Positions 1 through 64,000 of a DNA stretch of 64,000 nt are shown piece by piece. A model generated the notes under the pieces. The model did no database searches. It was not told the origin of the DNA and saw only the letters and a list, made by a program, of their open reading frames with translations. Numbering within the stretch: the stretch's first letter is position 1; every line of letters starts with the position of its first letter. The position numbers and the translations under genes were made by a program. The stretch comes from Bacteroidota bacterium (GTDB taxonomy: Bacteria; Bacteroidota; Bacteroidia; Bacteroidales; FEN-979), in NCBI GenBank assembly GCA_026391355.1, contig JAPLDH010000012.1:62001-126000 (forward strand). Direction: 5' to 3'.

Positions 1-2789
1 CTTTTTCCCAGACGGGAGGTACCGGAGTTACAAACTGCAATATTGTAGTCCATTGTTCGATCATCACAATGACCACCAACACCTCGGCTTGCAGCAGTCT
101 GACAAATACCTATTCCGTTTCCGGGAACATCGAATTCAGCAATCCCCCAACCACAGGCACACTGACAATTACCGATATCACTGCTGCACCACCAGTATCT
201 CAAACGCTTTTCCCTCCTTTTGTCAGTCCATTGGCTTATACACTTCCAAATGTTCCCTGTGATGGATTGGTGCATACCTTATCGGCCATCTTTTCCGACA
301 GTACAGCTTGTACCCTGACCAAAATTTACACAGCTCCACCTCCAAGTTGTCCCGAGGCACAACTGAGTGGCGGAGGGGAGATTTGTAATGATGGTACCAG
401 CACAGCAAATGTTACCATCACTTTTACAGGAACCGGACCTTTCGATTTTACCTATGCGATCAATGGTATTCCGCAGACACCGGTTACGGGTTTCAATGGT
501 CCTTTTCCATATGTAATGGCAACAAATATCCCGGGAACCTATACCCTCGTCTCTCTTTCCAATGCAGCATGCCTTGGTCCCGGTACAATTGCCGGAAGTG
601 CAGTTGTAATTGTTGATCCATTGCCTGTACCTTCCATCACGGGAAATGCTGTGGTTTGTTCGGGTTCAGCAAGTAATGTCTATACTACCGAACCCGGCAA
701 ACAGAATTACATCTGGACCATTTCACCCGGTGGAACTCCTACGACGGGAGGAACAGTAAATGACAATACCGTTACTATAACCTGGGATGCAGCAGGAATC
801 AAGACGGTATCGGTTAATTATACCAATTCATACGGATGTCATGCGGCAACCCCCACAGTGTATAATGTCCTCGTAAACCCGATGCCTCAGATCACAAATG
901 CTGCAGACAACACCGTTTGCTCCGGAACCACAATCAATATTGTTCCGGTTTCAAATGTCGCCGGAACTGCATTTAGCTGGATAGTTTCCGGCAGCTCACT
1001 CAATGTAACCGGTTTTTTTGCGGGCAGCGGGAACAGCATCAACGATCAATTGGTGAATACCGGATTCAATATCGAAACCGTTACCTACTTTGTGACTCCG
1101 GTTGCCACTGGCTGTACCGGAAGTGTTGCAACTTTTATGGTAACCGTTAATCCAGTTCCGGACATCTACTTTGCACCGGATGGGGAGGCCATCTGTACAC
1201 AGCAGACAACCAACATTCATATCCTGTCGCATGTCACAGGATCAACATTCACATGGATAGCATTGCCCAGTTCTGTGAACCTTTCCGGCTTTTCGCCGGG
1301 AAACGGCGACCACATCATTCAAACCCTTTCAAATTCAGGGAGCACCATCGAAACAGTAACCTATACGGTATCTGCCAATGCTAATGGTTGTCCATCGGTG
1401 ACCTTCCCCAACGTGGTGGTGACAGTCAATCCAAAACCAATAATCACAAACAGTGTAACAACTTTCCAGATCTGTAACAATACATCTACAGACATTGTAC
1501 TTCAGTCAAGTGTAACGGGTTCAACCTTTGACTGGACAGCAACAGGGAGCTCGTCAAACCTGTCGGGTTACAGTGTTGGAATCGGGTCAACCATTATTCA
1601 GACACTTCAAAACAGCGGGTTTACTTATGAAACCGTAACCTATTTTGTGACCCCACATGCAAACGGCTGCACTGGCAATCTGGTCAATTTCATGGTCACT
1701 GTCGTTCCTGTTGCAGATGTTTACTTTAATCCCGCTTCAGAAGCCTTCTGTTCTAACCATCAATCTAACATACAAATCTTATCACATGTATCAGGATCAA
1801 CATTTTCGTGGACATGCACCGGAAGTTCTGCCAATGTATCAGGATTCTCTCCGGGCAGCGGAAATCTGATCCAGCAAACATTGATCAATTCCGGTTATGT
1901 CATTGAAACCGTCACCTATAATGTCACGCCTGTCACCGGCGGTTGTACGGGAACAACAAATGGCGTGATCGTTACCGTTAACCCTTTACCCTCGGTTTCC
2001 CTGATCACCTGCTGGGATCCAAAAACGTTGACCACCGCAACCTCATTCAAACTCAAGGGAGGTATTCCATTGGGTGGAACATATTCTGGAGCAGGTATCA
2101 ACAGCGGTATTTTCTATCCCTTTATTGCGGGAACGGGGACACATACCATCAATTATTCCTACACGAATAATTTCGGATGCAACGGGAGCGCCAGCCAAAC
2201 CATTACGCTTCTTTATCACCCGGTATTTACCTGTGGAACCAATCTGACCGATGTCCGTGACAACAAGGTCTATCCAACGATACAGATAGGTTCGCAATGC
2301 TGGTTGGCGGCAAACCTGGAGTACGGTACGATGATCCCTGCCTCACTGACACAACGGGATAATTGTATCCCTGAGAAATATTGTTACAACGACCTGCTTG
2401 CCAATTGTGCCCTGCAGGAGACTTATTACCAGTGGGATGAAGTGATGCAGTTCAGTGAAGTAAGCGGAACCCAGGGTTTATGCCCTCCTGCCTGGCATAT
2501 TCCAACGGAAACGGAATGGAATACATTGTTCAATAACTTTACCAGCAATGGTTTCGCAGGAAGCCCTTTAAAAGTCACCGGGTATTCAGGATTCGATGCT
2601 CTTTTATCGGGGACAAGACATCTCGACAGAACATGGGATTTTTTGGGATTTGCAACCTTCTTCTGGTCGTCGTCAGAGCATGGTAATGACAAAGCCTGGG
2701 CACATGGGATGAATGACATTAATCCGAGTGTTTCATTTTATCCCTCATTCAGGTCGAATGCCTTCAGCATAAGATGTCTCAAAGACTAA
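1..2789 (+). CDS. Giant PKD-like repeat surface protein with C-terminal FISUMP domain (5' partial)
   Basis: The reading frame is open from base 3, with no stop before the first ATG at 69, so the true start lies left of the window. Visible domains are an N-terminal region of Ig/PKD-like strands, then four tandem PKD-like repeats of about 92 residues. Each repeat begins near a cysteine (nt about 918, 1192, 1471, 1747) and carries motifs of the type TFxWxxxGSSxNVSGFSPG and IETVTYxVTP. The last ~185 residues form a FISUMP-type domain (Fibrobacter succinogenes major paralogous domain), with QCWLAANL, the LCPPAWHIPTETEW motif and the ending FSIRCLKD. The protein is presumably secreted and cell-surface exposed, with a role in adhesion or structure. 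There is no T9SS PNP sorting tail, because the FISUMP domain runs to the stop. Domain calls are by recognition of family signatures; ligand and function are unknown. Confidence 0.85.
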   Translation, partial: FSQTGGTGVTNCNIVVHCSIITMTTNTSACSSLTNTYSVSGNIEFSNPPTTGTLTITDITAAPPVSQTLFPPFVSPLAYTLPNVPCDGLVHTLSAIFSDSTACTLTKIYTAPPPSCPEAQLSGGGEICNDGTSTANVTITFTGTGPFDFTYAINGIPQTPVTGFNGPFPYVMATNIPGTYTLVSLSNAACLGPGTIAGSAVVIVDPLPVPSITGNAVVCSGSASNVYTTEPGKQNYIWTISPGGTPTTGGTVNDNTVTITWDAAGIKTVSVNYTNSYGCHAATPTVYNVLVNPMPQITNAADNTVCSGTTINIVPVSNVAGTAFSWIVSGSSLNVTGFFAGSGNSINDQLVNTGFNIETVTYFVTPVATGCTGSVATFMVTVNPVPDIYFAPDGEAICTQQTTNIHILSHVTGSTFTWIALPSSVNLSGFSPGNGDHIIQTLSNSGSTIETVTYTVSANANGCPSVTFPNVVVTVNPKPIITNSVTTFQICNNTSTDIVLQSSVTGSTFDWTATGSSSNLSGYSVGIGSTIIQTLQNSGFTYETVTYFVTPHANGCTGNLVNFMVTVVPVADVYFNPASEAFCSNHQSNIQILSHVSGSTFSWTCTGSSANVSGFSPGSGNLIQQTLINSGYVIETVTYNVTPVTGGCTGTTNGVIVTVNPLPSVSLITCWDPKTLTTATSFKLKGGIPLGGTYSGAGINSGIFYPFIAGTGTHTINYSYTNNFGCNGSASQTITLLYHPVFTCGTNLTDVRDNKVYPTIQIGSQCWLAANLEYGTMIPASLTQRDNCIPEKYCYNDLLANCALQETYYQWDEVMQFSEVSGTQGLCPPAWHIPTETEWNTLFNNFTSNGFAGSPLKVTGYSGFDALLSGTRHLDRTWDFLGFATFFWSSSEHGNDKAWAHGMNDINPSVSFYPSFRSNAFSIRCLKD

Positions 2790-2874
2790 ATACAGCATTG
2801 CAAAATTTATGACCCCAAAACCGGTTCTGACCATCTTCTTTTTTTCAGAGTTATGAACCCTCCGGCAAACCGAT

Positions 2875-3384
2875 TCAGATGATCTCCAGCCCGATCACCA
2901 TATCGCAGGGAGCTGTATTATTACCACCGAAATAGGGGAAAAGACGATAGGAAAGTCCCGAGTCGCTGTGGTTGTTCTCCATGTAAATTGTGGTAATCCC
3001 TATCATCAGCATATACTGGTTGTTGATGCTTTTTATCAGTCCGGTATGAACCTGATCAACCGTTACCGCTGCGATGAACTTTGAAGCATGCCCGGAAGTG
3101 TTTTCATCATAGGTATAGCCGTAAATGTTGATAATCCCCGGCTTGGTAAAATCCGGAACCCATGCAAACCTGACTGAGTTCTGGTGATGGCTCAGTCCGT
3201 AACCAATCCCGCAGAGTTTATTGAGATCATTATCGTCGCCGTTCCGGGGTGGTGCCCACCAGCACTCCTTTGCAAACTTGAAATTAACACTCATTTGACG
3301 GATGTTCCACCCGACAGAGAAAAGACGCTGGAAAAGACTTACATTGGCGTAGTGATTTCCTTTTTTGATAAGATAATTATACAT
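2875..3384 (-). CDS. Conserved hypothetical protein, 169 aa
   Basis: This small soluble-looking protein lies convergent to the FISUMP gene. It is rich in aromatic residues and has phrases that look family-like: ECWWAPPRNGDDNDLNKL, CGIGYGLSHHQNSVRFAW and INIYGYTYDE. I have a memory of an uncharacterised bacterial family with the pattern NDxNKLxGIGYxxxHHxNSxRFxW, but no function is known to me. There is no signal peptide or membrane segment, so it is probably cytoplasmic. The composition is protein-like and it does not overlap another gene, which is why I accept it. The start at 3384 is the first ATG; a start a few codons in cannot be excluded. Confidence 0.6.
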   Translation of the reverse strand: MYNYLIKKGNHYANVSLFQRLFSVGWNIRQMSVNFKFAKECWWAPPRNGDDNDLNKLCGIGYGLSHHQNSVRFAWVPDFTKPGIINIYGYTYDENTSGHASKFIAAVTVDQVHTGLIKSINNQYMLMIGITTIYMENNHSDSGLSYRLFPYFGGNNTAPCDMVIGLEII

Positions 3385-3440
3385 ATGGTTCAGGTTTAGA
3401 CCGGATAAATATATGGATATTTTTCATCTTACACAAAAAA

Positions 3441-3530
3441 AAGTCACAAAGTGACAGAGGGATCGAGTCACGGAACCATGGAACCAAGGAACCACGGAAC
3501 CACTTTGTCACTTTGTCACTTTGTCACTTT
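3441..3530. repeat. Short tandem repeats upstream of polA
   Basis: The spacer is built from micro-repeats. It starts with a GTCACAAAGTGAC inverted motif, continues with about four units of GGAACCANG (3472-3502), and ends with three units of CTTTGTCA (3503-3526). The first and last parts are roughly inverted copies of each other. Such spacer repeats are common in Bacteroidota genomes. The CTTTGTCA units also supply the TTTG of the polA promoter. Confidence 0.8.
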
Positions 3531-3542
3531 TATGTAAATTTG
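3512..3542 (+). promoter_or_regulatory. Bacteroidota-type promoter of polA
   Basis: TTTG at 3512-3515, a 19-nt spacer, then TAAATTTG at 3535-3542 followed by C. This fits the Bacteroidota primary sigma consensus TTTG-N19-TAnnTTTGY. The polA ATG is at 3567, so the leader would be about 18 nt. Confidence 0.65.
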
Positions 3543-3566
3543 CAGATAGAAAGCGAGGTTTGAAAT

Positions 3567-6440
3567 ATGGCTGAAAAGAAATTGTTTTTACTGGATGCAA
3601 TGGCACTGATCTACCGGGCCTTTTATGCATTGAATAAAAATCCGAGGATCAACTCCAAAGGATTGAATACCTCTGCCATTCTTGGTTTTGCCAATACCCT
3701 GTTTGATGTTATCAGGAACGAAAAACCGACCCATATCGGGGTTGCTTTCGATACAGCAGCGCCAACACAAAGGCACATTGATTTCACAGCATATAAGGCA
3801 CACCGGGAAGAAATGCCGGAAGACCTCGCGCTTTCGCTCCCTTATATACAACGGCTGATCGATGCTTTCAACATCCCTGTGATCATTGAACCCGGGTTTG
3901 AAGCGGATGATATCATCGGTACCCTGGCCAGGAAGGCGGAAACCCATGGATTCATCACCTATATGATGACCTCCGACAAGGACTTTGGCCAGTTGGTTAC
4001 AGAGAAGACGCTGATCTACAAGCCGGCAAAATTCGGAAACCCAGCAGAGGTATTGGGCATAAAGGAGGTATGTGAGAAATTTGCCATTGAAAGACCTGAA
4101 CAGGTTAAAGATATATTGGGGTTGTGGGGAGATGCTTCTGATAATATCCCGGGAATACCGGGCGTTGGCGAAGTGATTGCAAAAAAACTCATTGCTGAGT
4201 TTGGCAGTGTGGAAAACCTGATTGCAAAAGCATCTGACATAAAAAATGAAAAACTCCGGGAAAAAGTAATCACATTTAAAGATCAGGCGCTCCTTTCCAA
4301 ACAGCTGGCCACGATCATCCTCGATGTTCCGGTGCCTTTTGAAGAAGAGAAATTGATCCTGCAGCAACCCGACCGGGAAAAAATAAAAACGCTTTTCGAT
4401 GAACTGGAGTTCAGGACATTTGCACAGCGTTTGTTTACCTGGATGGAAAATAGTTCGCAGTCGGCAGTTGCCAGTCAGCAGTTGGGTGTCGGTGTGGCAG
4501 CTCAGAAGTCCAAAAAAAGTACTTTTCAGCCGGAAAAGGAAGGACAGCAAATGCTTGACTTCACACAGATGGATGACCGGCCGGAAGCTGCCATCCAGCA
4601 GTCAGATACAGGTAGCCAGCATAATTTTCAAACTATTTCGACCACCCCTCATTCTTATTTCCTGGTTGATAACCACGAGAAAAGATCGGATCTCATCACA
4701 AAATTAATAACCCAAACGTCTTTCTGTTTTGATACCGAGACCACAGGAATTGACGCGAACAATTCAGAGCTCGTAGGAATGTCGTTTTCTTTTGTCCCTT
4801 TTGAGGCTTATTATATTCCCATCCCCGATAACTATCATGATGCCATGAATATTGTCAGGGAATTTAAACCGGTCTTTGAGGATGGTTCCATCGAAAAGGT
4901 GGGACAAAACATAAAATTTGATATCTCTATCCTGAAGTGGTACGAAACCGAAGTAAAAGGAGCATTTTTCGATACCATGCTCGCCCATTATCTGATCCAG
5001 CCCGATTCCAGGCATAATATGGATTTTCTGGCAGAAACCTATCTCCATTACCGTCCTGTTCCGATTGAACATCTCATCGGTAAGAAAGGTCAGGGACAAC
5101 TTACAATGAGAAGTGTAGATACAGCATTGATCAAGGAGTATGCTTCAGAGGATGCGGATGTAACCCTTCAGTTGAAGAATGTGTTTGAACCGCTGCTTAC
5201 CAAAACCAATACACGGGAATTATTTGATAAGATTGAAGTTCCGCTGATAGCTGTCCTGGCTTCCATGGAAGCTGAAGGAGTAAGGCTGGATTCAAGTGCT
5301 TTGAACGATTATTCTTCCGGACTGGAAACAGAAATAAAAATTCTGGAAAAGAGCATTTATGAGCTTGCCGGTGTTACTTTTAATATCTCATCACCAAAAC
5401 AACTGGGAGAGATCCTTTTCACCAGGCTTACCATTGTTGACAATCCGCGCCAGACCCGTACGAAACAATTCTCGACCGGTGAAGATGTCCTGTCAAAACT
5501 TGTAAACAAGCACCCGATCATTGAAAAGATCCTTGAATACCGGTCTTTGACCAAACTTAAGTCAACATATGTTGATGTATTACCCACACTGGTCAATCCG
5601 CGCGACAACAGGATCCATACATCCTATAACCAGGCAGTGGCAGCCACCGGAAGGTTGAGTTCCAACAATCCCAACCTGCAGAACATCCCAATCAGAACAG
5701 AAAAAGGACGTGAGATCAGAAAAGCTTTTGTACCCAGGAATGACGATCATCTGCTCCTTTCTGCCGATTACTCCCAGGTGGAACTCCGGATCATTGCCCA
5801 CCTGAGCGGTGATGATGGAATGAAGGAGGATTTCCGTTCCGGAGTTGACATTCATGCCTCCACCGCCGCTAAAGTATATGGAGTTCCCCTTGATCAGGTG
5901 ACCAAAGAGATGCGACGGAATGCCAAAGCAGTGAATTTCGGCATTATTTACGGGATGTCTTCGTTCGGACTTTCTGAAAGGCTCAACATCCCGAGGAATG
6001 AAGCTGCAGAGATCATCCGTCAATATTTTTCAAAGTATCCGGGGATCAAAACATATATCGATCAAACCATTTTGTTTGCAAAGAAGCACGGATATGTTGA
6101 AACCATGATGAAACGGCGGCGTTACCTGCGTGATATTGTTAGTAACAATGCAACAGTACGAGGCTTTGCTGAGCGAAACGCGGTCAATGCCCCGATCCAG
6201 GGAACTGCTGCCGATATGATCAAGATTGCCATGATTGATATTTTTAAGGAATTTTCAAAAAAGAATGTTCAATCAAAGATGATCCTCCAGGTTCATGATG
6301 AACTCGTTTTTGATGTTGTTAAAAGTGAGGTTAATATGGTGAAACTGATCGTGGATGACAAAATGAAAAATGCCATTAAACTGGATGTTCCGGTGGAGAT
6401 CGAGATGAATACCGGAAAAAATTGGCTGGAAGCGCATTAA
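3567..6440 (+). CDS. polA: DNA polymerase I
   Basis: This 957-aa enzyme fills gaps and removes RNA primers in replication and excision repair. Three parts are visible. The N-terminal 5'-3' exonuclease/FEN domain (residues ~1-290) has LLDAMALIYRAFYAL, FEADDIIGTLA and GVGEVIAKKL. A 3'-5' exonuclease has an intact FDTETTG motif at D389/E391. The family A polymerase has motif A (ADYSQVELR, ~733), motif B (RRNAKAVNFGIIYG) and motif C (VHDE, 909-912), so both proofreading and synthesis should be active. The linker between the first two domains (~295-350) is unusually long and rich in Q/S; part of it is encoded by a repeat-like stretch. The gene is preceded by a good promoter and appears monocistronic. 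Confidence 0.97.
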   Translation: MAEKKLFLLDAMALIYRAFYALNKNPRINSKGLNTSAILGFANTLFDVIRNEKPTHIGVAFDTAAPTQRHIDFTAYKAHREEMPEDLALSLPYIQRLIDAFNIPVIIEPGFEADDIIGTLARKAETHGFITYMMTSDKDFGQLVTEKTLIYKPAKFGNPAEVLGIKEVCEKFAIERPEQVKDILGLWGDASDNIPGIPGVGEVIAKKLIAEFGSVENLIAKASDIKNEKLREKVITFKDQALLSKQLATIILDVPVPFEEEKLILQQPDREKIKTLFDELEFRTFAQRLFTWMENSSQSAVASQQLGVGVAAQKSKKSTFQPEKEGQQMLDFTQMDDRPEAAIQQSDTGSQHNFQTISTTPHSYFLVDNHEKRSDLITKLITQTSFCFDTETTGIDANNSELVGMSFSFVPFEAYYIPIPDNYHDAMNIVREFKPVFEDGSIEKVGQNIKFDISILKWYETEVKGAFFDTMLAHYLIQPDSRHNMDFLAETYLHYRPVPIEHLIGKKGQGQLTMRSVDTALIKEYASEDADVTLQLKNVFEPLLTKTNTRELFDKIEVPLIAVLASMEAEGVRLDSSALNDYSSGLETEIKILEKSIYELAGVTFNISSPKQLGEILFTRLTIVDNPRQTRTKQFSTGEDVLSKLVNKHPIIEKILEYRSLTKLKSTYVDVLPTLVNPRDNRIHTSYNQAVAATGRLSSNNPNLQNIPIRTEKGREIRKAFVPRNDDHLLLSADYSQVELRIIAHLSGDDGMKEDFRSGVDIHASTAAKVYGVPLDQVTKEMRRNAKAVNFGIIYGMSSFGLSERLNIPRNEAAEIIRQYFSKYPGIKTYIDQTILFAKKHGYVETMMKRRRYLRDIVSNNATVRGFAERNAVNAPIQGTAADMIKIAMIDIFKEFSKKNVQSKMILQVHDELVFDVVKSEVNMVKLIVDDKMKNAIKLDVPVEIEMNTGKNWLEAH

Positions 6441-6565
6441 TCAAATACGAAGCAAAGATTATGAATTACAAATTAAAAAATTTAACTGATATTTGTAAAG
6501 TTAATGCCTATTGCCTATTGCCTTATCTGAAAATTCGACAAATGTAAAACATAAGTACCTGTAAA

Positions 6566-7672
6566 ATGAAATATTCTGACGATAGCCGAATTGTAATGAC
6601 CCTTGATGCAGGAGGAACAAATTTTGTTTTTTCCGCTGTGAAATCCGAGCAGGAGATCATCGAACCGGTAGTCCTTTCTGCCAAAGGAAGTGATCTTAAA
6701 GAGATACTGCAGAATATCATTGACGGATTCCGGCAGGTGGCCGGGAAGGTTGACGGAAAGCCGGCAGCCATCAGTTTTGCCTTCCCGGGTCCCGCTGACT
6801 ATGAGAATGGCATCATCGGTGATCTGCAGAATTTACCTGCATTCCGGGGAGGGGTGGCATTGGGTCCTATGCTGGAAGCGACATTCGGAATCCCGGTATT
6901 CATTAATAACGATGGAGATCTGTTTGCTTATGGTGAAGCGATCTCAGGGCTGCTGCCTGAAGTTAATAAAAAGCTTGAAGAGGCCGGTAATCCAAAGAGG
7001 TATCGTAACCTCCTGGGAGTTACGTTTGGAACCGGCTTTGGTGGCGGAATTGTAACCAGGGGTGAGTTATTTTTGGGGGATAATTCTGCCCAGGGAGAGA
7101 TCAACCGGATGAGAAACCACTTCTATAAGAAGTTTGATGTGGAGGAAAGCCTGAGTATCCGAGGAATAAGGATGGAATTTGCAAATTATACAGGAATCAA
7201 TCTTGCAAGTACACCGGGGCCAAAAGAGATTGCACTAATGGCGGAAGGTCTTTGTCCGGGTGACCAGGATGCAGCTATAAAAGCCTACCAGGCTTTTGGA
7301 AGAGCGGCCGGCGACGCACTGGCAAATGCCATTACTCTGGTAGATGGACTTATAGTGATGGGCGGAGGACTATCCCACTCCCATCCACTCTTTCTGCCAA
7401 GCCTGATCGAAGAGATGAACAGCCACTATGAAACATTGACAGGCCTGCCACTCGACCGTCTTGAAATCAAAGCTTTTAACCTGGAAGACCCGCAAAATGC
7501 CCAGAAGTTTTATGCCCGTTCCGCAATTGAGATCAACGTCCCATTCAGTGACCGGAAAATAATTTATGACCCGGGGAAAAAGACAGGGATCGGAGTATCC
7601 AGGCTTGGAACATCGAATGCAGTTTCGATCGGTGCCTATGCTTTTGCCCTGTCAAAACTGGATAAACGGTAG
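6566..7672 (+). CDS. ROK-family sugar kinase-like protein
   Basis: This 368-aa protein starts with the ROK/actin-fold phosphate-binding motif LDAGGTN (residues 12-18). It continues with SFAFPGPADY and INNDGDLFAYGEA (the sugar-binding and catalytic Asp region), then GVTFGTGFGGGIV and a late VMGGGLS nucleotide-binding segment. Family members phosphorylate glucose or N-acetyl-hexosamines in the cytoplasm. The usual ROK zinc motif (CxCGxxGCxE) is absent; that position reads QGEINRMRNHFYKKF instead. Substrate is therefore uncertain. It is longer than typical bacterial glucokinases (~300-320 aa). It stands alone, 125 nt after polA, with TGCCTAT micro-repeats in the spacer. Confidence 0.85.
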   Translation: MKYSDDSRIVMTLDAGGTNFVFSAVKSEQEIIEPVVLSAKGSDLKEILQNIIDGFRQVAGKVDGKPAAISFAFPGPADYENGIIGDLQNLPAFRGGVALGPMLEATFGIPVFINNDGDLFAYGEAISGLLPEVNKKLEEAGNPKRYRNLLGVTFGTGFGGGIVTRGELFLGDNSAQGEINRMRNHFYKKFDVEESLSIRGIRMEFANYTGINLASTPGPKEIALMAEGLCPGDQDAAIKAYQAFGRAAGDALANAITLVDGLIVMGGGLSHSHPLFLPSLIEEMNSHYETLTGLPLDRLEIKAFNLEDPQNAQKFYARSAIEINVPFSDRKIIYDPGKKTGIGVSRLGTSNAVSIGAYAFALSKLDKR

Positions 7673-7745
7673 CCGGTATCTCTTGAAAAAACACCCTGAC
7701 ACTCATTTTTCTTTTATATGTATCTTCTTTTACAAGAAACTTTAT

Positions 7746-7753
7746 TATCTTTG
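7746..7753 (+). promoter_or_regulatory. Probable promoter -7 box for the Omp28-like gene
   Basis: TATCTTTG matches TAnnTTTG and lies about 70 nt before the ATG at 7825. No clear TTTG occurs at the expected upstream distance, so the call rests on the -7 element only. Confidence 0.4.
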
Positions 7754-7824
7754 GACACAAATATTTGATACTTAACTTAAGCAGATTTGCAAATCCAATA
7801 ATTCATCAATTAAAACAGGAAAAA

Positions 7825-9321
7825 ATGAAAAAATTATTACTCTCCGTTATTATGCTTTTGGCCATAACCGCAGGTATTGGCCAAACCGTTCAACGTCAGA
7901 TGGTGGTAATGGAAATTACCACAAGTATTCAGTGCACCTATTGCCCGGGCGCTTCAATGGGAGCTGACGATTTGTTAGCACATGGCGATCTTGTGGCTGT
8001 AATGGAAGATCATAACCTTGGCCAGGGCAGCGATCAATATGCAAACAGCTATTCAATTGCACGTTGTAATTATTATAATTATACTGGAAATCCGACCGCC
8101 ATTTTCGACGGTATTTTAAGGTATGTTGGAGGGAGTCACACTGCCAGCATGTACAACTACTATCTTCCAAGATACAACCAACGGATTGCAATACCTGCTA
8201 ACCTTACTTTGGGCATGACAGTTACAAATTCCGGTTTGCATTACACAGCCAATATTACCATGACCAAAGTCGGTACCCTTACCACAGATCCCAAACACCT
8301 GGAGTTTGCTGTTACCCAATCACACATACAGTGGAACTGGGAAGGCCAGACACACCTGGAATATGTTAACCGTTTGATGGTACCCAATGAGAATGGGACA
8401 GTTGTTGATTTTACCAGCGGCGATACCCAGACGGTCACACTGGAATTCGACATGGATGCTGCATGGCCCATCGAAGATTGCGAATTTATTGCTTTTGTTC
8501 AGGATTGGACAACCAAAGAATGTCTCAATGGTTTCAAGAGAGGTGTTATTGACCTTTCAGCTGATTTTGCCGGTGATAACACCCAGATCGCCAAAGGTGG
8601 AACTGTTAACTTCACCAGCACAGTATCCGGCGGGTACATGAATGTTCCCGAAACCTATCAGTGGAATTTCCCCGGCGGAACTCCCGACAATTCTACAACG
8701 GCAAACTCGACAGTGACTTACAATGAATGTGGCGCCCATGATGTAACGTTTATCGTGAACCGAGGCGGTCAGATCGACACAATTTTAAAAACTGCTTATA
8801 TTCTGGTCGGCACACAGGTGAATGTTAACGTTACTCCGAACGATACCGCCTGCCTGGATCAGTCAATCACATTGGATGCTACAACACCCAATGCAACCTA
8901 TTTATGGGCTCCCGGCGGTGAAACAACCCCAAGCATCACCATTAACGGCAGCACAGCAGGAGCCGGATCACATGCATATATGGTCACAGTGAACACACCG
9001 GATGGATGCGTGCAGCAGAAGCTCCTTTACATTTTCTTTGAAGATTGCACCGGTATTCCGACTGCTTCGAATGCCAGTGTTTCCATCTTCCCGAACCCAA
9101 ATAACGGAACCTTTACACTCAATATGAATAACATAAAGAATTCTGTTGTTAACGTTAAGATTACCAATACAACCGGGGCAACTGTTTATGAAGAAAACGG
9201 AGTAAGGGTCAATGGCAGCCTTGTAAAAGATTTCAGACTGAATAATCTTAACAGTGGTATGTACTTCCTGACAATCCAGGATGGAAATAACAAAGTTGTT
9301 CAAAAATTCTCAATCAATTAA
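7825..9321 (+). CDS. Omp28-related T9SS-secreted protein with PKD domain
   Basis: I chose the ATG at 7825 because it gives a clean signal peptide (MKKLLLSVIMLLAITAGIGQ); a longer frame from 7765 has no such start. The mature N-terminus carries a thioredoxin-like CTYC motif (C37/C40) followed by PGAS, then YYNYTGNPTAIFDG, the hallmark of the Omp28-related family. After residue ~250 comes a PKD-type domain (YQWNFPGGTP), then an Ig-like segment. The C-terminal ~80 residues are a T9SS type A sorting domain (VSIFPNPNNGTFTL, ending in VVQKFSIN). It should be exported through T9SS to the cell surface or medium. The CxxC could act in disulfide chemistry, but activity in this family is not established as far as I know. 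A strong terminator follows. Confidence 0.88.
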   Translation: MKKLLLSVIMLLAITAGIGQTVQRQMVVMEITTSIQCTYCPGASMGADDLLAHGDLVAVMEDHNLGQGSDQYANSYSIARCNYYNYTGNPTAIFDGILRYVGGSHTASMYNYYLPRYNQRIAIPANLTLGMTVTNSGLHYTANITMTKVGTLTTDPKHLEFAVTQSHIQWNWEGQTHLEYVNRLMVPNENGTVVDFTSGDTQTVTLEFDMDAAWPIEDCEFIAFVQDWTTKECLNGFKRGVIDLSADFAGDNTQIAKGGTVNFTSTVSGGYMNVPETYQWNFPGGTPDNSTTANSTVTYNECGAHDVTFIVNRGGQIDTILKTAYILVGTQVNVNVTPNDTACLDQSITLDATTPNATYLWAPGGETTPSITINGSTAGAGSHAYMVTVNTPDGCVQQKLLYIFFEDCTGIPTASNASVSIFPNPNNGTFTLNMNNIKNSVVNVKITNTTGATVYEENGVRVNGSLVKDFRLNNLNSGMYFLTIQDGNNKVVQKFSIN

Positions 9322-9343
9322 TACAAAGTTATTTCATGATATT

Positions 9344-9378
9344 GAGGTCTGTACCCCCGGGTGCAGGCCTCTTTTTTT
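9344..9378 (+). terminator. Rho-independent terminator after the Omp28-like gene
   Basis: The stem GAGGTCTG/CAGGCCTC (one G-T pair) encloses a loop that is itself CCCGGG-rich, and seven T follow directly. It lies 22 nt after the stop codon at 9321. Confidence 0.9.
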
Positions 9379-9507
9379 ACATCCGCTTTCAATACACCCA
9401 AACCTGTGGTTTCATGTCTGAATTAATACAGCCGGAATTTTATCCGGGAGATTTTAACCATATTACTTAAAAAATTACGATCTTTGCATAATACAAAATC
9501 TCTCAAA

Positions 9508-11643
9508 ATGAAAAAATCAACCATTATTCTCTTTGCTTTTTTATTACCTCTTGCATTACTTGCCGGTAATATTGAAAAGATTTTCACTTTTGGTGATTAT
9601 ACGATCAGGCAAACAGGTACATACCAAACCATTAGTTTTATCAACACAAAATTATCCGGCATACCGGGCGAACCTGTTCTGCCCTACCAGGCCGTTTCCC
9701 TGATGTTACCACCCGGTGAGGTTGCTGAATCCATTGAAATTACAGGAGAGGAAGAAACCATCATTCCCGGATCCTTTATGTTATATCCAAACCAGGGTGT
9801 CAGGCCGATCTCAAAACCCTTACCCGGACAATTTATAAGGAATGAAGAGGTTTATCAACGGAATACAGATTATCCCGCAGTTTCAACCGGCCATCTGATG
9901 ACACAATACCTGAATGGGTATGCTTTTGCATTGTCGACGTTCACTCCGATCAAATATGATCCATCAACAGGAAAGCTTTCCTTCTTTCAAAAAGTCACAG
10001 TCAGGATCAAAACACATAGTGGGCTAAAATCGACCAGTGCGCTCAAAAACCTTACTGTATCGTCAAAAGCATTGAGCCGTGTCAGAAATTTTGCCCAGAA
10101 TCAGGAAATGATGGCAAAATACCCTGCTAAAGAGTCTCTCAAATCCTCCTACCAAATGCTGATCATTACTCCCCAGGCCTTTCAATCTGCATTTCAGCCC
10201 CTGATTGACATGTATTCCACCAAAAGCATTGCTGCCCAAATTAAAACAACCGAAGATATAGCCGGTAGCGTTTCAGGTATTGATCTTCAGGAACAGATAA
10301 GAAATTACATCGTTGACCAGTATCAGAACAGCAGCATTGAATATGTATTGCTTGGAGGATCTCCACCATTTGTCCCGTCAAGATCTTTTGTAGATACCGT
10401 TTATTATGGTCCTGTCTATGGCTTCCCTACAACAGATAGCATCGAAGAATCCAGCCTTGATATCCCTGCCGATCTTTATTATTCCGGAATGGACGGGAAC
10501 TACAATGCCAATAGTGATTCATATTTCGGCGAGTACAATGACGATCCCGATTACCTTCCGGATGTGGCAGTTGCACGTATGCCTGCTGCCAGTGTAAGCG
10601 AACTTAATAATATGATCCATAAATCTATTTCCTATCAGACAAATCCGGTTTTTGGAGAGCAGAAAAGACCCTTGCTTGTAGGTGAATACCTTTATGATGC
10701 CCCGGAAACCCTGGGTGGAGACTATATGGACCTTCTCGTTGATGATCATTCCGATAATGGTTACTTCACCAACGGGATCCCATCAGCCAAAAATACCATT
10801 ACAAGGTTATATGACACGGCGACTTCTCCTGGAAATTACTATTCCTGGGATGCATATACCCTAATTGATGAAATCAACCAGGGAAAATCATTCATTCACC
10901 ACCTTGGCCATTCTAATTATTCATATACAATGCGGTTATATACCTGGGATATTAACAATTCTAACTTCTCCCAGGTTGACGGTATCCAACACAATTATTC
11001 CCTGTTGTACACACAAGGTTGTATGTGCGGAGGTTTCGATCAACCCGACTGTATCGCATCCAAAATGCTGAGCATAGAAAACTTTGTTGTTTGCGGCGTT
11101 TACAACTCCCGTTTCGGCTGGTTCGATCAGGGAACTACAGACGGACCTTCACAGCACCTGGAAAGGGAATTTGTCAATGCAATGTACACCGATACCTTAC
11201 CTGAATTACATTTTGGAGCAGTTCAAATGATCTCAAAGATCAAAACTGCACCATGGCTTAATCTTCCGGGGGAATTCGAACCGGGCGCCCAGCGCTGGTG
11301 TCATTACGATTGCAATGCCCTTGGTGATCCTGCCCTGGAAATGATGATCGATGAACCTGTTGGAATTCCTGAGAAGATTAATACTGCTTCATTTTCAGTC
11401 AGTCCAAACCCTGCAAAGGATATCGTTACGGTAAAATATAATCTGCCATCTTCCTCAAATGTCACCTTCACCATCTTTAATACCCAGGGACAGCAGGTAA
11501 CTGCAGCAACCACTTATTCCGGGCAGGCAAAAGGAAATCATTCGGCTGAACTTAATTTGTCAAATCTCAAATCCGGTACCTATTATTGCAGGCTTGAGGC
11601 AGGAGTTACTTCCCGGACAAAAAAAGTGGTGGTCATCAGGTAA
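9508..11643 (+). CDS. C25 (gingipain-like) cysteine peptidase, T9SS-secreted
   Basis: The start at 9508 gives the signal peptide MKKSTIILFAFLLPLALLAG; eight extra upstream codons are possible but not needed. The product has 711 aa. An N-terminal propeptide-like region (~20-200) is followed by the C25 catalytic domain. The catalytic pair is probably H468 (in HHLGHSNY) and C505 (in TQGCMCGGFD), spaced 37 residues, close to the spacing in gingipains. QMLIITPQAFQSA and EYVLLGGSPPFVPSR are typical of the caspase-like fold of the family. A T9SS sorting domain closes the protein (FSVSPNPAKDIVTV to KKVVVIR). It is an extracellular protease, likely for nutrient acquisition. Specificity cannot be read. 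It may be co-transcribed with the second C25 gene 64 nt downstream. Confidence 0.9.
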   Translation: MKKSTIILFAFLLPLALLAGNIEKIFTFGDYTIRQTGTYQTISFINTKLSGIPGEPVLPYQAVSLMLPPGEVAESIEITGEEETIIPGSFMLYPNQGVRPISKPLPGQFIRNEEVYQRNTDYPAVSTGHLMTQYLNGYAFALSTFTPIKYDPSTGKLSFFQKVTVRIKTHSGLKSTSALKNLTVSSKALSRVRNFAQNQEMMAKYPAKESLKSSYQMLIITPQAFQSAFQPLIDMYSTKSIAAQIKTTEDIAGSVSGIDLQEQIRNYIVDQYQNSSIEYVLLGGSPPFVPSRSFVDTVYYGPVYGFPTTDSIEESSLDIPADLYYSGMDGNYNANSDSYFGEYNDDPDYLPDVAVARMPAASVSELNNMIHKSISYQTNPVFGEQKRPLLVGEYLYDAPETLGGDYMDLLVDDHSDNGYFTNGIPSAKNTITRLYDTATSPGNYYSWDAYTLIDEINQGKSFIHHLGHSNYSYTMRLYTWDINNSNFSQVDGIQHNYSLLYTQGCMCGGFDQPDCIASKMLSIENFVVCGVYNSRFGWFDQGTTDGPSQHLEREFVNAMYTDTLPELHFGAVQMISKIKTAPWLNLPGEFEPGAQRWCHYDCNALGDPALEMMIDEPVGIPEKINTASFSVSPNPAKDIVTVKYNLPSSSNVTFTIFNTQGQQVTAATTYSGQAKGNHSAELNLSNLKSGTYYCRLEAGVTSRTKKVVVIR

Positions 11644-11707
11644 CAATCGACCTGATATCATTTGTTTCTTTAGCTTATCATTTCTTCTTCCGATTGAAGA
11701 TCTTGAT

Positions 11708-14700
11708 ATGGAATCTTCTAAAAATATTTTTCAGCATAAGGTTTTCTGTTTGCTGATTATAATTCTCTTGATTTTCTCATACAGAATTTCCGGTCAGAAT
11801 TTCGTGTATCACGATTCATGGGGGAAAGCCGGGTTCAACATAGGGAACCAAGGAGCAGGATTTGTTGAAGTGACTTATTCAGTTCCGGTGTTCAGCCTGG
11901 ATGATGTTTCCTTAAATGGGAAGGCGATGAAAAATATTGTACTTCCCGGTGCTTTTCTTTTTAACGATGCAGGAATGCCCAATCTTCCGGGACAAGGACG
12001 GTACATTGCCATTCCACAAGGATCCGTTCCAAAACTTACCATTATCTCTATCCGTCGGGATACCATTTATAATGTTGAGATCCAGCCTGCCCCGGTGATC
12101 CCGGCAGATACCGGTAACAGTCCGTTAAAATATCAGGAGAATTCAGCGGTTTACCATAAAAATACATTTTACCCGGAAGAGCCGGTGAGGGTTTCCGGAG
12201 TCAGGCAGATCCGTAGTGTGGATGTTATCCTTCTTGGGATCACACCGTTTCAATACAACCCGGTGACAAAAGAACTGGTTGTGATGCGGGATGTGAAGAT
12301 CAGGGTATCGTTTTCGGGCGGTAATGGCCATTTTGGAGTGGATTCCTTCCGTAGTCACTGGTTCGACCCGATCCTGAAAGATGCCATCCTGAATCCCGGT
12401 TCCTTACCTGTTATTGATTACAGCAAACGACTTCTATCCATACTCAGGAAAGCTGCTGCAAGTAATGAATGTGAATACATCATTATCCGTCCCGAAGATC
12501 CGGAATTTCAGCAATGGGCTGATTCGATCGCAAATTTCCGGAACCAGCAGGGGATCCTCACGCATGTTTTTTCATTGACAGATGTAGGAGGAGATACTCC
12601 CACTGCTATTCAGAACTTCCTGCAGAATGCATATTACAACTGGACCATCAAGCCGGTTGGTGTGCTTCTTCTGGGTGATTACGGCAATGCGCAATCTTAT
12701 AGCATTGCCTCTCCTCAACTTACAATGAACGACGTGACATTTGTTTCTGATCATGTGTATGCGGATGTTAATAATGATGATATGGCAGAACTTGTCATCG
12801 GCAGGATTGTGGGCAACAATGAACAGCAACTGGGTACCATCTGTTCAAAGTACCTTGCCTATGAGCGAACGCCGCCGATGGATACGGGTTTCTACCAGCA
12901 CCCGGTAACAACAATGGGGTGGCAGACCGACCGCTGGTACCAGTTGTGCTCCGAGATCATTGGAGGATATTTCAGATCCATTGGGAAACACCCGGTGAGG
13001 GTCAACGCAATCTATTCGGGATCGGTGGATACTGTCTGGTCATCAGCTCCGAATACCGGCCAGGTTGTCAGTTATTTCGGACCGGCAGGATTGAATTATA
13101 TTCCATTGCAGGCTAATCAGATGCCTTGCTGCTGGTACACCGGGACACCTGAACAGGTCAACGTTGCGATTGAGGATGGCTCCTTCCTTGTCCAGCACCG
13201 TGATCATGGATTACCAACCGGATGGGGCGCTCCATATTACAGGAATGAACATATCGACTTGCTTACCAATACAGGCACCCGTCTGCCATTTGTCATGTCC
13301 ATTAATTGTTCCACCGGAAAATTCAACTGGACCTATGAATCCTTTGCAGAGCGGTTTGTCAGGCATACATATAACGGCTATAATTCAGGCTGCCTTGGAA
13401 TGGTAGCTCCTTCTGAGCTCTCCTTCTCGTTTGTGAACGATGTGTTTACCTGGGGGATGTATGATAATATGTGGCCGGATTTTATGCCCGGATATGGCAG
13501 CACACCTTACTGCCGGGATATCTGCCCGGCTTTTGCAATGGTTGCAGGTAAATACTTTCTGCAACAATCCAACTGGCCATACGATGTAGAGGACAAGCAG
13601 GTTACCTACTATCTTTTTCATATGTTCGGCGATCCGTTCCTGCGGTTATTCACCGAACAACCGCTGACACTTACAGTTGAGCACAACCCGGTGATCATTG
13701 CCGGAACAACGGAATTCACTGTCCTTACCAATGACAGCGCTTATATTGCCTTAACTGTGAATAACCAGATCATCGGGACAGGATGGGGGAATGCAAATAA
13801 TCCAACGACTATCACCATTCTTCCGCAGACTGTCGGGAAACAGGTGCGGATTACCGTCACAAAACAGAATTATCTCCGGTACACTGACCTGGTACCCGTT
13901 GTTGCTGATCAACTTGTGGTAAATTTTGCAACGATGAAAGATCATCTTTGTGTGAACTCCTCCACGGATTTCTGGGATCTGACCAGCGGTAATCCGCAAT
14001 CCTGGTTGTGGAGTTTTGAAGGAGGAACTCCCGATATATCAATGTTACAGAACCCGGCGGGGATCATTTATCATATACCCGGGACATTCAATGTTACATT
14101 GCATGTTACAAAAACAGGGCAAACCCCGCAAACCCTTACAAAAACAGGATATATCCGCATTGACCATCCGGCAATTACTGATTTCAGTGATTCTGCAACA
14201 TGTTTTGGCCATCCAACGCAATTCACAGATAAAACAACCTCTCAGGATGCTCCGGTTACCCGTTGGGAATGGGATTTCGGAGACCCTGCATCCGGCACTG
14301 ATAACAATTCCGCACTTGTAAATCCGGTGCATCTTTTTACAACCCCTGGAACTTATTTTGTACATCTGACGGTAACAACTTCGAATGATTGCATTTCAGA
14401 CACAACAGAACAGGTAATCATAACAGATATCCCAGGAATTCCCGGAACACCTTCAGGGAATGATCAACTCTGCACGGGAACGACCGGTAATATTTTTTCA
14501 ACTACGGGAAGCATTTATGCAGATGGTTACGATTGGCAGATCATCCCGCCAGAAGCAGGTAACTTTTCCTCAAACATATTAACCGGATCGCTCGATCTTT
14601 CTCCTGGTTTTACGGGCGCTGCCATTATCAATGTCCGTGGCAGTAATGAGTGTGGAAAGGGAGGTTACTCGGATGATCTCCCCATTGTCATCAACTCTAT

Positions 14701-15262
14701 CCCGGAAACAGCTTCGACACCACAGGGAGAAGACAGGGTGAACACAGACACAGTAGCATCATCAGTCTACACCATTCCGCGTATACCGGGAGCTACCGGG
14801 TATTCCTGGTTCCTGGACTCGGATGGGATTACCGGCGCAGGCGCAATCTCCGGTTCAGATACTGTTGGCATTGTTCTTTGGACACATTCATGGGTGGGAA
14901 CAGCATCCATCACCGTATCCAGTTCCGACAGTTGCGGTATAAGCGCAGGATCTGACCCGAAAACGGTGAATCTATTTTCTTCCATTGCTGTCAGCGAAAT
15001 CGCGAATTCGCTCATCCGGGTGTACCCTAACCCTACAGGTGGAAAACTGAACATCTCCTTTCAGCAAAACATCCCATCTGATGTAAAAATACGGATAATA
15101 ACTCCTTTGGGATTTACCTTATTCCAATCAGATTTTAGAAGAATATCAGGAGTGTCCGATCAAACCATTGATCTGTCAGGGTTTTCAACCGGGGTTTATT
15201 ATCTTCAAATAGAAAATGACCAGGGGGTCTTGTTCAGGAAGTCAATACTAGTAAATAAATAG
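11708..15262 (+). CDS. Second C25 (gingipain-like) peptidase with PKD domains, T9SS-secreted
   Basis: The start at 11708 gives an N-terminal signal anchor (FCLLIIILLIFSYRISGQ); the frame opens upstream inside the previous gene, which I do not accept. The product has 1184 aa. The peptidase domain carries H500 (HRDHG) and C534 (SINCSTGKF), a His-Cys pair 34 residues apart as in gingipains. It is followed by an Ig-like domain, two PKD domains (WLWSFEGGTPD; WEWDFGDPASG), two PKD-like modules and a T9SS sorting domain (IRVYPNPTGGKLNIS). Extracellular protease role is inferred. It is divergent from the neighbouring C25 protein and much longer, so this is an old paralogue pair rather than a recent duplication. 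The two genes probably form one transcription unit. Confidence 0.9.
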   Translation: MESSKNIFQHKVFCLLIIILLIFSYRISGQNFVYHDSWGKAGFNIGNQGAGFVEVTYSVPVFSLDDVSLNGKAMKNIVLPGAFLFNDAGMPNLPGQGRYIAIPQGSVPKLTIISIRRDTIYNVEIQPAPVIPADTGNSPLKYQENSAVYHKNTFYPEEPVRVSGVRQIRSVDVILLGITPFQYNPVTKELVVMRDVKIRVSFSGGNGHFGVDSFRSHWFDPILKDAILNPGSLPVIDYSKRLLSILRKAAASNECEYIIIRPEDPEFQQWADSIANFRNQQGILTHVFSLTDVGGDTPTAIQNFLQNAYYNWTIKPVGVLLLGDYGNAQSYSIASPQLTMNDVTFVSDHVYADVNNDDMAELVIGRIVGNNEQQLGTICSKYLAYERTPPMDTGFYQHPVTTMGWQTDRWYQLCSEIIGGYFRSIGKHPVRVNAIYSGSVDTVWSSAPNTGQVVSYFGPAGLNYIPLQANQMPCCWYTGTPEQVNVAIEDGSFLVQHRDHGLPTGWGAPYYRNEHIDLLTNTGTRLPFVMSINCSTGKFNWTYESFAERFVRHTYNGYNSGCLGMVAPSELSFSFVNDVFTWGMYDNMWPDFMPGYGSTPYCRDICPAFAMVAGKYFLQQSNWPYDVEDKQVTYYLFHMFGDPFLRLFTEQPLTLTVEHNPVIIAGTTEFTVLTNDSAYIALTVNNQIIGTGWGNANNPTTITILPQTVGKQVRITVTKQNYLRYTDLVPVVADQLVVNFATMKDHLCVNSSTDFWDLTSGNPQSWLWSFEGGTPDISMLQNPAGIIYHIPGTFNVTLHVTKTGQTPQTLTKTGYIRIDHPAITDFSDSATCFGHPTQFTDKTTSQDAPVTRWEWDFGDPASGTDNNSALVNPVHLFTTPGTYFVHLTVTTSNDCISDTTEQVIITDIPGIPGTPSGNDQLCTGTTGNIFSTTGSIYADGYDWQIIPPEAGNFSSNILTGSLDLSPGFTGAAIINVRGSNECGKGGYSDDLPIVINSIPETASTPQGEDRVNTDTVASSVYTIPRIPGATGYSWFLDSDGITGAGAISGSDTVGIVLWTHSWVGTASITVSSSDSCGISAGSDPKTVNLFSSIAVSEIANSLIRVYPNPTGGKLNISFQQNIPSDVKIRIITPLGFTLFQSDFRRISGVSDQTIDLSGFSTGVYYLQIENDQGVLFRKSILVNK

Positions 15263-15392
15263 CATAGTTAGGTGCAAGCGGTAAAAAGACAACGCAAAGG
15301 CAAAGTCAAAAGAGCCAAATCTCCCACTCGATTGACTTTCCTTAGTGTTGAAAACTTTTTTTGGATTTGGAGAGAAGTAAGAAAAAAGGCAT

Positions 15393-15400
15393 TATATTTG
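15393..15400 (+). promoter_or_regulatory. Probable promoter -7 box for the toxin-antitoxin/RM genes
   Basis: TATATTTG matches TAnnTTTG and ends 30 nt before the ATG at 15431. A TTTG lies at 15366-15369, but the 23-nt gap is longer than the usual 19. All genes from 15431 to 21074 run the same way with small gaps and could be read from here. Confidence 0.45.
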
Positions 15401-15430
15401 ACAAATAATATCAAAACATATTTATTCAAA

Positions 15431-16021
15431 ATGGAGAATTTGGGTGACACCATCAGAAAGTTAAGGGAAGAAAAAGAATTGCCATTGCGCACAGTTGCTG
15501 CCTACCTTGATATTGACCAGGCAATACTTAGCAAGATGGAACGGGGCCTTCGCAAAATGACAAGGGAGCATGTTGTCAAGCTTGCAGCGTATTATAAGGT
15601 AAAAGAGGAAGATTTATTGGTAGCGTGGCTTTCTGACAAATTAGTGTATGAGGTGGCAGACGAAGAAATAGCATTAAAAGCGCTTCATGTTGCTGAAGAT
15701 AAAATACAATATAAAAAACTTGATAAACCTGATAAAGGAAAAATTATACAAAAAATAAGAACATTTTTTGAAAAGGACGGAAGGGCTGACAAGGTCTGGA
15801 TATTTGGCTCTTTTACCAGAAACGATTACAATTCGAATAGTGATATTGATTTAATGGTACGATTTAAAAAAGTGGATAAAATAAGCCTTTTTGATTATGC
15901 AGATATAGCTTATCTATTAGAAAGTCAATTAAATATTAAAATTGATTTGGTTGAGGAAGGATGCATCAGTCCTTTTGCATGGGAAACCGCTAAAAACGAT
16001 TTAAAATTAATTTATGAATAA
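15431..16021 (+). CDS. XRE-MNT fusion: MntA-like antitoxin nucleotidyltransferase with N-terminal HTH
   Basis: The product has 196 aa. Residues 1-65 are an XRE-type helix-turn-helix (GDTIRKLREEKELPLRTVA, ILSKMERGLR). Residues ~105-196 are a minimal nucleotidyltransferase with GS at 126-127, the DxD pair D138/D140 (NSDIDLMV) and a third acid D172 (IKIDLVEE), so all catalytic acids are present. In type VII systems MntA inactivates the HEPN toxin HepT by AMPylating it. The fused DNA-binding domain suggests the antitoxin also represses its own operon. The start at 15431 is placed by the HTH domain and by the promoter box 31 nt upstream. The downstream HEPN gene overlaps its stop by 8 nt, a sign of translational coupling. 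Confidence 0.88.
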   Translation: MENLGDTIRKLREEKELPLRTVAAYLDIDQAILSKMERGLRKMTREHVVKLAAYYKVKEEDLLVAWLSDKLVYEVADEEIALKALHVAEDKIQYKKLDKPDKGKIIQKIRTFFEKDGRADKVWIFGSFTRNDYNSNSDIDLMVRFKKVDKISLFDYADIAYLLESQLNIKIDLVEEGCISPFAWETAKNDLKLIYE

Positions 16022-16352
16022 ATCAAATCAGAAAATCAGGATAGAGCATATTAAGGACGCAATTTTACTTATTAATTCTTTCGTTCAAAATCAAACGGAA
16101 ACAGATTTTCTTGCAGATATCAAAGGACAAAATGCCGTTTTATATCAGTTTCTTATTATTGGCGAGGCTATTCGCAATGTGGATAATTCAATTTTAGATA
16201 AATATTCATATCCATGGCACATTCCAAAGTCGTTTAGAAATTTTATCGCTCATGAATATCATAAAATAAAGCTGGAAAGTGTTTTCAGAGCGACGAAAGA
16301 TTTAAACACATTACTGGAAATTGTTGAACAAATACTGAAAAACGAATTTTAA
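16014..16352 (+). CDS. HepT-like HEPN toxin (DUF86)
   Basis: This 112-aa all-helical protein has the HEPN active-site motif RxxxxHxY at R75, H80 and Y82 (RNFIAHEY), preceded by the family segment FLIIGEAIRNV. HepT proteins are RNases, held inactive when the cognate MntA modifies the tyrosine of this motif. The gene overlaps the XRE-MNT stop codon, the usual arrangement of the pair though with antitoxin first. The toxin motif is intact. It sits one base before mod, so the pair is physically linked to the type III RM operon and may guard it. Confidence 0.88.
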   Translation: MNKSNQKIRIEHIKDAILLINSFVQNQTETDFLADIKGQNAVLYQFLIIGEAIRNVDNSILDKYSYPWHIPKSFRNFIAHEYHKIKLESVFRATKDLNTLLEIVEQILKNEF

Positions 16353-16353
16353 T

Positions 16354-18048
16354 ATGCCAACACTCCATTTTAAAGGAAAAACATTTGTGCAAAACCACCA
16401 TTTGGCGGTAAAGTACCACCAACTCGTACCGAAAAAAGAATTGAGTTTAACCGATCCCGCTTATGGCGGGACAGGCTCCGTTTCTTTGCACGATAACCTG
16501 ATTATACAAGGCGACAACCTGAAAGCATTAAAGGCATTGTTGCCTACATATAGCGGAAAAATTAAATGCATTTACATTGATCCTCCTTACAATACTGGTA
16601 ACGATAATTGGGTGTACAATGACAATGTTAATAGCCCAATGCTGCAAGAATGGTTAGGTAAAGCAGTTAATATTGAAGATTTGACAAGGCATGACAAATG
16701 GCTTTGCATGATGATGCCTCGATTAAAACTGCTTCGAGAATTATTGAGCGAAGATGGAGCAATTTTTGTTTCCATTGATGATAATGAACAGCACTCTTTA
16801 AGGTGTTTGCTTGATGAAATTTTTACTGAACATAATTTCGTTTCAAATATCACAATTCAAGTAAATAAAGGTGGTAGAGATTATTTACCAATAGCCGCAA
16901 CTCATGAATATTTATTATGTTATTTTAAATCAGAGCAGAGTGATTTAAATGAGTTAGCTAAAGATATTTCACATTTTAAACTTGAAGATAAAATAGGGAA
17001 ATATGAATTAAGAGAATTGAGGAATCGAAATCCGAAATTTAATAGTAGTAATCGTCCCAATTTATTTTATCCTATTTATATTGCACCTGACACAGCAAAT
17101 GAAGATGGGCATTGCTTTATTTCATTAACGAAAAGTAAAAAATATTGTATTGAGACCAATCCTTTAAATAGTAAAATAGAAGAAAGTTGTTGGAGATGGG
17201 GAAAAGATCTTTTACAAAAAAGTATTTCTGAAAATTTTGATACAACAAAAATTGTAGCAAAACAAAAAAGTGATGAAGGTTGGAATATTTATGAAAAATC
17301 ACGAAAGGCAACTTCTAAGGCAAAAACTATTTGGGATGAAAGCGAAGTCAGAACTGAACAAGGAACAATTGATTTACGCGAGATAGGATTAGCAAATGCT
17401 TTTCAATTCCCCAAACCTACTTATTTAATAAAAAAGGTAATTAAATTAGCTACAGATAAAAATTCTATTATTCTTGACAGTTTTGCCGGTTCAGGAACTA
17501 CCGCACACGCAGTTTTAGACCTAAATAAGGAAGATGGTGGCAACCGTAAATTTATTTTGGTTGAAATGGAAGAATATGCTGACAAAATCACAGCCGAAAG
17601 GGTTCGGAGGGTAATCAAAGGAGTTAAAACAGCAAAGAATGAAAACCTAAAAAAAGGAACAGGTGGAACATTCAGTTACTTTGAGTTAGGCGAAACCATA
17701 GAAATGGAAAACTTACTTAAAGGGAAAAACTTGCCTTCATTTACAGAGTTTGCCCGTTATCTTTTTTACACAGCCACTGGTGAAGAATTCAATGAAAAAT
17801 CAGTAAATGAAAAAACTGGTTTTATAGGCGAAAGCAAAAACCATGAAGTGTATTTGATTTATAAACCAGATATTGAATGGTTGAAACGGAATGCTTTAAC
17901 GTTAGAAGGTTGTCAAAATCTACCCAAATTTAAAAACAAACAACGTTTGGTTTTTGCCCCTTGCAAATATATAGATGACGATACTTGTTTAGAACATCGC
18001 ATTGATTTTTGCCAATTGCCTTACGAAATATACCGTCTGAAACACTGA
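16354..18048 (+). CDS. mod: Type III restriction-modification system methyltransferase subunit (Mod)
   Basis: The product has 564 aa. The order of motifs is DPPYNTG (D76-Y79, catalytic motif IV) then DSFAGSGTT (from D375, AdoMet-binding motif I), so it is a beta-class N6-adenine methyltransferase. QGDNLKALKALLPTY just before DPPY is typical of type III Mod proteins. Mod recognises the target site and methylates adenine; with Res it forms the restriction complex. The variable middle (~100-340) would be the target recognition region. Residues 35-42 (PAYGGTGS) are encoded by an inserted palindromic repeat at 16455-16475, apparently tolerated in a loop. The start at 16354 comes two bases after the HepT stop. 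Confidence 0.92.
   Translation: MPTLHFKGKTFVQNHHLAVKYHQLVPKKELSLTDPAYGGTGSVSLHDNLIIQGDNLKALKALLPTYSGKIKCIYIDPPYNTGNDNWVYNDNVNSPMLQEWLGKAVNIEDLTRHDKWLCMMMPRLKLLRELLSEDGAIFVSIDDNEQHSLRCLLDEIFTEHNFVSNITIQVNKGGRDYLPIAATHEYLLCYFKSEQSDLNELAKDISHFKLEDKIGKYELRELRNRNPKFNSSNRPNLFYPIYIAPDTANEDGHCFISLTKSKKYCIETNPLNSKIEESCWRWGKDLLQKSISENFDTTKIVAKQKSDEGWNIYEKSRKATSKAKTIWDESEVRTEQGTIDLREIGLANAFQFPKPTYLIKKVIKLATDKNSIILDSFAGSGTTAHAVLDLNKEDGGNRKFILVEMEEYADKITAERVRRVIKGVKTAKNENLKKGTGGTFSYFELGETIEMENLLKGKNLPSFTEFARYLFYTATGEEFNEKSVNEKTGFIGESKNHEVYLIYKPDIEWLKRNALTLEGCQNLPKFKNKQRLVFAPCKYIDDDTCLEHRIDFCQLPYEIYRLKH
16455..16475. repeat. Palindromic repeat inside mod
   Basis: CCCGC-TTATG-GCGGG followed by ACAGG, read as PAYGGTG in Mod. 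It sits between segments that join smoothly in Mod proteins I know (KKELSLTD and SLHDNLIIQGDNL), so it looks like an in-frame insertion. It belongs to the same general class of GC-rich palindromes as the one in res. Confidence 0.55.
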
Positions 18049-18083
18049 TTGTAGCTGATTGTAATGATTAATTTGATATAAGC

Positions 18084-18524
18084 ATGAAAGATGTCATAAA
18101 CGAAAAATATAAATATTCCGAATTAACAGGCAAAATAATTGGCTGCTCAATGGAAGTACATAAAATACTTGGCAATGGATTTCAGGAAGTTATTTATCAG
18201 AGGGCATTGCAAGAAGAGTTTATTCTTCAAGGTGTTTCTGCATTTAGAGAATTTGAAATGTGTATTTTTTACAAGGGAAAAATTATTGGAACAAGACGGG
18301 TTGATTTTTTTGTTGGAGATGCCGTTTCATTAGAGATTAAGGCACTTATCAAATTGGAAGATGTTCATCTTGCACAAGCAATTAATTATTTGGAAGCATA
18401 CAATTTAGAAATAGGAATGCTAATCAATTTTGGTACAAAAAGTTTGGAATATAAACGATTAATTAATTCCAAGTTTGACCCTGCAAAGCTCAATACATCA
18501 GTTAAATCAAAACAATCAACTTAA
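18084..18524 (+). CDS. GxxExxY-family protein (predicted PD-(D/E)XK nuclease fold)
   Basis: This 146-aa protein carries the naming motif GFQEVIY (in LGNGFQEVIYQRAL), then RRVDFFV and SLEIKAL, which together fit the D...ExK core of PD-(D/E)XK nuclease-like folds. Members are widespread in Bacteroidota and their function is not established. The gene lies between mod and res, 35 nt after the first and 15 nt before the second, all on one strand, so it is very likely co-transcribed with the RM system. It could be an accessory nuclease or regulator, or simply a passenger. It starts at the first ATG. Confidence 0.85.
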   Translation: MKDVINEKYKYSELTGKIIGCSMEVHKILGNGFQEVIYQRALQEEFILQGVSAFREFEMCIFYKGKIIGTRRVDFFVGDAVSLEIKALIKLEDVHLAQAINYLEAYNLEIGMLINFGTKSLEYKRLINSKFDPAKLNTSVKSKQST

Positions 18525-18539
18525 TCTGCGGTTCAGACA

Positions 18540-21074
18540 ATGAGACTAAAGCTATATCAGGAAAAGGTTTTAAAGGAACTGAAAGAATATTTAGTTGCTT
18601 TAGCTGATGCAAAAAAAGAGTTTGAAGAAATAGCCGAACTCAAACCGCATTTTGCAAAGCATATAAATTTTCCGAAAGAAGCCTGGGAAAAATCGACTGG
18701 ACGTTTGATTTACAATTCCAAAACAAATGGATTAGAAGAACCATTACCCGACATTTATTTAAAAGTGCCAACAGGTGGCGGTAAAACACTTTTAGCTTGC
18801 CACGCTATTGACAACATACATAAAACATTTCTCAAAAAACAAACAGGCTTGGTTTTATGGATTGTTCCGTCAACTCAGATATACAGACAAACTATTTCGG
18901 CATTAAGAAATCGTGAACATCCTTACCGGCAGATTTTAGATATTTCAAGTGGGGGCAGAACCCTCATAAAGGAAAAAACAGAAATGTTTAATCGCCTTGA
19001 TGTGTACGAACATTTAATTGTATTAATGTTAATGCTGCCTTCGGCTAATCGTCAAAATAAAGAAACTTTAAAAGTATTTCGTGACCAAGGTGGATTTACT
19101 GATTTTTTTCCAAGAGAAGATGATTTTGAAGGACATAAAAAACTAAAGGAACTCATTCCGAATTTAGATTGTTTCACCACCGAAATGGAAGTTTTCGGAA
19201 CACAAATTAAAACTTCGCTTGGCAATACTTTAAAAACTTTACGTCCACTTGTTATTATTGACGAAGGACACAGAGCTTATGGAGAGTTGGCAAGGAATAC
19301 AGTAAAAAGCTTCAATCCTTCCTTTATTCTTGAGCTTTCCGCAACACCCCCTCCCAACAGTAACGAGTTGGTGAAAATTACAGGACGGGAATTGCACGAA
19401 GAAGAAATGATAAAATTGGATATTCACTTAACCAACAAAACAAGTCTAGAATGGCAAGACACTTTATTAGCAAGCTATGAAAAGCGGAATGAGTTGGAGA
19501 AAAAAGCCAGGGAATACGAAAGTAACACCGGCGAGTATATCCGCCCAATTTGCTTGATACAAGTTGAACGAACAGGCAAAGACCAAAGAGAAAAAAAGTT
19601 TATTCACGCAGAAGATGCAAAGGAATATTTAATAAAAAAATGTAACATTCCTGAAAACCATATTGCAATAAAGAGTAGCGAAAAAGACGACATTGAAGGC
19701 ATAGACTTGTTTGGTAAAGGTTGTGAAATACGTTATATAATTACAAAACAAGCCTTACAAGAAGGCTGGGATTGTTCGTTTGCATACATTCTTACAGTGC
19801 TTACTAATCCATCATCGGTAACAGGCATTACTCAATTAGTTGGTAGAATTTTAAGACAACCTTTTGCACGTAAAACAAAAATCAAAGAATTAGACGAGTG
19901 CTATGTTTACACTTTCCGGCAAACTGCAAGCACTTTAGTAAAAGAAATAAAATCTGGTTTAGAGGATGAAGGATTAGGCGACATTGCCGGTAGAATTGTA
20001 AGCGATGAAGCGGGAACAGATACAGGAGGATTGAAAGACCGTGATATTAAATATCGTTCTGGATTTAAAAAGTTTGAAGGCAAAATTTATCTGCCTAAGT
20101 TTGTAATTCAGGAAAAAGAAAGCTGGCGTGATATGAATTTTGAAGTCGATATACTAAGTGAAATTGACTGGGAAAATATAAGTATTGCTGAACTGAATAA
20201 TCTTTCACTACAAAACAAAAAGAACAAAGAACAAGAAATTGTTTTAGGTTTAAGCTCCGTAGAAAAGGAAATATTAAAAGAAACAAGCAGAGCAGAAAAA
20301 TCAGGAACATTAGTGATTGACGAAGTATTTCTGACAAGACAAATTACGGACATAATTCCAAATCCCTGGCATTGTTATCAAATTGGTGTAAAAGCAGTAA
20401 AAATGCTTTTGAAAAAATATGACCGTGAAATCGTTGCAACAAATTTTGTTTTTATAATTGAAGAACTAAAAAAGATTTTAGATAAAGAACGAAACCGTTT
20501 GTCAGAGCAAGTTTTCAGACAGATGGTTGAGCAAAAGAAACTTTATTTCTTCCTCATTACCGACAAAGGCGTTTTTGTACTTCCATCAAGAATAAAGGTG
20601 AAAAGCAACAAGCAACTGGTTCGTAATGATAATACACCCATTCAAAAATCATTGTTTGACTATGTTCCCGAGGAGAACATTAACGACCTTGAAAAATCGG
20701 TTGCTATTTACCTTGATGAACAAGAAAAACTATTGTGGTGGTATCGAAATATGAGCAGGCAGGACTATCATATTCAAGGTTGGAAACGCAATAAAATTTA
20801 CCCTGACTTTATTGCAGCAGACCTGCCTACCGGACAGGCAGGCAAACAAAAAAGCAAAGACGATTACGGAACTGTTTACGTACTGGAAACAAAAGGAATT
20901 CATCTAAAAAATGAGGACACCAAATACAAACAAGACGTTTTTACACTTTGCAACGAATTAGGAGCAAAAAAAGCCTGGAAAGAATTGTTTAAAGAATTCC
21001 CAGACCACGACTTTGCATTTCAAGTTGTATTTGAGGACGAGTGGCAAAACAAAATAAATCAGTTAATGCAATAG
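18540..21074 (+). CDS. res: Type III restriction enzyme subunit (Res): helicase plus endonuclease
   Basis: The product has 844 aa. Superfamily 2 helicase motifs run in order: Walker A (VPTGGGKT), DEGH box (IIDEGHRAYG), SAT motif (ELSATPP), EGWDCSFAYIL and the arginine-finger motif QLVGRILRQPF. The C-terminal nuclease domain has the PD...ExK site: YPDF with D756, then LETKG with E783 and K785. Res translocates on ATP after Mod recognises two sites and then cuts beside one. Between D756 and E783 lies a heptapeptide LPTGQAG (762-768) encoded by a perfect stem palindrome at 20822-20842, an in-frame repeat insertion in a loop of the active domain. The gene is otherwise full length, and the system is probably functional. 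Confidence 0.92.
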   Translation: MRLKLYQEKVLKELKEYLVALADAKKEFEEIAELKPHFAKHINFPKEAWEKSTGRLIYNSKTNGLEEPLPDIYLKVPTGGGKTLLACHAIDNIHKTFLKKQTGLVLWIVPSTQIYRQTISALRNREHPYRQILDISSGGRTLIKEKTEMFNRLDVYEHLIVLMLMLPSANRQNKETLKVFRDQGGFTDFFPREDDFEGHKKLKELIPNLDCFTTEMEVFGTQIKTSLGNTLKTLRPLVIIDEGHRAYGELARNTVKSFNPSFILELSATPPPNSNELVKITGRELHEEEMIKLDIHLTNKTSLEWQDTLLASYEKRNELEKKAREYESNTGEYIRPICLIQVERTGKDQREKKFIHAEDAKEYLIKKCNIPENHIAIKSSEKDDIEGIDLFGKGCEIRYIITKQALQEGWDCSFAYILTVLTNPSSVTGITQLVGRILRQPFARKTKIKELDECYVYTFRQTASTLVKEIKSGLEDEGLGDIAGRIVSDEAGTDTGGLKDRDIKYRSGFKKFEGKIYLPKFVIQEKESWRDMNFEVDILSEIDWENISIAELNNLSLQNKKNKEQEIVLGLSSVEKEILKETSRAEKSGTLVIDEVFLTRQITDIIPNPWHCYQIGVKAVKMLLKKYDREIVATNFVFIIEELKKILDKERNRLSEQVFRQMVEQKKLYFFLITDKGVFVLPSRIKVKSNKQLVRNDNTPIQKSLFDYVPEENINDLEKSVAIYLDEQEKLLWWYRNMSRQDYHIQGWKRNKIYPDFIAADLPTGQAGKQKSKDDYGTVYVLETKGIHLKNEDTKYKQDVFTLCNELGAKKAWKELFKEFPDHDFAFQVVFEDEWQNKINQLMQ
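20822..20842. repeat. CCTGCCT...AGGCAGG palindrome inside the Res nuclease domain
   Basis: This 21-nt element has stems CCTGCCT and AGGCAGG around ACCGGAC. It is translated as part of DLPTGQAGK and keeps the frame. The same palindrome family is found in spacers at 21185, 21438, 25533 and 40059 in this window. Confidence 0.8.
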
Positions 21075-21141
21075 CCAATGCACAGGTGTCAGCAGAAATG
21101 AAACAACATATGTACCTGACAGACAAGAACCGCCAGCACCT

Positions 21142-21311
21142 AATCGAGTAGGCTGCCCCGTCAGCATCGCCGACGGGGAGAGCCCCTGCCTGCGGCAGGC
21201 AGGTCTCACACCACCTTGCGTACAGGTCATCCTCTGGAAAATTGCACACTTATTGTTTGCCCTTGAAGAGTTATTTGTATTTTTAAACTTTTTCTAGAGC
21301 TTACAACAGGT
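21142..21311. repeat. Direct repeat copy A, left of the STAND gene (group II intron 3' end remnant?)
   Basis: A 170-bp segment starting AATCGAGTAGGCTGCCCCGT and ending in CTTACAACAGGT. It recurs as copy B at 25490-25636, nearly identical except for a 23-bp block present only here. On the minus strand it reads ...GCAAGGTGGTGTGAGA... then a GC-rich hairpin and GCCTACTCGATT. As I recall, this resembles domains V-VI at the 3' end of bacterial group II introns. A palindrome (21185-21203) is nested in it. No intron reverse transcriptase is present, so it is a relic at best. Confidence 0.75.
21185..21203. repeat. Palindrome CCTGCCTGCGGCAGGCAGG
   Basis: A 19-nt near-perfect palindrome nested in direct repeat copy A, between the parts that look like intron domains V and VI. 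Confidence 0.8.
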
Positions 21312-21339
21312 GTGCGCTGCATGCTCATGCAGAGCACAC
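21310..21339. repeat. Strong hairpin after repeat A
   Basis: GTGTGC-CTGCAT / ATGCAG-GCACAC with a 4-nt loop and one G-A mismatch. No T-tract follows, so it is not a standard terminator. The rest of the 430-nt spacer before the STAND gene holds another palindrome at 21438-21456 and no gene that I can see. Confidence 0.6.
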
Positions 21340-21437
21340 ACAGGCCGTCAGCCGACAATGCGGGCGGCTTTCCTGTGGCATACATGAACCAAACCTGCAA
21401 ATGACGTACAAATTGAAAACGGTATACAAATAAAACC

Positions 21438-21456
21438 CCTGCCTACCGGCAGGCAG
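21438..21456. repeat. Palindrome CCTGCCTACCGGCAGGCAG
   Basis: Member of the same palindrome family as the one inside res, located 49 nt before the STAND gene start at 21505. Confidence 0.75.
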
Positions 21457-21504
21457 TCGCACTGTGGCTGCCAGAAAGGCGTTGGGCGCAATAAACACAA
21501 TGTT

Positions 21505-24500
21505 ATGTTCAAATTAAAATCAGACGAAAAACCACGGGATATTCGAATTTTTATCAGCTCCACTTTCGAGGATATGAAATTGGAAAGAGAACAACTTATA
21601 AAACACACATTTCCTCAATTACGATCTATTGCAAAAAGTCATGGTGTTGAGATAACTGAAGTTGACCTTCGGTGGGGAATAGACGGTGAAAAGGTAGAAA
21701 AAGGAGATACAATAGCTGTCTGTATTAATGAAATTGAAAGAAGTCGTCCATATTTTGTTGGAATACTTGGGCACCGCTATGGATGGATTCCTAATGCATT
21801 ACTACCTGACGAGATTGATGAACATAGAAATGAACGGGTGGCAATGCTTTGTGCTCGTCTCAAGAGAGAAGAATATTCAGTGTATATTGAGAAACTCATA
21901 AGAGAAGGTCGGAGTGTCACTGATATTGAATTTCAGCACGGTGTACTAAGGAGTTCTGAAACCCGAAGCAAAGCTCGCATATACTTCAGACGTGAATCTG
22001 ATTATTGTGATCCTGAAGGATCTGAATCTGCCAGTCTGCTTCAAGGATTAAAGAAAGCTGTTTCCGATAAGTTATTTGAACATAAACCAACAGAGTATTC
22101 CAATATTACGGAACTGCACGAGGCTGTGCTGAAAGATTTTAAAAAATTTCTTGTTGATGATTATCCTGAACATGAAAAACCAAATGAATTGCACTCTGTA
22201 TTATCGGGGCATAAATCTTTTGCCCGGACCCGTTTATCAGTATGGGAGGGAGCAGGTGCTCTATTGGATAAACTTGAATCCCTTGTACAGGAAAATGCTT
22301 CACATGTAGTCGTTACTGGCCCGGGCGGGCTTGGTAAAACTGCATTATTGGCACATTGCATAGCCCAGCATCAAGATTATGGTGACGATGTTTTCTATTT
22401 GTTCTGCGGAGGAGGCCCCGGAGCAACAAAATGGCCTGCAATGATGCGATTATTGCTTGAACAAATAGTGGATTATTATAGTCTGAGTGATAAGGTTAAA
22501 ATACCACCCCATAATGTTGAGTTATCAGATGCATTGGTTGAAATTTTATCTACTCATCTCATTAACCAGCAGCTAATACTTGTTTTAGACGGATTGGATC
22601 AGTTAGAGGATGCAGGTGACCTGAATTGGTGGCCAGACCAAAAAAAATTCTCAGAGAATGTAGTTACAGTACTAGGGGTAAGATGTGGAAAACTTGCAGA
22701 TATTCTTATAGCAAGAGGACTGGCTTTTATTACCATGCAACCAATTGATGAAAGTGACCGCAAGGTAATTATCAGAAAAGTTTTAAAAAACTATTCCAGG
22801 AGCTTGGGACAAAAACTAATTAATGAAATTGCCGCAGATAAAGAATCTGAGAATCCGTTAGTATTACGAACCCTCTTAGAGGAATTAAAAGCTCATGGAG
22901 ATAATGTGAATTTGGAAGAATGTGTGCATTGGTATATTGACACAGACTCAAATGAGGACTTTTTTAGCCGTGTGATTGAGAGACTTACACGCGACTACGA
23001 AGCAGCTTCAAAAGTATTACCCTTGATAGGTGCTTCGATCGTAGGATTGTCTGAAACTGAAATCCGCGAAATTGCGGAACTGGAAAGTCATCTGGCCTGG
23101 TCCGAGTTATATGACGTTCTTGCTCCACATATCGCCAACCGGGATGGCTATCTGGTGTACAGTCATGATTTTATCCGACAAGCTGTCGCCAGAAATTTCT
23201 ATCCTAACAAAGAAGATATCCATCAATATCAGCAAAAGTTGATTGACTACTTTACAGATCCTGCCAGACGATTGGAACGACGTGCTCTTAAGGAATGGCC
23301 GGAACTTTATGCACGCATGGGAAATGTTGCAGGTCTTTTACACAGGGATACTATTCGCAATTTGTACGATTACGATGCTGATCAAGAAAATCCCAGGCTG
23401 GTAAGCATTCTTAACACCTGTTTGGATAATGGTGGTGATATTGTTCAATATTTACTGAACAGAAATTTTGTTCTTAATAGTAAAGATGATGTCTTTGCTG
23501 AAGACACACTGGCGATGATTCCATATCTCATTAATAAATGTCAGGTTTGTGTCGAGTTGCTTGAAAAGATATGGTCTATAATAGATTCAAAAGATATTGA
23601 GATACGACAGGGAGAGATGGGTAACAAAAAAAATTGGTACCATGAGTCGAAAGTATTGATAGCTAATAATTTAGGCGTCGCGTATGGTTTTTGTGGAAAT
23701 AGAGAACGGTCAAAATTCTATCTTGAGCTGTCGGTCGAATCTGTTTTTGAATTTCCATCGATACATGAAATCGCTCAACGATTGAATAATTTGGCCAACT
23801 TACTTTCACATGAAGGAGGTTTTAGATATACTACGTTGCTGCATAAGTGCGCACTGGATCTTTATACTGTTCTGAATAAATCAAAATTTGAGAATCGACT
23901 ATATGGCACTTGGTACCATATATCATTAGTTTATTGGGAAAATGGAGAATATGATATGGCAATAATGGCGTTGAAAAAAGCCCTTGACGGATACAGGAAA
24001 CTTTATGGGAATGACCATCCTGATACTATTAAATGTGAAAGAGAGTATGAATCTTTCAGGCATAGATTATCAAGATGGGAAAATGTAAGTATTGAGGATG
24101 AAATGCCGCGACTGGATAACTTGAGTACCAAGGATATCAATCAAATAAAGAATTTACATAATGAATATTCGGAAAAAGCATGGATTGACTCAAGGCGAAG
24201 AAATGACTTTGAATCTGCAGAAAAATGGTTGCAATCTGCATTGGAATTATCTGAATTGATACCTGATTTTGAGGATTCTAAAACCAGGATCAGGCTTGCA
24301 GTAATTCGCCAAACCGCCGGTAAAGAGTCAATTCCAGTAAATAAACTGAAAAACTGGATAGAGTTATGTGATAATGATGGACTGAAAAAGCAAGCTCGCA
24401 GGCTCATAAAACTTTCTGAAGATGCTTGCTATGACAAAAAAGCATTTATCCAGAACTCTATTCTCTCAGGTCGGGCATATTTCGCATGTGGTATTATTCA

Positions 24501-25356
24501 AAAGGGAATTGAGGTATTGTCAGAAGCCCAAAATTATGCAAAGGGAGAATTGAATGAAATTGAAGGCGATGATGCCGTTCTTTTTAAGAACTATATTTCA
24601 GAAATTGAGAACCTATTGGTAACAAAAGATGAAAATATGAATGCCGATGTAATGGAGTCGTGTGGTATGATTGCAAAGGCGATCGAAAAAAAATCTTTGG
24701 ATTATGTAAATGATAAAAGCGCTTTTAATGCTCATAACTATGCAGAATCGTGTATCAATGTGGGAAATCTTGAACTGGCTATTAAACTTGAAGAAGAAGC
24801 GCTAAAGGGATTTAGAGAAGTTAACAATCAGGATGGCATGGCAAGGGCTTATGGAAACTTGGGCAGAATTTGTCATTTGGTAGGTAAGTACGCAGAATCA
24901 ATGGGATACCATAAGAAAGAGGAAAAAATAGCATTGGAAATAAATGATCATGATGTACTTGCCGAGTCGTTATGGAATCAGTCAATTATGCTTCGCAGGC
25001 AAGGTCGATATCAAGATGCGGTTTTGACAGCTCAAAGAGGTCAAGCCGGTTTGGGTGATAGAAAATGGAATACCTGCTGCCAAATCGAGGAACTTTTTAA
25101 CAAAACACTTGTTTGTGATCTACATCTTGAAAGTGCTATTTCATCCATGGAGGAGCAATTAAAGAAAATTGAATATAACTTTGCTCAAGGTCACTGGCTC
25201 GGCTCTTCTTACCTTGCCTGTCTTTTACAAAAAGCTGGACATACTGAACGTGCTCTGATCATTTGGAACGAAATATTAACCAAAGCGCAGTGCAATGGTT
25301 TCAAACTTATCGAGATGGAAATGGAAGAGCTTAAAAACGTTGGTTTTTGGAAATAA
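21505..25356 (+). CDS. DUF4062-NACHT/STAND NTPase-TPR protein (putative defence sensor)
   Basis: The product has 1283 aa. Residues ~9-95 are a DUF4062 domain (RIFISSTFEDMKLEREQL, EVDLRWGI, ERSRPYFVGILGHRYGWIP). Next comes a STAND-type ATPase with Walker A GPGGLGKT (272-279) and Walker B LILVLDGLDQLED (~351-363), a winged-helix/arm region with LVYSHDFIRQAV, and a C-terminal TPR-like helical array (~720-830 and ~1060-1190; NNLANLL, YGNLGRICHLVGKY). The architecture recalls eukaryotic NPHP3/NWD1-type proteins. Bacterial NACHT proteins with helical sensor repeats act in antiphage immunity, which fits its place beside an RM system and a toxin-antitoxin pair; the role here is inferred. The gene is more AT-rich than the envelope genes around the island and is bracketed by direct repeats, suggesting transfer. 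No dedicated promoter is obvious. Confidence 0.85.
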   Translation: MFKLKSDEKPRDIRIFISSTFEDMKLEREQLIKHTFPQLRSIAKSHGVEITEVDLRWGIDGEKVEKGDTIAVCINEIERSRPYFVGILGHRYGWIPNALLPDEIDEHRNERVAMLCARLKREEYSVYIEKLIREGRSVTDIEFQHGVLRSSETRSKARIYFRRESDYCDPEGSESASLLQGLKKAVSDKLFEHKPTEYSNITELHEAVLKDFKKFLVDDYPEHEKPNELHSVLSGHKSFARTRLSVWEGAGALLDKLESLVQENASHVVVTGPGGLGKTALLAHCIAQHQDYGDDVFYLFCGGGPGATKWPAMMRLLLEQIVDYYSLSDKVKIPPHNVELSDALVEILSTHLINQQLILVLDGLDQLEDAGDLNWWPDQKKFSENVVTVLGVRCGKLADILIARGLAFITMQPIDESDRKVIIRKVLKNYSRSLGQKLINEIAADKESENPLVLRTLLEELKAHGDNVNLEECVHWYIDTDSNEDFFSRVIERLTRDYEAASKVLPLIGASIVGLSETEIREIAELESHLAWSELYDVLAPHIANRDGYLVYSHDFIRQAVARNFYPNKEDIHQYQQKLIDYFTDPARRLERRALKEWPELYARMGNVAGLLHRDTIRNLYDYDADQENPRLVSILNTCLDNGGDIVQYLLNRNFVLNSKDDVFAEDTLAMIPYLINKCQVCVELLEKIWSIIDSKDIEIRQGEMGNKKNWYHESKVLIANNLGVAYGFCGNRERSKFYLELSVESVFEFPSIHEIAQRLNNLANLLSHEGGFRYTTLLHKCALDLYTVLNKSKFENRLYGTWYHISLVYWENGEYDMAIMALKKALDGYRKLYGNDHPDTIKCEREYESFRHRLSRWENVSIEDEMPRLDNLSTKDINQIKNLHNEYSEKAWIDSRRRNDFESAEKWLQSALELSELIPDFEDSKTRIRLAVIRQTAGKESIPVNKLKNWIELCDNDGLKKQARRLIKLSEDACYDKKAFIQNSILSGRAYFACGIIQKGIEVLSEAQNYAKGELNEIEGDDAVLFKNYISEIENLLVTKDENMNADVMESCGMIAKAIEKKSLDYVNDKSAFNAHNYAESCINVGNLELAIKLEEEALKGFREVNNQDGMARAYGNLGRICHLVGKYAESMGYHKKEEKIALEINDHDVLAESLWNQSIMLRRQGRYQDAVLTAQRGQAGLGDRKWNTCCQIEELFNKTLVCDLHLESAISSMEEQLKKIEYNFAQGHWLGSSYLACLLQKAGHTERALIIWNEILTKAQCNGFKLIEMEMEELKNVGFWK

Positions 25357-25489
25357 TCAAGAATATTCAATTCCCGTTTTCAAACCATATTCGCTAACTC
25401 AAAAATGCAGGACATTCACTTTATACAAAACTGACTAAAAGTGAATATAGAAACGATATTAAAGTCCTTAAATGAATTTACATGCGCCC

Positions 25490-25636
25490 AATCGAGTAGG
25501 CTGCCCCGTCAGCATCGCAGACGGTGAGAGCCCCTGCCTGCGGCAGGCAGGTCACCCTCTGGAAAATTGCACACTTATTGTTTGCCCTTGTAGATTTATT
25601 TGTATTTTTAAACTTTTTCTAGAACTTACAACAGGT
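25490..25636. repeat. Direct repeat copy B, right of the STAND gene
   Basis: A 147-bp copy of the segment at 21142-21311. It keeps the AATCGAGTAGG start, the palindrome (25533-25551), the CCTCTGGAAAATTGCACACT middle and the CTTACAACAGGT end, and lacks the 23-bp block of copy A. The preceding 25357-25489 holds nothing I can recognise. Confidence 0.75.
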
Positions 25637-25680
25637 TATGGTTGCACGTTTGAACAAAAAGAGTCAAAAAGATAAATAAT

Positions 25681-28600
25681 ATGAAAAAACACCTTCTCCT
25701 GATTTATTTTGTTTTTGCACTCGTTTTTCCGATCCTTACACAGAACCTCCCGAACTTTCCGATTGTAACCCCGGCCGGAAAAGGAATTGTAAATACCCGC
25801 ATTGATGATATTTCTTACTGGAAAAAAATGTTGAAGCTGGGATATATCAAAGCGCTGCCTGCCGTTCCCGTGCAGAAAGCAATCAAGACCACCAGTATAA
25901 TTACAGGGAAGGAAATAGTCACACAGGATTCTCCTGATATTCCCGTAACGAATGATACCAATACCACCCAGACAGAAAATTCAGTATTCATTGATCCCTG
26001 GAATGAGGATATCGTTCTGAACTCAAATAACTCAACAGATTGGGATGGGTCGAGTGTGGTAAATGCATTTGGCGCTGATGGGCTGTTCTCATTTAACGGT
26101 GGTATTGCCTGGGGGGGATCACAGCAAGCTGCAGGGCAGGCCAATTCCGGGGATCCAGCGACGGCAATCGGGTTAAATGGTTGGTGGTATGTAGGCGCTA
26201 TCAGCAATACCTGGGGTCAGGGGGTAGCTTATTCTACCGACCAGGGAAACAACTGGAATTATGTGGATGTCGCCACAGTCCCTCCTTCCGGCAACGATCT
26301 CCTGGATAAAAATCACCTCTGGATCGACACGAAACCTTCAAGCCCTTATGAAGGGTTCCTTTATGATGCATGGATGAATGCTGTTGAAACTTCTATCAAC
26401 CAGGCCAACATTGAGCTAAGCCATTCAGAGGATCACGGACTCACCTGGTCCTCCGCCATCAACATCAGCGCAGCGGTGAATGCCGGAAGCCATAACCAGG
26501 GAGTGAACATCAATACAGGGCCTGACGGCGAGGTTTATGCCGTATGGGCCATTTATGATGACTGGCCTGTTGATGAATCCGCATTGGGCTTTGCAAAATC
26601 CATCAACGGCGGTGCAATTTTTACTCCTGCAACCCGTATCATCGATAATATCAAAGGGATCAGGATCAGTGGCACGTCGAAAAGTATGAGGGTGAGCTCA
26701 TTCCCTTCCATGACAGTGGACAACAGCAACGGACCTTACAGCGGGAACATTTATGTTGTATGGCCAAATCATGGTTATCCTGGTGTCAATACAGGTCCCG
26801 ACATCAATGTTTACATGATCCGTTCATCGGATGGAGGGACTACCTGGTCATCCCCGATAAAGGTTAACCAGGATCCCCCAGGACATGCCAAACAGCATTA
26901 TCTATGCTGGATCACGTGCGATCCTGAAACGGGAACACTGGCAGTGATCTATTATGACGACCGGAATGTATCTGCAACACAATGTGAAACCTGGGTTTCC
27001 TATTCATATGATGGTGGAGATACATGGCAGGATATAAAGGTCAGCGATGTTTCCTTTACCCCTACTCCATTGCCCGGATTGGGCGTCAGCTACTTTGGCG
27101 ATTATCTGGGGATCTCTGCAAGAAACATGAAAGTTTGCCCGGTTTGGACTGATAATCGTTCAGGTATTGCCATGTCGTACACTTCCCCGTTTTTCCTGGG
27201 TCCTGCACCCGGCCAGGCATATGTGGTCTATAACTCTTCTGCACTTTCATTGATCAGCGATCATTCTGCCACCAATTTGAATTATGGTGATTCCCTTTAC
27301 CTCACCGTCGGATTAAAAAATATTGGTGACCGTCCGGTTCAGGGAGTGACCACATTTCTTTCTTCAGCATCTTCCTTTATTGAGATAACAGACAGCACTG
27401 AAAACTATGGAGACCTGGATACTGCACAGGTAAAGATCATTCCTGATGGTTTTTCATTTAAAGTGTCCGACACAATTCCCGATGGACTGAACGTCAAATT
27501 TACCATCCGTATTACAAACGGTGACAGCACCTGGTATAGCAATTTTACGGTTGAAGCCCATGCACGTGCCATGAAGATCGTGAATATCAGTATTATAGAT
27601 TCGTCAGGCAACAACAATGGCCGGCTGGATCCCGGTGAAAACGCGGTGATTTCCATTACGGTTAAAAATACTGGTGATTTCCCTTGTGAGAATGCCATAG
27701 CCAACCTTGTTTCCTTATCAGATTATATTGAAATTACCTCTGACATCGCTGCGCTTGGTACGCTTCAGCCGGATCAATCCGCCATGGCCAATTTTACCAT
27801 TTCCGTGGCCGGTGACGCTACCACCGGTAGTTATGCAGATCTTACGGTACATAAGGTTTCAGGATCATACAATCAACAGGAAACCTTCCGGGAAGGGATT
27901 GGCCAACTCGTAGAAGACTGGGAAACAAACACTTTCACAAAATTTCCATGGGATGTGAATACCACCCATCCCTGGTCGCTGATCGATGCCGGCGCCTATG
28001 AAGGTCATTATGCTGTCCGGTCCGGTCTGATCCTTGATAACCAACAATCTGAGTTAAAAATCTCTTGCACAGCCGGTACAAATGACAGCATTTCATTTTT
28101 CCTTTTTACCTCTACGGAGTTTAGTTATGATCTTCTGCATTTTTATATTGACTCCGTCCTGATGAAATCATGGTCGGGAGAAACCCCCTGGGAAAGAGAG
28201 GCATTCCCGGTTTCTGCAGGTTTGCATACGTTTCACTGGATCTATTCAAAAGATTTCTTCAATTACCTGGGTGGAGATTGCTGCAGGCTCGATTGGATCA
28301 CATTCCCTGCTCCCCCTCTGCCTGCCATCAATCCGGGTACGGATGCTACGATCTGTACCGGGGATCAATTCCTGCTCCAGGGAACAGCATCAAATTATGA
28401 CTCCCTTCACTGGACGACAACAGGTGACGGAAACTTCAGCAATGATAGCATCATAAGACCTGTCTATACTCCTGGCACCATTGATATAATTAACGGATGG
28501 GTAAAACTAAAGCTCACCGGGTATGGTCAGAATGGGCATGTGAGAAAAAGCATGCTGTTAACTATCGGAAACTATCCTGTCTTACATATCACTGCTTTTC

Positions 28601-29097
28601 CGGGTGATACGTTGTGTGCAGGGCATACAGCGATACTGCGCGTTGATTCCCTTGCCGGAGGCCATTATCTCTGGATTCCGGGGAACTTAACAACAAATGT
28701 AATTTCCGTTGATACCTCCCTGACAGGGGGAATAAACGCTACCTGGATTAAGGTCTTTGTGACGAATCAATACAATTGCACAAGGTCTGATTCAATTCTT
28801 ATTACATTTAAGGATTGTACCGGGATTGAAGAGAGAGGGAATCCGTTTGAACTGACAGTATTTCCCAACCCTAACAAGGGGATCTTCACATTGTTCATTC
28901 AAACCATGAAGCCGGAAACGCTCGGTGTTCGTATCATCACCCCTTTAAATATAACCATCTTTGAGGAGAAGAATATCGGGGTTTCAGGGAAACTCACAAA
29001 AGAGTTCAACATTAAGTATCTCTTAGCAGGAATCTATTTTCTGGAGATACAAAGAAGTGATGGGACAAAGGTGACGGAGAAGATTATGATTGAATGA
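25681..29097 (+). CDS. Sialidase-like (BNR) surface protein with T9SS sorting domain
   Basis: The product has 1138 aa with a signal peptide (MKKHLLLIYFVFALVFPILTQ). Residues ~140-510 read as a beta-propeller of sialidase/BNR type, with repeated Asp-box-like segments: STDQGNNW, SEDHGLTW, SSDGGTTW, SYDGGDTW. Next come two CARDB/Ig-like modules (LKNIGDRPVQG, VKNTGDFPCENA) and a jelly-roll-like module with WETNTFTKFPWD. An Ig-like domain and a T9SS sorting tail (LTVFPNPNKGIFTL) close it. It is expected on the cell surface or in the medium. Asp boxes alone do not prove glycosidase activity, and I see no clear arginine triad, so substrate is open. It starts 44 nt after repeat copy B. Confidence 0.85.
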   Translation: MKKHLLLIYFVFALVFPILTQNLPNFPIVTPAGKGIVNTRIDDISYWKKMLKLGYIKALPAVPVQKAIKTTSIITGKEIVTQDSPDIPVTNDTNTTQTENSVFIDPWNEDIVLNSNNSTDWDGSSVVNAFGADGLFSFNGGIAWGGSQQAAGQANSGDPATAIGLNGWWYVGAISNTWGQGVAYSTDQGNNWNYVDVATVPPSGNDLLDKNHLWIDTKPSSPYEGFLYDAWMNAVETSINQANIELSHSEDHGLTWSSAINISAAVNAGSHNQGVNINTGPDGEVYAVWAIYDDWPVDESALGFAKSINGGAIFTPATRIIDNIKGIRISGTSKSMRVSSFPSMTVDNSNGPYSGNIYVVWPNHGYPGVNTGPDINVYMIRSSDGGTTWSSPIKVNQDPPGHAKQHYLCWITCDPETGTLAVIYYDDRNVSATQCETWVSYSYDGGDTWQDIKVSDVSFTPTPLPGLGVSYFGDYLGISARNMKVCPVWTDNRSGIAMSYTSPFFLGPAPGQAYVVYNSSALSLISDHSATNLNYGDSLYLTVGLKNIGDRPVQGVTTFLSSASSFIEITDSTENYGDLDTAQVKIIPDGFSFKVSDTIPDGLNVKFTIRITNGDSTWYSNFTVEAHARAMKIVNISIIDSSGNNNGRLDPGENAVISITVKNTGDFPCENAIANLVSLSDYIEITSDIAALGTLQPDQSAMANFTISVAGDATTGSYADLTVHKVSGSYNQQETFREGIGQLVEDWETNTFTKFPWDVNTTHPWSLIDAGAYEGHYAVRSGLILDNQQSELKISCTAGTNDSISFFLFTSTEFSYDLLHFYIDSVLMKSWSGETPWEREAFPVSAGLHTFHWIYSKDFFNYLGGDCCRLDWITFPAPPLPAINPGTDATICTGDQFLLQGTASNYDSLHWTTTGDGNFSNDSIIRPVYTPGTIDIINGWVKLKLTGYGQNGHVRKSMLLTIGNYPVLHITAFPGDTLCAGHTAILRVDSLAGGHYLWIPGNLTTNVISVDTSLTGGINATWIKVFVTNQYNCTRSDSILITFKDCTGIEERGNPFELTVFPNPNKGIFTLFIQTMKPETLGVRIITPLNITIFEEKNIGVSGKLTKEFNIKYLLAGIYFLEIQRSDGTKVTEKIMIE

Positions 29098-29146
29098 CGA
29101 ATATGCGAATGAAATTGGTTTGTCAGAAATGTCGATTTTAAAAGTA

Positions 29147-29329
29147 ATTTGAATTACCCCGTGCTTTAGCGCGGGGTTCAAAGACAAAACAAAAGAGGGC
29201 TTCAGCCCAAAAAATTGTATCCGATATAGGATATGTTAATATCTGCGTACATTTTGCCTGTTTCGGGCTAAAGCCCTGAATAACCCTGGCCGCCTTTAAC
29301 CCCGGACTTAAGTCTGGGGTAATTCAAAT
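29147..29329. mobile_element. MITE-like element with 14-bp terminal inverted repeats
   Basis: Perfect terminal inverted repeats, ATTTGAATTACCCC at 29147-29160 and GGGGTAATTCAAAT at 29316-29329, bound a 183-bp noncoding element. Inside are further hairpins: CGTGCTTTAGCGCG, GGGCTTCAGCCC, CGGGCTAAAGCCCG and CCGGACTTAAGTCTGG. No target-site duplication is obvious. It fills most of the spacer between the sialidase-like gene and the next gene. Confidence 0.8.
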
Positions 29330-29393
29330 CGTCCCTTGTTTAAACAAAAAGTTTTAACAACCAAACCATTATTAATTATTATTTTTGCCGGTT

Positions 29394-29921
29394 GTGAAAA
29401 AACTTCTTTCCATAGTGCTTCTTTGCTTATTCCTCTTCAACACGATGGGTTATTTTTTCGTGTTCAGGATCAACCAGTCCTTTATCCGCAGTGAGGTGAA
29501 AGGGATCATTAAAGCAGGCTGCCTGAAAGCGAATTACACCCTGCTGAAGATTTCAAATCCGAAATCAAATCCTGATTTCAAAAAAACTGAAAAGGATGAG
29601 TTTCTCTATCTTGGAAGGATGTACGATATTGTTCGTGAATGGACAAAGGACGATACCACTTACTTTTACTGTATCAATGATAAACAGGAAGAGCAACTCA
29701 TCGCCGGGTTCCAATCAATCCAGAAATTTGTTCCTGGAACCGGTTCTTCCGATAAAGCCAAACATACGCTTGCAATCCTTTATCATGTTATTACGATTGC
29801 TCTTTTGAATGAACTGACGGTTCCTGTGCAAAAACAACCGGTAGATTTTAAATTCTGTGAATACACATACCAACCTCATTCTTCCTGTCAAACCCCCATA
29901 TCTCCACCTCCTAAAGCGTAA
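29394..29921 (+). CDS. Small exported protein preceding a TonB-dependent receptor
   Basis: No ATG is available at the N-terminus. The GTG at 29394 gives MKKLLSIVLLCLFLFNTMGY, a convincing signal peptide or anchor; the TTG at 29385 would add three residues. The product has 175 aa. Beyond the signal, DEFLYLGRMYDIVREW and YFYCINDKQEEQLIAGFQ look conserved, and the C-terminus is Pro-rich (ISPPPKA). I have seen similar small proteins next to TonB receptors in Bacteroidota, with no function assigned that I know of. It probably works in the periplasm with the receptor encoded 148 nt downstream. A TATTTTTG box at 29380-29387 would put the transcript start almost at the start codon, so the mRNA may be leaderless. 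Confidence 0.7.
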   Translation: MKKLLSIVLLCLFLFNTMGYFFVFRINQSFIRSEVKGIIKAGCLKANYTLLKISNPKSNPDFKKTEKDEFLYLGRMYDIVREWTKDDTTYFYCINDKQEEQLIAGFQSIQKFVPGTGSSDKAKHTLAILYHVITIALLNELTVPVQKQPVDFKFCEYTYQPHSSCQTPISPPPKA

Positions 29922-30069
29922 TTTTCTTGCTGAAACGAACCGGGCTAATACCATTTACCATTTACCATTTTAGATTTTAGATTTTGGTATTTGCCTGTAT
30001 TTCTCCAGGGTTCAATTTCAGATTCTCTTTTCCAGATTTATTTATTAGTTACCTATTAATTTTAATTAT

Positions 30070-32235
30070 ATGAAATCAATATTATTTACCATAATACTGG
30101 CCGTTTTTGTCCTTTTTGGCGCTTCTGCACAAAAATCCGATAAGAACAGAAACCCTAAAAATGATTCAATCACCCTGAAAAATCTGAATGAAATTGTAAT
30201 AACGGCAGTCAGAACAAATGCACCGTTAAAAGAATTGCCGGCTGCCATTTCTGTTGTTACTACAAGGCAACTGCAAGCTTTGAACAAAACGATTGATGCA
30301 GGTGAAATTTTAAGACTGGTGCCCGGTGTTAAAGTGGACAATGGAACGGGTGGTTCACGTATTCATCTGTATATTCGGGGTCAGGGTGTGTTATCCGAAA
30401 CCGGTTTCCGGGGAATTCAGGTGCTGGTTGACGGTATAAGCATGAATGATCCGGGCGGATTCTGCCCCGATTTATATGACCTTGACTGGGCTACTGTAAA
30501 AAGAGTCGAAGTAGTAAAAGGACTTGCTGCATCCAGCTACGGTGGAAGCGCTACCGGTGGGGTTGTTAATATCCTTACCCAGGATGGTGGGGATAAACCT
30601 GTTAACAGCATGCTTTATGCCTCTGCAGGATCCTATGGATTCTGGAAAATATTAGGACAAGTTGATGGTACCCAAAAAGATATGAATTACCGGGTCTCTT
30701 ATTCCCATACACAAGGTCATGGCTATCGTATTCACCAGTCTTTTATGGGAGATAACTTTAGTGAAAAAATGAACTGGCAGGCCACTGATAAAATAAAAAT
30801 TACCCAATTACTCTCTTACACAAATTACTTCAACCAGAATTCCGAAGGAATAAACCTCGGACGTTATGATACAGTTGGCCATACTGCAGCAAACACGGAT
30901 GCCATTCGTTACAACGAATTTCACCTGACCAGGCGGTTAACCGGTGCACTTATCGGCAAATTCGATCTTTGCAAAAACTCGGACCTCCTTCTGAAAGGAT
31001 TCGCCCGTTTCAACAATTACCAGGAAACCTCAAATAATGGGGATGACTTTAAACCTTTTACAAACCTGGGATTTTCTGCTCAGTATAATCTGCATAGCGG
31101 TAAGGAAAAACTTAAGAACCATTTCAGCATTGGCGCTGACTTCCAGACCAAAAAAATGACTGAACATGAGTTTGCAGTACCCGATGGAGATCACATTAAG
31201 AATAACAGGGTTGATAGTTACTGGAGCCAGGAGACCTTTGACCTGTCTACCCTTCTTATTAACCAGATCATTAAACAGAGAAGTGCAGGGATCTTCCTGA
31301 TCGACAAACTTGACATTGCCAATAAACTCTATGCAACGGTGAATCTGCGATATGACTATGTTTATAATGAATTGATCAATAATATTCCCGTTGCAGCCGA
31401 TTCTTTGAATCCAAACGGTAGCCGGACTTTTGACAAACCGACATACCGTATAGGTCTGGCATGGGACCTCGCCAAATCTGCTAATATTTATGCCAATTAC
31501 GGTACCGGATTCCTTGTTCCGACAGAAGATGAACTTTACAATAATCCGGATGCATGGGGTGGTTTTAACAATAATATCAAACCTTCCACATCACAGGGAT
31601 TTGAATTGGGTGTACGGGGTGATATCGGGAACATGTTCCACTATGACCTGACCGGCTTCTACATCGATACAAAAAATGAATTCTACCGCTATAGCGTGCC
31701 CGGAAGAGGTAATAATACCGCTTTCTTTGGCAACAAGGGAGCAAGTAACCGGTATGGCATCGAAACATTCCTCGGTGTTAATCCGGTGAATAATCTCAAC
31801 ATTGAACTGGCTTATACCTATTCACATTGTACCTATACCTCTCCCGATTCCGTGAAGGGTCATTTCATTCCACAGTGCCCGCAACATATTCTGGCTGCTG
31901 AAGTCTCCTATAACTTCCTGAAACATTTTACCGTGGCCGTGAATGTTGAATATCAATCAAAATGGTGCATCCAGGTTGACGATTCAATCTATCAGCAATT
32001 CACTGAAAATGGGATCAAACGCAGTTCATGGGTGAATGGATATAAAGTTTTCAGCGCGAATGTAAACTACAACTGGAAACTGGGATGGCTGAAAGGCGAT
32101 ATCGGATTATATGCCAAGAACCTTTTCGATGAGCAGTATTTTGGTTTTACAGAACCTAATAATGGCTCCGATTATAACAGTTTTCAACCGGCACCAGGAA
32201 GGGAATTCTTTGTCAATCTCAGATTAAAATTCTAG
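30070..32235 (+). CDS. TonB-dependent outer membrane receptor
   Basis: The product has 721 aa with a signal peptide (MKSILFTIILAVFVLFGASAQ). A TonB-box-like segment EIVITAVR is followed by a plug domain: LPAAISVVTTRQL, ILRLVPGVKVDNG, IRGQGVLSETGFRGIQVLVDG and VKRVEVVKGLAASSYGGSATGGVVNIL. A ~22-strand barrel follows and ends in the usual aromatic C-terminus (REFFVNLRLKF). It imports a scarce ligand such as an iron complex, cobalamin or another metal complex, driven by TonB. The sequence does not show which. There is no SusD partner, so it is not a glycan-utilisation pair; the small exported gene upstream is the likely partner. Confidence 0.92.
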   Translation: MKSILFTIILAVFVLFGASAQKSDKNRNPKNDSITLKNLNEIVITAVRTNAPLKELPAAISVVTTRQLQALNKTIDAGEILRLVPGVKVDNGTGGSRIHLYIRGQGVLSETGFRGIQVLVDGISMNDPGGFCPDLYDLDWATVKRVEVVKGLAASSYGGSATGGVVNILTQDGGDKPVNSMLYASAGSYGFWKILGQVDGTQKDMNYRVSYSHTQGHGYRIHQSFMGDNFSEKMNWQATDKIKITQLLSYTNYFNQNSEGINLGRYDTVGHTAANTDAIRYNEFHLTRRLTGALIGKFDLCKNSDLLLKGFARFNNYQETSNNGDDFKPFTNLGFSAQYNLHSGKEKLKNHFSIGADFQTKKMTEHEFAVPDGDHIKNNRVDSYWSQETFDLSTLLINQIIKQRSAGIFLIDKLDIANKLYATVNLRYDYVYNELINNIPVAADSLNPNGSRTFDKPTYRIGLAWDLAKSANIYANYGTGFLVPTEDELYNNPDAWGGFNNNIKPSTSQGFELGVRGDIGNMFHYDLTGFYIDTKNEFYRYSVPGRGNNTAFFGNKGASNRYGIETFLGVNPVNNLNIELAYTYSHCTYTSPDSVKGHFIPQCPQHILAAEVSYNFLKHFTVAVNVEYQSKWCIQVDDSIYQQFTENGIKRSSWVNGYKVFSANVNYNWKLGWLKGDIGLYAKNLFDEQYFGFTEPNNGSDYNSFQPAPGREFFVNLRLKF

Positions 32236-32243
32236 CTTTTTTT

Positions 32244-32328
32244 TATTTCACCGCGAAGACGCAAAGACGCAAAGGATTCATTTTAACATATTATTCCATG
32301 CGCCTCTGCGCCTACTGCGGTTAATAAA
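32244..32328. repeat. GACGCAAAG-type inverted repeat, copy 1
   Basis: ACCGCGAAGACGCAAAGACG on one side and GCGCCTCTGCGCCTACTGCG on the other form a long imperfect inverted repeat with an AT-rich centre. Related copies lie at 40033-40125 and 42798-42870. It separates the convergent TonB receptor and EamA genes and could act as a structured 3' end. Confidence 0.75.
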
Positions 32329-32334
32329 TGTTTT

Positions 32335-33243
32335 TTATAGAAAGAAAAGCGCCACTCCCCCAACTGCCATGATAGCTCCGATGATCTCTTTAATAGTAAC
32401 TTTTTCTTTAAAGAGAATTACCGATGGAGGTATGATAAGTACAGGTACCATGGCCATGATCGTTGCGGCGATCCCTGTGCTGGTCAGTTGAACGGCCAGC
32501 AGTGAGAAAGAAACACCCAGGAAAGGTCCGAAAAAAGCCCCCAGTGATAACTGCCCCATTGCTTTTTTATTAGAAAACGAATGATATGTTCTCCTCCATA
32601 AGCCCCAAACCGTAAATAAAATACAAAATCCGCTGATGCCTGCGAGGACCCGGATCTGGGCGGAGGCAAAAGGATCATACCCATGCATCCCGAATTTGCT
32701 TAAAACCAAGCCAATTGCTTGTCCCAGAGCGCCACCAATCCCGAGTAGGATCCCCCATACCGGATAGGAGAGTTTTACATTCCCGGAAGTGGCGTTTTCT
32801 TCCTTCTGCTCCGGTCTTTTAAGCACGACCATTGCGATCCCTGCAATCGTTATGGCCATCCCGGTTACACTTTTAACAGTCATTGTTTCCCCAAGGATCA
32901 TCCATCCTATCACCGCGGTAAAAATGGGAGCCAGTGCCATCAGCAACATGCTGATCCGGGCTCCTATCAGTACAAAAGCCTGGAACAGGCAAAGATCGCC
33001 AAAAGTAAACCCGATCAGGCCAGAAATGATCAGGTAAAACCAGGTTCTGCCTGTCGCATCAACCGGAAGCAAATATCCACGGTAAATCCAGCAAAAAATA
33101 CTGAGACAGAAGAAGCCGACAAAAAGACGTAGCAGATTTACAATACGTGAGCCAATTCGTTTACTGGAGGCTTCAAAAGCAAGCGCTGTAATAGTCCAGA
33201 ACATGGCTGTAAGAAGAGAAGCAAATTCACCTGCGTGTTTCAC
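32335..33243 (-). CDS. EamA-family (DMT superfamily) transporter
   Basis: The product has 302 aa with about ten membrane helices in two EamA halves (GEFASLLTAMFWTITALAF; GILLGIGGALGQAIGLVLS). Each half has the typical short loops and Gly/Pro pattern, and the first ends in MTVKSVTGMAITIAGIAMVV. It is an inner-membrane exporter or importer of small metabolites; substrate cannot be read. It starts only 8 nt after the end of the EnvC-like gene, so it is the last gene of the minus-strand envelope operon. Confidence 0.9.
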   Translation of the reverse strand: MKHAGEFASLLTAMFWTITALAFEASSKRIGSRIVNLLRLFVGFFCLSIFCWIYRGYLLPVDATGRTWFYLIISGLIGFTFGDLCLFQAFVLIGARISMLLMALAPIFTAVIGWMILGETMTVKSVTGMAITIAGIAMVVLKRPEQKEENATSGNVKLSYPVWGILLGIGGALGQAIGLVLSKFGMHGYDPFASAQIRVLAGISGFCILFTVWGLWRRTYHSFSNKKAMGQLSLGAFFGPFLGVSFSLLAVQLTSTGIAATIMAMVPVLIIPPSVILFKEKVTIKEIIGAIMAVGGVALFFL

Positions 33244-33251
33244 GTGTCGGA

Positions 33252-34517
33252 TTAATTATTACCCACCAGCCAATCCTGCGGGTTCTGGATATTCTTCCCC
33301 AACCAGATCTCAAAATGCAGTTCAGTTCTTGAATCTTCCCCATTTGTATGGACCAGACCGATAACCTGTTTGGTCGACACATCCTGCCCGTCTTTTACAA
33401 TCACTGATTCAAGATTCGAGTAAACGGTGAGGAATTCTCCATGACGAATAATGACTACCTTATTCATGTTCGGGAATGAAATCACCCGGCTCACTTTCCC
33501 TTTGAAAACACATCTTGCACCTGCTCCTTTCTCGGTGGAGATATCAATACCGTTATTTTTGACCTTCACATATTTCAGTACGGGATGCGGGTGTTCCCCG
33601 AAAACCCCTGTAATCACACCTTTCTCCAGCGGCCAGGGCAGCTTCCCTTTATTCGCGGTAAAGGAACTCGATAATTCTTTTTCCATCGGGGTAAGCATCA
33701 TCTCATTTTTCGTCCCGGTGGTTGAAATTCCGGTTGTTTTAGCCTTTGCCACCGAGGTTTTAATCTCATCTGCAATGACTTTCTCGATTTCCCGTTGTAG
33801 TTTATCGGCCGTTTGTTGCTTCTCCTTGAGGGTAGCCAGTAGGTTTTTCTCTTTCTGACTTAATTCCTTTACCGATCTGTCTTTTTCCACCTTCTCCTTG
33901 GTCAGTCTGTTCTTTTCGTCTCCCTGCCTGGTAACCAAAAGTAATTTGTCTCCTTTGTTCAGTTCCAGGCTTTTTTTCTGCCTCGATAACTCAGCCTGCA
34001 TGGCCTGGATAAGTTCTGCCTGTTTCCTCCGATAGGCGCTATATTGCTGATAATATTTTAAACGATGAAACGCCTGGTTAAAATCCCGTGATGAGAAAAT
34101 AAACATCAACCGGTTGTATGCATTCATGTTTTTATATGCAAAATAGATCATCCTGGCATATTCTTCCTTCAATTTACTCAACTCCGTTGTCAGTTTCTGG
34201 ATTTGTCGGTTCTGACCATCAATTTCAGTATCCATCTGTCCGACTTCCCTGTTCATTGTTTCGATCAGGGATTCCCGTTTTTCGATCTGCTTATTCAGAA
34301 TCAGCAGCCTGTTTAGGGAATTTTGTTTTGACTTCTGTGTTTTGTCGAGAAGAGAGTTTGTGAATCTTATCTCTTCCTCAAGTTGTTTCTTTGTTTTCTG
34401 GAGTTTGTCTTTAGAGGTCTGGGCAATGGTTACAGATTGAAACAGTAAAATCAACAAACCCGAAAAAAGCAGGAAACTCAGTACCTTGTTATTTCTAAAC
34501 CATTCCGTAACGGTCAT
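33252..34517 (-). CDS. EnvC-like murein hydrolase activator (degenerate M23/LytM)
   Basis: The product has 421 aa with an N-terminal signal (VLSFLLFSGLLILLFQS). A long coiled coil (~35-260) starts at LQKTKKQLEEEIRFTNSLLD, and the last ~120 residues are a LytM/M23 domain (VITGVFGEHPHPVLKYVKVK, LHFEIWLGK). In active M23 peptidases the metal site includes HNGID and YAHL; here they read NNGID and YSNL, so at least two zinc-site histidines are replaced. This is the pattern of EnvC-type proteins, which do not cut peptidoglycan but switch on amidases during cell separation. It lies 27 nt after the DUF4292 gene in the same operon. Confidence 0.88.
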   Translation of the reverse strand: MTVTEWFRNNKVLSFLLFSGLLILLFQSVTIAQTSKDKLQKTKKQLEEEIRFTNSLLDKTQKSKQNSLNRLLILNKQIEKRESLIETMNREVGQMDTEIDGQNRQIQKLTTELSKLKEEYARMIYFAYKNMNAYNRLMFIFSSRDFNQAFHRLKYYQQYSAYRRKQAELIQAMQAELSRQKKSLELNKGDKLLLVTRQGDEKNRLTKEKVEKDRSVKELSQKEKNLLATLKEKQQTADKLQREIEKVIADEIKTSVAKAKTTGISTTGTKNEMMLTPMEKELSSSFTANKGKLPWPLEKGVITGVFGEHPHPVLKYVKVKNNGIDISTEKGAGARCVFKGKVSRVISFPNMNKVVIIRHGEFLTVYSNLESVIVKDGQDVSTKQVIGLVHTNGEDSRTELHFEIWLGKNIQNPQDWLVGNN

Positions 34518-34544
34518 GGGTTCATGATCTTATTTTCATTGTTA

Positions 34545-35432
34545 TCATTTGATCTGTCTGTAGCCCGAAGGAATTCTGAAAGGGAATGACTGCGGAATAC
34601 CGACATTTATCTTTGAGAAATTTACGAGTACCCGGATATCGTTATCGGCAGAAATTTTATACGACATTTTTGAAGGGAAAGATTGCGTGCCTGTATTCTC
34701 AAATTCAGAATAGGAGGCCTCCAGTTGCATGTTCGGCTTCTGAATTTCCTTCACATTTGCACGTGTGATCTTGAATGTAGAAGGATCGATCCAGATATTC
34801 TGAATTAAGATTCTCAGTTTTTCATGGCTGCTTCTCACAAACTTCCTTAATTTCCTGCGCTCTGCTGTGGATAGTTTGTATTGGTTATTATCTATGGATG
34901 CCCTGAAAGATCCGTTTTCATAGAAAGAGAGATCATTGCCGATCAGGAACGACTGAAGAATATCATAATCTATATTCGCATGTAAAAAATTATTAACAAA
35001 ATTATAATCTCCTTTAAAATAGGTATCATTTATCCGGTTGATGAACTTGATCGAATCCTGGGTGATCATCATCCTGAAGACTTCAATACCGAGAAGCGGG
35101 GAAAAAGAGATCCATATCAGGCTGTCACGGCGAATACGGATTTGTCCATTGAAGGAATTTCGCTGGTTCTCATTCTGATATTCTGCTGAAAATTTGGCCG
35201 TAAACCAGTCGTATTTTAGTTCATATTCTTTCAGTTTATTAAAAAGATATTCTGCTCCTTCTTCCTTGATCGGCGCTCTCATTATTTTTTTGGTTCCATG
35301 ACAGGAGGTAAGGATGACAGAGAAACCCAGGATGATCGGTAACAGGATAATTCTCAGTAAGGAATGTGTAAAAGGAATGTTTTGAAATTGCACAGGCACT
35401 TTTAGCAGTGAAGTATCTTCTGATTTATTCAT
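34545..35432 (-). CDS. DUF4292 lipoprotein (LolB-like)
   Basis: The product has 295 aa. After a hydrophobic segment comes the lipobox LTSC (VILTSCHG), so it is a lipoprotein. The start at 35432 leaves an unusually long n-region (~25 residues), and a start further in is possible. The body has the DUF4292 hallmarks FSAEYQNENQRNSFNGQIRI, RRDSLIWISFSPLLGIEVFR, INDTYFKGDY and NFSKINVGIPQSFPFRIPSGY. The fold is related to lipoprotein carriers such as LolB/LolA, so a role in outer membrane lipoprotein traffic is plausible but unproven. It overlaps the end of the TPR gene by 8 nt, pointing to translational coupling. Confidence 0.88.
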   Translation of the reverse strand: MNKSEDTSLLKVPVQFQNIPFTHSLLRIILLPIILGFSVILTSCHGTKKIMRAPIKEEGAEYLFNKLKEYELKYDWFTAKFSAEYQNENQRNSFNGQIRIRRDSLIWISFSPLLGIEVFRMMITQDSIKFINRINDTYFKGDYNFVNNFLHANIDYDILQSFLIGNDLSFYENGSFRASIDNNQYKLSTAERRKLRKFVRSSHEKLRILIQNIWIDPSTFKITRANVKEIQKPNMQLEASYSEFENTGTQSFPSKMSYKISADNDIRVLVNFSKINVGIPQSFPFRIPSGYRQIK

Positions 35433-37188
35433 AGAGTTTTTTATTCACAATTTTTTTTTCCAGAAACTCAGAACCGGGGCCTTTCCCTTTTGCTTTAATC
35501 CAGTATTCAACAGCATTTTCCTCATCCCCCAATTTAAAGAGTACGTCACCATAATGTTCGAGTACTTCTCCACTTGAACTTTCTTTATCCTGCAGGGCTT
35601 TGGCTATCCATGTTTTGGCCTCCTCAAACCGTCCCAGTTTATAAAGAACCCAACCATATGTATCTTCAAACGATGAATTATCAGGATCCAGCGTCAATGC
35701 CTTCTTTGCCATCTTTTCTGCCTTATCAAGATCTTTGTTTCGCAAGCTCAGGTAATAGCTGTAGTTATTCAGTACATATGGATTATTATCCTTTAACTGC
35801 AATGCTTTGTCATAGGCCTTGTCAGATTCTTCGGGTATTTTCAGGGCATGATAGGTATCGCCAAGACTCATATAGAACTCTGAAAGCAATTCGTCATTAT
35901 CGACAACCAGCTTAACGCCGGATTTGAGTACATTCAGGGCATCATCATATTTTTTCATCTGATAATTTGCCATTCCGGAGAAGAGCCAGGGAATGGGTTG
36001 TTCGGGAAACAGTTCACTGGTGCGGTTGCTGAATTCCAGCAGATGATCATATTTTTCAAGCTGAAGGTCAAGACGGATCACCTGTTCCCAGACGACATAT
36101 TTGCTGCTGTCGAGGGTGATTACTTTGATGAATTCATCCCTTGCGACAGGATATTGTTTATCCTGCAAAAGCAGATCGCCATAGATTGAATGTGCTTTAG
36201 GTTCAGCGGGATGTGTGTCAATCAGGATCTTTGCCAAGGTCATTGCCTGGTCTTTCAAATCGGAATAGAGTTGGTTTATCGTGTAAAATGAGAGCAGGAT
36301 ATTGACCTTTGTATCAATGTCAAGGTTGGGATTCGCAAAACCAAGTTTCAATTCGTCGTATGCTTTCTCTTTATTGCCTGTTTTCCGGTAATAGTCAGCC
36401 ATCGACATATGAATGTAAGGGTTTGCCGGATCAATCGCGATAATTTCATTGTATATATTCAGGGCTTTCTCATACAACTGGTTCGAGATGTAGAATTCAG
36501 CGATCAGTGAAAGAAACCTTGTATTGGTCGGATCGGAATTGACCAACTTTTGTAATTCCGCTTCAGCCTTTTGCAGATCGTTCAAGTGAAGCCAGATTTT
36601 CTCTTTCTGCAGTGAGATATCCTCTGAAATCCCCGTCTTCCCTTCAATCTTATCATAGATCCCTGCAGCATCATGGTATTTCCCGGCTACAATATACAGT
36701 ACGGCCAACTGGTAATAATTATCCAGGTTATCAGGATGTTCTGTGATGATCTTTTCGTAAATATCTACCGCATTCTTATAATCTCCCTGTTCCTGGTAAA
36801 GATCGGCCAGGTAAAGCCGGTACCAGGTATTGGAAGAATTGAGTGAAACTGCTTTCTGTGAAAGTTTGATGGCCTCCGGATATTCCTTTTTATTTCCAAG
36901 AATCCTTGAAAGTTCATAATAAGCAACCGGATCGAGTGGAAACCGGTCAATATACTGCCGGTAAACTTCCTCGGCTTTCAGGAGATTATCTGTGATCTGA
37001 TACTTTTTTGCTTCGATAAGCATAGCGACACTGCCATATGTCTGATGGATCCTGGAAGTATCTTTTGGATCCGGACGATTTTTTTTTCTTACTGGGTTTG
37101 AAAATGCATTTAAATCAGCCAATAAACTGATAATCATAATTAAAGCCAGGAGGAATGCAGATGATTTTATTTTTAAAAACTGATTCAT
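35425..37188 (-). CDS. TPR-repeat protein, exported
   Basis: I start it at 37188 because this ATG gives a signal peptide (MNQFLKIKSSAFLLALIMII); the frame extends further upstream into dut without need. The product has 587 aa and is almost wholly made of tetratricopeptide repeats, for example AIKLSQKAVSLNSSNTWYRL, AVDIYEKIITEHPDNLDNYY, ALNIYNEIIAIDPANPYIHM and AEKMAKKALTLDPDNSSFED. It probably acts as a periplasmic scaffold. In Bacteroidota this gene regularly sits with dut and a DUF4292 lipoprotein, as here, suggesting a shared envelope role. It begins 31 nt after dut. Confidence 0.9.
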   Translation of the reverse strand: MNQFLKIKSSAFLLALIMIISLLADLNAFSNPVRKKNRPDPKDTSRIHQTYGSVAMLIEAKKYQITDNLLKAEEVYRQYIDRFPLDPVAYYELSRILGNKKEYPEAIKLSQKAVSLNSSNTWYRLYLADLYQEQGDYKNAVDIYEKIITEHPDNLDNYYQLAVLYIVAGKYHDAAGIYDKIEGKTGISEDISLQKEKIWLHLNDLQKAEAELQKLVNSDPTNTRFLSLIAEFYISNQLYEKALNIYNEIIAIDPANPYIHMSMADYYRKTGNKEKAYDELKLGFANPNLDIDTKVNILLSFYTINQLYSDLKDQAMTLAKILIDTHPAEPKAHSIYGDLLLQDKQYPVARDEFIKVITLDSSKYVVWEQVIRLDLQLEKYDHLLEFSNRTSELFPEQPIPWLFSGMANYQMKKYDDALNVLKSGVKLVVDNDELLSEFYMSLGDTYHALKIPEESDKAYDKALQLKDNNPYVLNNYSYYLSLRNKDLDKAEKMAKKALTLDPDNSSFEDTYGWVLYKLGRFEEAKTWIAKALQDKESSSGEVLEHYGDVLFKLGDEENAVEYWIKAKGKGPGSEFLEKKIVNKKLYE

Positions 37189-37219
37189 TATTATTTCCCT
37201 CCACATCGAAATTGGTACA

Positions 37220-37654
37220 TTATAAAGTTCCTGTATGGCCGAAGCCCCCGGCTCCGCGATCCGTTTCCACAAGTAAGTCTACTTGCTCCCAGTTGGCTTT
37301 TTCATGGGCAGAAATGATCATCTGAGCGATCCTTTCACCATTGCGTACAATAAATTCTTCATTAGAAAGATTCACCAGGATGACTTTTATTTCACCCCTG
37401 TAATCGGCATCAATGGTTCCCGGTGTGTTTAGAATTGTAATCCCCTTTTTAAAGGCAAGGCCACTTCTTGGCCTCACCTGGGCCTCATAACCCACCGGGA
37501 GTTCTATGAATAATCCGGTCGGAACCAGCGCTCTTTCCAGTGGTTTTAAACAAATCTCCGTGGTAAGGTTGGCGCGCAGGTCCATTCCTGCAGAAGCCTC
37601 GGTTTCATATGCAGGCAGTGGATGGGGAGAAATATTTACGATCCTGACTTTCAT
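37220..37654 (-). CDS. dut: dUTP diphosphatase
   Basis: The start at 37654 gives the standard 144-aa trimeric dUTPase ([20 protein letters not shown]). All five conserved motifs are recognisable: AGMDLRA (I), [11 protein letters not shown] (II), [11 protein letters not shown] (III), [10 protein letters not shown] (IV) and [10 protein letters not shown] (V). The enzyme converts dUTP to dUMP and pyrophosphate, keeping uracil out of DNA. It is downstream of the flippase gene by 40 nt. The longer open frame upstream overlaps the flippase gene antiparallel to nothing known and is not part of the protein. Confidence 0.95.
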
Positions 37655-37694
37655 CGTTTTTGAATGAACTTGCAAAATTAATAAAAATATCAAC

Positions 37695-39197
37695 TTAAAA
37701 TGCCTTTGACAGTCGCGGTCTTTCAACGAGGAAGGCAACCACAAGAAAGATAAGCAGGAACATAGAATGAACGATGATCCGCACCGGTTTAGTATCGATG
37801 CAGATATTGGAACTGATGAGGTAAAGGAGTACCGCAAGGCCAAGGTAACCAAAGAATTTCTTAAGGTTATAGTTCACCGGGAAATACTTCTGGCCAATAA
37901 GATAGGACAACACCATCATTGATCCATAACAGATGAATGTAGCCCAGGCAGAACCGAGGTAACCATGGATAAGATGATCTGAACTCAGGGGTATCCACCA
38001 GAAATTCAGAACCAGGGTGATGATGGCGCCGATGATAGCCAGCCAGGCGCCCCACATGGTTTGGGAGGTAAGTTTATACCAGATCGATAGGTTATAATAG
38101 ACCCCGAGAAACAGGTTCGCAAGCATCAGGATCGGGATAACATTTCTTCCTGAAGTAAACCTGTGTCCGATAAAACGAATGACAAAATCGTCGAGGTAGA
38201 GCATGGTCACCAGGAAAATAACGGAAACGGTAATGATAAAATAGTCCATGATCTTTGCATAGACCACCTTTGCATCCTTTTCTTTCGCCTGAGCAAAAAA
38301 GAAAGGCTCGGCTGCAAAGCGGTAGGCCTGGATGAATAATGTCATCAGGATGGATATCTTATAACATGCCCCGTAAATACCCACTTGTGCTTCGGCCAAT
38401 TTTGGCGACATCGGGAGAAGGTACCTCAGCATGATCCTATCGAAGGTCTCGTTGACAATACCGGCCATCCCTGCAAAAAGCAAAGGGAATGCAAAAACAA
38501 GCAATGCACTCAGCATTTTCCGGTCGGGTTGCCATCTGAACCCGCGGAACTGAGGTACAAGTAAAAGAAGGGTCACTGCACTGGAAACCAGGTTGGAGAT
38601 AAAGATATATTCAATGCCCCAGTCGGTTTTGTAAAAAGAGCCGACCATATGCCCGAAAACCCCTTCGGGATAGTTCTTCAGTACATAAGGACACAGTAAA
38701 ATGAAGAAAAGATTGAGCCCGATGTTGGTCAGGATGTTGATTAACTTGACGGTGGCGAAATTAAAAGCCTTGTTGAGCGCCCGCAACCTGGCAAAAGGGA
38801 TTGCAGTGAGTGCATCGAGCGCCAGTATCCAGGCAAACCAAACGATGTAGTTGCTGTTTCCGGAGTAACCCATCCAGTTGGCGATGGTTTGTGAAAACAG
38901 GGAGGCAAGAACCAGGAAAAACAGGGAAGAGACAATCAGCGAAGTAAGTCCTGTGCTGTACACTTTATCCTTGTTCTCCGTATCCTGGTTGAATTTGAAG
39001 AAGGCCGTTTCCATTCCGTAGGTGAGAATGACGATCAGGAAAGCAGCGTAGGAATAGAATACATTCACGGTACCGTATGCATCGGGAAGAAATACGCGGG
39101 TGTACATGGGAACAAGCAGGTAGCCCAAAAACCTCCCGAGGATGCTGGGAATTCCGTAAACTGCTGTTTGTCCGGCAAGACGCTTCAATGGGTTCAT
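37695..39197 (-). CDS. Polysaccharide flippase (Wzx/MATE-type, MOP superfamily)
   Basis: The product has 500 aa with about 14 membrane helices. It starts [20 protein letters not shown], the usual N-terminus of the Bacteroidota family; a start three codons earlier (39206) is also possible. Typical features are [20 protein letters not shown] and the paired helices with charged loops. It flips lipid-linked oligosaccharides (O-antigen, capsule or related) across the inner membrane; no glycosyltransferase cluster is beside it, so the cargo is unknown. It is first of the minus-strand run flippase-dut-TPR-DUF4292-EnvC-EamA, and the promoter should lie between 39198 and 39354, which also carries tandem repeats. 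Confidence 0.9.
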
Positions 39198-39266
39198 TGA
39201 CAGCAAAGGTAAAGAAAAACAATATCAAAGACCATCAAGGTGGTGCCAAGGTAACCCAAATAAAGT

Positions 39267-39313
39267 CAAAATGAAACTGGAAACTGCAAACTGGGAACTG
39301 CAAACTGGGAACT
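39267..39313. repeat. Tandem micro-repeat GGAACTGCAAACTG
   Basis: About three imperfect units of a 14-nt sequence lie in the divergent spacer between the flippase and the RNase H genes. No regulatory role is visible. Confidence 0.75.
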
Positions 39314-39354
39314 AAAATTTATAATACCTTTACTTTCTCTTTCCAATTCAAATT

Positions 39355-39990
39355 ATGCCTAAAAACAAATTCTACGTCGTCTGGCTGGGCCGTAAACCCG
39401 GGATCTATACCAGTTGGGAGGATTGCCGTAAGCAGGTGGAGGGCGTGGAAGGCGCCAAATTCAAGGGGTTCCCGACGAAAGACCTCGCCGAAGTGGCTGC
39501 ACGGGACAGCTATGAAAGATACTTCAATAAGGGTGAGCTTTCCACTCCAAAGAAGATCGTCTGTTCAAACCCATTGATCGGTGAGCCCGTTGATGACAGC
39601 ATCTGTGTTGATGCCGCCTGCCAGGGAAATCCCGGCATTCTGGAGTATCGTGGAGTGGATACCAAATCAGGCGCCGAACTATTCCGGCAGGGCCCTTTCC
39701 CTGAAGGAACCGTGAATTTAGGGGAATTCCTTGCCATTGTTCATGCACTTGCTTACCTCAAACAGCGGGAGTCCGACTGGCCCATTTATACGGATTCAAG
39801 GACAGCGTTGACCTGGCTGCGAAATAAAAAGATCAAAACCAATATGGAGAGATCTGCCTCCAATGAGAAGTTGTTTTCCCTCGTTGACCGGGCGCTTACA
39901 TGGCTGCATGAAAATTCCTGGAAGAACCCGGTGATAAAGTGGGAAACGCAATACTGGGGCGAAATTCCGGCTGATTTCGGGAGGAAATAG
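39355..39990 (+). CDS. rnhA: Ribonuclease H (viroplasmin-RNase HI type)
   Basis: The product has 211 aa. Residues 1-57 are a viroplasmin-type RNA/DNA hybrid-binding domain (KFYVVWLGRKPGIYTSWEDC, FKGFPTKDLAE). The RNase H fold follows, with catalytic acids D86 (CVDAACQGNPG), E124 (NLGEFLAIV) and D147 (IYTDSRTA), and a closing WGEIPADFGRK. It removes RNA from RNA-DNA hybrids. The fused form is common in Bacteroidota. It is divergent from the flippase gene. Confidence 0.93.
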   Translation: MPKNKFYVVWLGRKPGIYTSWEDCRKQVEGVEGAKFKGFPTKDLAEVAARDSYERYFNKGELSTPKKIVCSNPLIGEPVDDSICVDAACQGNPGILEYRGVDTKSGAELFRQGPFPEGTVNLGEFLAIVHALAYLKQRESDWPIYTDSRTALTWLRNKKIKTNMERSASNEKLFSLVDRALTWLHENSWKNPVIKWETQYWGEIPADFGRK

Positions 39991-40032
39991 CCCATTCGCC
40001 CCACGGGTTGACCAAAAAGAAAAAAAGAAAAT

Positions 40033-40125
40033 TAACCGCTAAGACGCAGAGACGCAAACCTGCCTGCCGGCAGGCAGGAAATTAAATTTCAATAAATTAT
40101 TATTCTGTGCCTCTCTGGTGAAAAA
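40033..40125. repeat. GACGCAAAG-type repeat, copy 2, with a nested palindrome
   Basis: ACCGCTAAGACGCAGAGACG on the left and GTGCCTCTCTGGTGAAAAAT on the right are the arms. A perfect 20-nt palindrome CCTGCCTGCCGGCAGGCAGG at 40059-40078 interrupts the left arm. The palindrome therefore came in after the larger repeat. Confidence 0.75.
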
Positions 40126-40152
40126 TACTTATTAGTCAGCCCCTAATTCAAA

Positions 40153-40184
40153 TTTCGAAATTCCTGATTTTTTCTATATCTTTG
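40153..40184 (+). promoter_or_regulatory. Probable promoter of the Ycf48-like gene
   Basis: TATCTTTG at 40177-40184 matches TAnnTTTG and is preceded at 20 nt by TTTC (40153-40156), close to the TTTG element. The ATG at 40208 gives a leader of about 17 nt. Confidence 0.5.
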
Positions 40185-40207
40185 ATCATGTTGTTTTTCA
40201 TCGGGTC

Positions 40208-41020
40208 ATGAAAAAAATCTCCTTACTCATTCTTTTCCTTATTGCTTTTCAGATAACCCGGTCACAGGACTGGCAGTGGATCAACCCGAAACCGGGAGGA
40301 TGCAGCCTGAATGCTGTTTTCTTTGCCAATGAAACAACAGGTTATATGGTGGGAGATGATGGCCTTATTTACAAAACTTCAAATGGTGGAGTGACCCTGA
40401 CCCCACAAATTTCCAATACCTCCAAGTCCCTTTATGCTGTTCAATTTTTGAATACAGACAATGGATTTGCCGTTGGTAAAAACGGAACGATTTTGAAAAC
40501 CACAAACGGTGGAACAGAATGGGATGTCCTGAATTCAGGAATTACAAGTACCCTCCATTCCGTGTTCTTCACCAGTCAGAATACAGGATTTTCAGTTGGC
40601 GACCTGGCAAAAGTATTAAAGACAACAAACGGAGGAATATCATGGATAGAGGTAAATATTGTGGGTGACTTTGCCGATTACTATTCTGTATTTTTTGCAA
40701 ACCAGAATACAGGTTATATTGCAGGGAGCGGAGGCCAGGTTTATAAATCCACGGATGGCGGAGTATGGATCAATGAAAAAGAAGAGAACACACTCGTGAT
40801 CTATCCAAATCCTGCAACTGATAACCTGGAAATTGTGACCAACAGAAATACCGGCGTCGGCAGGATCGTGATCTCCGACATTAACGGACGCGGTTTGATT
40901 AATCAGGCCTTTAGAGGCTGCAAAACCAACCTGAATATTAGCGGATTAGCTCCGGGGATGTATTTTATAAATTTCCGGAATGCAACTACCGTATCAACAA
41001 AAAAAATAATTAAAGAATAA
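40208..41020 (+). CDS. Ycf48/BNR-repeat T9SS-secreted protein
   Basis: The product has 270 aa with a signal peptide (MKKISLLILFLIAFQITRSQ). Residues ~30-190 hold four repeats of the Ycf48/BNR type: NETTGYMVGDDGLIYKTSNG, NTDNGFAVGKNGTILKTTNG, NTGFSVGDLAKVLKTTNG and NTGYIAGSGGQVYKSTDG. A complete propeller would need more blades, so this is a short form or may pair with others. A T9SS sorting domain ends it (LVIYPNPATDNLEI to STKKIIKE). It is a secreted protein of unknown function. Confidence 0.85.
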   Translation: MKKISLLILFLIAFQITRSQDWQWINPKPGGCSLNAVFFANETTGYMVGDDGLIYKTSNGGVTLTPQISNTSKSLYAVQFLNTDNGFAVGKNGTILKTTNGGTEWDVLNSGITSTLHSVFFTSQNTGFSVGDLAKVLKTTNGGISWIEVNIVGDFADYYSVFFANQNTGYIAGSGGQVYKSTDGGVWINEKEENTLVIYPNPATDNLEIVTNRNTGVGRIVISDINGRGLINQAFRGCKTNLNISGLAPGMYFINFRNATTVSTKKIIKE

Positions 41021-41109
41021 CATTCAATATCAGTGAAAATTAATGCGTTTAAGATGTCTGAATATCAATAATTTTCAGTAAATTTCAGGGTTCATTAATT
41101 CATAGATTT

Positions 41110-42753
41110 ATGAAAACTATATATACCAAATTACTTTTTATTGTGATCCTTTTCCTGACCTATTCTTCTTCACTAATTTTCGCTTTTCCGTCCGACACGA
41201 TAAAATCGATACCGTTTACAGAGAATTGGGGATCAGGTTCCTTTTCCACCAACAACTGGACATTCCCTGATGGTCAGTCCAACTGGTTCCTCGCGACCAC
41301 TTCCGGGCTTCCGGCACCCTGTGCCAGGTTTATGGGAATTCCATGGCTAACCAACTATTCCTTTTCCCTGTTATCACCCTGGTTCGATGCCACACAATTG
41401 ACGTGCGATTACGTGTACCTTGATTTTGACTTAAGGGTGGATAAAATTCAGGAAACAGGAAACGAAAAATTCCGGGCTGAAGTGGATCTTCCCTCCTCCA
41501 GCGAAATGCTTCTTGCAACCAACAATTCCTACGAATTCAATTGTGAAGCAGGATATTGGCACCATTACCACATCAACCTGGCAAAGGCTATAAAAACCCT
41601 GTTCCGGCTCCGGTTCATCGCTTACGGTGAAAATTCAGCGAATATTTCAGGTTGGTACATTGATAATATTATGGTAACCAGCAAACAAAAGCCTCCCCGG
41701 AATTTTAGCATTGGAGAGAATGGTCAGTGCGGGGTTTCGTCCTGTACGGCTCTCCTTACTTGGAGTCCGCCGAAGTGTGGAGTGAATGCTCAAACGATAG
41801 AATTTATTTATGACGACGGTCACGCAGAGGAGGGAGCAGCGGGTTGGTCAGGAAGTGATTGCTCATTTGGAAATAAATTTGAATTGTCTCCCGGTAACAC
41901 CGGCTTCCTGGTGTCATTCAGCGCTTGGTTCTTTAAGAACCCGAATCAAACGGGCGACGACATGCTTACCGTTGATGTTTATGACTCCACCCGCGTCCTG
42001 ATCGGATCATCCGAATGGTTCAAACCCGACACCGGCTGGATTACCGTCCAGGCCTCAAACATCCCATTTGAGGGAACCTTTTATGCCATGATCAGATGGG
42101 AAAATATCCAGGGAATAACCAATTGGCTCGGTTACGATATCAATGGACCCTATTCTTCCAATTACTGGGATTACTGGCTGATGGGCAGCAGTTGGACGAC
42201 TCCTGCGAATCTTTCAGGCTGTGAAGATGGAATTTTTCTGCTCAGGGCAACGGCTATCGTCCCGGCGAAAAAGAAGCAATCCATGGAGCCTGATTCCACG
42301 GTTATTCTCGGTTATAATATCTATAAGGCGGATGGCTACGAAAATGACAACTTTATAAGGATCAACAACTCCCCGGTTCCGGATACGACCTATTCGGATT
42401 ATATCGATTGCATGGCACGTTATTACGTAACCACGGTTTTCACTTCAGGAGAATCGGATCCTTCGGCGAAACTGCAGGCAGGCTGCAACGCGGTGGGAAT
42501 TCATTCGGCTCCTGATCCCGTCACCGTTATTATTGATCCCAACCCTGCCTTTGCAAAGGTTGAGGTCTCATCAAATTACATCATAAATGAAATAAAAATT
42601 ACCGATCTCTTCGGAAAACTGCTTCAAACTGTCGGGAACCTGACAGATAAAAAAATCACTCTCGATGTCTCCGGATTAACCAACGGGATCTACATGGTCA
42701 ATCTAAGGACATTTAAGGGGGTCAATGTAACGAAATTGATTGTTCTGCATTAG
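41110..42753 (+). CDS. T9SS-secreted multidomain protein of unknown function
   Basis: The product has 547 aa with a signal peptide (LLFIVILFLTYSSSLIFA). The first module (~35-195) looks like a jelly-roll/choice-of-anchor domain (FTENWGSGSFSTNNW, NISGWYIDNIMV). A fibronectin-like segment follows (CTALLTWSPPKCGVNAQ), then a second jelly-roll-like region with EWFKPDTGWITVQ and another fibronectin-like segment (GYNIYKADGYEND). The C-terminus is a T9SS sorting domain (VIIDPNPAFAKVEV to VTKLIVLH). There are no catalytic residues I can name; adhesion or matrix binding is plausible. It is 89 nt after the Ycf48-like gene and may share its transcript. Confidence 0.8.
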   Translation: MKTIYTKLLFIVILFLTYSSSLIFAFPSDTIKSIPFTENWGSGSFSTNNWTFPDGQSNWFLATTSGLPAPCARFMGIPWLTNYSFSLLSPWFDATQLTCDYVYLDFDLRVDKIQETGNEKFRAEVDLPSSSEMLLATNNSYEFNCEAGYWHHYHINLAKAIKTLFRLRFIAYGENSANISGWYIDNIMVTSKQKPPRNFSIGENGQCGVSSCTALLTWSPPKCGVNAQTIEFIYDDGHAEEGAAGWSGSDCSFGNKFELSPGNTGFLVSFSAWFFKNPNQTGDDMLTVDVYDSTRVLIGSSEWFKPDTGWITVQASNIPFEGTFYAMIRWENIQGITNWLGYDINGPYSSNYWDYWLMGSSWTTPANLSGCEDGIFLLRATAIVPAKKKQSMEPDSTVILGYNIYKADGYENDNFIRINNSPVPDTTYSDYIDCMARYYVTTVFTSGESDPSAKLQAGCNAVGIHSAPDPVTVIIDPNPAFAKVEVSSNYIINEIKITDLFGKLLQTVGNLTDKKITLDVSGLTNGIYMVNLRTFKGVNVTKLIVLH

Positions 42754-42797
42754 TTGCCTCTCCCCCCTTTCCGGAGCTGACTAAAAAAGTCTTTTTT

Positions 42798-42870
42798 TAC
42801 CGCAAAGGCGCAAAGGCGCAGAGAAATAATTTATTGAAATTGAATTCTTTGCGTCTCTGCGTCTCTGCAG
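42798..42870. repeat. GACGCAAAG-type repeat, copy 3, at the break of an antitoxin gene
   Basis: ACCGCAAAGGCGCAAAGGCG on the left and TTTGCGTCTCTGCGTCTCTG on the right are inverted arms around an AT-rich centre. The right edge joins directly to the coding sequence of a UPF0175-like fragment. Confidence 0.8.
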
Positions 42871-42982
42871 CTTGTCCTGAAGAAAACTTCCCGTCTTCAT
42901 ATAATTTAGAAGCGATTATCATCGAAAAATCATAATCTTTCAAATCAACCTCATCAGGAATTTTTAACTGTATTTTTCTCAT
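42863..42982 (-). pseudogene. Truncated UPF0175-family antitoxin
   Basis: From the ATG at 42982 on the minus strand about 40 residues read as the N-terminus of a UPF0175 protein: MRKIQLKIPDEVDLKDYDFS, then MIIASKLYEDGKFSSGQAAE. The family continues with a helix-turn-helix (GQAAEMVGLSKRTF-like), but here the frame runs into the GACGCAAAG repeat at ~42866 and continues as repeat-coded ETQRRKEF. The C-terminal half is missing, as is any toxin gene. It is a relic of a toxin-antitoxin-like locus broken by repeat insertion or deletion. Confidence 0.7.
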
Positions 42983-43220
42983 TGCTCAATTTTTTTTTGT
43001 ATCAACAAATTTACGATAAAACTCAGTTCTATTGTACGTTGTCGTTAATATTCTATTGTTGTCTTGTCCCAACGGATTAACTTTCATCCATATTTTCCGA
43101 ACGTGAAATAGCCCAGGCTTGGGCAAAGATCAACATTCTCCGCTGGTGAACAAAAATGCGGAATATGAAAATTCAAGGTTCGAAGGAACTTTACCGCATC
43201 TTTGTTTTTACTTTTTTTAG

Positions 43221-43288
43221 ACCCCTCTCTAGCCCTCCCCTTGGAGGGGAGGGGAACATTCAAACAACTCTAAAGATTTTTGTGTATT
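43221..43288. repeat. Direct repeat CTAGCCCTCCCCTT..., copy 1
   Basis: A 68-bp sequence containing a GGGGAGGGG/CCCTCCCC stem followed by AACATTCAAACAA and AAAGATTTTTGT. A second copy lies at 43907-43970. The rest of the 710-bp spacer 42754-43463 holds the broken antitoxin and its repeat; beyond those I see nothing. Confidence 0.75.
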
Positions 43289-43463
43289 TGGAAAATTAAC
43301 AATAAAATATTGATAAGTGGTCACATTTACAAAAAATCTATTCCCGGTGCTTATGATTCATTTTAAATCATTTACAACAAGTTCAAGAAATAGTTGAAAG
43401 AAATGTATTACTTTTTCCCAAAAAGCCGATTAATGTCATTAAGAATAATGTTAATTATTTTTC

Positions 43464-43871
43464 ATGGCTTTTATTTGTAAGACCATTGAGTGGGTTCAAT
43501 ATTTCGGCGCTCCGGCCGAAACCATTGAATTTGCGAAGCTATTGAGAAGGCGGTTGACTCCCGCCGAGAAATTAATCTGGCAAAGGCTAAAGGGAAAAAA
43601 TATAAAAGGAATGAAATTCAGGAGACAACAACCTATTGGTCATTATATTGCAGACTTTTATTGTCATGAAATACGCCTTGTGATCGAAATTGATGGACCG
43701 ATCCATTTGAACAAAGAACGTTCATTATACGATAAATCACGCACTGCAGAAATGAATCGCTATGATATTAAAGTGATCCGGTTCACCAATGATGAAGTCA
43801 GGAACCATATAGGAATGGTGATGAATACCATTCGGGAGGAAATTCTCAATAGGAAAAAAAATGCTCTATAG
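43464..43871 (+). CDS. DUF559 endonuclease-domain protein
   Basis: The product has 135 aa. It has the DUF559 (Vsr-like, PD-(D/E)XK fold) pattern: LLRRRLTPAEKLIWQRLKG, GMKFRRQQPIGHYIADFYCH, RLVIEIDGPIHL, then KVIRFTNDEV. The acidic and basic residues of the core (ADFYC, EIDG) are intact. Family members are usually lone genes scattered in Bacteroidota genomes, with no clear biological role known to me. It lies in a repeat-rich accessory region and is probably functional by sequence integrity. The start is the first ATG. Confidence 0.85.
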   Translation: MAFICKTIEWVQYFGAPAETIEFAKLLRRRLTPAEKLIWQRLKGKNIKGMKFRRQQPIGHYIADFYCHEIRLVIEIDGPIHLNKERSLYDKSRTAEMNRYDIKVIRFTNDEVRNHIGMVMNTIREEILNRKKNAL

Positions 43872-44211
43872 GCTAATCGCCCATCCCGATGGCCTGGTAT
43901 CAAAATACCCCTCCCTAGCCCTCCCCTTTGAGGGGAGGGGAACATTCGAACAAATTCAAAGATTTTTGTATCTATATACCAAAAGCCACCCTCCCCTCCA
44001 AGGGGAGGGTCGGGGTGGGGTCCTGATGATCTTTCATCCCGATAAAGTTGATGACTTTCCCGGTGAAATGCAGCTTGTTTCAAAAATGAAGCAGATCAGA
44101 ACCGATATCATTACATGGATGTTATATGATTACCCGAAATGTGAACTTCTTGCCTTTAAAGCCATCCAAGGCTTCAACATAAATTCTGGCAACTATAAAA
44201 TATTGGGATAG
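43861..44211 (+). other. Doubtful ORF, partly repeat-coded (116 codons)
   Basis: It overlaps the end of the DUF559 gene by 11 nt. Residues ~15-55 are encoded by the repeat copy at 43907-43970 and its inverted partner near 43990-44030, so they are not a normal protein. The tail (DFPGEMQLVSKMKQIRTDII, ITWMLYDYPKCELLAFKAIQ) looks protein-like but I do not recognise it. It may be a small gene or gene remnant invaded by the repeat. Treat it as unconfirmed. Confidence 0.25.
43907..44030. repeat. Direct repeat copy 2 plus inverted arm
   Basis: 43907-43970 repeats 43221-43288 closely. At 43990-44025 the complementary arm (CCCTCCCCTCCAAGGGGAGG) follows, so this copy is a composite hairpin. Confidence 0.7.
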
Positions 44212-44545
44212 GTATTTGATAATGATTAGGGGGGGAATGTGTCCCAATAAAATTCTTGATAATTGTGCGCTTAATTTTCTTCCACCAAATGGAATTATAT
44301 GAAAAGTCGTATTTTATTGCCCCACCCAAATTGTAATTTTTCCAAAAATATTTGAAGAATAGAAATTTCAGTATATTTGAGTGTGTTTTTGCCCTTTTTG
44401 TGTAATATTTAAAGTGTTATAATCAATTGTTATATATGGACCTTTTATCCATATTTTTGAAATTTTTTGTTTTTCAATGATTTAATATTATCCTTTATTT
44501 GTAAGGGATAGCGACTCAATGATTTAATTTTTAAGGAGGTATGTA
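44212..44545. other. AT-rich spacer before the HD-like gene
   Basis: 334 nt, strongly AT-rich. Apart from the Shine-Dalgarno site at its right end I see no gene, repeat or terminator in it. It marks a base-composition change between the repeat-rich part and the orphan gene cluster. Confidence 0.5.
44533..44540 (+). promoter_or_regulatory. Strong Shine-Dalgarno site deciding a TTG start
   Basis: AAGGAGGT lies 5 nt before TTG at 44546. Frame-matching upstream sequence has a stop at 44525 and no ATG, so TTG is the likely start. Strong SD sites are uncommon in Bacteroidota, which suggests a foreign gene. Confidence 0.7.
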
Positions 44546-46012
44546 TTGGAAAATTTAAACAATGAATTACTAAAGTTCACACAGATTGATGGTAGAAGCA
44601 ATTATGCTCAATACCACAAATTACTATCACCACCGTTAGGTCAAGTGGATGATCCAAACTATGCAACCAAGACATCTTCTTTGTTGGTAAACTTTCTTAA
44701 TGCCTCTATAGATGAGGTTCGTCTCCGTCATGCCCAAGTCTATTCAAAACGAATTTTAGGCAAAATAGATATAGATGATGCCGACCATTTTCGGGAAGGA
44801 GTACTAAAACGGGAGATTGCGGGAAAAATCATGTACACTGAACATCGTGATCATGAAGCACACACACTTTATAACTACATAATGGGTTGGTATATTTTAT
44901 CCAATAATACAACACTGCAGAAAGAGCTTTTCAGCGCATTTGATCAAAGGTTTGGTAAATGGGACAAAGGAAATGAATGGCAGAGTTTTGGTAATATATG
45001 GCCTTTTACTAGTCTTTTGCATGACATTGGTTATTTGCTCGAAGGATCGATAGATCCACTTGAGATTAGTTTACAGACTGATCTTATCCAGAGTGGTGCT
45101 GCAGTAATCAAAGAATACTTCTATCGGAAATTTTGGCAGGTTAATGGTATAGGAGCAACACCAGAACGCGAAATTATGCGTAAAATTACTAATGTTATTG
45201 AACCACAATTCTCTAACGAATCAATGTCCTCATTGGCTGATACTTTAAGGAATCTTGGAACACTTGAACATTTGAGGAATGTGCTTTTAAAAGGGTATAA
45301 TGCAAAAGGGATATCGCCACCGTCATTAATTATGATGCCCAACGGTTTAATGGGTGATTCCTTCAGATTATGGGCGGCTCACTATGCAGAGTATGATAAA
45401 ACAAATACAATGATCCCTCGTATAAAAGAAATTGAGGATAGTTTCTATTCCAATATATGGGAAGGTATGCCAAATAGCGGAATCAGAGTATTAGATCATG
45501 GCGTATGTAGTGGCCTTATCCTCTTGCTATATTCAACCTTTTACTTCCGAATGTTCTTCGCGCTTGATGCACCACCTGACGACCCCATTGATGCAAAAAT
45601 CTGGAATGTTTTTACAGGAGACATGATTCCAGAAAATGTTGAATATAAGTTATATTGGTGGTGGAATTCAATAGTCTGGGCAACAGGAGCAACAGCTATT
45701 CATAACTTCCAACAACAAACACGACCCTGGCGTGAATTAGGCTCAGACTGTGGTAGACTCAAGATGGATCAAGATCCTCTTGCATATCTGGGAATACTTG
45801 TTGACACCTTGCAGGAGTGGAATCGTTATACAGTCAAAAGGAAGACGGCAATTGTTGGTTCTTTGCCCATCCAGGGTCATGATATATCCCTTGGCACTAA
45901 GAACAATCATATTATTATCACTTATCCGGAAGGTTCAATATCAGCCAGAATAAGAAATTCTCTTGACACTTCACTTGATTCATGGGAGAAAATCGTTCGG
46001 GTAAAACCATGA
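44546..46012 (+). CDS. Putative HD-domain phosphohydrolase-like protein
   Basis: The product has 488 aa and begins at TTG behind a perfect SD. It is unlike its envelope neighbours and AT-rich. The pattern RDHEAHTLYNYIMGWYIL (H103/H106), then FTSLLHDIGYLLEG (H159-D160), then VLDHGVCSGLILLL (D317-H318) fits the spaced His/Asp metal ligands of HD-superfamily hydrolases, with the longer helical insertions seen in some standalone members. HD enzymes cut phosphoester bonds in nucleotides or nucleic acids; the substrate here is unknown. No signal peptide is present. It is followed by two orphan genes on the same strand with larger gaps (113 and 188 nt), so a single operon is not certain. The HD call is my own motif reading. 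Confidence 0.6.
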   Translation: MENLNNELLKFTQIDGRSNYAQYHKLLSPPLGQVDDPNYATKTSSLLVNFLNASIDEVRLRHAQVYSKRILGKIDIDDADHFREGVLKREIAGKIMYTEHRDHEAHTLYNYIMGWYILSNNTTLQKELFSAFDQRFGKWDKGNEWQSFGNIWPFTSLLHDIGYLLEGSIDPLEISLQTDLIQSGAAVIKEYFYRKFWQVNGIGATPEREIMRKITNVIEPQFSNESMSSLADTLRNLGTLEHLRNVLLKGYNAKGISPPSLIMMPNGLMGDSFRLWAAHYAEYDKTNTMIPRIKEIEDSFYSNIWEGMPNSGIRVLDHGVCSGLILLLYSTFYFRMFFALDAPPDDPIDAKIWNVFTGDMIPENVEYKLYWWWNSIVWATGATAIHNFQQQTRPWRELGSDCGRLKMDQDPLAYLGILVDTLQEWNRYTVKRKTAIVGSLPIQGHDISLGTKNNHIIITYPEGSISARIRNSLDTSLDSWEKIVRVKP

Positions 46013-46091
46013 AAGCAAAAAAGTTGTTGGCAAATGTCGGAGTTAATAATGATTAAATGAGGTCGATATAAAATTCATTTTCCTTTTTTTT

Positions 46092-46099
46092 TACTTTTG
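46092..46099 (+). promoter_or_regulatory. Possible -7 box for the 204-aa orphan gene
   Basis: TACTTTTG matches TAnnTTTG and ends 26 nt before the ATG at 46126. No TTTG at the proper upstream distance. Confidence 0.35.
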
Positions 46100-46125
46100 T
46101 TAAGAAATTATAAACCCCAATAAAT

Positions 46126-46740
46126 ATGAATAATGAAAATAAAATATTTTCCATTCATGACGCCGTTTATCATATTCATGAACCACATGTACATATGTTA
46201 GTTGTTAGAGTTGATAAAAATGCCAATCATGTTTTTTGTTCTTATGATTTCAATGGTCAACAAAAAGAAAATTGGTTTCTACCTTCCGAATTAGAATTGG
46301 AAAAAACCAGAAAACATGCAGCTGATTATTCTGTTATATCTGGAATTGATTTAGCAAAGAAAATTATCCTATTTCTGAATTGTTCAAAACTCAAAAGAAC
46401 TTTAAAAATTGATGTTGCTGAACAGATTATCTTTGATTCAGTTATAATTCCAAATGAAAAGGAGTTTGAAGAGATAGTAAAAAGTATTAGAAAAACACTA
46501 TTACTGTCTGACCTATCTGAAAGTGATCGAAAGAGAGATCCAGTTCGAAATGTATCAACATTAACACGACTCAATATTGGTAATATATTTCTTTTTAGGT
46601 ATGGTTTCGTGAAAATCTGGGTTTTTGAATTTAAAGACTGGGGTTATATAATTCCAGATAATAGCAGTGAACTATTTTTCCTTAGACATCCCTATTTGCT
46701 AAAAATAAATCATTTTACAACTCATGATCTTCAAATTTAA
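46126..46740 (+). CDS. Orphan hypothetical protein, 204 aa
   Basis: I do not recognise this protein. It is soluble, with no signal or membrane segment. The N-terminal ~65 residues look beta-rich (VYHIHEPHVHMLVVRVDKNA, HVFCSYDFNGQQKENWFLP) and resemble a small ligand- or nucleic-acid-binding fold only in a general way. The middle is helical and charged, and the C-terminal part is beta-rich again (NIFLFRYGFVKIWVFEF). It is AT-rich like its neighbours at 44546 and 46929, which suggests the three came together. Confidence 0.6.
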   Translation: MNNENKIFSIHDAVYHIHEPHVHMLVVRVDKNANHVFCSYDFNGQQKENWFLPSELELEKTRKHAADYSVISGIDLAKKIILFLNCSKLKRTLKIDVAEQIIFDSVIIPNEKEFEEIVKSIRKTLLLSDLSESDRKRDPVRNVSTLTRLNIGNIFLFRYGFVKIWVFEFKDWGYIIPDNSSELFFLRHPYLLKINHFTTHDLQI

Positions 46741-46928
46741 TTAAATTAAAATCATCTTTTATATTTTCTCCTTGCCAACAAATAAGTGAGAATTCTATTC
46801 AAAGAAAGTGCTCTAAATTTTTTTCCTCGTTGTTCTGGCCATTTGGTTAGTTCATTATTATATACAAGGACGGTTAAGACGAATACCTTTACAAATAGTT
46901 CACACACATCATCTCATCTATATCAGCC

Positions 46929-47477
46929 ATGGAAAAAGAAAAAATTGTAAATTATTTAAAATCTGATAAACGATTCTTACAAGATCTTATAAATTTTCAT
47001 TGGCCTGAAAGCCCCAGAAGTCTTTTTTATGAGGTTCAACGTCAAAAAATTCCATTAAATCAAGGGATTCAACTTCTAATGCTTGGAATACCAGATTTTG
47101 AGTGTATTTACAAGGATGGTCAAAAAGTCTATCAAGAAAGGCTCAATAGTTTGGGACTCCCTGAACCTGCAGATTTCATTGATATTTTTAATGAGTTAAT
47201 TTCAATAACATACAAATGCCAAACGATGATAGAGTTTTCTGAGAAACTCAAAGAGAGTAAATCCCCTTTGATGAATGATTTTTATGATTTGATTCAACGC
47301 ATCCCTATTGAATATTCTAAAGAATTTTTAATTCTTGTAAATATGCATGAAAGTAACCCTAATATTAAAAATATCGATGAAATTGAAAATAAGAACTTAA
47401 ATAGATATTTATTGGCAATGAATGATTCTGTATGGAATAACATTTTTAAGGACGTTGTTATGAATGATTCCTTCTAA
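46929..47477 (+). CDS. Orphan hypothetical protein, 182 aa
   Basis: Not recognised. The product is a soluble, mostly helical and acidic protein starting MEKEKIVNYLKSDKRFLQDL. There is no signal peptide, membrane segment or catalytic motif that I can name. It is AT-rich and lies 188 nt after the previous orphan; its 3' end is 134 nt before the end of metG on the other strand. It may belong to the HD-like gene cluster as a partner, but nothing in the sequence proves it. Confidence 0.55.
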   Translation: MEKEKIVNYLKSDKRFLQDLINFHWPESPRSLFYEVQRQKIPLNQGIQLLMLGIPDFECIYKDGQKVYQERLNSLGLPEPADFIDIFNELISITYKCQTMIEFSEKLKESKSPLMNDFYDLIQRIPIEYSKEFLILVNMHESNPNIKNIDEIENKNLNRYLLAMNDSVWNNIFKDVVMNDSF

Positions 47478-47611
47478 AGATTTTCATTTTACAGAAATGA
47501 TCAAGAGAAAATTATTTGGGGGAGGCTTTTTTAAGTGTAGGCTTCAATCGACTTATTGATTCCTCCTTCACTATCTTTTTTCTACCTTCACTCTTCATTA
47601 TTCATTCTTCA

Positions 47612-49657
47612 CTATTTTACATCCGCCCCATTTATAGCCCCTTCACCGGGAGTCACAAAAAACAGCTTGCCATTAGGATTCTCCGCCATCAGGATCATTC
47701 CCTGTGAAGTAAAACCTTTCAGGTTCTTTGGTGCCAGGTTGGCAAGAATGCAAACCTGTTTGCCGATCACCTGTTCCGGCTCATAATGCCCGGCAATACC
47801 TGCCACTAAAGTACGCTGGTCAAGGCCTGTATCGACTTTCAGCTTCATCAGCTTCTTTGTTTTTGGTACTCTTTCAGCTTCCAGGATAGTAGCTACCCGG
47901 ATATCCATCCTGGCAAAGTCATCGTATTCGATCATCTCCTTCGCAGGTTTGAGAGGAGTTGGCTGGGTCTCATTCGCGATTTTTGTTTCATGTAGCTTCT
48001 GGATCTGCATTTCGATCGCTGCATCCTCAATCTTTTCAAAGAGAAGTTCAGGATTTCCAAGTTGATGTCCGGGAGCAAGCCATGTTCCTTTTTCGGCATC
48101 TTTCCATTTCATGGCAGGAAGATTAAACATCGACCGGATCCTGGCTGCGGAAAATGGCAGGAAAGGTTCCGAAAGAATAGCTAATTCAGCACAGATCTGC
48201 AACGCGATATTCAGGATGGTACCCACTCTTTCGGGATCCGTTGCAAATTTCTTCCATGGCTCGTTGTCCGTCAGGTATTTATTCCCCAATCTTGCAAGGT
48301 TCATCGTTTCAGACAACCCTTCCCGGAAACGGTAATGCTGAAGACTTGAGGCAATCCTGCCAGGAAAGGTCTTCATCTCATCGATCGTCTGGAGGTCATA
48401 ATCCGTCAGCCCATTCATTTGAGGAACAAGACAGTCGAAATATTTTTGAGTGAGGACGAGAGTGCGGTTGATAAAATTCCCGAAGATTGCCACCAGCTCG
48501 TTGTTGTTTTTTGCCTGGAAGTCCTTCCAGGTAAAATCATTGTCCTTGGTTTCAGGGGCATTGGAGGTCAGCACATACCGCAGCACATCCTGTTTCCCGG
48601 GAAACTGAAGCAGGTATTCATGCAGCCATACTGCCCAGTTCCTCGATGTGGAGATCTTATCGCTTTCCAGGTTCAGGAACTCATTTGCGGGAACATTATC
48701 GGGCAGAATGAAAGTTCCTTCTGCTTTCAGCATGGCCGGGAAAATGATGCAATGGAACACGATGTTATCTTTTCCGATGAAATGAACCATCTTTGTTTCC
48801 GGATCCTTCCAGTACTTTTCCCAATCGGGGGTCAGTTCTTTGGTGGCTGATATATACCCGATGGGTGCATCAAACCAGACGTAAAGAACCTTTCCTTCAA
48901 CCCCATCGATCGGAACTTTCACTCCCCAGTCGAGATCGCGAGTCACAGCGCGCGGCTGCAGGCCCCCGTCGAGCCATGATTTGCACTGACCGTAAACATT
49001 GGGTTTCCAATCATCCTTATGGCCTTCAAGGATCCACTCCTTTAACCATTGTTCATACTGATCCAGGGGTAAAAACCAATGTCTGGTCTCCTTCATTACA
49101 GGCTGGTTTCCGCTTAATACCGATCTCGGGTTGATCAGGTCGGTGGCATTCAGCGAACTGCCGCATTTCTCGCACTGATCACCATAAGCATTGTCGTATC
49201 CGCATTTCGGGCAGGTGCCGATAATGTAACGGTCGGCCAGGAACTGGTTATTGGCCTCGTCAAAATATTGAAGAGAGACCTTCTCAATAAACTGACCGGC
49301 ATCGTAAAGTTTCCGGAAGAAAGCAGAGGCTGTTTCGTGATGTACTTTATTTGAGGTCCTTGAATAGATATCGAAAGAGATCCCGAATTCTTCAAATGAT
49401 TTTTTGATCATCCCGTGATATTTGTCGACGATCTGCTGCGGTGAAACCCCTTGCTGCAAGGCCTTGATGGTGATCGGAACGCCATGTTCGTCGGAACCAC
49501 CTATAAATACCACATCTTCATCGTTCATTCGCAGGAAACGTACATAGATGTCGGCGGGAACATACACACCCGCAAGGTGGCCGATATGGACAGGGCCATT
49601 GGCATAAGGCAACGCAGAGGTTACCAGGTATCGTTTGTATTGCTTTCTTTCGCTCAT
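47612..49657 (-). CDS. metG: Methionine--tRNA ligase
   Basis: The product has 681 aa from the ATG at 49657 ([20 protein letters not shown]); an upstream ATG at 49681 is less likely. The class I signature HIGH is at residues 24-27 ([10 protein letters not shown]). A zinc knuckle follows ([18 protein letters not shown]), then the KMSKS equivalent KISTS ([12 protein letters not shown]) and a C-terminal EMAP/Trbp111 tRNA-binding domain ([30 protein letters not shown]). It charges initiator and elongator tRNA-Met. The C-terminal dimerisation and tRNA-binding extension is common in Bacteroidota. It is transcribed alone. Confidence 0.97.
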
Positions 49658-49689
49658 TTGCTCATCGATTAATAAACTCACCCCCCGAC

Positions 49690-49717
49690 CCCCTCTCTTT
49701 GAAGAAAAGAGAGGGGG
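49690..49717. repeat. Hairpin CCCCTCTCTTT/AAAGAGAGGGG upstream of metG
   Basis: An 11-bp stem with a 5-nt loop lies 33 nt upstream of the metG start. The surrounding CCCCCCGACCCCCTCTC is a frequent type of spacer repeat in these genomes. It could lie in the metG leader, but it looks more like the repeat family than a specific regulator. Confidence 0.6.
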
Positions 49718-49877
49718 CGTTCCAGGGATAAAATGAAAGGGAATCGTTTACGTATTAAACGGACAAAGATAAGAAATAAAAAACCACTATATTTGCTCTC
49801 AAAGTAACACTTATAGAGTACAACAGCAAAACAATAACAATCCTCTAAACCATGATCGGGGCTGAGTTTATAAAATT

Positions 49878-50780
49878 ATGATACGACCGCCTGCCCTTCA
49901 GAAAGGAGACAAGATCTCCATTGTTGCCCCGGCCCGGAGCATTCGTTTTGAAGAGGTTTATCCCAGCATGAAACTCTTTCAGAAGTGGGGATATGAAGTT
50001 GTTTTGGGCACGAATATCTTTAATACGCACGACCAGTTTTCCGGAACCGATGATCAGCGGGCTGCTGACCTGCAACAGGCGCTGGATGATGAATCGGTTA
50101 AAGCCATTATCTGCGCACGTGGCGGATATGGGACAGTAAGGATCATCGACCGGCTTGATTTTACCAGGTTTTGTGATCATCCGAAATGGATCGTCGGCTA
50201 CAGTGATATTACCGTGATCCACACTCATGTTCATGAGCGGTTCGGAATTGAAACTATACATGCCCTGATGCCTTTTAATATTCCTGTTGATGACCTGCAA
50301 GATGATTCAACAGAAACACTTAAATATGCTCTCTCAGGGATGGGTTTGCAGTATATCATCAATGGTACACCCTTAAACAGGGAAGGTAAATCAGAAGGCA
50401 TCCTTACCGGGGGAAATTTGTCGATCCTCTACAGCCTGATGGGTTCAGTATCGGAGATCCAAACAGAGGGAAAAATACTTTTCCTGGAGGATGTGGATGA
50501 ATATCTCTATCACATCGACCGGATGATGATGAACCTGAAAAGGGCAGGAAAGCTGAAAAACCTGCGGGGATTGATCATCGGAGATATGGGCAGGATGAAC
50601 GACAACCAGATTCCTTACGGAAAAACGGCCCACGAGATCATTGCAGATGCCGTAGCCGGATGTAATTACCCTGTTTGTTTCAATTTCCAGGCAGGACACG
50701 GGAGCAAGAATGTGGCGATGTTCCTGGGGAGGAAGATAACCATGAATGTCGGACCGGATGTTAAGATTAATTTTAGTTAA
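49878..50780 (+). CDS. LD-carboxypeptidase (peptidase S66)
   Basis: The product has 300 aa. The S66 triad is Ser109 (VGYSDIT), Glu204 (LFLEDVDE) and His274 (QAGHGSKN), in good agreement with positions in the Pseudomonas enzyme (115/217/285). Other hallmarks are KISIVAPARSI, CARGGYGTVRIID and LTGGNLSILYSLMGS. It removes the terminal D-alanine from tetrapeptides during peptidoglycan recycling in the cytoplasm, or acts on a related substrate. yraN starts 6 nt after its stop, so the two form an operon. Confidence 0.93.
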   Translation: MIRPPALQKGDKISIVAPARSIRFEEVYPSMKLFQKWGYEVVLGTNIFNTHDQFSGTDDQRAADLQQALDDESVKAIICARGGYGTVRIIDRLDFTRFCDHPKWIVGYSDITVIHTHVHERFGIETIHALMPFNIPVDDLQDDSTETLKYALSGMGLQYIINGTPLNREGKSEGILTGGNLSILYSLMGSVSEIQTEGKILFLEDVDEYLYHIDRMMMNLKRAGKLKNLRGLIIGDMGRMNDNQIPYGKTAHEIIADAVAGCNYPVCFNFQAGHGSKNVAMFLGRKITMNVGPDVKINFS

Positions 50781-50786
50781 CATAAT

Positions 50787-51149
50787 ATGGCAGAACACAT
50801 TGATTTAGGAAGGAAGGGAGAACAACTGGCAGTTGATTTCCTCCAGAAAAAAGGGTACCAGATAATTGAAAGGAACTGGCGACTGGGGAAAAATGAGATT
50901 GACATCATCGCCCGGGATGGAAAGTTCATCGTGGTGGTGGAGGTAAAAACCCGAACTTCCAATCAACTTATGGAGCCTGAGGTTGCAGTTACGCGCGACA
51001 AGCAGAAAATCCTGGTTCGCGCTGCAAATGCATATGTCAGGTATAATCATATCGATTCTGAAGTAAGGTTTGACATCATCTCAATACTTATCGTAAAAGA
51101 TGTTCCTAAAATCAACCATATCCCGGATGCATTTTACCCAATGGTCTGA
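50787..51149 (+). CDS. yraN: YraN family protein (UPF0102)
   Basis: The product has 120 aa with the family motifs LGRKGEQLAVDFLQKKGYQI, NEIDIIARDGKFIVVVEVKTR and VRFDIISI. The D...ExK residues (EIDIIA, VEVKTR) fit a Holliday-junction-resolvase-like nuclease fold. The cellular role of the family is still unclear. It is co-transcribed with the LD-carboxypeptidase gene. Confidence 0.92.
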   Translation: MAEHIDLGRKGEQLAVDFLQKKGYQIIERNWRLGKNEIDIIARDGKFIVVVEVKTRTSNQLMEPEVAVTRDKQKILVRAANAYVRYNHIDSEVRFDIISILIVKDVPKINHIPDAFYPMV

Positions 51150-51194
51150 TTTCCGGTTTTCGTCCACTATTTTCCGCGTTTCATCGAAATTCTT

Positions 51195-51225
51195 TTTGCT
51201 ACATATATCCTTCTGAATATTTTTG
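51195..51225 (+). promoter_or_regulatory. Bacteroidota-type promoter of the efflux operon
   Basis: TTTG at 51195-51198, exactly 19 nt, then TATTTTTG at 51218-51225 followed by C: a full match to TTTG-N19-TAnnTTTGY. The transcript would start near 51232, about 94 nt before the TolC-like gene. Confidence 0.65.
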
Positions 51226-51255
51226 CCACGCTTTGTCAATCGATATATTAATTCC

Positions 51256-51313
51256 AGCAGGGACGTGATGAAAAGGTTTTGGTTAATACGGCTGATCGTC
51301 CCTGCTTCTTTTT
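51256..51313 (+). terminator. Terminator-like hairpin in the efflux operon leader (candidate attenuator)
   Basis: AGCAGGGACG (51256-51265) pairs perfectly with CGTCCCTGCT (51297-51306) across a 31-nt loop, and TCTTTTT follows. It lies downstream of the promoter at 51195-51225 and ends 12 nt before the ATG at 51326, so it is either the terminator of yraN or a conditional terminator of the efflux operon. Confidence 0.6.
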
Positions 51314-51325
51314 AATGAAAACACT

Positions 51326-52675
51326 ATGAACCTGAGAAATCCATTCCTTACTGCTCTGCTGATCCTCCTGACACTTTCAGGATTTCCGCAGACTTCAGGA
51401 GTAAAGATCATCACCCTGGATGAGTGCCTGAAACTTTCTCTTGAAAACAGCTCAAAGCTGAAGATATCAAAACTGGAAGAGCATCGGCTTTTTTACCAGG
51501 TAAAGGAGACCCGCGGAAAAGGGTTGCCCGATATCAGTTTCAGCGGCGGATATGACGACTATTTGAACATCCCCACACAGTTGCTTCCGGGGGTGATCAT
51601 AGGAAGGCCCGGTGAACTGATCCCGGTTCAATTCGGAACAACCTATAATTTGTCGGGAGCACTCCAGGTAAGTCAGCTACTCTATAACCAGACCTTCCTT
51701 GCAGCCCTGAAAATGGCCCGGCAGGTGGTTGAAAAAGGCCGGTTGGAAACTGAGAAAGCAAAGAACGAGGTCGTTTACAATGTAGCCCAGTCGTATTATA
51801 TGGCGCAAATCACCAGGAAGCAGGTCAAAAACCTGGAATCAAATCTCGAAAATCTGGAAAAAGCGGAAAAAATTGCAAAAAGTCAATACGAGGGCGGACT
51901 GATCAAAAAGATTGATGTTGACAGGATCAGGGTCAACAGGCTCAATGTTCTCACGGAAAAAGAACGCTTGGATGTGCTATATGAGCAACAATTGAGTATG
52001 CTGCGATATTTTATGGGTATGGAACAGGATCAGTTGCTGGTTTTTCCGGATTCCGTTTATACGACAACAATAAATCCTGAGATGCAGGTTGAAACATCGA
52101 ACCATATTGACATACGTCTGATTGGCATGCAACGGAAACTGGCTTTGACCAACCTTTCTATGAACCGTGCCGATTATTATCCTTCCCTGACCCTGATCGG
52201 GAATACCAGTTATCTGAACCAAACAAACAGTTTCTACTTCTATGGAAAACCAAGCGGGTGGTTCAATACGAGTCTTGTCGGGATCCGCCTGAATGTTCCG
52301 ATATTCAATGGAATGCAGAAGAGATCGAGGATCAGCCAGTCAAAAGTGGCCTTGCTGGAGATCAATGAAACGGAAGCCGATACACGGAAGCTCCTGGGTA
52401 TTCAGATGCAGGATGCAGGTAGAAAACTACTGAACAGCATCCGGGCAGAGCAGCGTCAGCGTGATAACCAGACCCTCGCCGGACATGTATTCTCCGTTTC
52501 GCAGGAACAATACCAGAAAGGAGTGATCCCGCTCACCGACCTGCTGAATGCCGAATCAGAACTGAGCAATGCACAAACGGGCCATGTCACAGCCCTGGTA
52601 CAGATGAAACTGGCAGAACTGGAGTACCTGAAATCAAATGGTAAACTATTGGATGTCCTTGTAAAAACCGAATAA
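51326..52675 (+). CDS. TolC-family outer membrane efflux protein
   Basis: The product has 449 aa with a signal peptide (FLTALLILLTLSGFPQ). It is a typical outer membrane factor: long helical hairpins (VVEKGRLETEKAKNEVVYNV, NLENLEKAEKIAKSQYEGG, VSQEQYQKGVIPLTDLLNAE) and two strands per half. It forms the trimeric exit duct for the RND pump encoded downstream. Expression probably depends on the promoter and hairpin just upstream. It is followed by the adaptor gene after 117 nt that hold an inverted repeat. Confidence 0.93.
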   Translation: MNLRNPFLTALLILLTLSGFPQTSGVKIITLDECLKLSLENSSKLKISKLEEHRLFYQVKETRGKGLPDISFSGGYDDYLNIPTQLLPGVIIGRPGELIPVQFGTTYNLSGALQVSQLLYNQTFLAALKMARQVVEKGRLETEKAKNEVVYNVAQSYYMAQITRKQVKNLESNLENLEKAEKIAKSQYEGGLIKKIDVDRIRVNRLNVLTEKERLDVLYEQQLSMLRYFMGMEQDQLLVFPDSVYTTTINPEMQVETSNHIDIRLIGMQRKLALTNLSMNRADYYPSLTLIGNTSYLNQTNSFYFYGKPSGWFNTSLVGIRLNVPIFNGMQKRSRISQSKVALLEINETEADTRKLLGIQMQDAGRKLLNSIRAEQRQRDNQTLAGHVFSVSQEQYQKGVIPLTDLLNAESELSNAQTGHVTALVQMKLAELEYLKSNGKLLDVLVKTE

Positions 52676-52681
52676 TCAATC

Positions 52682-52764
52682 AAACCTTCCAGGTTTTGGT
52701 TAATAAACACATTTACAGTTAGATAAAATAATCTAAATTTATCAAATTCAAACCTGGAAGGTTT
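52682..52764. repeat. Perfect 15-bp inverted repeat between tolC-like and adaptor genes
   Basis: AAACCTTCCAGGTTT (52682-52696) and AAACCTGGAAGGTTT (52750-52764) enclose a 53-nt AT-rich loop with its own AGAT/ATCT pair. It may be a small MITE or an mRNA-processing or attenuating structure in the operon. Confidence 0.8.
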
Positions 52765-52792
52765 CTAATCATAATAATTAATACAAAATAAG

Positions 52793-53854
52793 ATGAAAAG
52801 AGTTGTCCTTGCAGTTGTTGTGATCATCGTACTCGTAGGTGCGTGTACTGCAACCCTTTTAATAAACAAGAAAAAGATCGACGCCAAATCGAAGATGGAT
52901 GGTAACATTAAGAATATCCCTGTTTTCGTTCAGAAGATCAGGATGGAGAAAATTCCCGACAATTTCCTGATCAACGGGACCTTCTCCGCAATTCATGAAT
53001 TGACGCTTGCTTCAGAAGGCCAGGGAAAAGTAGTCAGCTTGCTGTTTACGACCGGCGATATTGTCCGTGAAGGCCAGGTTCTTGCAAGACTGGATGATGA
53101 GCTGATCCGCAGCAACCTCTCCCTTGCAGAGGCCAGCTTCGTGAAGTTGAAAAGCGATCTTCAGAAGGATGAAGGGTTGCTGAAAGCCGACGCCATCTCT
53201 TCCCAGCAGGTGGAGGATGTACGACTGATGGTTAAAAAAGCGGAAACCGATGTTGTCACCCTGAAAAAACAGATGGACAATGCTTCCATCAAGGCGCCCA
53301 TTGCAGGAACGATTGTTAAACGTTACATCGAGACCGGCTCGCTTGTTATGCCGGGTTCGATGATTGCGGACATCGTGGATATCAGCCGGTTGAAATTCAT
53401 TGCAAATGTCAGTGAAAGTGAAGCAGTACGCATCAATAAAGGATTGAAGATAGCGCTTACCAGTTCCCTTTTCCAGGGTATTGAATACCAGGGGACAGTT
53501 TCATCAGTCGGCACCAGGGCCGATGAATCCAGGAGATTCCCCGTGGAAATCGAGTTGGTAAACAACCTGAAATATCCCCTGAAAGCCGGTATGTTTGGCA
53601 GCGCCTCGTTTGGTTTCAACAGCGAACATGAAGCCCTGGTAATTCCCCGACATTCCATTGTCGGAAGCATCCGTGATCCGAAGGTTTATGTGGTTGAGAA
53701 TAACATTGCTGTTCTGCGAAATATCCGTATAGGTTCTGCCACCGATGAATCTGTTGAAATACTTGATGGATTAAGGGAAGGAGAATATGTGGTTACTTCC
53801 GGACAGATCAACCTCGATAACAATACACCTGTTGCCATTGTCAATAACAAATAA
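52793..53854 (+). CDS. RND efflux periplasmic adaptor (membrane fusion protein)
   Basis: The product has 353 aa with a single N-terminal membrane anchor (VVLAVVVIIVLVGACTATLL); the cysteine in VGACTA could also be a lipid attachment site. It shows the usual lipoyl halves (SEGQGKVVSLLFTTGDIVRE; ASIKAPIAGTIVKRYIETGS) flanking a coiled-coil hairpin, then beta-barrel and membrane-proximal domains (VEILDGLREGEYVVTSG). It bridges the RND pump and the TolC-like channel. It ends 11 nt before the pump gene. Confidence 0.93.
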   Translation: MKRVVLAVVVIIVLVGACTATLLINKKKIDAKSKMDGNIKNIPVFVQKIRMEKIPDNFLINGTFSAIHELTLASEGQGKVVSLLFTTGDIVREGQVLARLDDELIRSNLSLAEASFVKLKSDLQKDEGLLKADAISSQQVEDVRLMVKKAETDVVTLKKQMDNASIKAPIAGTIVKRYIETGSLVMPGSMIADIVDISRLKFIANVSESEAVRINKGLKIALTSSLFQGIEYQGTVSSVGTRADESRRFPVEIELVNNLKYPLKAGMFGSASFGFNSEHEALVIPRHSIVGSIRDPKVYVVENNIAVLRNIRIGSATDESVEILDGLREGEYVVTSGQINLDNNTPVAIVNNK

Positions 53855-53865
53855 TCGCGGAAGCC

Positions 53866-56800
53866 ATGAATATCTCAGAACTCGCCATAAAACGTCCGAC
53901 ACTGATCGTTGTGATCTTTACCGTGCTGACTTTCCTGGGAATTGTCAGTTACCGCTCCCTGAACTATGAATTGCTTCCCAAATACTCTGAACCGGTACTG
54001 GTGATCTACACGGTATATCCGGGCGCATCCCCCAGTGAGGTCGAGAACTCGGTCACAAAAAAGATCGAAGATGCGATCTCTTCCCTCGAAGGCATCGATA
54101 ACATTCAAAGTACTTCCTATGAAGCTGCGTCGGTGACGGTCATTATTTTCAACAACAGCACCAACATGGACAAGGCGCTTGAAAATGCCACCCGCAAGAT
54201 CGGGAACATTGAATTCCTGCTGCCTAAAGATGTACTCAAACCGGTCATTTCCAACTTCAGCATTGATGATCTCCCGATCATGCGTTTGGGGATTACAGCG
54301 AATATCCCTGCAACGGAACTCTATGACCTTGTGAAGTATAAGCTTCAACCAATGATTTCTACTACCCAGGGGATTTCACAGGTGGATATTACAGGGGGTG
54401 AGGAACGAGAGATCAGGATCAATGTCGACAATGAGCGGCTCAAAGCCCACAAATTGTCGATCATGCAGGTTACACAAGCCATCCAGTCAGCCAACATGGA
54501 GTTCCCGACAGGCAAGATCAAAAATCAGAGCCAGGAGGTGATCATCCGTATGTCGGGGAAATTTACCTCACTGAGAGATCTGAAAGAACTCGTGCTGACC
54601 ACCGATGGCACGGGCAGCCCGGTGAAACTTGGCGATGTCGCAGAGGTGCAGGATACGAAGAAGGAGACAACAAGCATCAGCCGGCTGAACGGGAACAACT
54701 CCCTTGGCCTCCTGATTTTCAAGCAGCCGGACGGGAACGAGGTTAAGATCAGCGAAAAGGTAAAGGAATCGATTAAAAATATTGAAGCGATCTATGCATC
54801 AAAGGGGTTGAAGTTCTCCATTGCGAATGATACTTCCGAGTTCACCCTGGTTTCGGCAAATGCCGTCATGAAGGACCTGCTGCTGGCCATATTGCTGGTA
54901 TCCCTTGTGATGCTTGTTTTCCTGCACAGCATCCGCAACTCGTTTATCATCATGGTGGCCATTCCTGCATCCCTGATCTCGGTATTTACGGGGATGTACC
55001 TGCTGAACTTCTCCATGAACATCATCTCGATGGTGGCCATGTCGCTGGTGATCGGGATCCTGGTGGATGATTCGATCGTGGTACTGGAGAATATCTACCG
55101 GCACCTGGAAATGGGCAAAGACCGCCGGAAAGCGGCCATCGACGGACGAAAAGAGATCAATTACACAGCCATTTCCATTACCATGGTAGATGTGGTGGTT
55201 TTCCTCCCAATTGCTGTCATCACAAGTATGATCTCTGGTCTCCTCCGTCAATTTGCATTGGTGGTGGTTGTTTCAACGCTGCTTAGCCTCTTCGTATCGT
55301 TCACCGTTACTCCGTTATTGGCTTCCAGGCTCGCAAACAATAAAAAGTATCGTCCCGGAAGCTTTCTACGAAGAGTGACAGATGGTTTTGAAAAAGGTGT
55401 ATCGGCTTTCACGGAACGTTACAGCGGGATCCTTGCATGGGCTCTGCACCATAAAGCAATCACCATGATCGCCGTTACGGTTCTCTTTATCGGTTCTGTT
55501 TCCCTCGTGGGAATGGGCTTTATCGGAAGTGAATTCATCTCTATCGGCGACCGTGGTGAGGTGATCATCAATCTTGAGTTGCCAAAGAATTCCACCATTG
55601 AACAAACCAACCAGACTACACTCAGAGCTGAGAAATACCTGATGCAAAAAAAGGAAGTGACGAGCATTTTCACCTCTGTCGGCTCTTCTACGAGTTTCTT
55701 TGGAGGTGGAAGTGATGCCTATAAATCAGAGATGCATATTAAGATGGTCCCAAAAGAGAAAAGGGCTATAACTGCGGAACAGTTCACGCTTGACATGAAG
55801 AAGGAGTTGATGCAGTTGCTTCCCGGTACAAAGGTCAGGTCCACCATAGTTTCATTGATGGGAACCTCTGATATGGACCCGATCCAGATCGTGCTGACCG
55901 GGCCGGATATGGATTCGCTAAGTGTATGTGCCGACAGGGTGATGGCAGAGATGAAGAAAGTGCCGGGAACCTATGAAGTGAAACTCTCTGTTGAATCCGG
56001 CAATCCTGAAGTGGACATCCGCCTGGAGAAGGATAAAATGGCTGATCTCGGGCTTTCCACAGCTATGGTCGGGTTGACCCTGCAGAATGCATTCAGCGGG
56101 AATACCGATGCTAAATTCCGCGCAGGTGAAAATGAATACGATATCAATATCATGCTTGACCAGTTTAACCGGAGGAGTATTCAGGACATTGCAGGTCTGA
56201 CGTTCGTCAACAACCGTGGACAGTTGATCCAGTTGAACCAGTTTGCCAATATAAAGCCATCCAGTGGCACTACCATTTTACAACGATATAACCGGATGCC
56301 TTCTATTTCGGTAAACTCGCAGGTTATCGGCAGACCCGTTGGGAGTGTTGGAGATGACGTGATGAAAGGACTGAAAAAGGTGAACCTTCCGAAAGAGGTA
56401 ACACTGACGCCGGAAGGCGATATGAAATACCAGACAGAAGCTTTCGGAAGCCTGTTGATTGCCTTTCTTGCCTCCATCCTTTTCGTTTACCTGATCATGG
56501 TTGCCCTGTATGATTCCTATCTTTACCCGTTTGTGGTTCTTTTCTCGATCCCGCTGGCCATTATCGGAGCTTTGCTCGCTTTGGGACTAACCATGCAATC
56601 ACTCACCATTTTTTCGATCCTTGGAATGATCATGCTGGTGGGTTTGGTAGGCAAGAATGCAATTTTGCTGGTCGATTTCACGAACCAGCGAAAGAGCGAA
56701 GGACTGTCGACGGTTCAGGCACTGATCGACGCAGGCAAGGTTCGTATGCGTCCCATTCTGATGACCACCTTTTCGATGATCTTCGGGATGATGCCGATCG

Positions 56801-57012
56801 CCCTTGCTTCCGGGGCTGGCTCTGAATGGAAGAACGGTATGGCCTGGGCGCTGATCGGCGGGCTGACCAGCTCGATGTTCCTCACCCTGATCGTAGTGCC
56901 GGTGGTGTACCTGATGTTTGATAATATCAAGGCGAAGATGGCGGGCGCTTCGACTCCCCCGGGCACTTCGACAAGGCTCAGTGCCCGGGGAGTCGAGCCA
57001 ACCGGGCACTGA
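53866..57012 (+). CDS. RND efflux pump permease (AcrB/HAE family)
   Basis: The product has 1048 aa with 12 membrane helices in two halves. Visible hallmarks are ISELAIKRPTLIVVIF, YPGASPSEVENSVTKKIEDA, LVIGILVDDSIVVLENIYRH (Asp residues of the proton relay), SEFISIGDRGEVIINLELP and LVGLVGKNAILLVDFTNQRK. It uses the proton gradient to expel drugs or lipophilic compounds. The last ~25 codons (ASTPPGTSTRLSARGVEPTG) come from a GC-rich palindromic repeat that runs past the stop, so the native C-terminus has been replaced or extended by the repeat. Substrate is unknown. Confidence 0.95.
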   Translation: MNISELAIKRPTLIVVIFTVLTFLGIVSYRSLNYELLPKYSEPVLVIYTVYPGASPSEVENSVTKKIEDAISSLEGIDNIQSTSYEAASVTVIIFNNSTNMDKALENATRKIGNIEFLLPKDVLKPVISNFSIDDLPIMRLGITANIPATELYDLVKYKLQPMISTTQGISQVDITGGEEREIRINVDNERLKAHKLSIMQVTQAIQSANMEFPTGKIKNQSQEVIIRMSGKFTSLRDLKELVLTTDGTGSPVKLGDVAEVQDTKKETTSISRLNGNNSLGLLIFKQPDGNEVKISEKVKESIKNIEAIYASKGLKFSIANDTSEFTLVSANAVMKDLLLAILLVSLVMLVFLHSIRNSFIIMVAIPASLISVFTGMYLLNFSMNIISMVAMSLVIGILVDDSIVVLENIYRHLEMGKDRRKAAIDGRKEINYTAISITMVDVVVFLPIAVITSMISGLLRQFALVVVVSTLLSLFVSFTVTPLLASRLANNKKYRPGSFLRRVTDGFEKGVSAFTERYSGILAWALHHKAITMIAVTVLFIGSVSLVGMGFIGSEFISIGDRGEVIINLELPKNSTIEQTNQTTLRAEKYLMQKKEVTSIFTSVGSSTSFFGGGSDAYKSEMHIKMVPKEKRAITAEQFTLDMKKELMQLLPGTKVRSTIVSLMGTSDMDPIQIVLTGPDMDSLSVCADRVMAEMKKVPGTYEVKLSVESGNPEVDIRLEKDKMADLGLSTAMVGLTLQNAFSGNTDAKFRAGENEYDINIMLDQFNRRSIQDIAGLTFVNNRGQLIQLNQFANIKPSSGTTILQRYNRMPSISVNSQVIGRPVGSVGDDVMKGLKKVNLPKEVTLTPEGDMKYQTEAFGSLLIAFLASILFVYLIMVALYDSYLYPFVVLFSIPLAIIGALLALGLTMQSLTIFSILGMIMLVGLVGKNAILLVDFTNQRKSEGLSTVQALIDAGKVRMRPILMTTFSMIFGMMPIALASGAGSEWKNGMAWALIGGLTSSMFLTLIVVPVVYLMFDNIKAKMAGASTPPGTSTRLSARGVEPTGH

Positions 57013-57049
57013 GAACCGGGCACTTCGACAAAGCTCAGTGCCCGGGGAG
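56951..57049. repeat. CGGGCACTTCGACAAGGCTCAGTGCCCG-type palindromes, two copies
   Basis: Copy one spans 56951-56995, with 16-bp arms CGACTCCCCGGGCACT and AGTGCCCGGGGAGTCG (one bulged C) inside the pump coding region. Copy two lies at 57016-57049, after the stop. The loop TTCGACAAxGCTCA is typical of a widespread repeat class. Confidence 0.85.
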
Positions 57050-57066
57050 TTTACCATGCACCTCAT

Positions 57067-57110
57067 CCCCTGCACCTCTTCTCCTTAAGGAGAAGGGGAC
57101 GAGGGTTAAG
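57067..57110. terminator. Hairpin between convergent pump and S74 genes
   Basis: CTTCTCCTTAAGGAGAAG is an 18-nt perfect palindrome within a larger CCTCATCCCCTG...GGGGACGAGG inverted repeat. Without clear T-tracts on either side it is only a possible bidirectional terminator; it also fits a spacer-repeat family. Confidence 0.4.
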
Positions 57111-57132
57111 GTGAAAAAACTAAAGTATATCG

Positions 57133-60093
57133 TTATTGGGTTTTCTTTTGTTCAAGCGCTTCGAGCCGCTTCAGGATTGCTTCATTCTCCTTTTTCAGTT
57201 GTTCATTCTGAGCCGCCAGTTCCTTTACTGCTTTCACAAGCGGAACGACGAATAATCCGTATCGTAACCTGTAAGAATCCTGTACATTTCCCGGTGTGAC
57301 CACCCCATTGAAGTCATATCCGAGTTCCTTCGCTGCCTGCTCAACTTCCTGGGCAAGGAAACCAGTCTGTTTCACCGGGATAACCTTTTCTGACATTTTC
57401 CTGATGTCTTCATCATTATCCATGCGGAAATGCGAAATCATCTCCGGAATATTCTTATAATAGGTCACCGGCCGCAACTTGTTAATGAAATCAAGGCCGG
57501 GTACTGATTCGGATATACCGGTCTTAAACCGTTCATCGGAAGTAGAACTCCATTCAACACCCCCGCCAATTATTTCGGTATATACATTGCCAACATAGGT
57601 CTCGTTGCTGTTATAAACCTGGGCATACCACCCGAGCGCAGTTGAGTTGATGTATGAATCACCGGAAAATAAGGCATTAAACCCGATTGCCGTGTTGTGA
57701 TCACCGCCGTAATTTGCTTCCAGTGCATGAGCTCCGAGGGCAGTGTTGCCATCACCTGAATTGGTATTATATGCCGATCTTTCCCCGATCGCAGTATTGC
57801 TTTCACCCCAGTTGTTGAAATAAAGAGATTCAACGCCAATGGCTGTATTCCTGCTGTCCCATGGTGTTCCGCCATTGGCAAACGCCTGGTTGTGTAATGC
57901 ATCTTTTCCAACCGCCGTATTCTTGTTTCCGTTGATGTTGTTCTGTAATGAACCACTGCCCAACGCAGTATTCCATGCTCCCGCCGTATTGGCATTCAAC
58001 GCTTCCGCGCCAACCGACGCATTATGGGATCCTGTTGTGTTATGTTCGCTGGCATACACGCCTATGGCCGTATTACTATCCCCTTCAATATTATTTGCCA
58101 GGGCATATACCCCGCTGGCGGTGTTGAAAACTCCCGATTCATTGCTATACATCGCATGTCTCCCTATTGCCGTATTATTACTCCCTGAATTCGTATAAAG
58201 GGCAGATACCCCGACGGCGGTATTGTAACAAGACGTATTATTATTATATAGCGCCTGGAATCCGATTGCGGTATTATCCTGGCCGGCGATGTTCCCGAAC
58301 AATGCCAAACGGCCTAAGGCAGTGTTTTGATATCCGTAACCATTATAACAAAGCGCCTGGTCCCCGACCGCAGTGTTGTAATAACCAGTATTGTGTTCAG
58401 GGGTTTGAACTCCCATCAGGGCCTGGTAGCCAACGGCTGTATTACATTTGTCTAAAGGTAATGTGTAATTATCCGCGTTTAACATGGCCTGGTAACCGAT
58501 TGCAGTGATCCTGCTATTGGCGACATTGGAAAATAATGCATCTTTCCCTATCGCAACGTTTTTTTCTCCGGTGACATTGGAATATAATGCATAACTCCCG
58601 ATCGCAATGTTTTTTTCTGCGACAGTGTTTTGTCTCGCGGCTTTGTAACCGATAAAGACATTGTCATTCGTGGAAAGATCGTCATTTTGTCCGGCCTCTT
58701 CACCTATGAAAACGGAGCGTCCGCTATTCATGGGTTCCAGCCGGGAACTGTCCATGACCCATTTTTCAGTCCCTGCCAGGTTGAAACGGATTTTATCTTC
58801 ATCCGTTGTTTTTTCTACCTGGACCTTTGTATCCCCATCGGTATCCTGGATCCTGATACTGAACGGAATAGTGGACCAACTCATTACACCCGTTGCGTTG
58901 GTTGAAAGGAATTGTCCGTTTGTTCCTGGATCTTTCGGCAAGGTGATGGTATTATTTCCATCCTGTGCCTGGGCTTTAATCGAAGTATAATTGCTTCCGC
59001 TGCCACTGGGTTCATATAACATCAGTTCACCGGCAGTCCCTGTATTCGAAAGGGCAAAATTACCGTCGCCGACTGTCAGTTTTTGCCCGGGATTCGTAGT
59101 CCCGATCCCGATCTTTTTGGTGGAAATATCACCAAAAAGAAGGTCGGATGCCCCGATGATCATTTTACTGGAAGCGGTAGCTGAAAGACCGCCGATATCA
59201 TACCCGATCATAATGTTATTGGCTCCGCTCGTTATATTACTCCCTGCCTGATACCCTAAAAGGATGTTGCTCGATCCGCTAGTAAGAAGATAACCCGCCC
59301 TGTACCCGAAAATCGAATTATTGGATTTGCTGAATCCGGAGGAACCAAAACCGGCATTAAAACCCACGGCCACATTTCCAAAACCGTTCCGGTTAAATCC
59401 CAGTGCATATTCACCGATCGCTGTATTCTCATATCCATTCAGATTCCCATCCATGGCTGATACACCCACAGCCGTATTACTATACCCTGAATTGTTGGAA
59501 GTCATGGCCGCAGATCCGATCGCAGTATTGTTATAGCTGTTACTGTTTGTTAAGGCTGCCCCGCCTAAAGCGGTATTGTAATACCCCGACGTATTCATGC
59601 CCAGGGCATTCAGGCCGATCCCGACATTGCTGTTAAAATACATAGGATTATCCATTGACCCGGCGCCCATCCCGATATAAACCGATCCTCCCGAATTCCA
59701 GGGCTCCAGCCTGGTACCGGTCATCAGCCAATGTTCCGTGCCACCAAGGCTAAAATGTATCTGGTCATCATCTGGATACTTTTCCACCAATATCTTTGTG
59801 TCGTCATCAGCATCGGTAAGCCCGCTGCTACTTGAGGCTGCACGGATCCATGCGTCATGATAGTACCAGAGACCTTTCAGGTCGGTATCGTACACGATCA
59901 GCCCCTGGGCAGGATTTATTATGGTAAGCCGTTCAACAGTTGTCATCCGCGGGATCAATAGTCCCAGGGTTGAGGATTTGACATCCAGCATGGATGAAGA
60001 ATTGGGAGCGCTATTATCACTGTTGATAGCGACCTGGGCAAATGTTCCTATGGAGATTGACAGGAAGATCAAAACAATAACAAAGGTTTTCAT
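57133..60093 (-). CDS. YadA-head-like repeat protein with C-terminal S74 (endosialidase chaperone) domain
   Basis: The product has 986 aa with a signal peptide (MKTFVIVLIFLSISIGTFAQ). Most of it is a left-handed beta-roll of head repeats, roughly 23-27 residues each, of the form NTAIGxxALxxNxxG. Two blocks exist, each opened by a matching module (TKILVEKYPDDDQIHF and TKVQVEKTTDEDKIRF, then RLEPxNSGxSVxIGxxAG). The end is a peptidase S74 domain (SSTSDERFKTGISE, the Ser-Lys self-cleavage region, and LDFINKLRPVTYY) plus a short coiled coil (NEQLKKENEAILKRLEALEQ). S74 domains trimerise fibrous proteins and cut themselves off. A trimeric surface adhesin or fibre is the likely role. No T9SS tail is present. 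Confidence 0.9.
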   Translation of the reverse strand: MKTFVIVLIFLSISIGTFAQVAINSDNSAPNSSSMLDVKSSTLGLLIPRMTTVERLTIINPAQGLIVYDTDLKGLWYYHDAWIRAASSSSGLTDADDDTKILVEKYPDDDQIHFSLGGTEHWLMTGTRLEPWNSGGSVYIGMGAGSMDNPMYFNSNVGIGLNALGMNTSGYYNTALGGAALTNSNSYNNTAIGSAAMTSNNSGYSNTAVGVSAMDGNLNGYENTAIGEYALGFNRNGFGNVAVGFNAGFGSSGFSKSNNSIFGYRAGYLLTSGSSNILLGYQAGSNITSGANNIMIGYDIGGLSATASSKMIIGASDLLFGDISTKKIGIGTTNPGQKLTVGDGNFALSNTGTAGELMLYEPSGSGSNYTSIKAQAQDGNNTITLPKDPGTNGQFLSTNATGVMSWSTIPFSIRIQDTDGDTKVQVEKTTDEDKIRFNLAGTEKWVMDSSRLEPMNSGRSVFIGEEAGQNDDLSTNDNVFIGYKAARQNTVAEKNIAIGSYALYSNVTGEKNVAIGKDALFSNVANSRITAIGYQAMLNADNYTLPLDKCNTAVGYQALMGVQTPEHNTGYYNTAVGDQALCYNGYGYQNTALGRLALFGNIAGQDNTAIGFQALYNNNTSCYNTAVGVSALYTNSGSNNTAIGRHAMYSNESGVFNTASGVYALANNIEGDSNTAIGVYASEHNTTGSHNASVGAEALNANTAGAWNTALGSGSLQNNINGNKNTAVGKDALHNQAFANGGTPWDSRNTAIGVESLYFNNWGESNTAIGERSAYNTNSGDGNTALGAHALEANYGGDHNTAIGFNALFSGDSYINSTALGWYAQVYNSNETYVGNVYTEIIGGGVEWSSTSDERFKTGISESVPGLDFINKLRPVTYYKNIPEMISHFRMDNDEDIRKMSEKVIPVKQTGFLAQEVEQAAKELGYDFNGVVTPGNVQDSYRLRYGLFVVPLVKAVKELAAQNEQLKKENEAILKRLEALEQKKTQ

Positions 60094-60519
60094 GGTTCAT
60101 TCCTTTTTAAATTCAGGTTAATACTGTCGAAAGTAAAAAAACATATACGGCCGGGTTGAAAATGATCCGGATTATCTGAACCCGGCGAGACCCGGGCAAT
60201 CAAAACAGAAAAGAAAAGAAAAAACACTAAGGGAATCATAATGTTCAGTAAAATAGAAAAACAAATAATACTGACCGGCTAAAATACCCAAGGATGGGGT
60301 AAATCCCTGAGGATTTTACCCAATGTTGTACTTTCTGGTTGCAAACTAAAAAGGAACAACATGCGTAAAGATACAAAATAAAAGTATTGAACACCCAATT
60401 ATTAAGAAATAAATGTTATATTATTATTACTCCATCAGTTGCTTCAAAACCTTGTAAATCGTAAATAATTTGGGTTTATCTTTGGAAAAAATCTAAATAA
60501 CATTCAAAATTAACTACAA
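60094..60519. other. Divergent spacer between S74 and Nramp genes
   Basis: About 425 nt. It holds an inverted repeat GGGTAAA/TTTACCC around 60297-60320, which could be an operator, and the Nramp promoter box at 60477. The part after 60350 is AT-rich. No gene is visible. Confidence 0.5.
60477..60484 (+). promoter_or_regulatory. Probable promoter -7 box of the Nramp gene
   Basis: TATCTTTG matches TAnnTTTG, 36 nt before the ATG at 60520. A CTTG at 60451-60454 is slightly too far upstream (22 nt) for the ideal upstream element. Confidence 0.5.
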
Positions 60520-61785
60520 ATGCCCCTTGATTTTTTAAAAAATCTTGACCCGAAGGATCACAAGCCGGCGTATGGCGGGCTTGACATAATAAAGTACATC
60601 GGTCCGGGGCTGCTGGTCACGATCGGGTTTATTGATCCGGGCAACTGGGCGTCCAATATAGCGGCTGGTTCTTCCTACGGTTACCAGCTTCTGTGGATCG
60701 TCACCCTCTCCACCATCATGCTGATCGTACTTCAGCATAATGTGGCACATCTCGGCATTGCAACTGGTCTTTGTCTTGCCGAAGCAGCCACCAGGTTTAC
60801 ACCGAAGAAGGTTTCAACAGCGATTCTGATCTCTGCGATGGGAGCTTCCGTTTCGACCTCGCTTGCAGAGATCCTGGGTGCTGCCATTGCGTTGAACATG
60901 CTCTTTCACATCCCGGTTCCTGCAGGGGCATTCCTGACCTTTATCTTTGTCCTGATCATGCTGTTAACAAACAGCTACCGCAAGATCGAAAAGTTTATCA
61001 TTGCCTTTGTTTCCATTATAGGACTCTCATTTTTATACGAGCTGACCCTTGTTCATATTGATTGGGGAGCGACCGCTATAGGCCTTGTCAAACCCACCAT
61101 TCCACAGGGATCGATGATCATTATCATGAGTATTCTTGGGGCGGTGGTCATGCCGCACAACCTTTTTCTTCATTCCGAGATCATCCAGAGCCGGCAGTGG
61201 AACCTTGAAAACGAGAAAGTCATCAGGAAACAACTTGATTTCGAATTTTTCGATACCCTGTTTTCAATGATTATCGGTTGGGCTATCAACTGTTCCATCA
61301 TCATCCTCGCCACTACCTCCTTCTTTCATAATCATGTCATGGTAACCGAACTCGAACAGGCGCAAAAGATACTGACTCCCTTGCTTGGGAACCACTCGGG
61401 TGAAGTTTTCGCCATTGCCCTCCTGTTTGCAGGGATTGCCTCCACGGTGACCTCGGGGATGGCAGGTGGGTCGATCTTTTCCGGTCTCTTTTCCGAACCC
61501 TATGATATCAAGGATAATCATTCGCGGCTGGGTGTTCTGATCTCCCTTGTATTTGCTGTGCTGATCATTTTCTTTATCCGGAATCCCTTCCAGGGCCTGA
61601 TCATTTCACAAATGATCCTCAGCATACAACTTCCGGTTACCATTATCCTGCAGCTTTACCTCACCTCATCGAAGAAGGTGATGGGAAAATATGTAAATAA
61701 ACTTCCTACAAAGATTCTGTTAACAGGCGTAGGTTCACTTGTGGTCTATCTGAATATTAAACTCCTGATCGATTTTATATTCTAA
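60520..61785 (+). CDS. Nramp-family divalent metal transporter
   Basis: The product has 421 aa with about 11 helices. The metal-site motifs are intact: DPGN in helix 1 (D39-N42, GFIDPGNWASNIAAG) and MPH in helix 6 (M211-H213, VVMPHNLFLHSE). It imports Mn2+ or Fe2+ with protons across the inner membrane. It is close to MntH in function, but the MPH/DPGN pair does not separate Mn from Fe, so I leave the symbol blank. It is followed after 49 nt by the PHP gene, perhaps on one transcript; PHP enzymes need metals such as Mn2+, which would fit. Confidence 0.93.
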   Translation: MPLDFLKNLDPKDHKPAYGGLDIIKYIGPGLLVTIGFIDPGNWASNIAAGSSYGYQLLWIVTLSTIMLIVLQHNVAHLGIATGLCLAEAATRFTPKKVSTAILISAMGASVSTSLAEILGAAIALNMLFHIPVPAGAFLTFIFVLIMLLTNSYRKIEKFIIAFVSIIGLSFLYELTLVHIDWGATAIGLVKPTIPQGSMIIIMSILGAVVMPHNLFLHSEIIQSRQWNLENEKVIRKQLDFEFFDTLFSMIIGWAINCSIIILATTSFFHNHVMVTELEQAQKILTPLLGNHSGEVFAIALLFAGIASTVTSGMAGGSIFSGLFSEPYDIKDNHSRLGVLISLVFAVLIIFFIRNPFQGLIISQMILSIQLPVTIILQLYLTSSKKVMGKYVNKLPTKILLTGVGSLVVYLNIKLLIDFIF

Positions 61786-61834
61786 TTCATTGTACATTTG
61801 ATGCTTCGCTTTCAGTAACCGAACCCTTACAGAT

Positions 61835-63058
61835 ATGCCTAAATCCGGATCCACAGTTATTGGTAAAATACGGAAAGTCTTTCTTTGGATAATCGTCGTT
61901 TTTCTTACCTGCGAATTGTTTCTTTTTATTATCACACCCATTTACGATTTTCCTCAACCTTCCATCTTCGCCGGTGATAAACTCTATAATCCATACCGGG
62001 GAATGGATAGTTCCCAATGGAAGAAGGCCAATTTTCATTTTCATACACGGGCCTGGGCCGGATTGACCAACGGGCGGAAAAACAGCGACGAAACGTTCTG
62101 GAAAACCTACAAAAAACTGGGATACGATGTTCCCTGCATATCCAACTATCAAAACATCAGTAAATTCAATAAAGACTCTGCATTTTATATCCCCGTGTAT
62201 GAACATGGCTTCGGTATCCAGAAGAAACACCAGCTTTGCATTGGGGCGAGGAAGGTGTCGTGGATCGATTTCAGTATCTTCCAGAACCTGAATACCCGGC
62301 AATTCATGCTGAATATCTTACACGACCAGAATGAAGCCGTAGCGCTGGCCCATCCTGACTGGGAGGATGGTTATCCGGTCGATCTGCTTCATTTTCTTTC
62401 AAACTATGATCTCATCGAGGTTCTTGATCAGAACTGGCGTTCCATTCCACAGTGGGATGCAGCGCTTTCTTCCGGACATCCCGTTTTCATTGTTGCAGAT
62501 GATGATGCCCATGATGTTTACAATATTTACAAAGTCGGGATCTGCTGTACATTTATCAATTCCAGAACCAATCATACTGCGGATATCCTGCATTCGTTAA
62601 AAGAAGGGAATGCCTTCGGAGCGGATGTTTACATGTACAACGGGGAGGGCTTCGATAAAAAAGCAGAACGGGCAAAACAGATCCCTAAACTGAATTCGGT
62701 GAAACTGGATCATGATACACTTTGGATTTCTGTAAGTTCAAAACCCATGAAGGTTGAATTCATCGGGCAGGATGGAAAGATCATGAAAACCGTTGAAGAT
62801 CATCCTGAAGCTTTCTATAAGTTTTTGCCTGAAGACACTTATATCCGCACGGTCATTACCTTCCCAAATGACATGAAAGGACGTGGTACCCGGTTCTACC
62901 TGAACCCGGTTTTCAGGTATTCTGGCGAAAGGCCTGTCAATTCGCTGAGAGCAGAGGTCAACCGGACGAAAACCTGGCTCATTAGGCTGGTTTCGATCCC
63001 GGTTTTGTTACTGCTTTTTGGATTCTTTGTTTATTTACAGACCCGGAGAAAACATTAA
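61835..63058 (+). CDS. Membrane-anchored PHP-domain protein
   Basis: The product has 407 aa. Helix 1 (KVFLWIIVVFLTCELFLFII) and a C-terminal helix (LIRLVSIPVLLLLFGFFVYL) flank an extracytoplasmic domain. It begins KKANFHFHTRAWAG (H68/H70, the first PHP metal motif), continues with VYEHGF and VALAHPDW, and has IVADDDAHD near residue 222. These are the ordered His/Asp groups of the PHP phosphoesterase fold. The active site looks complete. The substrate is unknown, perhaps a phosphorylated glycan or lipid. The next gene, a membrane glycosyltransferase, begins 10 nt later, so a joint role in envelope lipid or glycan modification is plausible. Confidence 0.82.
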   Translation: MPKSGSTVIGKIRKVFLWIIVVFLTCELFLFIITPIYDFPQPSIFAGDKLYNPYRGMDSSQWKKANFHFHTRAWAGLTNGRKNSDETFWKTYKKLGYDVPCISNYQNISKFNKDSAFYIPVYEHGFGIQKKHQLCIGARKVSWIDFSIFQNLNTRQFMLNILHDQNEAVALAHPDWEDGYPVDLLHFLSNYDLIEVLDQNWRSIPQWDAALSSGHPVFIVADDDAHDVYNIYKVGICCTFINSRTNHTADILHSLKEGNAFGADVYMYNGEGFDKKAERAKQIPKLNSVKLDHDTLWISVSSKPMKVEFIGQDGKIMKTVEDHPEAFYKFLPEDTYIRTVITFPNDMKGRGTRFYLNPVFRYSGERPVNSLRAEVNRTKTWLIRLVSIPVLLLLFGFFVYLQTRRKH

Positions 63059-63068
63059 AAATTATCGG

Positions 63069-64000
63069 ATGACCGGAGATAAAAAAGTACAGCGGGCTTT
63101 ATGGATACTGATCATCCTGTCGGTCGCAGTCAGGTCTTTTCTTGCAGGTTATATAGAATTTGGCAATGACGAGGTCTATTACTGGACCTATGCGAAATTT
63201 CCTGACCTGAGCCATTTCGACCATCCGCCGATGGTTGGTTGGGTTATCCAGTTATTTACCCTGAACCTGCACCTTCATTCGGAATTTTTTATCCGGCTGC
63301 CATCGATAGTTTTCGGAACGATCAACACGTATTTGATCTTTCTTATCGGCAGAAAAATCAAGGATCCTCTTACCGGGTTGTACGCAGCACTTCTTTTCAC
63401 CTCCTCTTTCTATTGCTTTATCATTGCCGGAACCTTTATCATGCCCGATACGCCACAGGTATTGTTCTGGCTGCTGAGCATGTATCTGCTGATCCAATGT
63501 TTGCCCGACAAGACATTGTCGCCCCATTCGCGGAAGCTGATGTTGCTGGCAGGGGTAACCATTGGCCTGGCGCTGCTCTCAAAATATCATTCTGTTTTCC
63601 TGATCATAGGTGCTTTTTTGTACCTGCTGTTCTATAACCGGAAATGGCTGCTGGCAAAGGAGACCTGGATTGCCCTTGGGATTGCTGTTGTCCTGTTCCT
63701 GCCGGTGATCGTCTGGAATTATCATAACCAGTTTATCAGCTTTACCTTTCATGAGGAGCGGATCGACCCCCTGCACCAGGGGATACGATGGCACTACTTC
63801 CTGACAGAGATCATCGGGCAGGTCTTTTATAACAACCCGGTTAATTTCATCATCATCATCTTCGCATTTGTTGCATTACTTCGGGGGAAAAAGTTCCTGG
63901 AAAAGGATTGGCTCCGGGTGATCTTATTGCTCAGTGCACCCCTGGCACTGGTCTTTATCTTTTTTTCACTTTTCAACAATACGCTGCCCCATTGGACTGG
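63069..64000 (+). CDS. Glycosyltransferase family 39/ArnT-like membrane protein (3' partial)
   Basis: An ATG at 63069 opens a frame that runs off the window (310 codons seen). It starts MTGDKKVQRALWILIILSVA and soon shows the GT-C signature GNDEVYYWTYAKFPDLSHFD followed by HPPMVGWV, with the catalytic-type Asp in NDE. Helices and short loops follow (LTGLYAALLFTSSFYCFIIA, FIMPDTPQVLFWLLSMYLL, GLALLSKYHSVFLIIGAFLY). Such proteins move a sugar from a polyprenyl-phosphate donor to lipid A or protein at the outer face of the inner membrane. Family is confident; donor and acceptor are not. Confidence 0.88.
   Translation, partial: MTGDKKVQRALWILIILSVAVRSFLAGYIEFGNDEVYYWTYAKFPDLSHFDHPPMVGWVIQLFTLNLHLHSEFFIRLPSIVFGTINTYLIFLIGRKIKDPLTGLYAALLFTSSFYCFIIAGTFIMPDTPQVLFWLLSMYLLIQCLPDKTLSPHSRKLMLLAGVTIGLALLSKYHSVFLIIGAFLYLLFYNRKWLLAKETWIALGIAVVLFLPVIVWNYHNQFISFTFHEERIDPLHQGIRWHYFLTEIIGQVFYNNPVNFIIIIFAFVALLRGKKFLEKDWLRVILLLSAPLALVFIFFSLFNNTLPHWT

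Follow-up and report, generated by a model that had tools for sequence, protein, structure and literature searches.

A STAND gene in a Bacteroidales genome probably lies in a cassette of an integron-like system, between scars of a group IIC-type intron

The STAND gene, its flanking repeats and two cassettes

The window analysed here (the whole stretch of DNA, 64 kb in length) contains an open reading frame of 1283 aa (21505-25356) that is flanked on the + strand by two direct repeats, at 21136-21311 and 25484-25636. That the product is a STAND protein is backed by the Pfam domains DUF4062, NACHT and TPR; PADLOC gave only a weak match for it. Consistent with the original prediction that near-identical repeats, differing by a 23-bp block, lie on both sides of the gene, the two copies agree at 145 of 153 aligned positions outside one 23-bp gap (global alignment), and the match in fact extends six bases further left, to 21136 and 25484. 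The copies are approximately 95% identical, in direct orientation and 4.35 kb apart, and the second was recovered with an E value of 6.5e-50 in a search of its own genome, which excludes chance. Because the 23-bp gap is placed between two CAGGTC hexamers, with the left copy being the longer one, we read it as the outcome of a slip between the hexamers. When the 170-bp repeat copy was used as a query, eight matches were found in its own draft genome (4.83 Mb, 81 contigs), both window copies included; of the others, those on contigs C53 and C63 cover the right half, C36 has a left half plus a separate 24-base piece, and C57 has two pieces. Since these are halves or pieces, the repeat consists of two separable halves. 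Four matches were found in the one other genome of the same genus in our set. No second full-length STAND relative was present among the matches listed for 41 genomes, only partial ones. (Four of the listed partial matches, with 25-43% identity, lie on G000:C44:126252-177503, which is possibly a STAND-rich region.)

The features that we read from the sequence around the gene are as follows.

15267..15268, + strand: left insertion point G^TT; the C25 peptidase gene (11594-15262) stops five bases upstream
15268..21143, + strand: cassette 1, 5,876 bp, with restriction/HepT cargo
15272-16352, + strand: nucleotidyltransferase/HTH and HepT-like pair, in cassette 1
16354-18048, + strand: type III methylase, in cassette 1
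18084-18524, + strand: PDDEXK_3 gene, in cassette 1 between the methylase and Res
18540-21074, + strand: type III Res, in cassette 1
21130..21143, + strand: R''-type end of cassette 1, CCGCCAGCACCTAA, with the intron scar (TCGAG) directly after
21144..21341, - strand: left intron scar, read from alignment with longer copies; the intron 3' end, from 21144, comprises domain VI and part of V, the deletion junction is close to 21222, and then come the 5' region and a terminal hairpin at 21310-21341
21185..21203, second copy 25533-25551: small dispersed palindrome CCTGCCTGCGGCAGGCAGG, within the left and right scars
21345..21481, + strand: attC-type stem with arms 21345-21363 and 21458-21472 and last base G at 21481; by eye, laid out as the C9 attC-type sites
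21482..25491, + strand: cassette 2, 4,010 bp, encoding the STAND protein; from ^TTGGGCGCA to TGCGCCCAA, with TCGAG next
21505..25356, + strand: STAND gene, in cassette 2; DUF4062, NACHT, TPR repeats
25492..25635, - strand: right intron scar; the same internally deleted intron, lacking the 5' hairpin, with no attC stem after it
25635..25636, + strand: insertion point G^TT on the right, in the context AACAGG^TTATGG; the T9SS-type gene 25681-29097 comes next

The first nine bases of cassette 2 and its last nine are reverse complements of each other, and its ends complement each other at nine of ten positions, those of the restriction cassette doing so at eight of ten. When the far end of cassette 1 is reverse-complemented and compared with the + strand of the window, it matches best at 15268, where TTAGGTGCAAGCGG agrees at 12 of 14 positions (next best, 11 of 14). 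Note that by our arithmetic, which assumes equal bases, approximately 0.2 such matches are expected by chance per strand, and that the weight of this match comes from its lying at the boundary. Stem scans flagged neither attC-type site of the window; the left site has both arms by eye and the right site is without a stem, so that the STAND cassette is not complete today. No partner of the right border was found further downstream, which fits a resident gene there. (At 29147-29329, between two genes, there are inverted arms of 35 bases that are 80% complementary and 113 bases apart.)

In an array on contig C9 of the same genome, eight consecutive cassettes, taken as an unselected set, have starts and ends that complement each other at 72 of 80 positions; the shuffled mean was 46.5, and none of 20,000 shuffles reached the observed value. 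Pooling 16 cassettes gave agreement at 142 of 160 positions, the pool being made up of the eight of C9, the restriction cassette and seven others (STAND, C110, C259, C221, C51a, L100 and L091) and being partly chosen for having a partner end. The five intron-bearing cassettes alone agree at 43 of 50 positions, a weak result that was reached by 179 of 20,000 shuffles and is near the floor for five items. Altogether, 22 cassette starts were tried for a partner end, of which seven were accepted. The 15 starts without an accepted partner, several of them cut by contig ends, were gene 25681, C63, C53, C214, C128, G010:C25, L098, C51b, L096, L097, G058 and four fused copies (G002, G046, G051 and C57); two of these, C51b and G058, have a candidate 8-base partner match each. 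(Note that for four of the 22 starts, namely 25681, C110, G010:C25 and L097, a later GTT was taken as the cassette start.)

Intron remnants in attC-type sites

On the minus strand, the right half of the repeat continues in longer copies from this genome and its genus (C63, and contigs C110, C128 and C214 of G001) into sequence that matches the Rfam group II intron family RF02001. Matches to this family in relatives of the repeat at L014, L018, L019 and L020 score 55 to 82, with a gathering threshold of 32. The left half of the repeat is, in our reading of the alignment, the 3' end of such an intron, with domain VI and part of domain V. The whole element is seen in G001:C110 and C214, where it measures 674 and 700 bases, respectively, and has no reverse transcriptase frame inside. 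The copy on C63 contains the start of a reverse transcriptase (the N-terminal 187 aa, where the contig stops); among solved structures it is closest to those of group IIC enzymes (GsI-IIC at 9.2e-50 versus LtrA at 1.4e-15). The scars in the window encode no intron protein, the class C intron-encoded protein being found in the C63 relative only. Rfam gave no relevant match on the window or on the left repeat, and neither scar scores; both are without the intron middle and so do not comprise complete domains I to VI. Judged by sequence, then, the repeats are scars of a group IIC-type intron that lies antisense to the genes on the minus strand, with its 5' end joined to its 3' end and its middle deleted.

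In the C9 array, R''TAACGAGC-stem-GCG^TTR is the form of most plain cassette ends. The typical form of an intron-bearing site is R''TAA or CAA/TCGAG...CACACA/CGAGC-stem-GCG^TTR, with exceptions that include the left site of the window, which has CACACACAGGC. Comparison of the two kinds of site shows that the intron lies inside the attC-type site, just after R''. Five cassettes, including the two of the window, carry the intron beside R'' on the bottom strand.

The deletion is nearly the same in both scars, which makes independent insertions improbable. The likeliest route is homologous recombination that copied one scar over the other; a possible alternative source of the shared deletion is parallel deletion between small palindromes inside the intron, which occur near the 5' end in the copies on C63, C53 and C214 and near the 3' end in that on C36. 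(Palindromes close to CCTGCCTNCCGGCAGGCAGG are also present at 21438-21457 and at about 20822-20843. With up to 2 mismatches allowed, the family is listed 24 times forward and 25 times in reverse across the own genome, most places appearing on both strands, and a reversed control gave 0. A similar stretch inside the Res gene encodes LPTGQAG, and the palindrome may insert into genes.) The stretch L016 (G000:C57, 1-8602) contains four Intron_gpII matches, a match to the DUF805 RNA and two frames for group II intron reverse transcriptases that score above the cut-off.

When the 5' ends of intron copies were read by eye, 17 were found to have a terminal hairpin and eight to lack it, with one running off its contig. 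The eight are the right scar of the window, the copies in C57, L082 and L086, and two copies each in L083 and L074. In five of the eight, G^TT is found near the inner end of the intron: in the window and L082 it follows AACAR directly, and in one L083 copy, L086 and C57 it lies two or three bases further. Crossover by the recombinase described below may explain this, as may arrest of reverse transcription at the hairpin. For the fused copies in L086 and C57, no partner end was found.

We assign the hairpin to the intron because the three places in the own genome that match the hairpin pattern (with up to 3 mismatches) are all beside an intron 5' end, and because copies occur at sites unlike attC (L093, L094 and L103); counting against this assignment, L091 has the hairpin without the intron. 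Consensus folding of the intron 5' region backed the first hairpin only, with 9 pairs, 2 of which have both bases changed in a single sequence each. (A second stem seen by eye was therefore dropped, as was a promoter, TAxxTTTG, that fits only some copies.) A query of 166 bases that spans an intron 5' end with its hairpin (L004:1180-1345) found matches in 15 of 61 genomes, its own included. The exact hairpin pattern was found in 13 stretches of the genome collection that are titled Bacteroidales, Bacteroidetes or uncultured bacterium, with one Draconibacterium, and had 0 matches in viral contigs.

A recombinase with its array, and the locus in relatives

The eight cassettes on C9 follow a tyrosine recombinase gene; the cassettes of the window lie on contig C7, not beside a recombinase in the draft. 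With the integron integrase model TIGR02249 (cut-off 265), the C9 recombinase (544 aa) reaches 217.6 bits, and with the XerA-type model (cut-off 220) it reaches 216.9 bits; its best solved relative is IntI4 (2a3v, E 7.6e-40), the next being XerA (6.6e-38). For the recombinase of G001, the XerA-type model scores higher than the integron model. Positions 180-237 of the integrase profile are unmatched in the C9 recombinase, and the two conserved motifs that flank this place are 68-69 residues apart in this protein and in all 37 homologous frames aligned (from about 25 genes, C9 included), which together show that the IntI-specific domain is absent. Work by Messier and Roy in 2001 is said to have found an additional domain necessary in IntI. 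(The N-terminal ~270 aa of the recombinase at L088 8527-10161, on G000:C9, have no Pfam match at 0.001, and several homologous frames are similarly long.) Matches to the recombinase occur in 40 of 41 genomes at 1e-20, of which the weaker ones may be ordinary Xer proteins.

At 21 recombinase loci, attC-like stems numbered 22 in 120 kb and were present at 12 of the loci, as compared with 1 in 106 kb at 12 control loci and 0 in 44 kb at 3 more; the 64-kb window has 1, away from the cassettes. Note that the count at recombinase loci is an undercount, as the scan flags one C9 site where another scan flags six. Several contigs end shortly past the recombinase gene.

At 1e-15, 21 of 26 genomes contain a match to the T9SS-type gene on the right of the cassettes, and for 12 of these matching genes we compared the upstream DNA, amounting to about 3 to 9 kb each. 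The restriction, HepT-pair and STAND proteins were found in none of the 12 upstream stretches (tblastn, 1e-8). A C25b-type peptidase gene lies directly upstream in five (G003, G010, G004, G006 and G011, the last being a weak match) and with one gene between in two (G012 and G008), and a C25a gene lies upstream in G001; the remaining four (G005, G002, G009 and G013) had no C25 gene within the fetched stretch. The likeliest reading of these sequences is that 15268-25635, a stretch of 10,368 bp, was inserted between two genes that adjoin each other elsewhere. Since the relatives' loci are without both cassettes, the acquired unit was probably the whole of approximately 10.4 kb rather than the STAND gene alone; since those loci belong to other species, they put no date on the insertion event.

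Entry of the cassettes and competing explanations

We think it quite probable that the STAND gene is a cassette of an integron-like Bacteroidales system, which lies in tandem with a restriction/HepT cassette at a chromosomal G^TT, and that the repeats around it are group IIC-type intron scars in attC-type sites. The cassette ends, the identity of the intron, the relatives' loci without cassettes and the arrays beside an IntI-like recombinase can all be read directly from the DNA; the movement we infer, and the STAND gene with its neighbouring defence cassette probably entered by way of the integron-like system. In particular, the two cassettes would have entered in tandem at a plain G^TT between the C25 peptidase gene and the T9SS-type gene, both presumably moved by the C9 recombinase. 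A group IIC-type intron would have inserted antisense into attC-type sites, beside the R'' box, presumably moved by a IIC reverse transcriptase that would act in trans for copies without a protein gene. The intron middle would then have been deleted, leaving the two scars as the direct repeats, with one scar presumably copied onto the other.

According to the original prediction, the gene is gained and lost as a cassette through recombination between the repeats, which would excise exactly the STAND gene, with the ~150-bp repeats serving as working cassette ends. The close identity and direct orientation of the repeats at such a spacing favour this explanation, as does another cassette that lies between two intron copies in G029 (L073); moreover, a crossover would leave one scar and would release a circle containing the STAND gene, R'' and the left attC-type stem, i.e. 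a complete attC. We nevertheless consider it unlikely, as none of the 12 loci compared (from other species, not strains of the source species) has an allele with a single repeat and no STAND gene, and all of them are also without cassette 1, while the cassette ends carry integron-type signatures that point to site-specific recombination for entry. What stands of the idea of a mobile cassette is that the gene looks mobile, that the repeats mark its ends and that loci without it exist; what does not stand is the view of the repeats as a purpose-made excision pair, for they are remnants of an intron. Repeat copies spread through the genome at random, with no relation to the presence of the gene, had been expected to speak against the prediction, and copies at other sites were in part found, as copies of intron parts. 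Loss of the STAND gene by recombination between the repeats was not seen but is possible, given that the missing attC stem of the STAND cassette should hamper ordinary excision by an integrase.

A model proposed for group IIC-attC introns (PMC7923331) has an intron copy in an attC recombine with one at the terminator of a gene, thereby joining the gene to an attC, and the STAND locus could be a fossil of this step. The right scar, which lacks both hairpin and stem as if it lay outside a full attC, would fit such cassette building, but the bases beside it (TGCGCCCAA) complement the cassette's own start, as is expected for a true R'' and not for a chance terminator, and we therefore regard this origin as improbable, more so than excision through the repeats. 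Least probable, in our judgement, is that a dispersed noncoding repeat flanks the gene by chance and that the locus entered by homologous recombination without any cassette system: the further repeat copies in the genome would agree with this, but the self-complementary ends, the G^TT borders and the intron identity would all go unexplained.

The reading that we favour, a cassette of an integron-like system, places the locus close to several known systems. Like sedentary chromosomal integrons and CALINs, the system has cassettes that share one orientation and whose start complements R'', crossover at G^TT and defence cargo, as well as palindromic attC-type stems, which are seen in the C9 array and, by eye, at the left site of the window; it differs from them in that the recombinase is without the IntI-specific domain and in that the host lineage is Bacteroidales. 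The window cassettes (4.0 and 5.9 kb) are large when compared with the eight of C9 (0.5-2.0 kb). Immune cargo is not the rule, given that among two other cassettes, one carries a type II methylase (G001:C110) and one carries T9SS-tail proteins and a C13-type peptidase (G029). Insertion at a chromosomal G^TT, which is neither attI nor attC, resembles the attG insertion of integron cassettes reported by Loot et al. 2024 (via PMC12444791), whereas here two cassettes are found in nature and the recombinase is non-canonical. The introns share with group IIC-attC introns a IIC-type reverse transcriptase, in one copy, and insertion beside the attC R'' on the strand opposite the genes. They differ in the junction (on the gene strand, typically TAA/CGAGC here and TTGT/T there), in a mobile unit that seems to start with its own hairpin and ~60 bases before the usual-looking intron start, and in that the two G001 copies (674 and 700 bases) are without a protein gene. 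Broken group II introns within a cassette cluster are also described for a CALIN of Halorhodospira halochloris (PMC7923331), where the introns belong to group IIB and are 5'-truncated, whereas the ones here are IIC-type and internally deleted.

We put forward more tentatively, as a proposal somewhat likelier to be wrong than right, that Bacteroidales have an integron-like system of their own. In this system, a Xer/IntI-like recombinase without the IntI-specific domain would move large immune cassettes (type III restriction with a HepT pair; STAND) into plain chromosomal sites, and a IIC-type intron with its own 5' hairpin would reside in attC sites, where its inner end, near AACARG, would provide an alternative crossover point. 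A system whose recombinase is without the IntI-specific domain is likely to be missed by surveys that require this domain. IntegronFinder 2 looks for the IntI-specific domain (PMC9668308) and names a single complete Bacteroidetes integron, that of Salinibacter ruber M1 (PMC9024848); Bacteroidetes/Chlorobi or Bacteroidota are counted among integron carriers (PMC2426708, PMC9668308, PMC8618304), and papers of 2025 report defence genes in integrons (via PMC12444791). Among the papers listed on integrons or attC in Bacteroidetes, Bacteroidales or Bacteroidota, a set that lacks most subscription papers, we found none on Bacteroidales arrays of this kind, and we make no claim that these are unpublished.

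Thus, what began as a repeat pair becomes an insertion that can be delimited, in which 10.4 kb of defence genes lie between genes that are neighbours in relatives. These findings suggest integron-type capture of immune genes in a group for which IntegronFinder 2 names one complete integron, perhaps because this program seeks a domain that is absent from the recombinase here.
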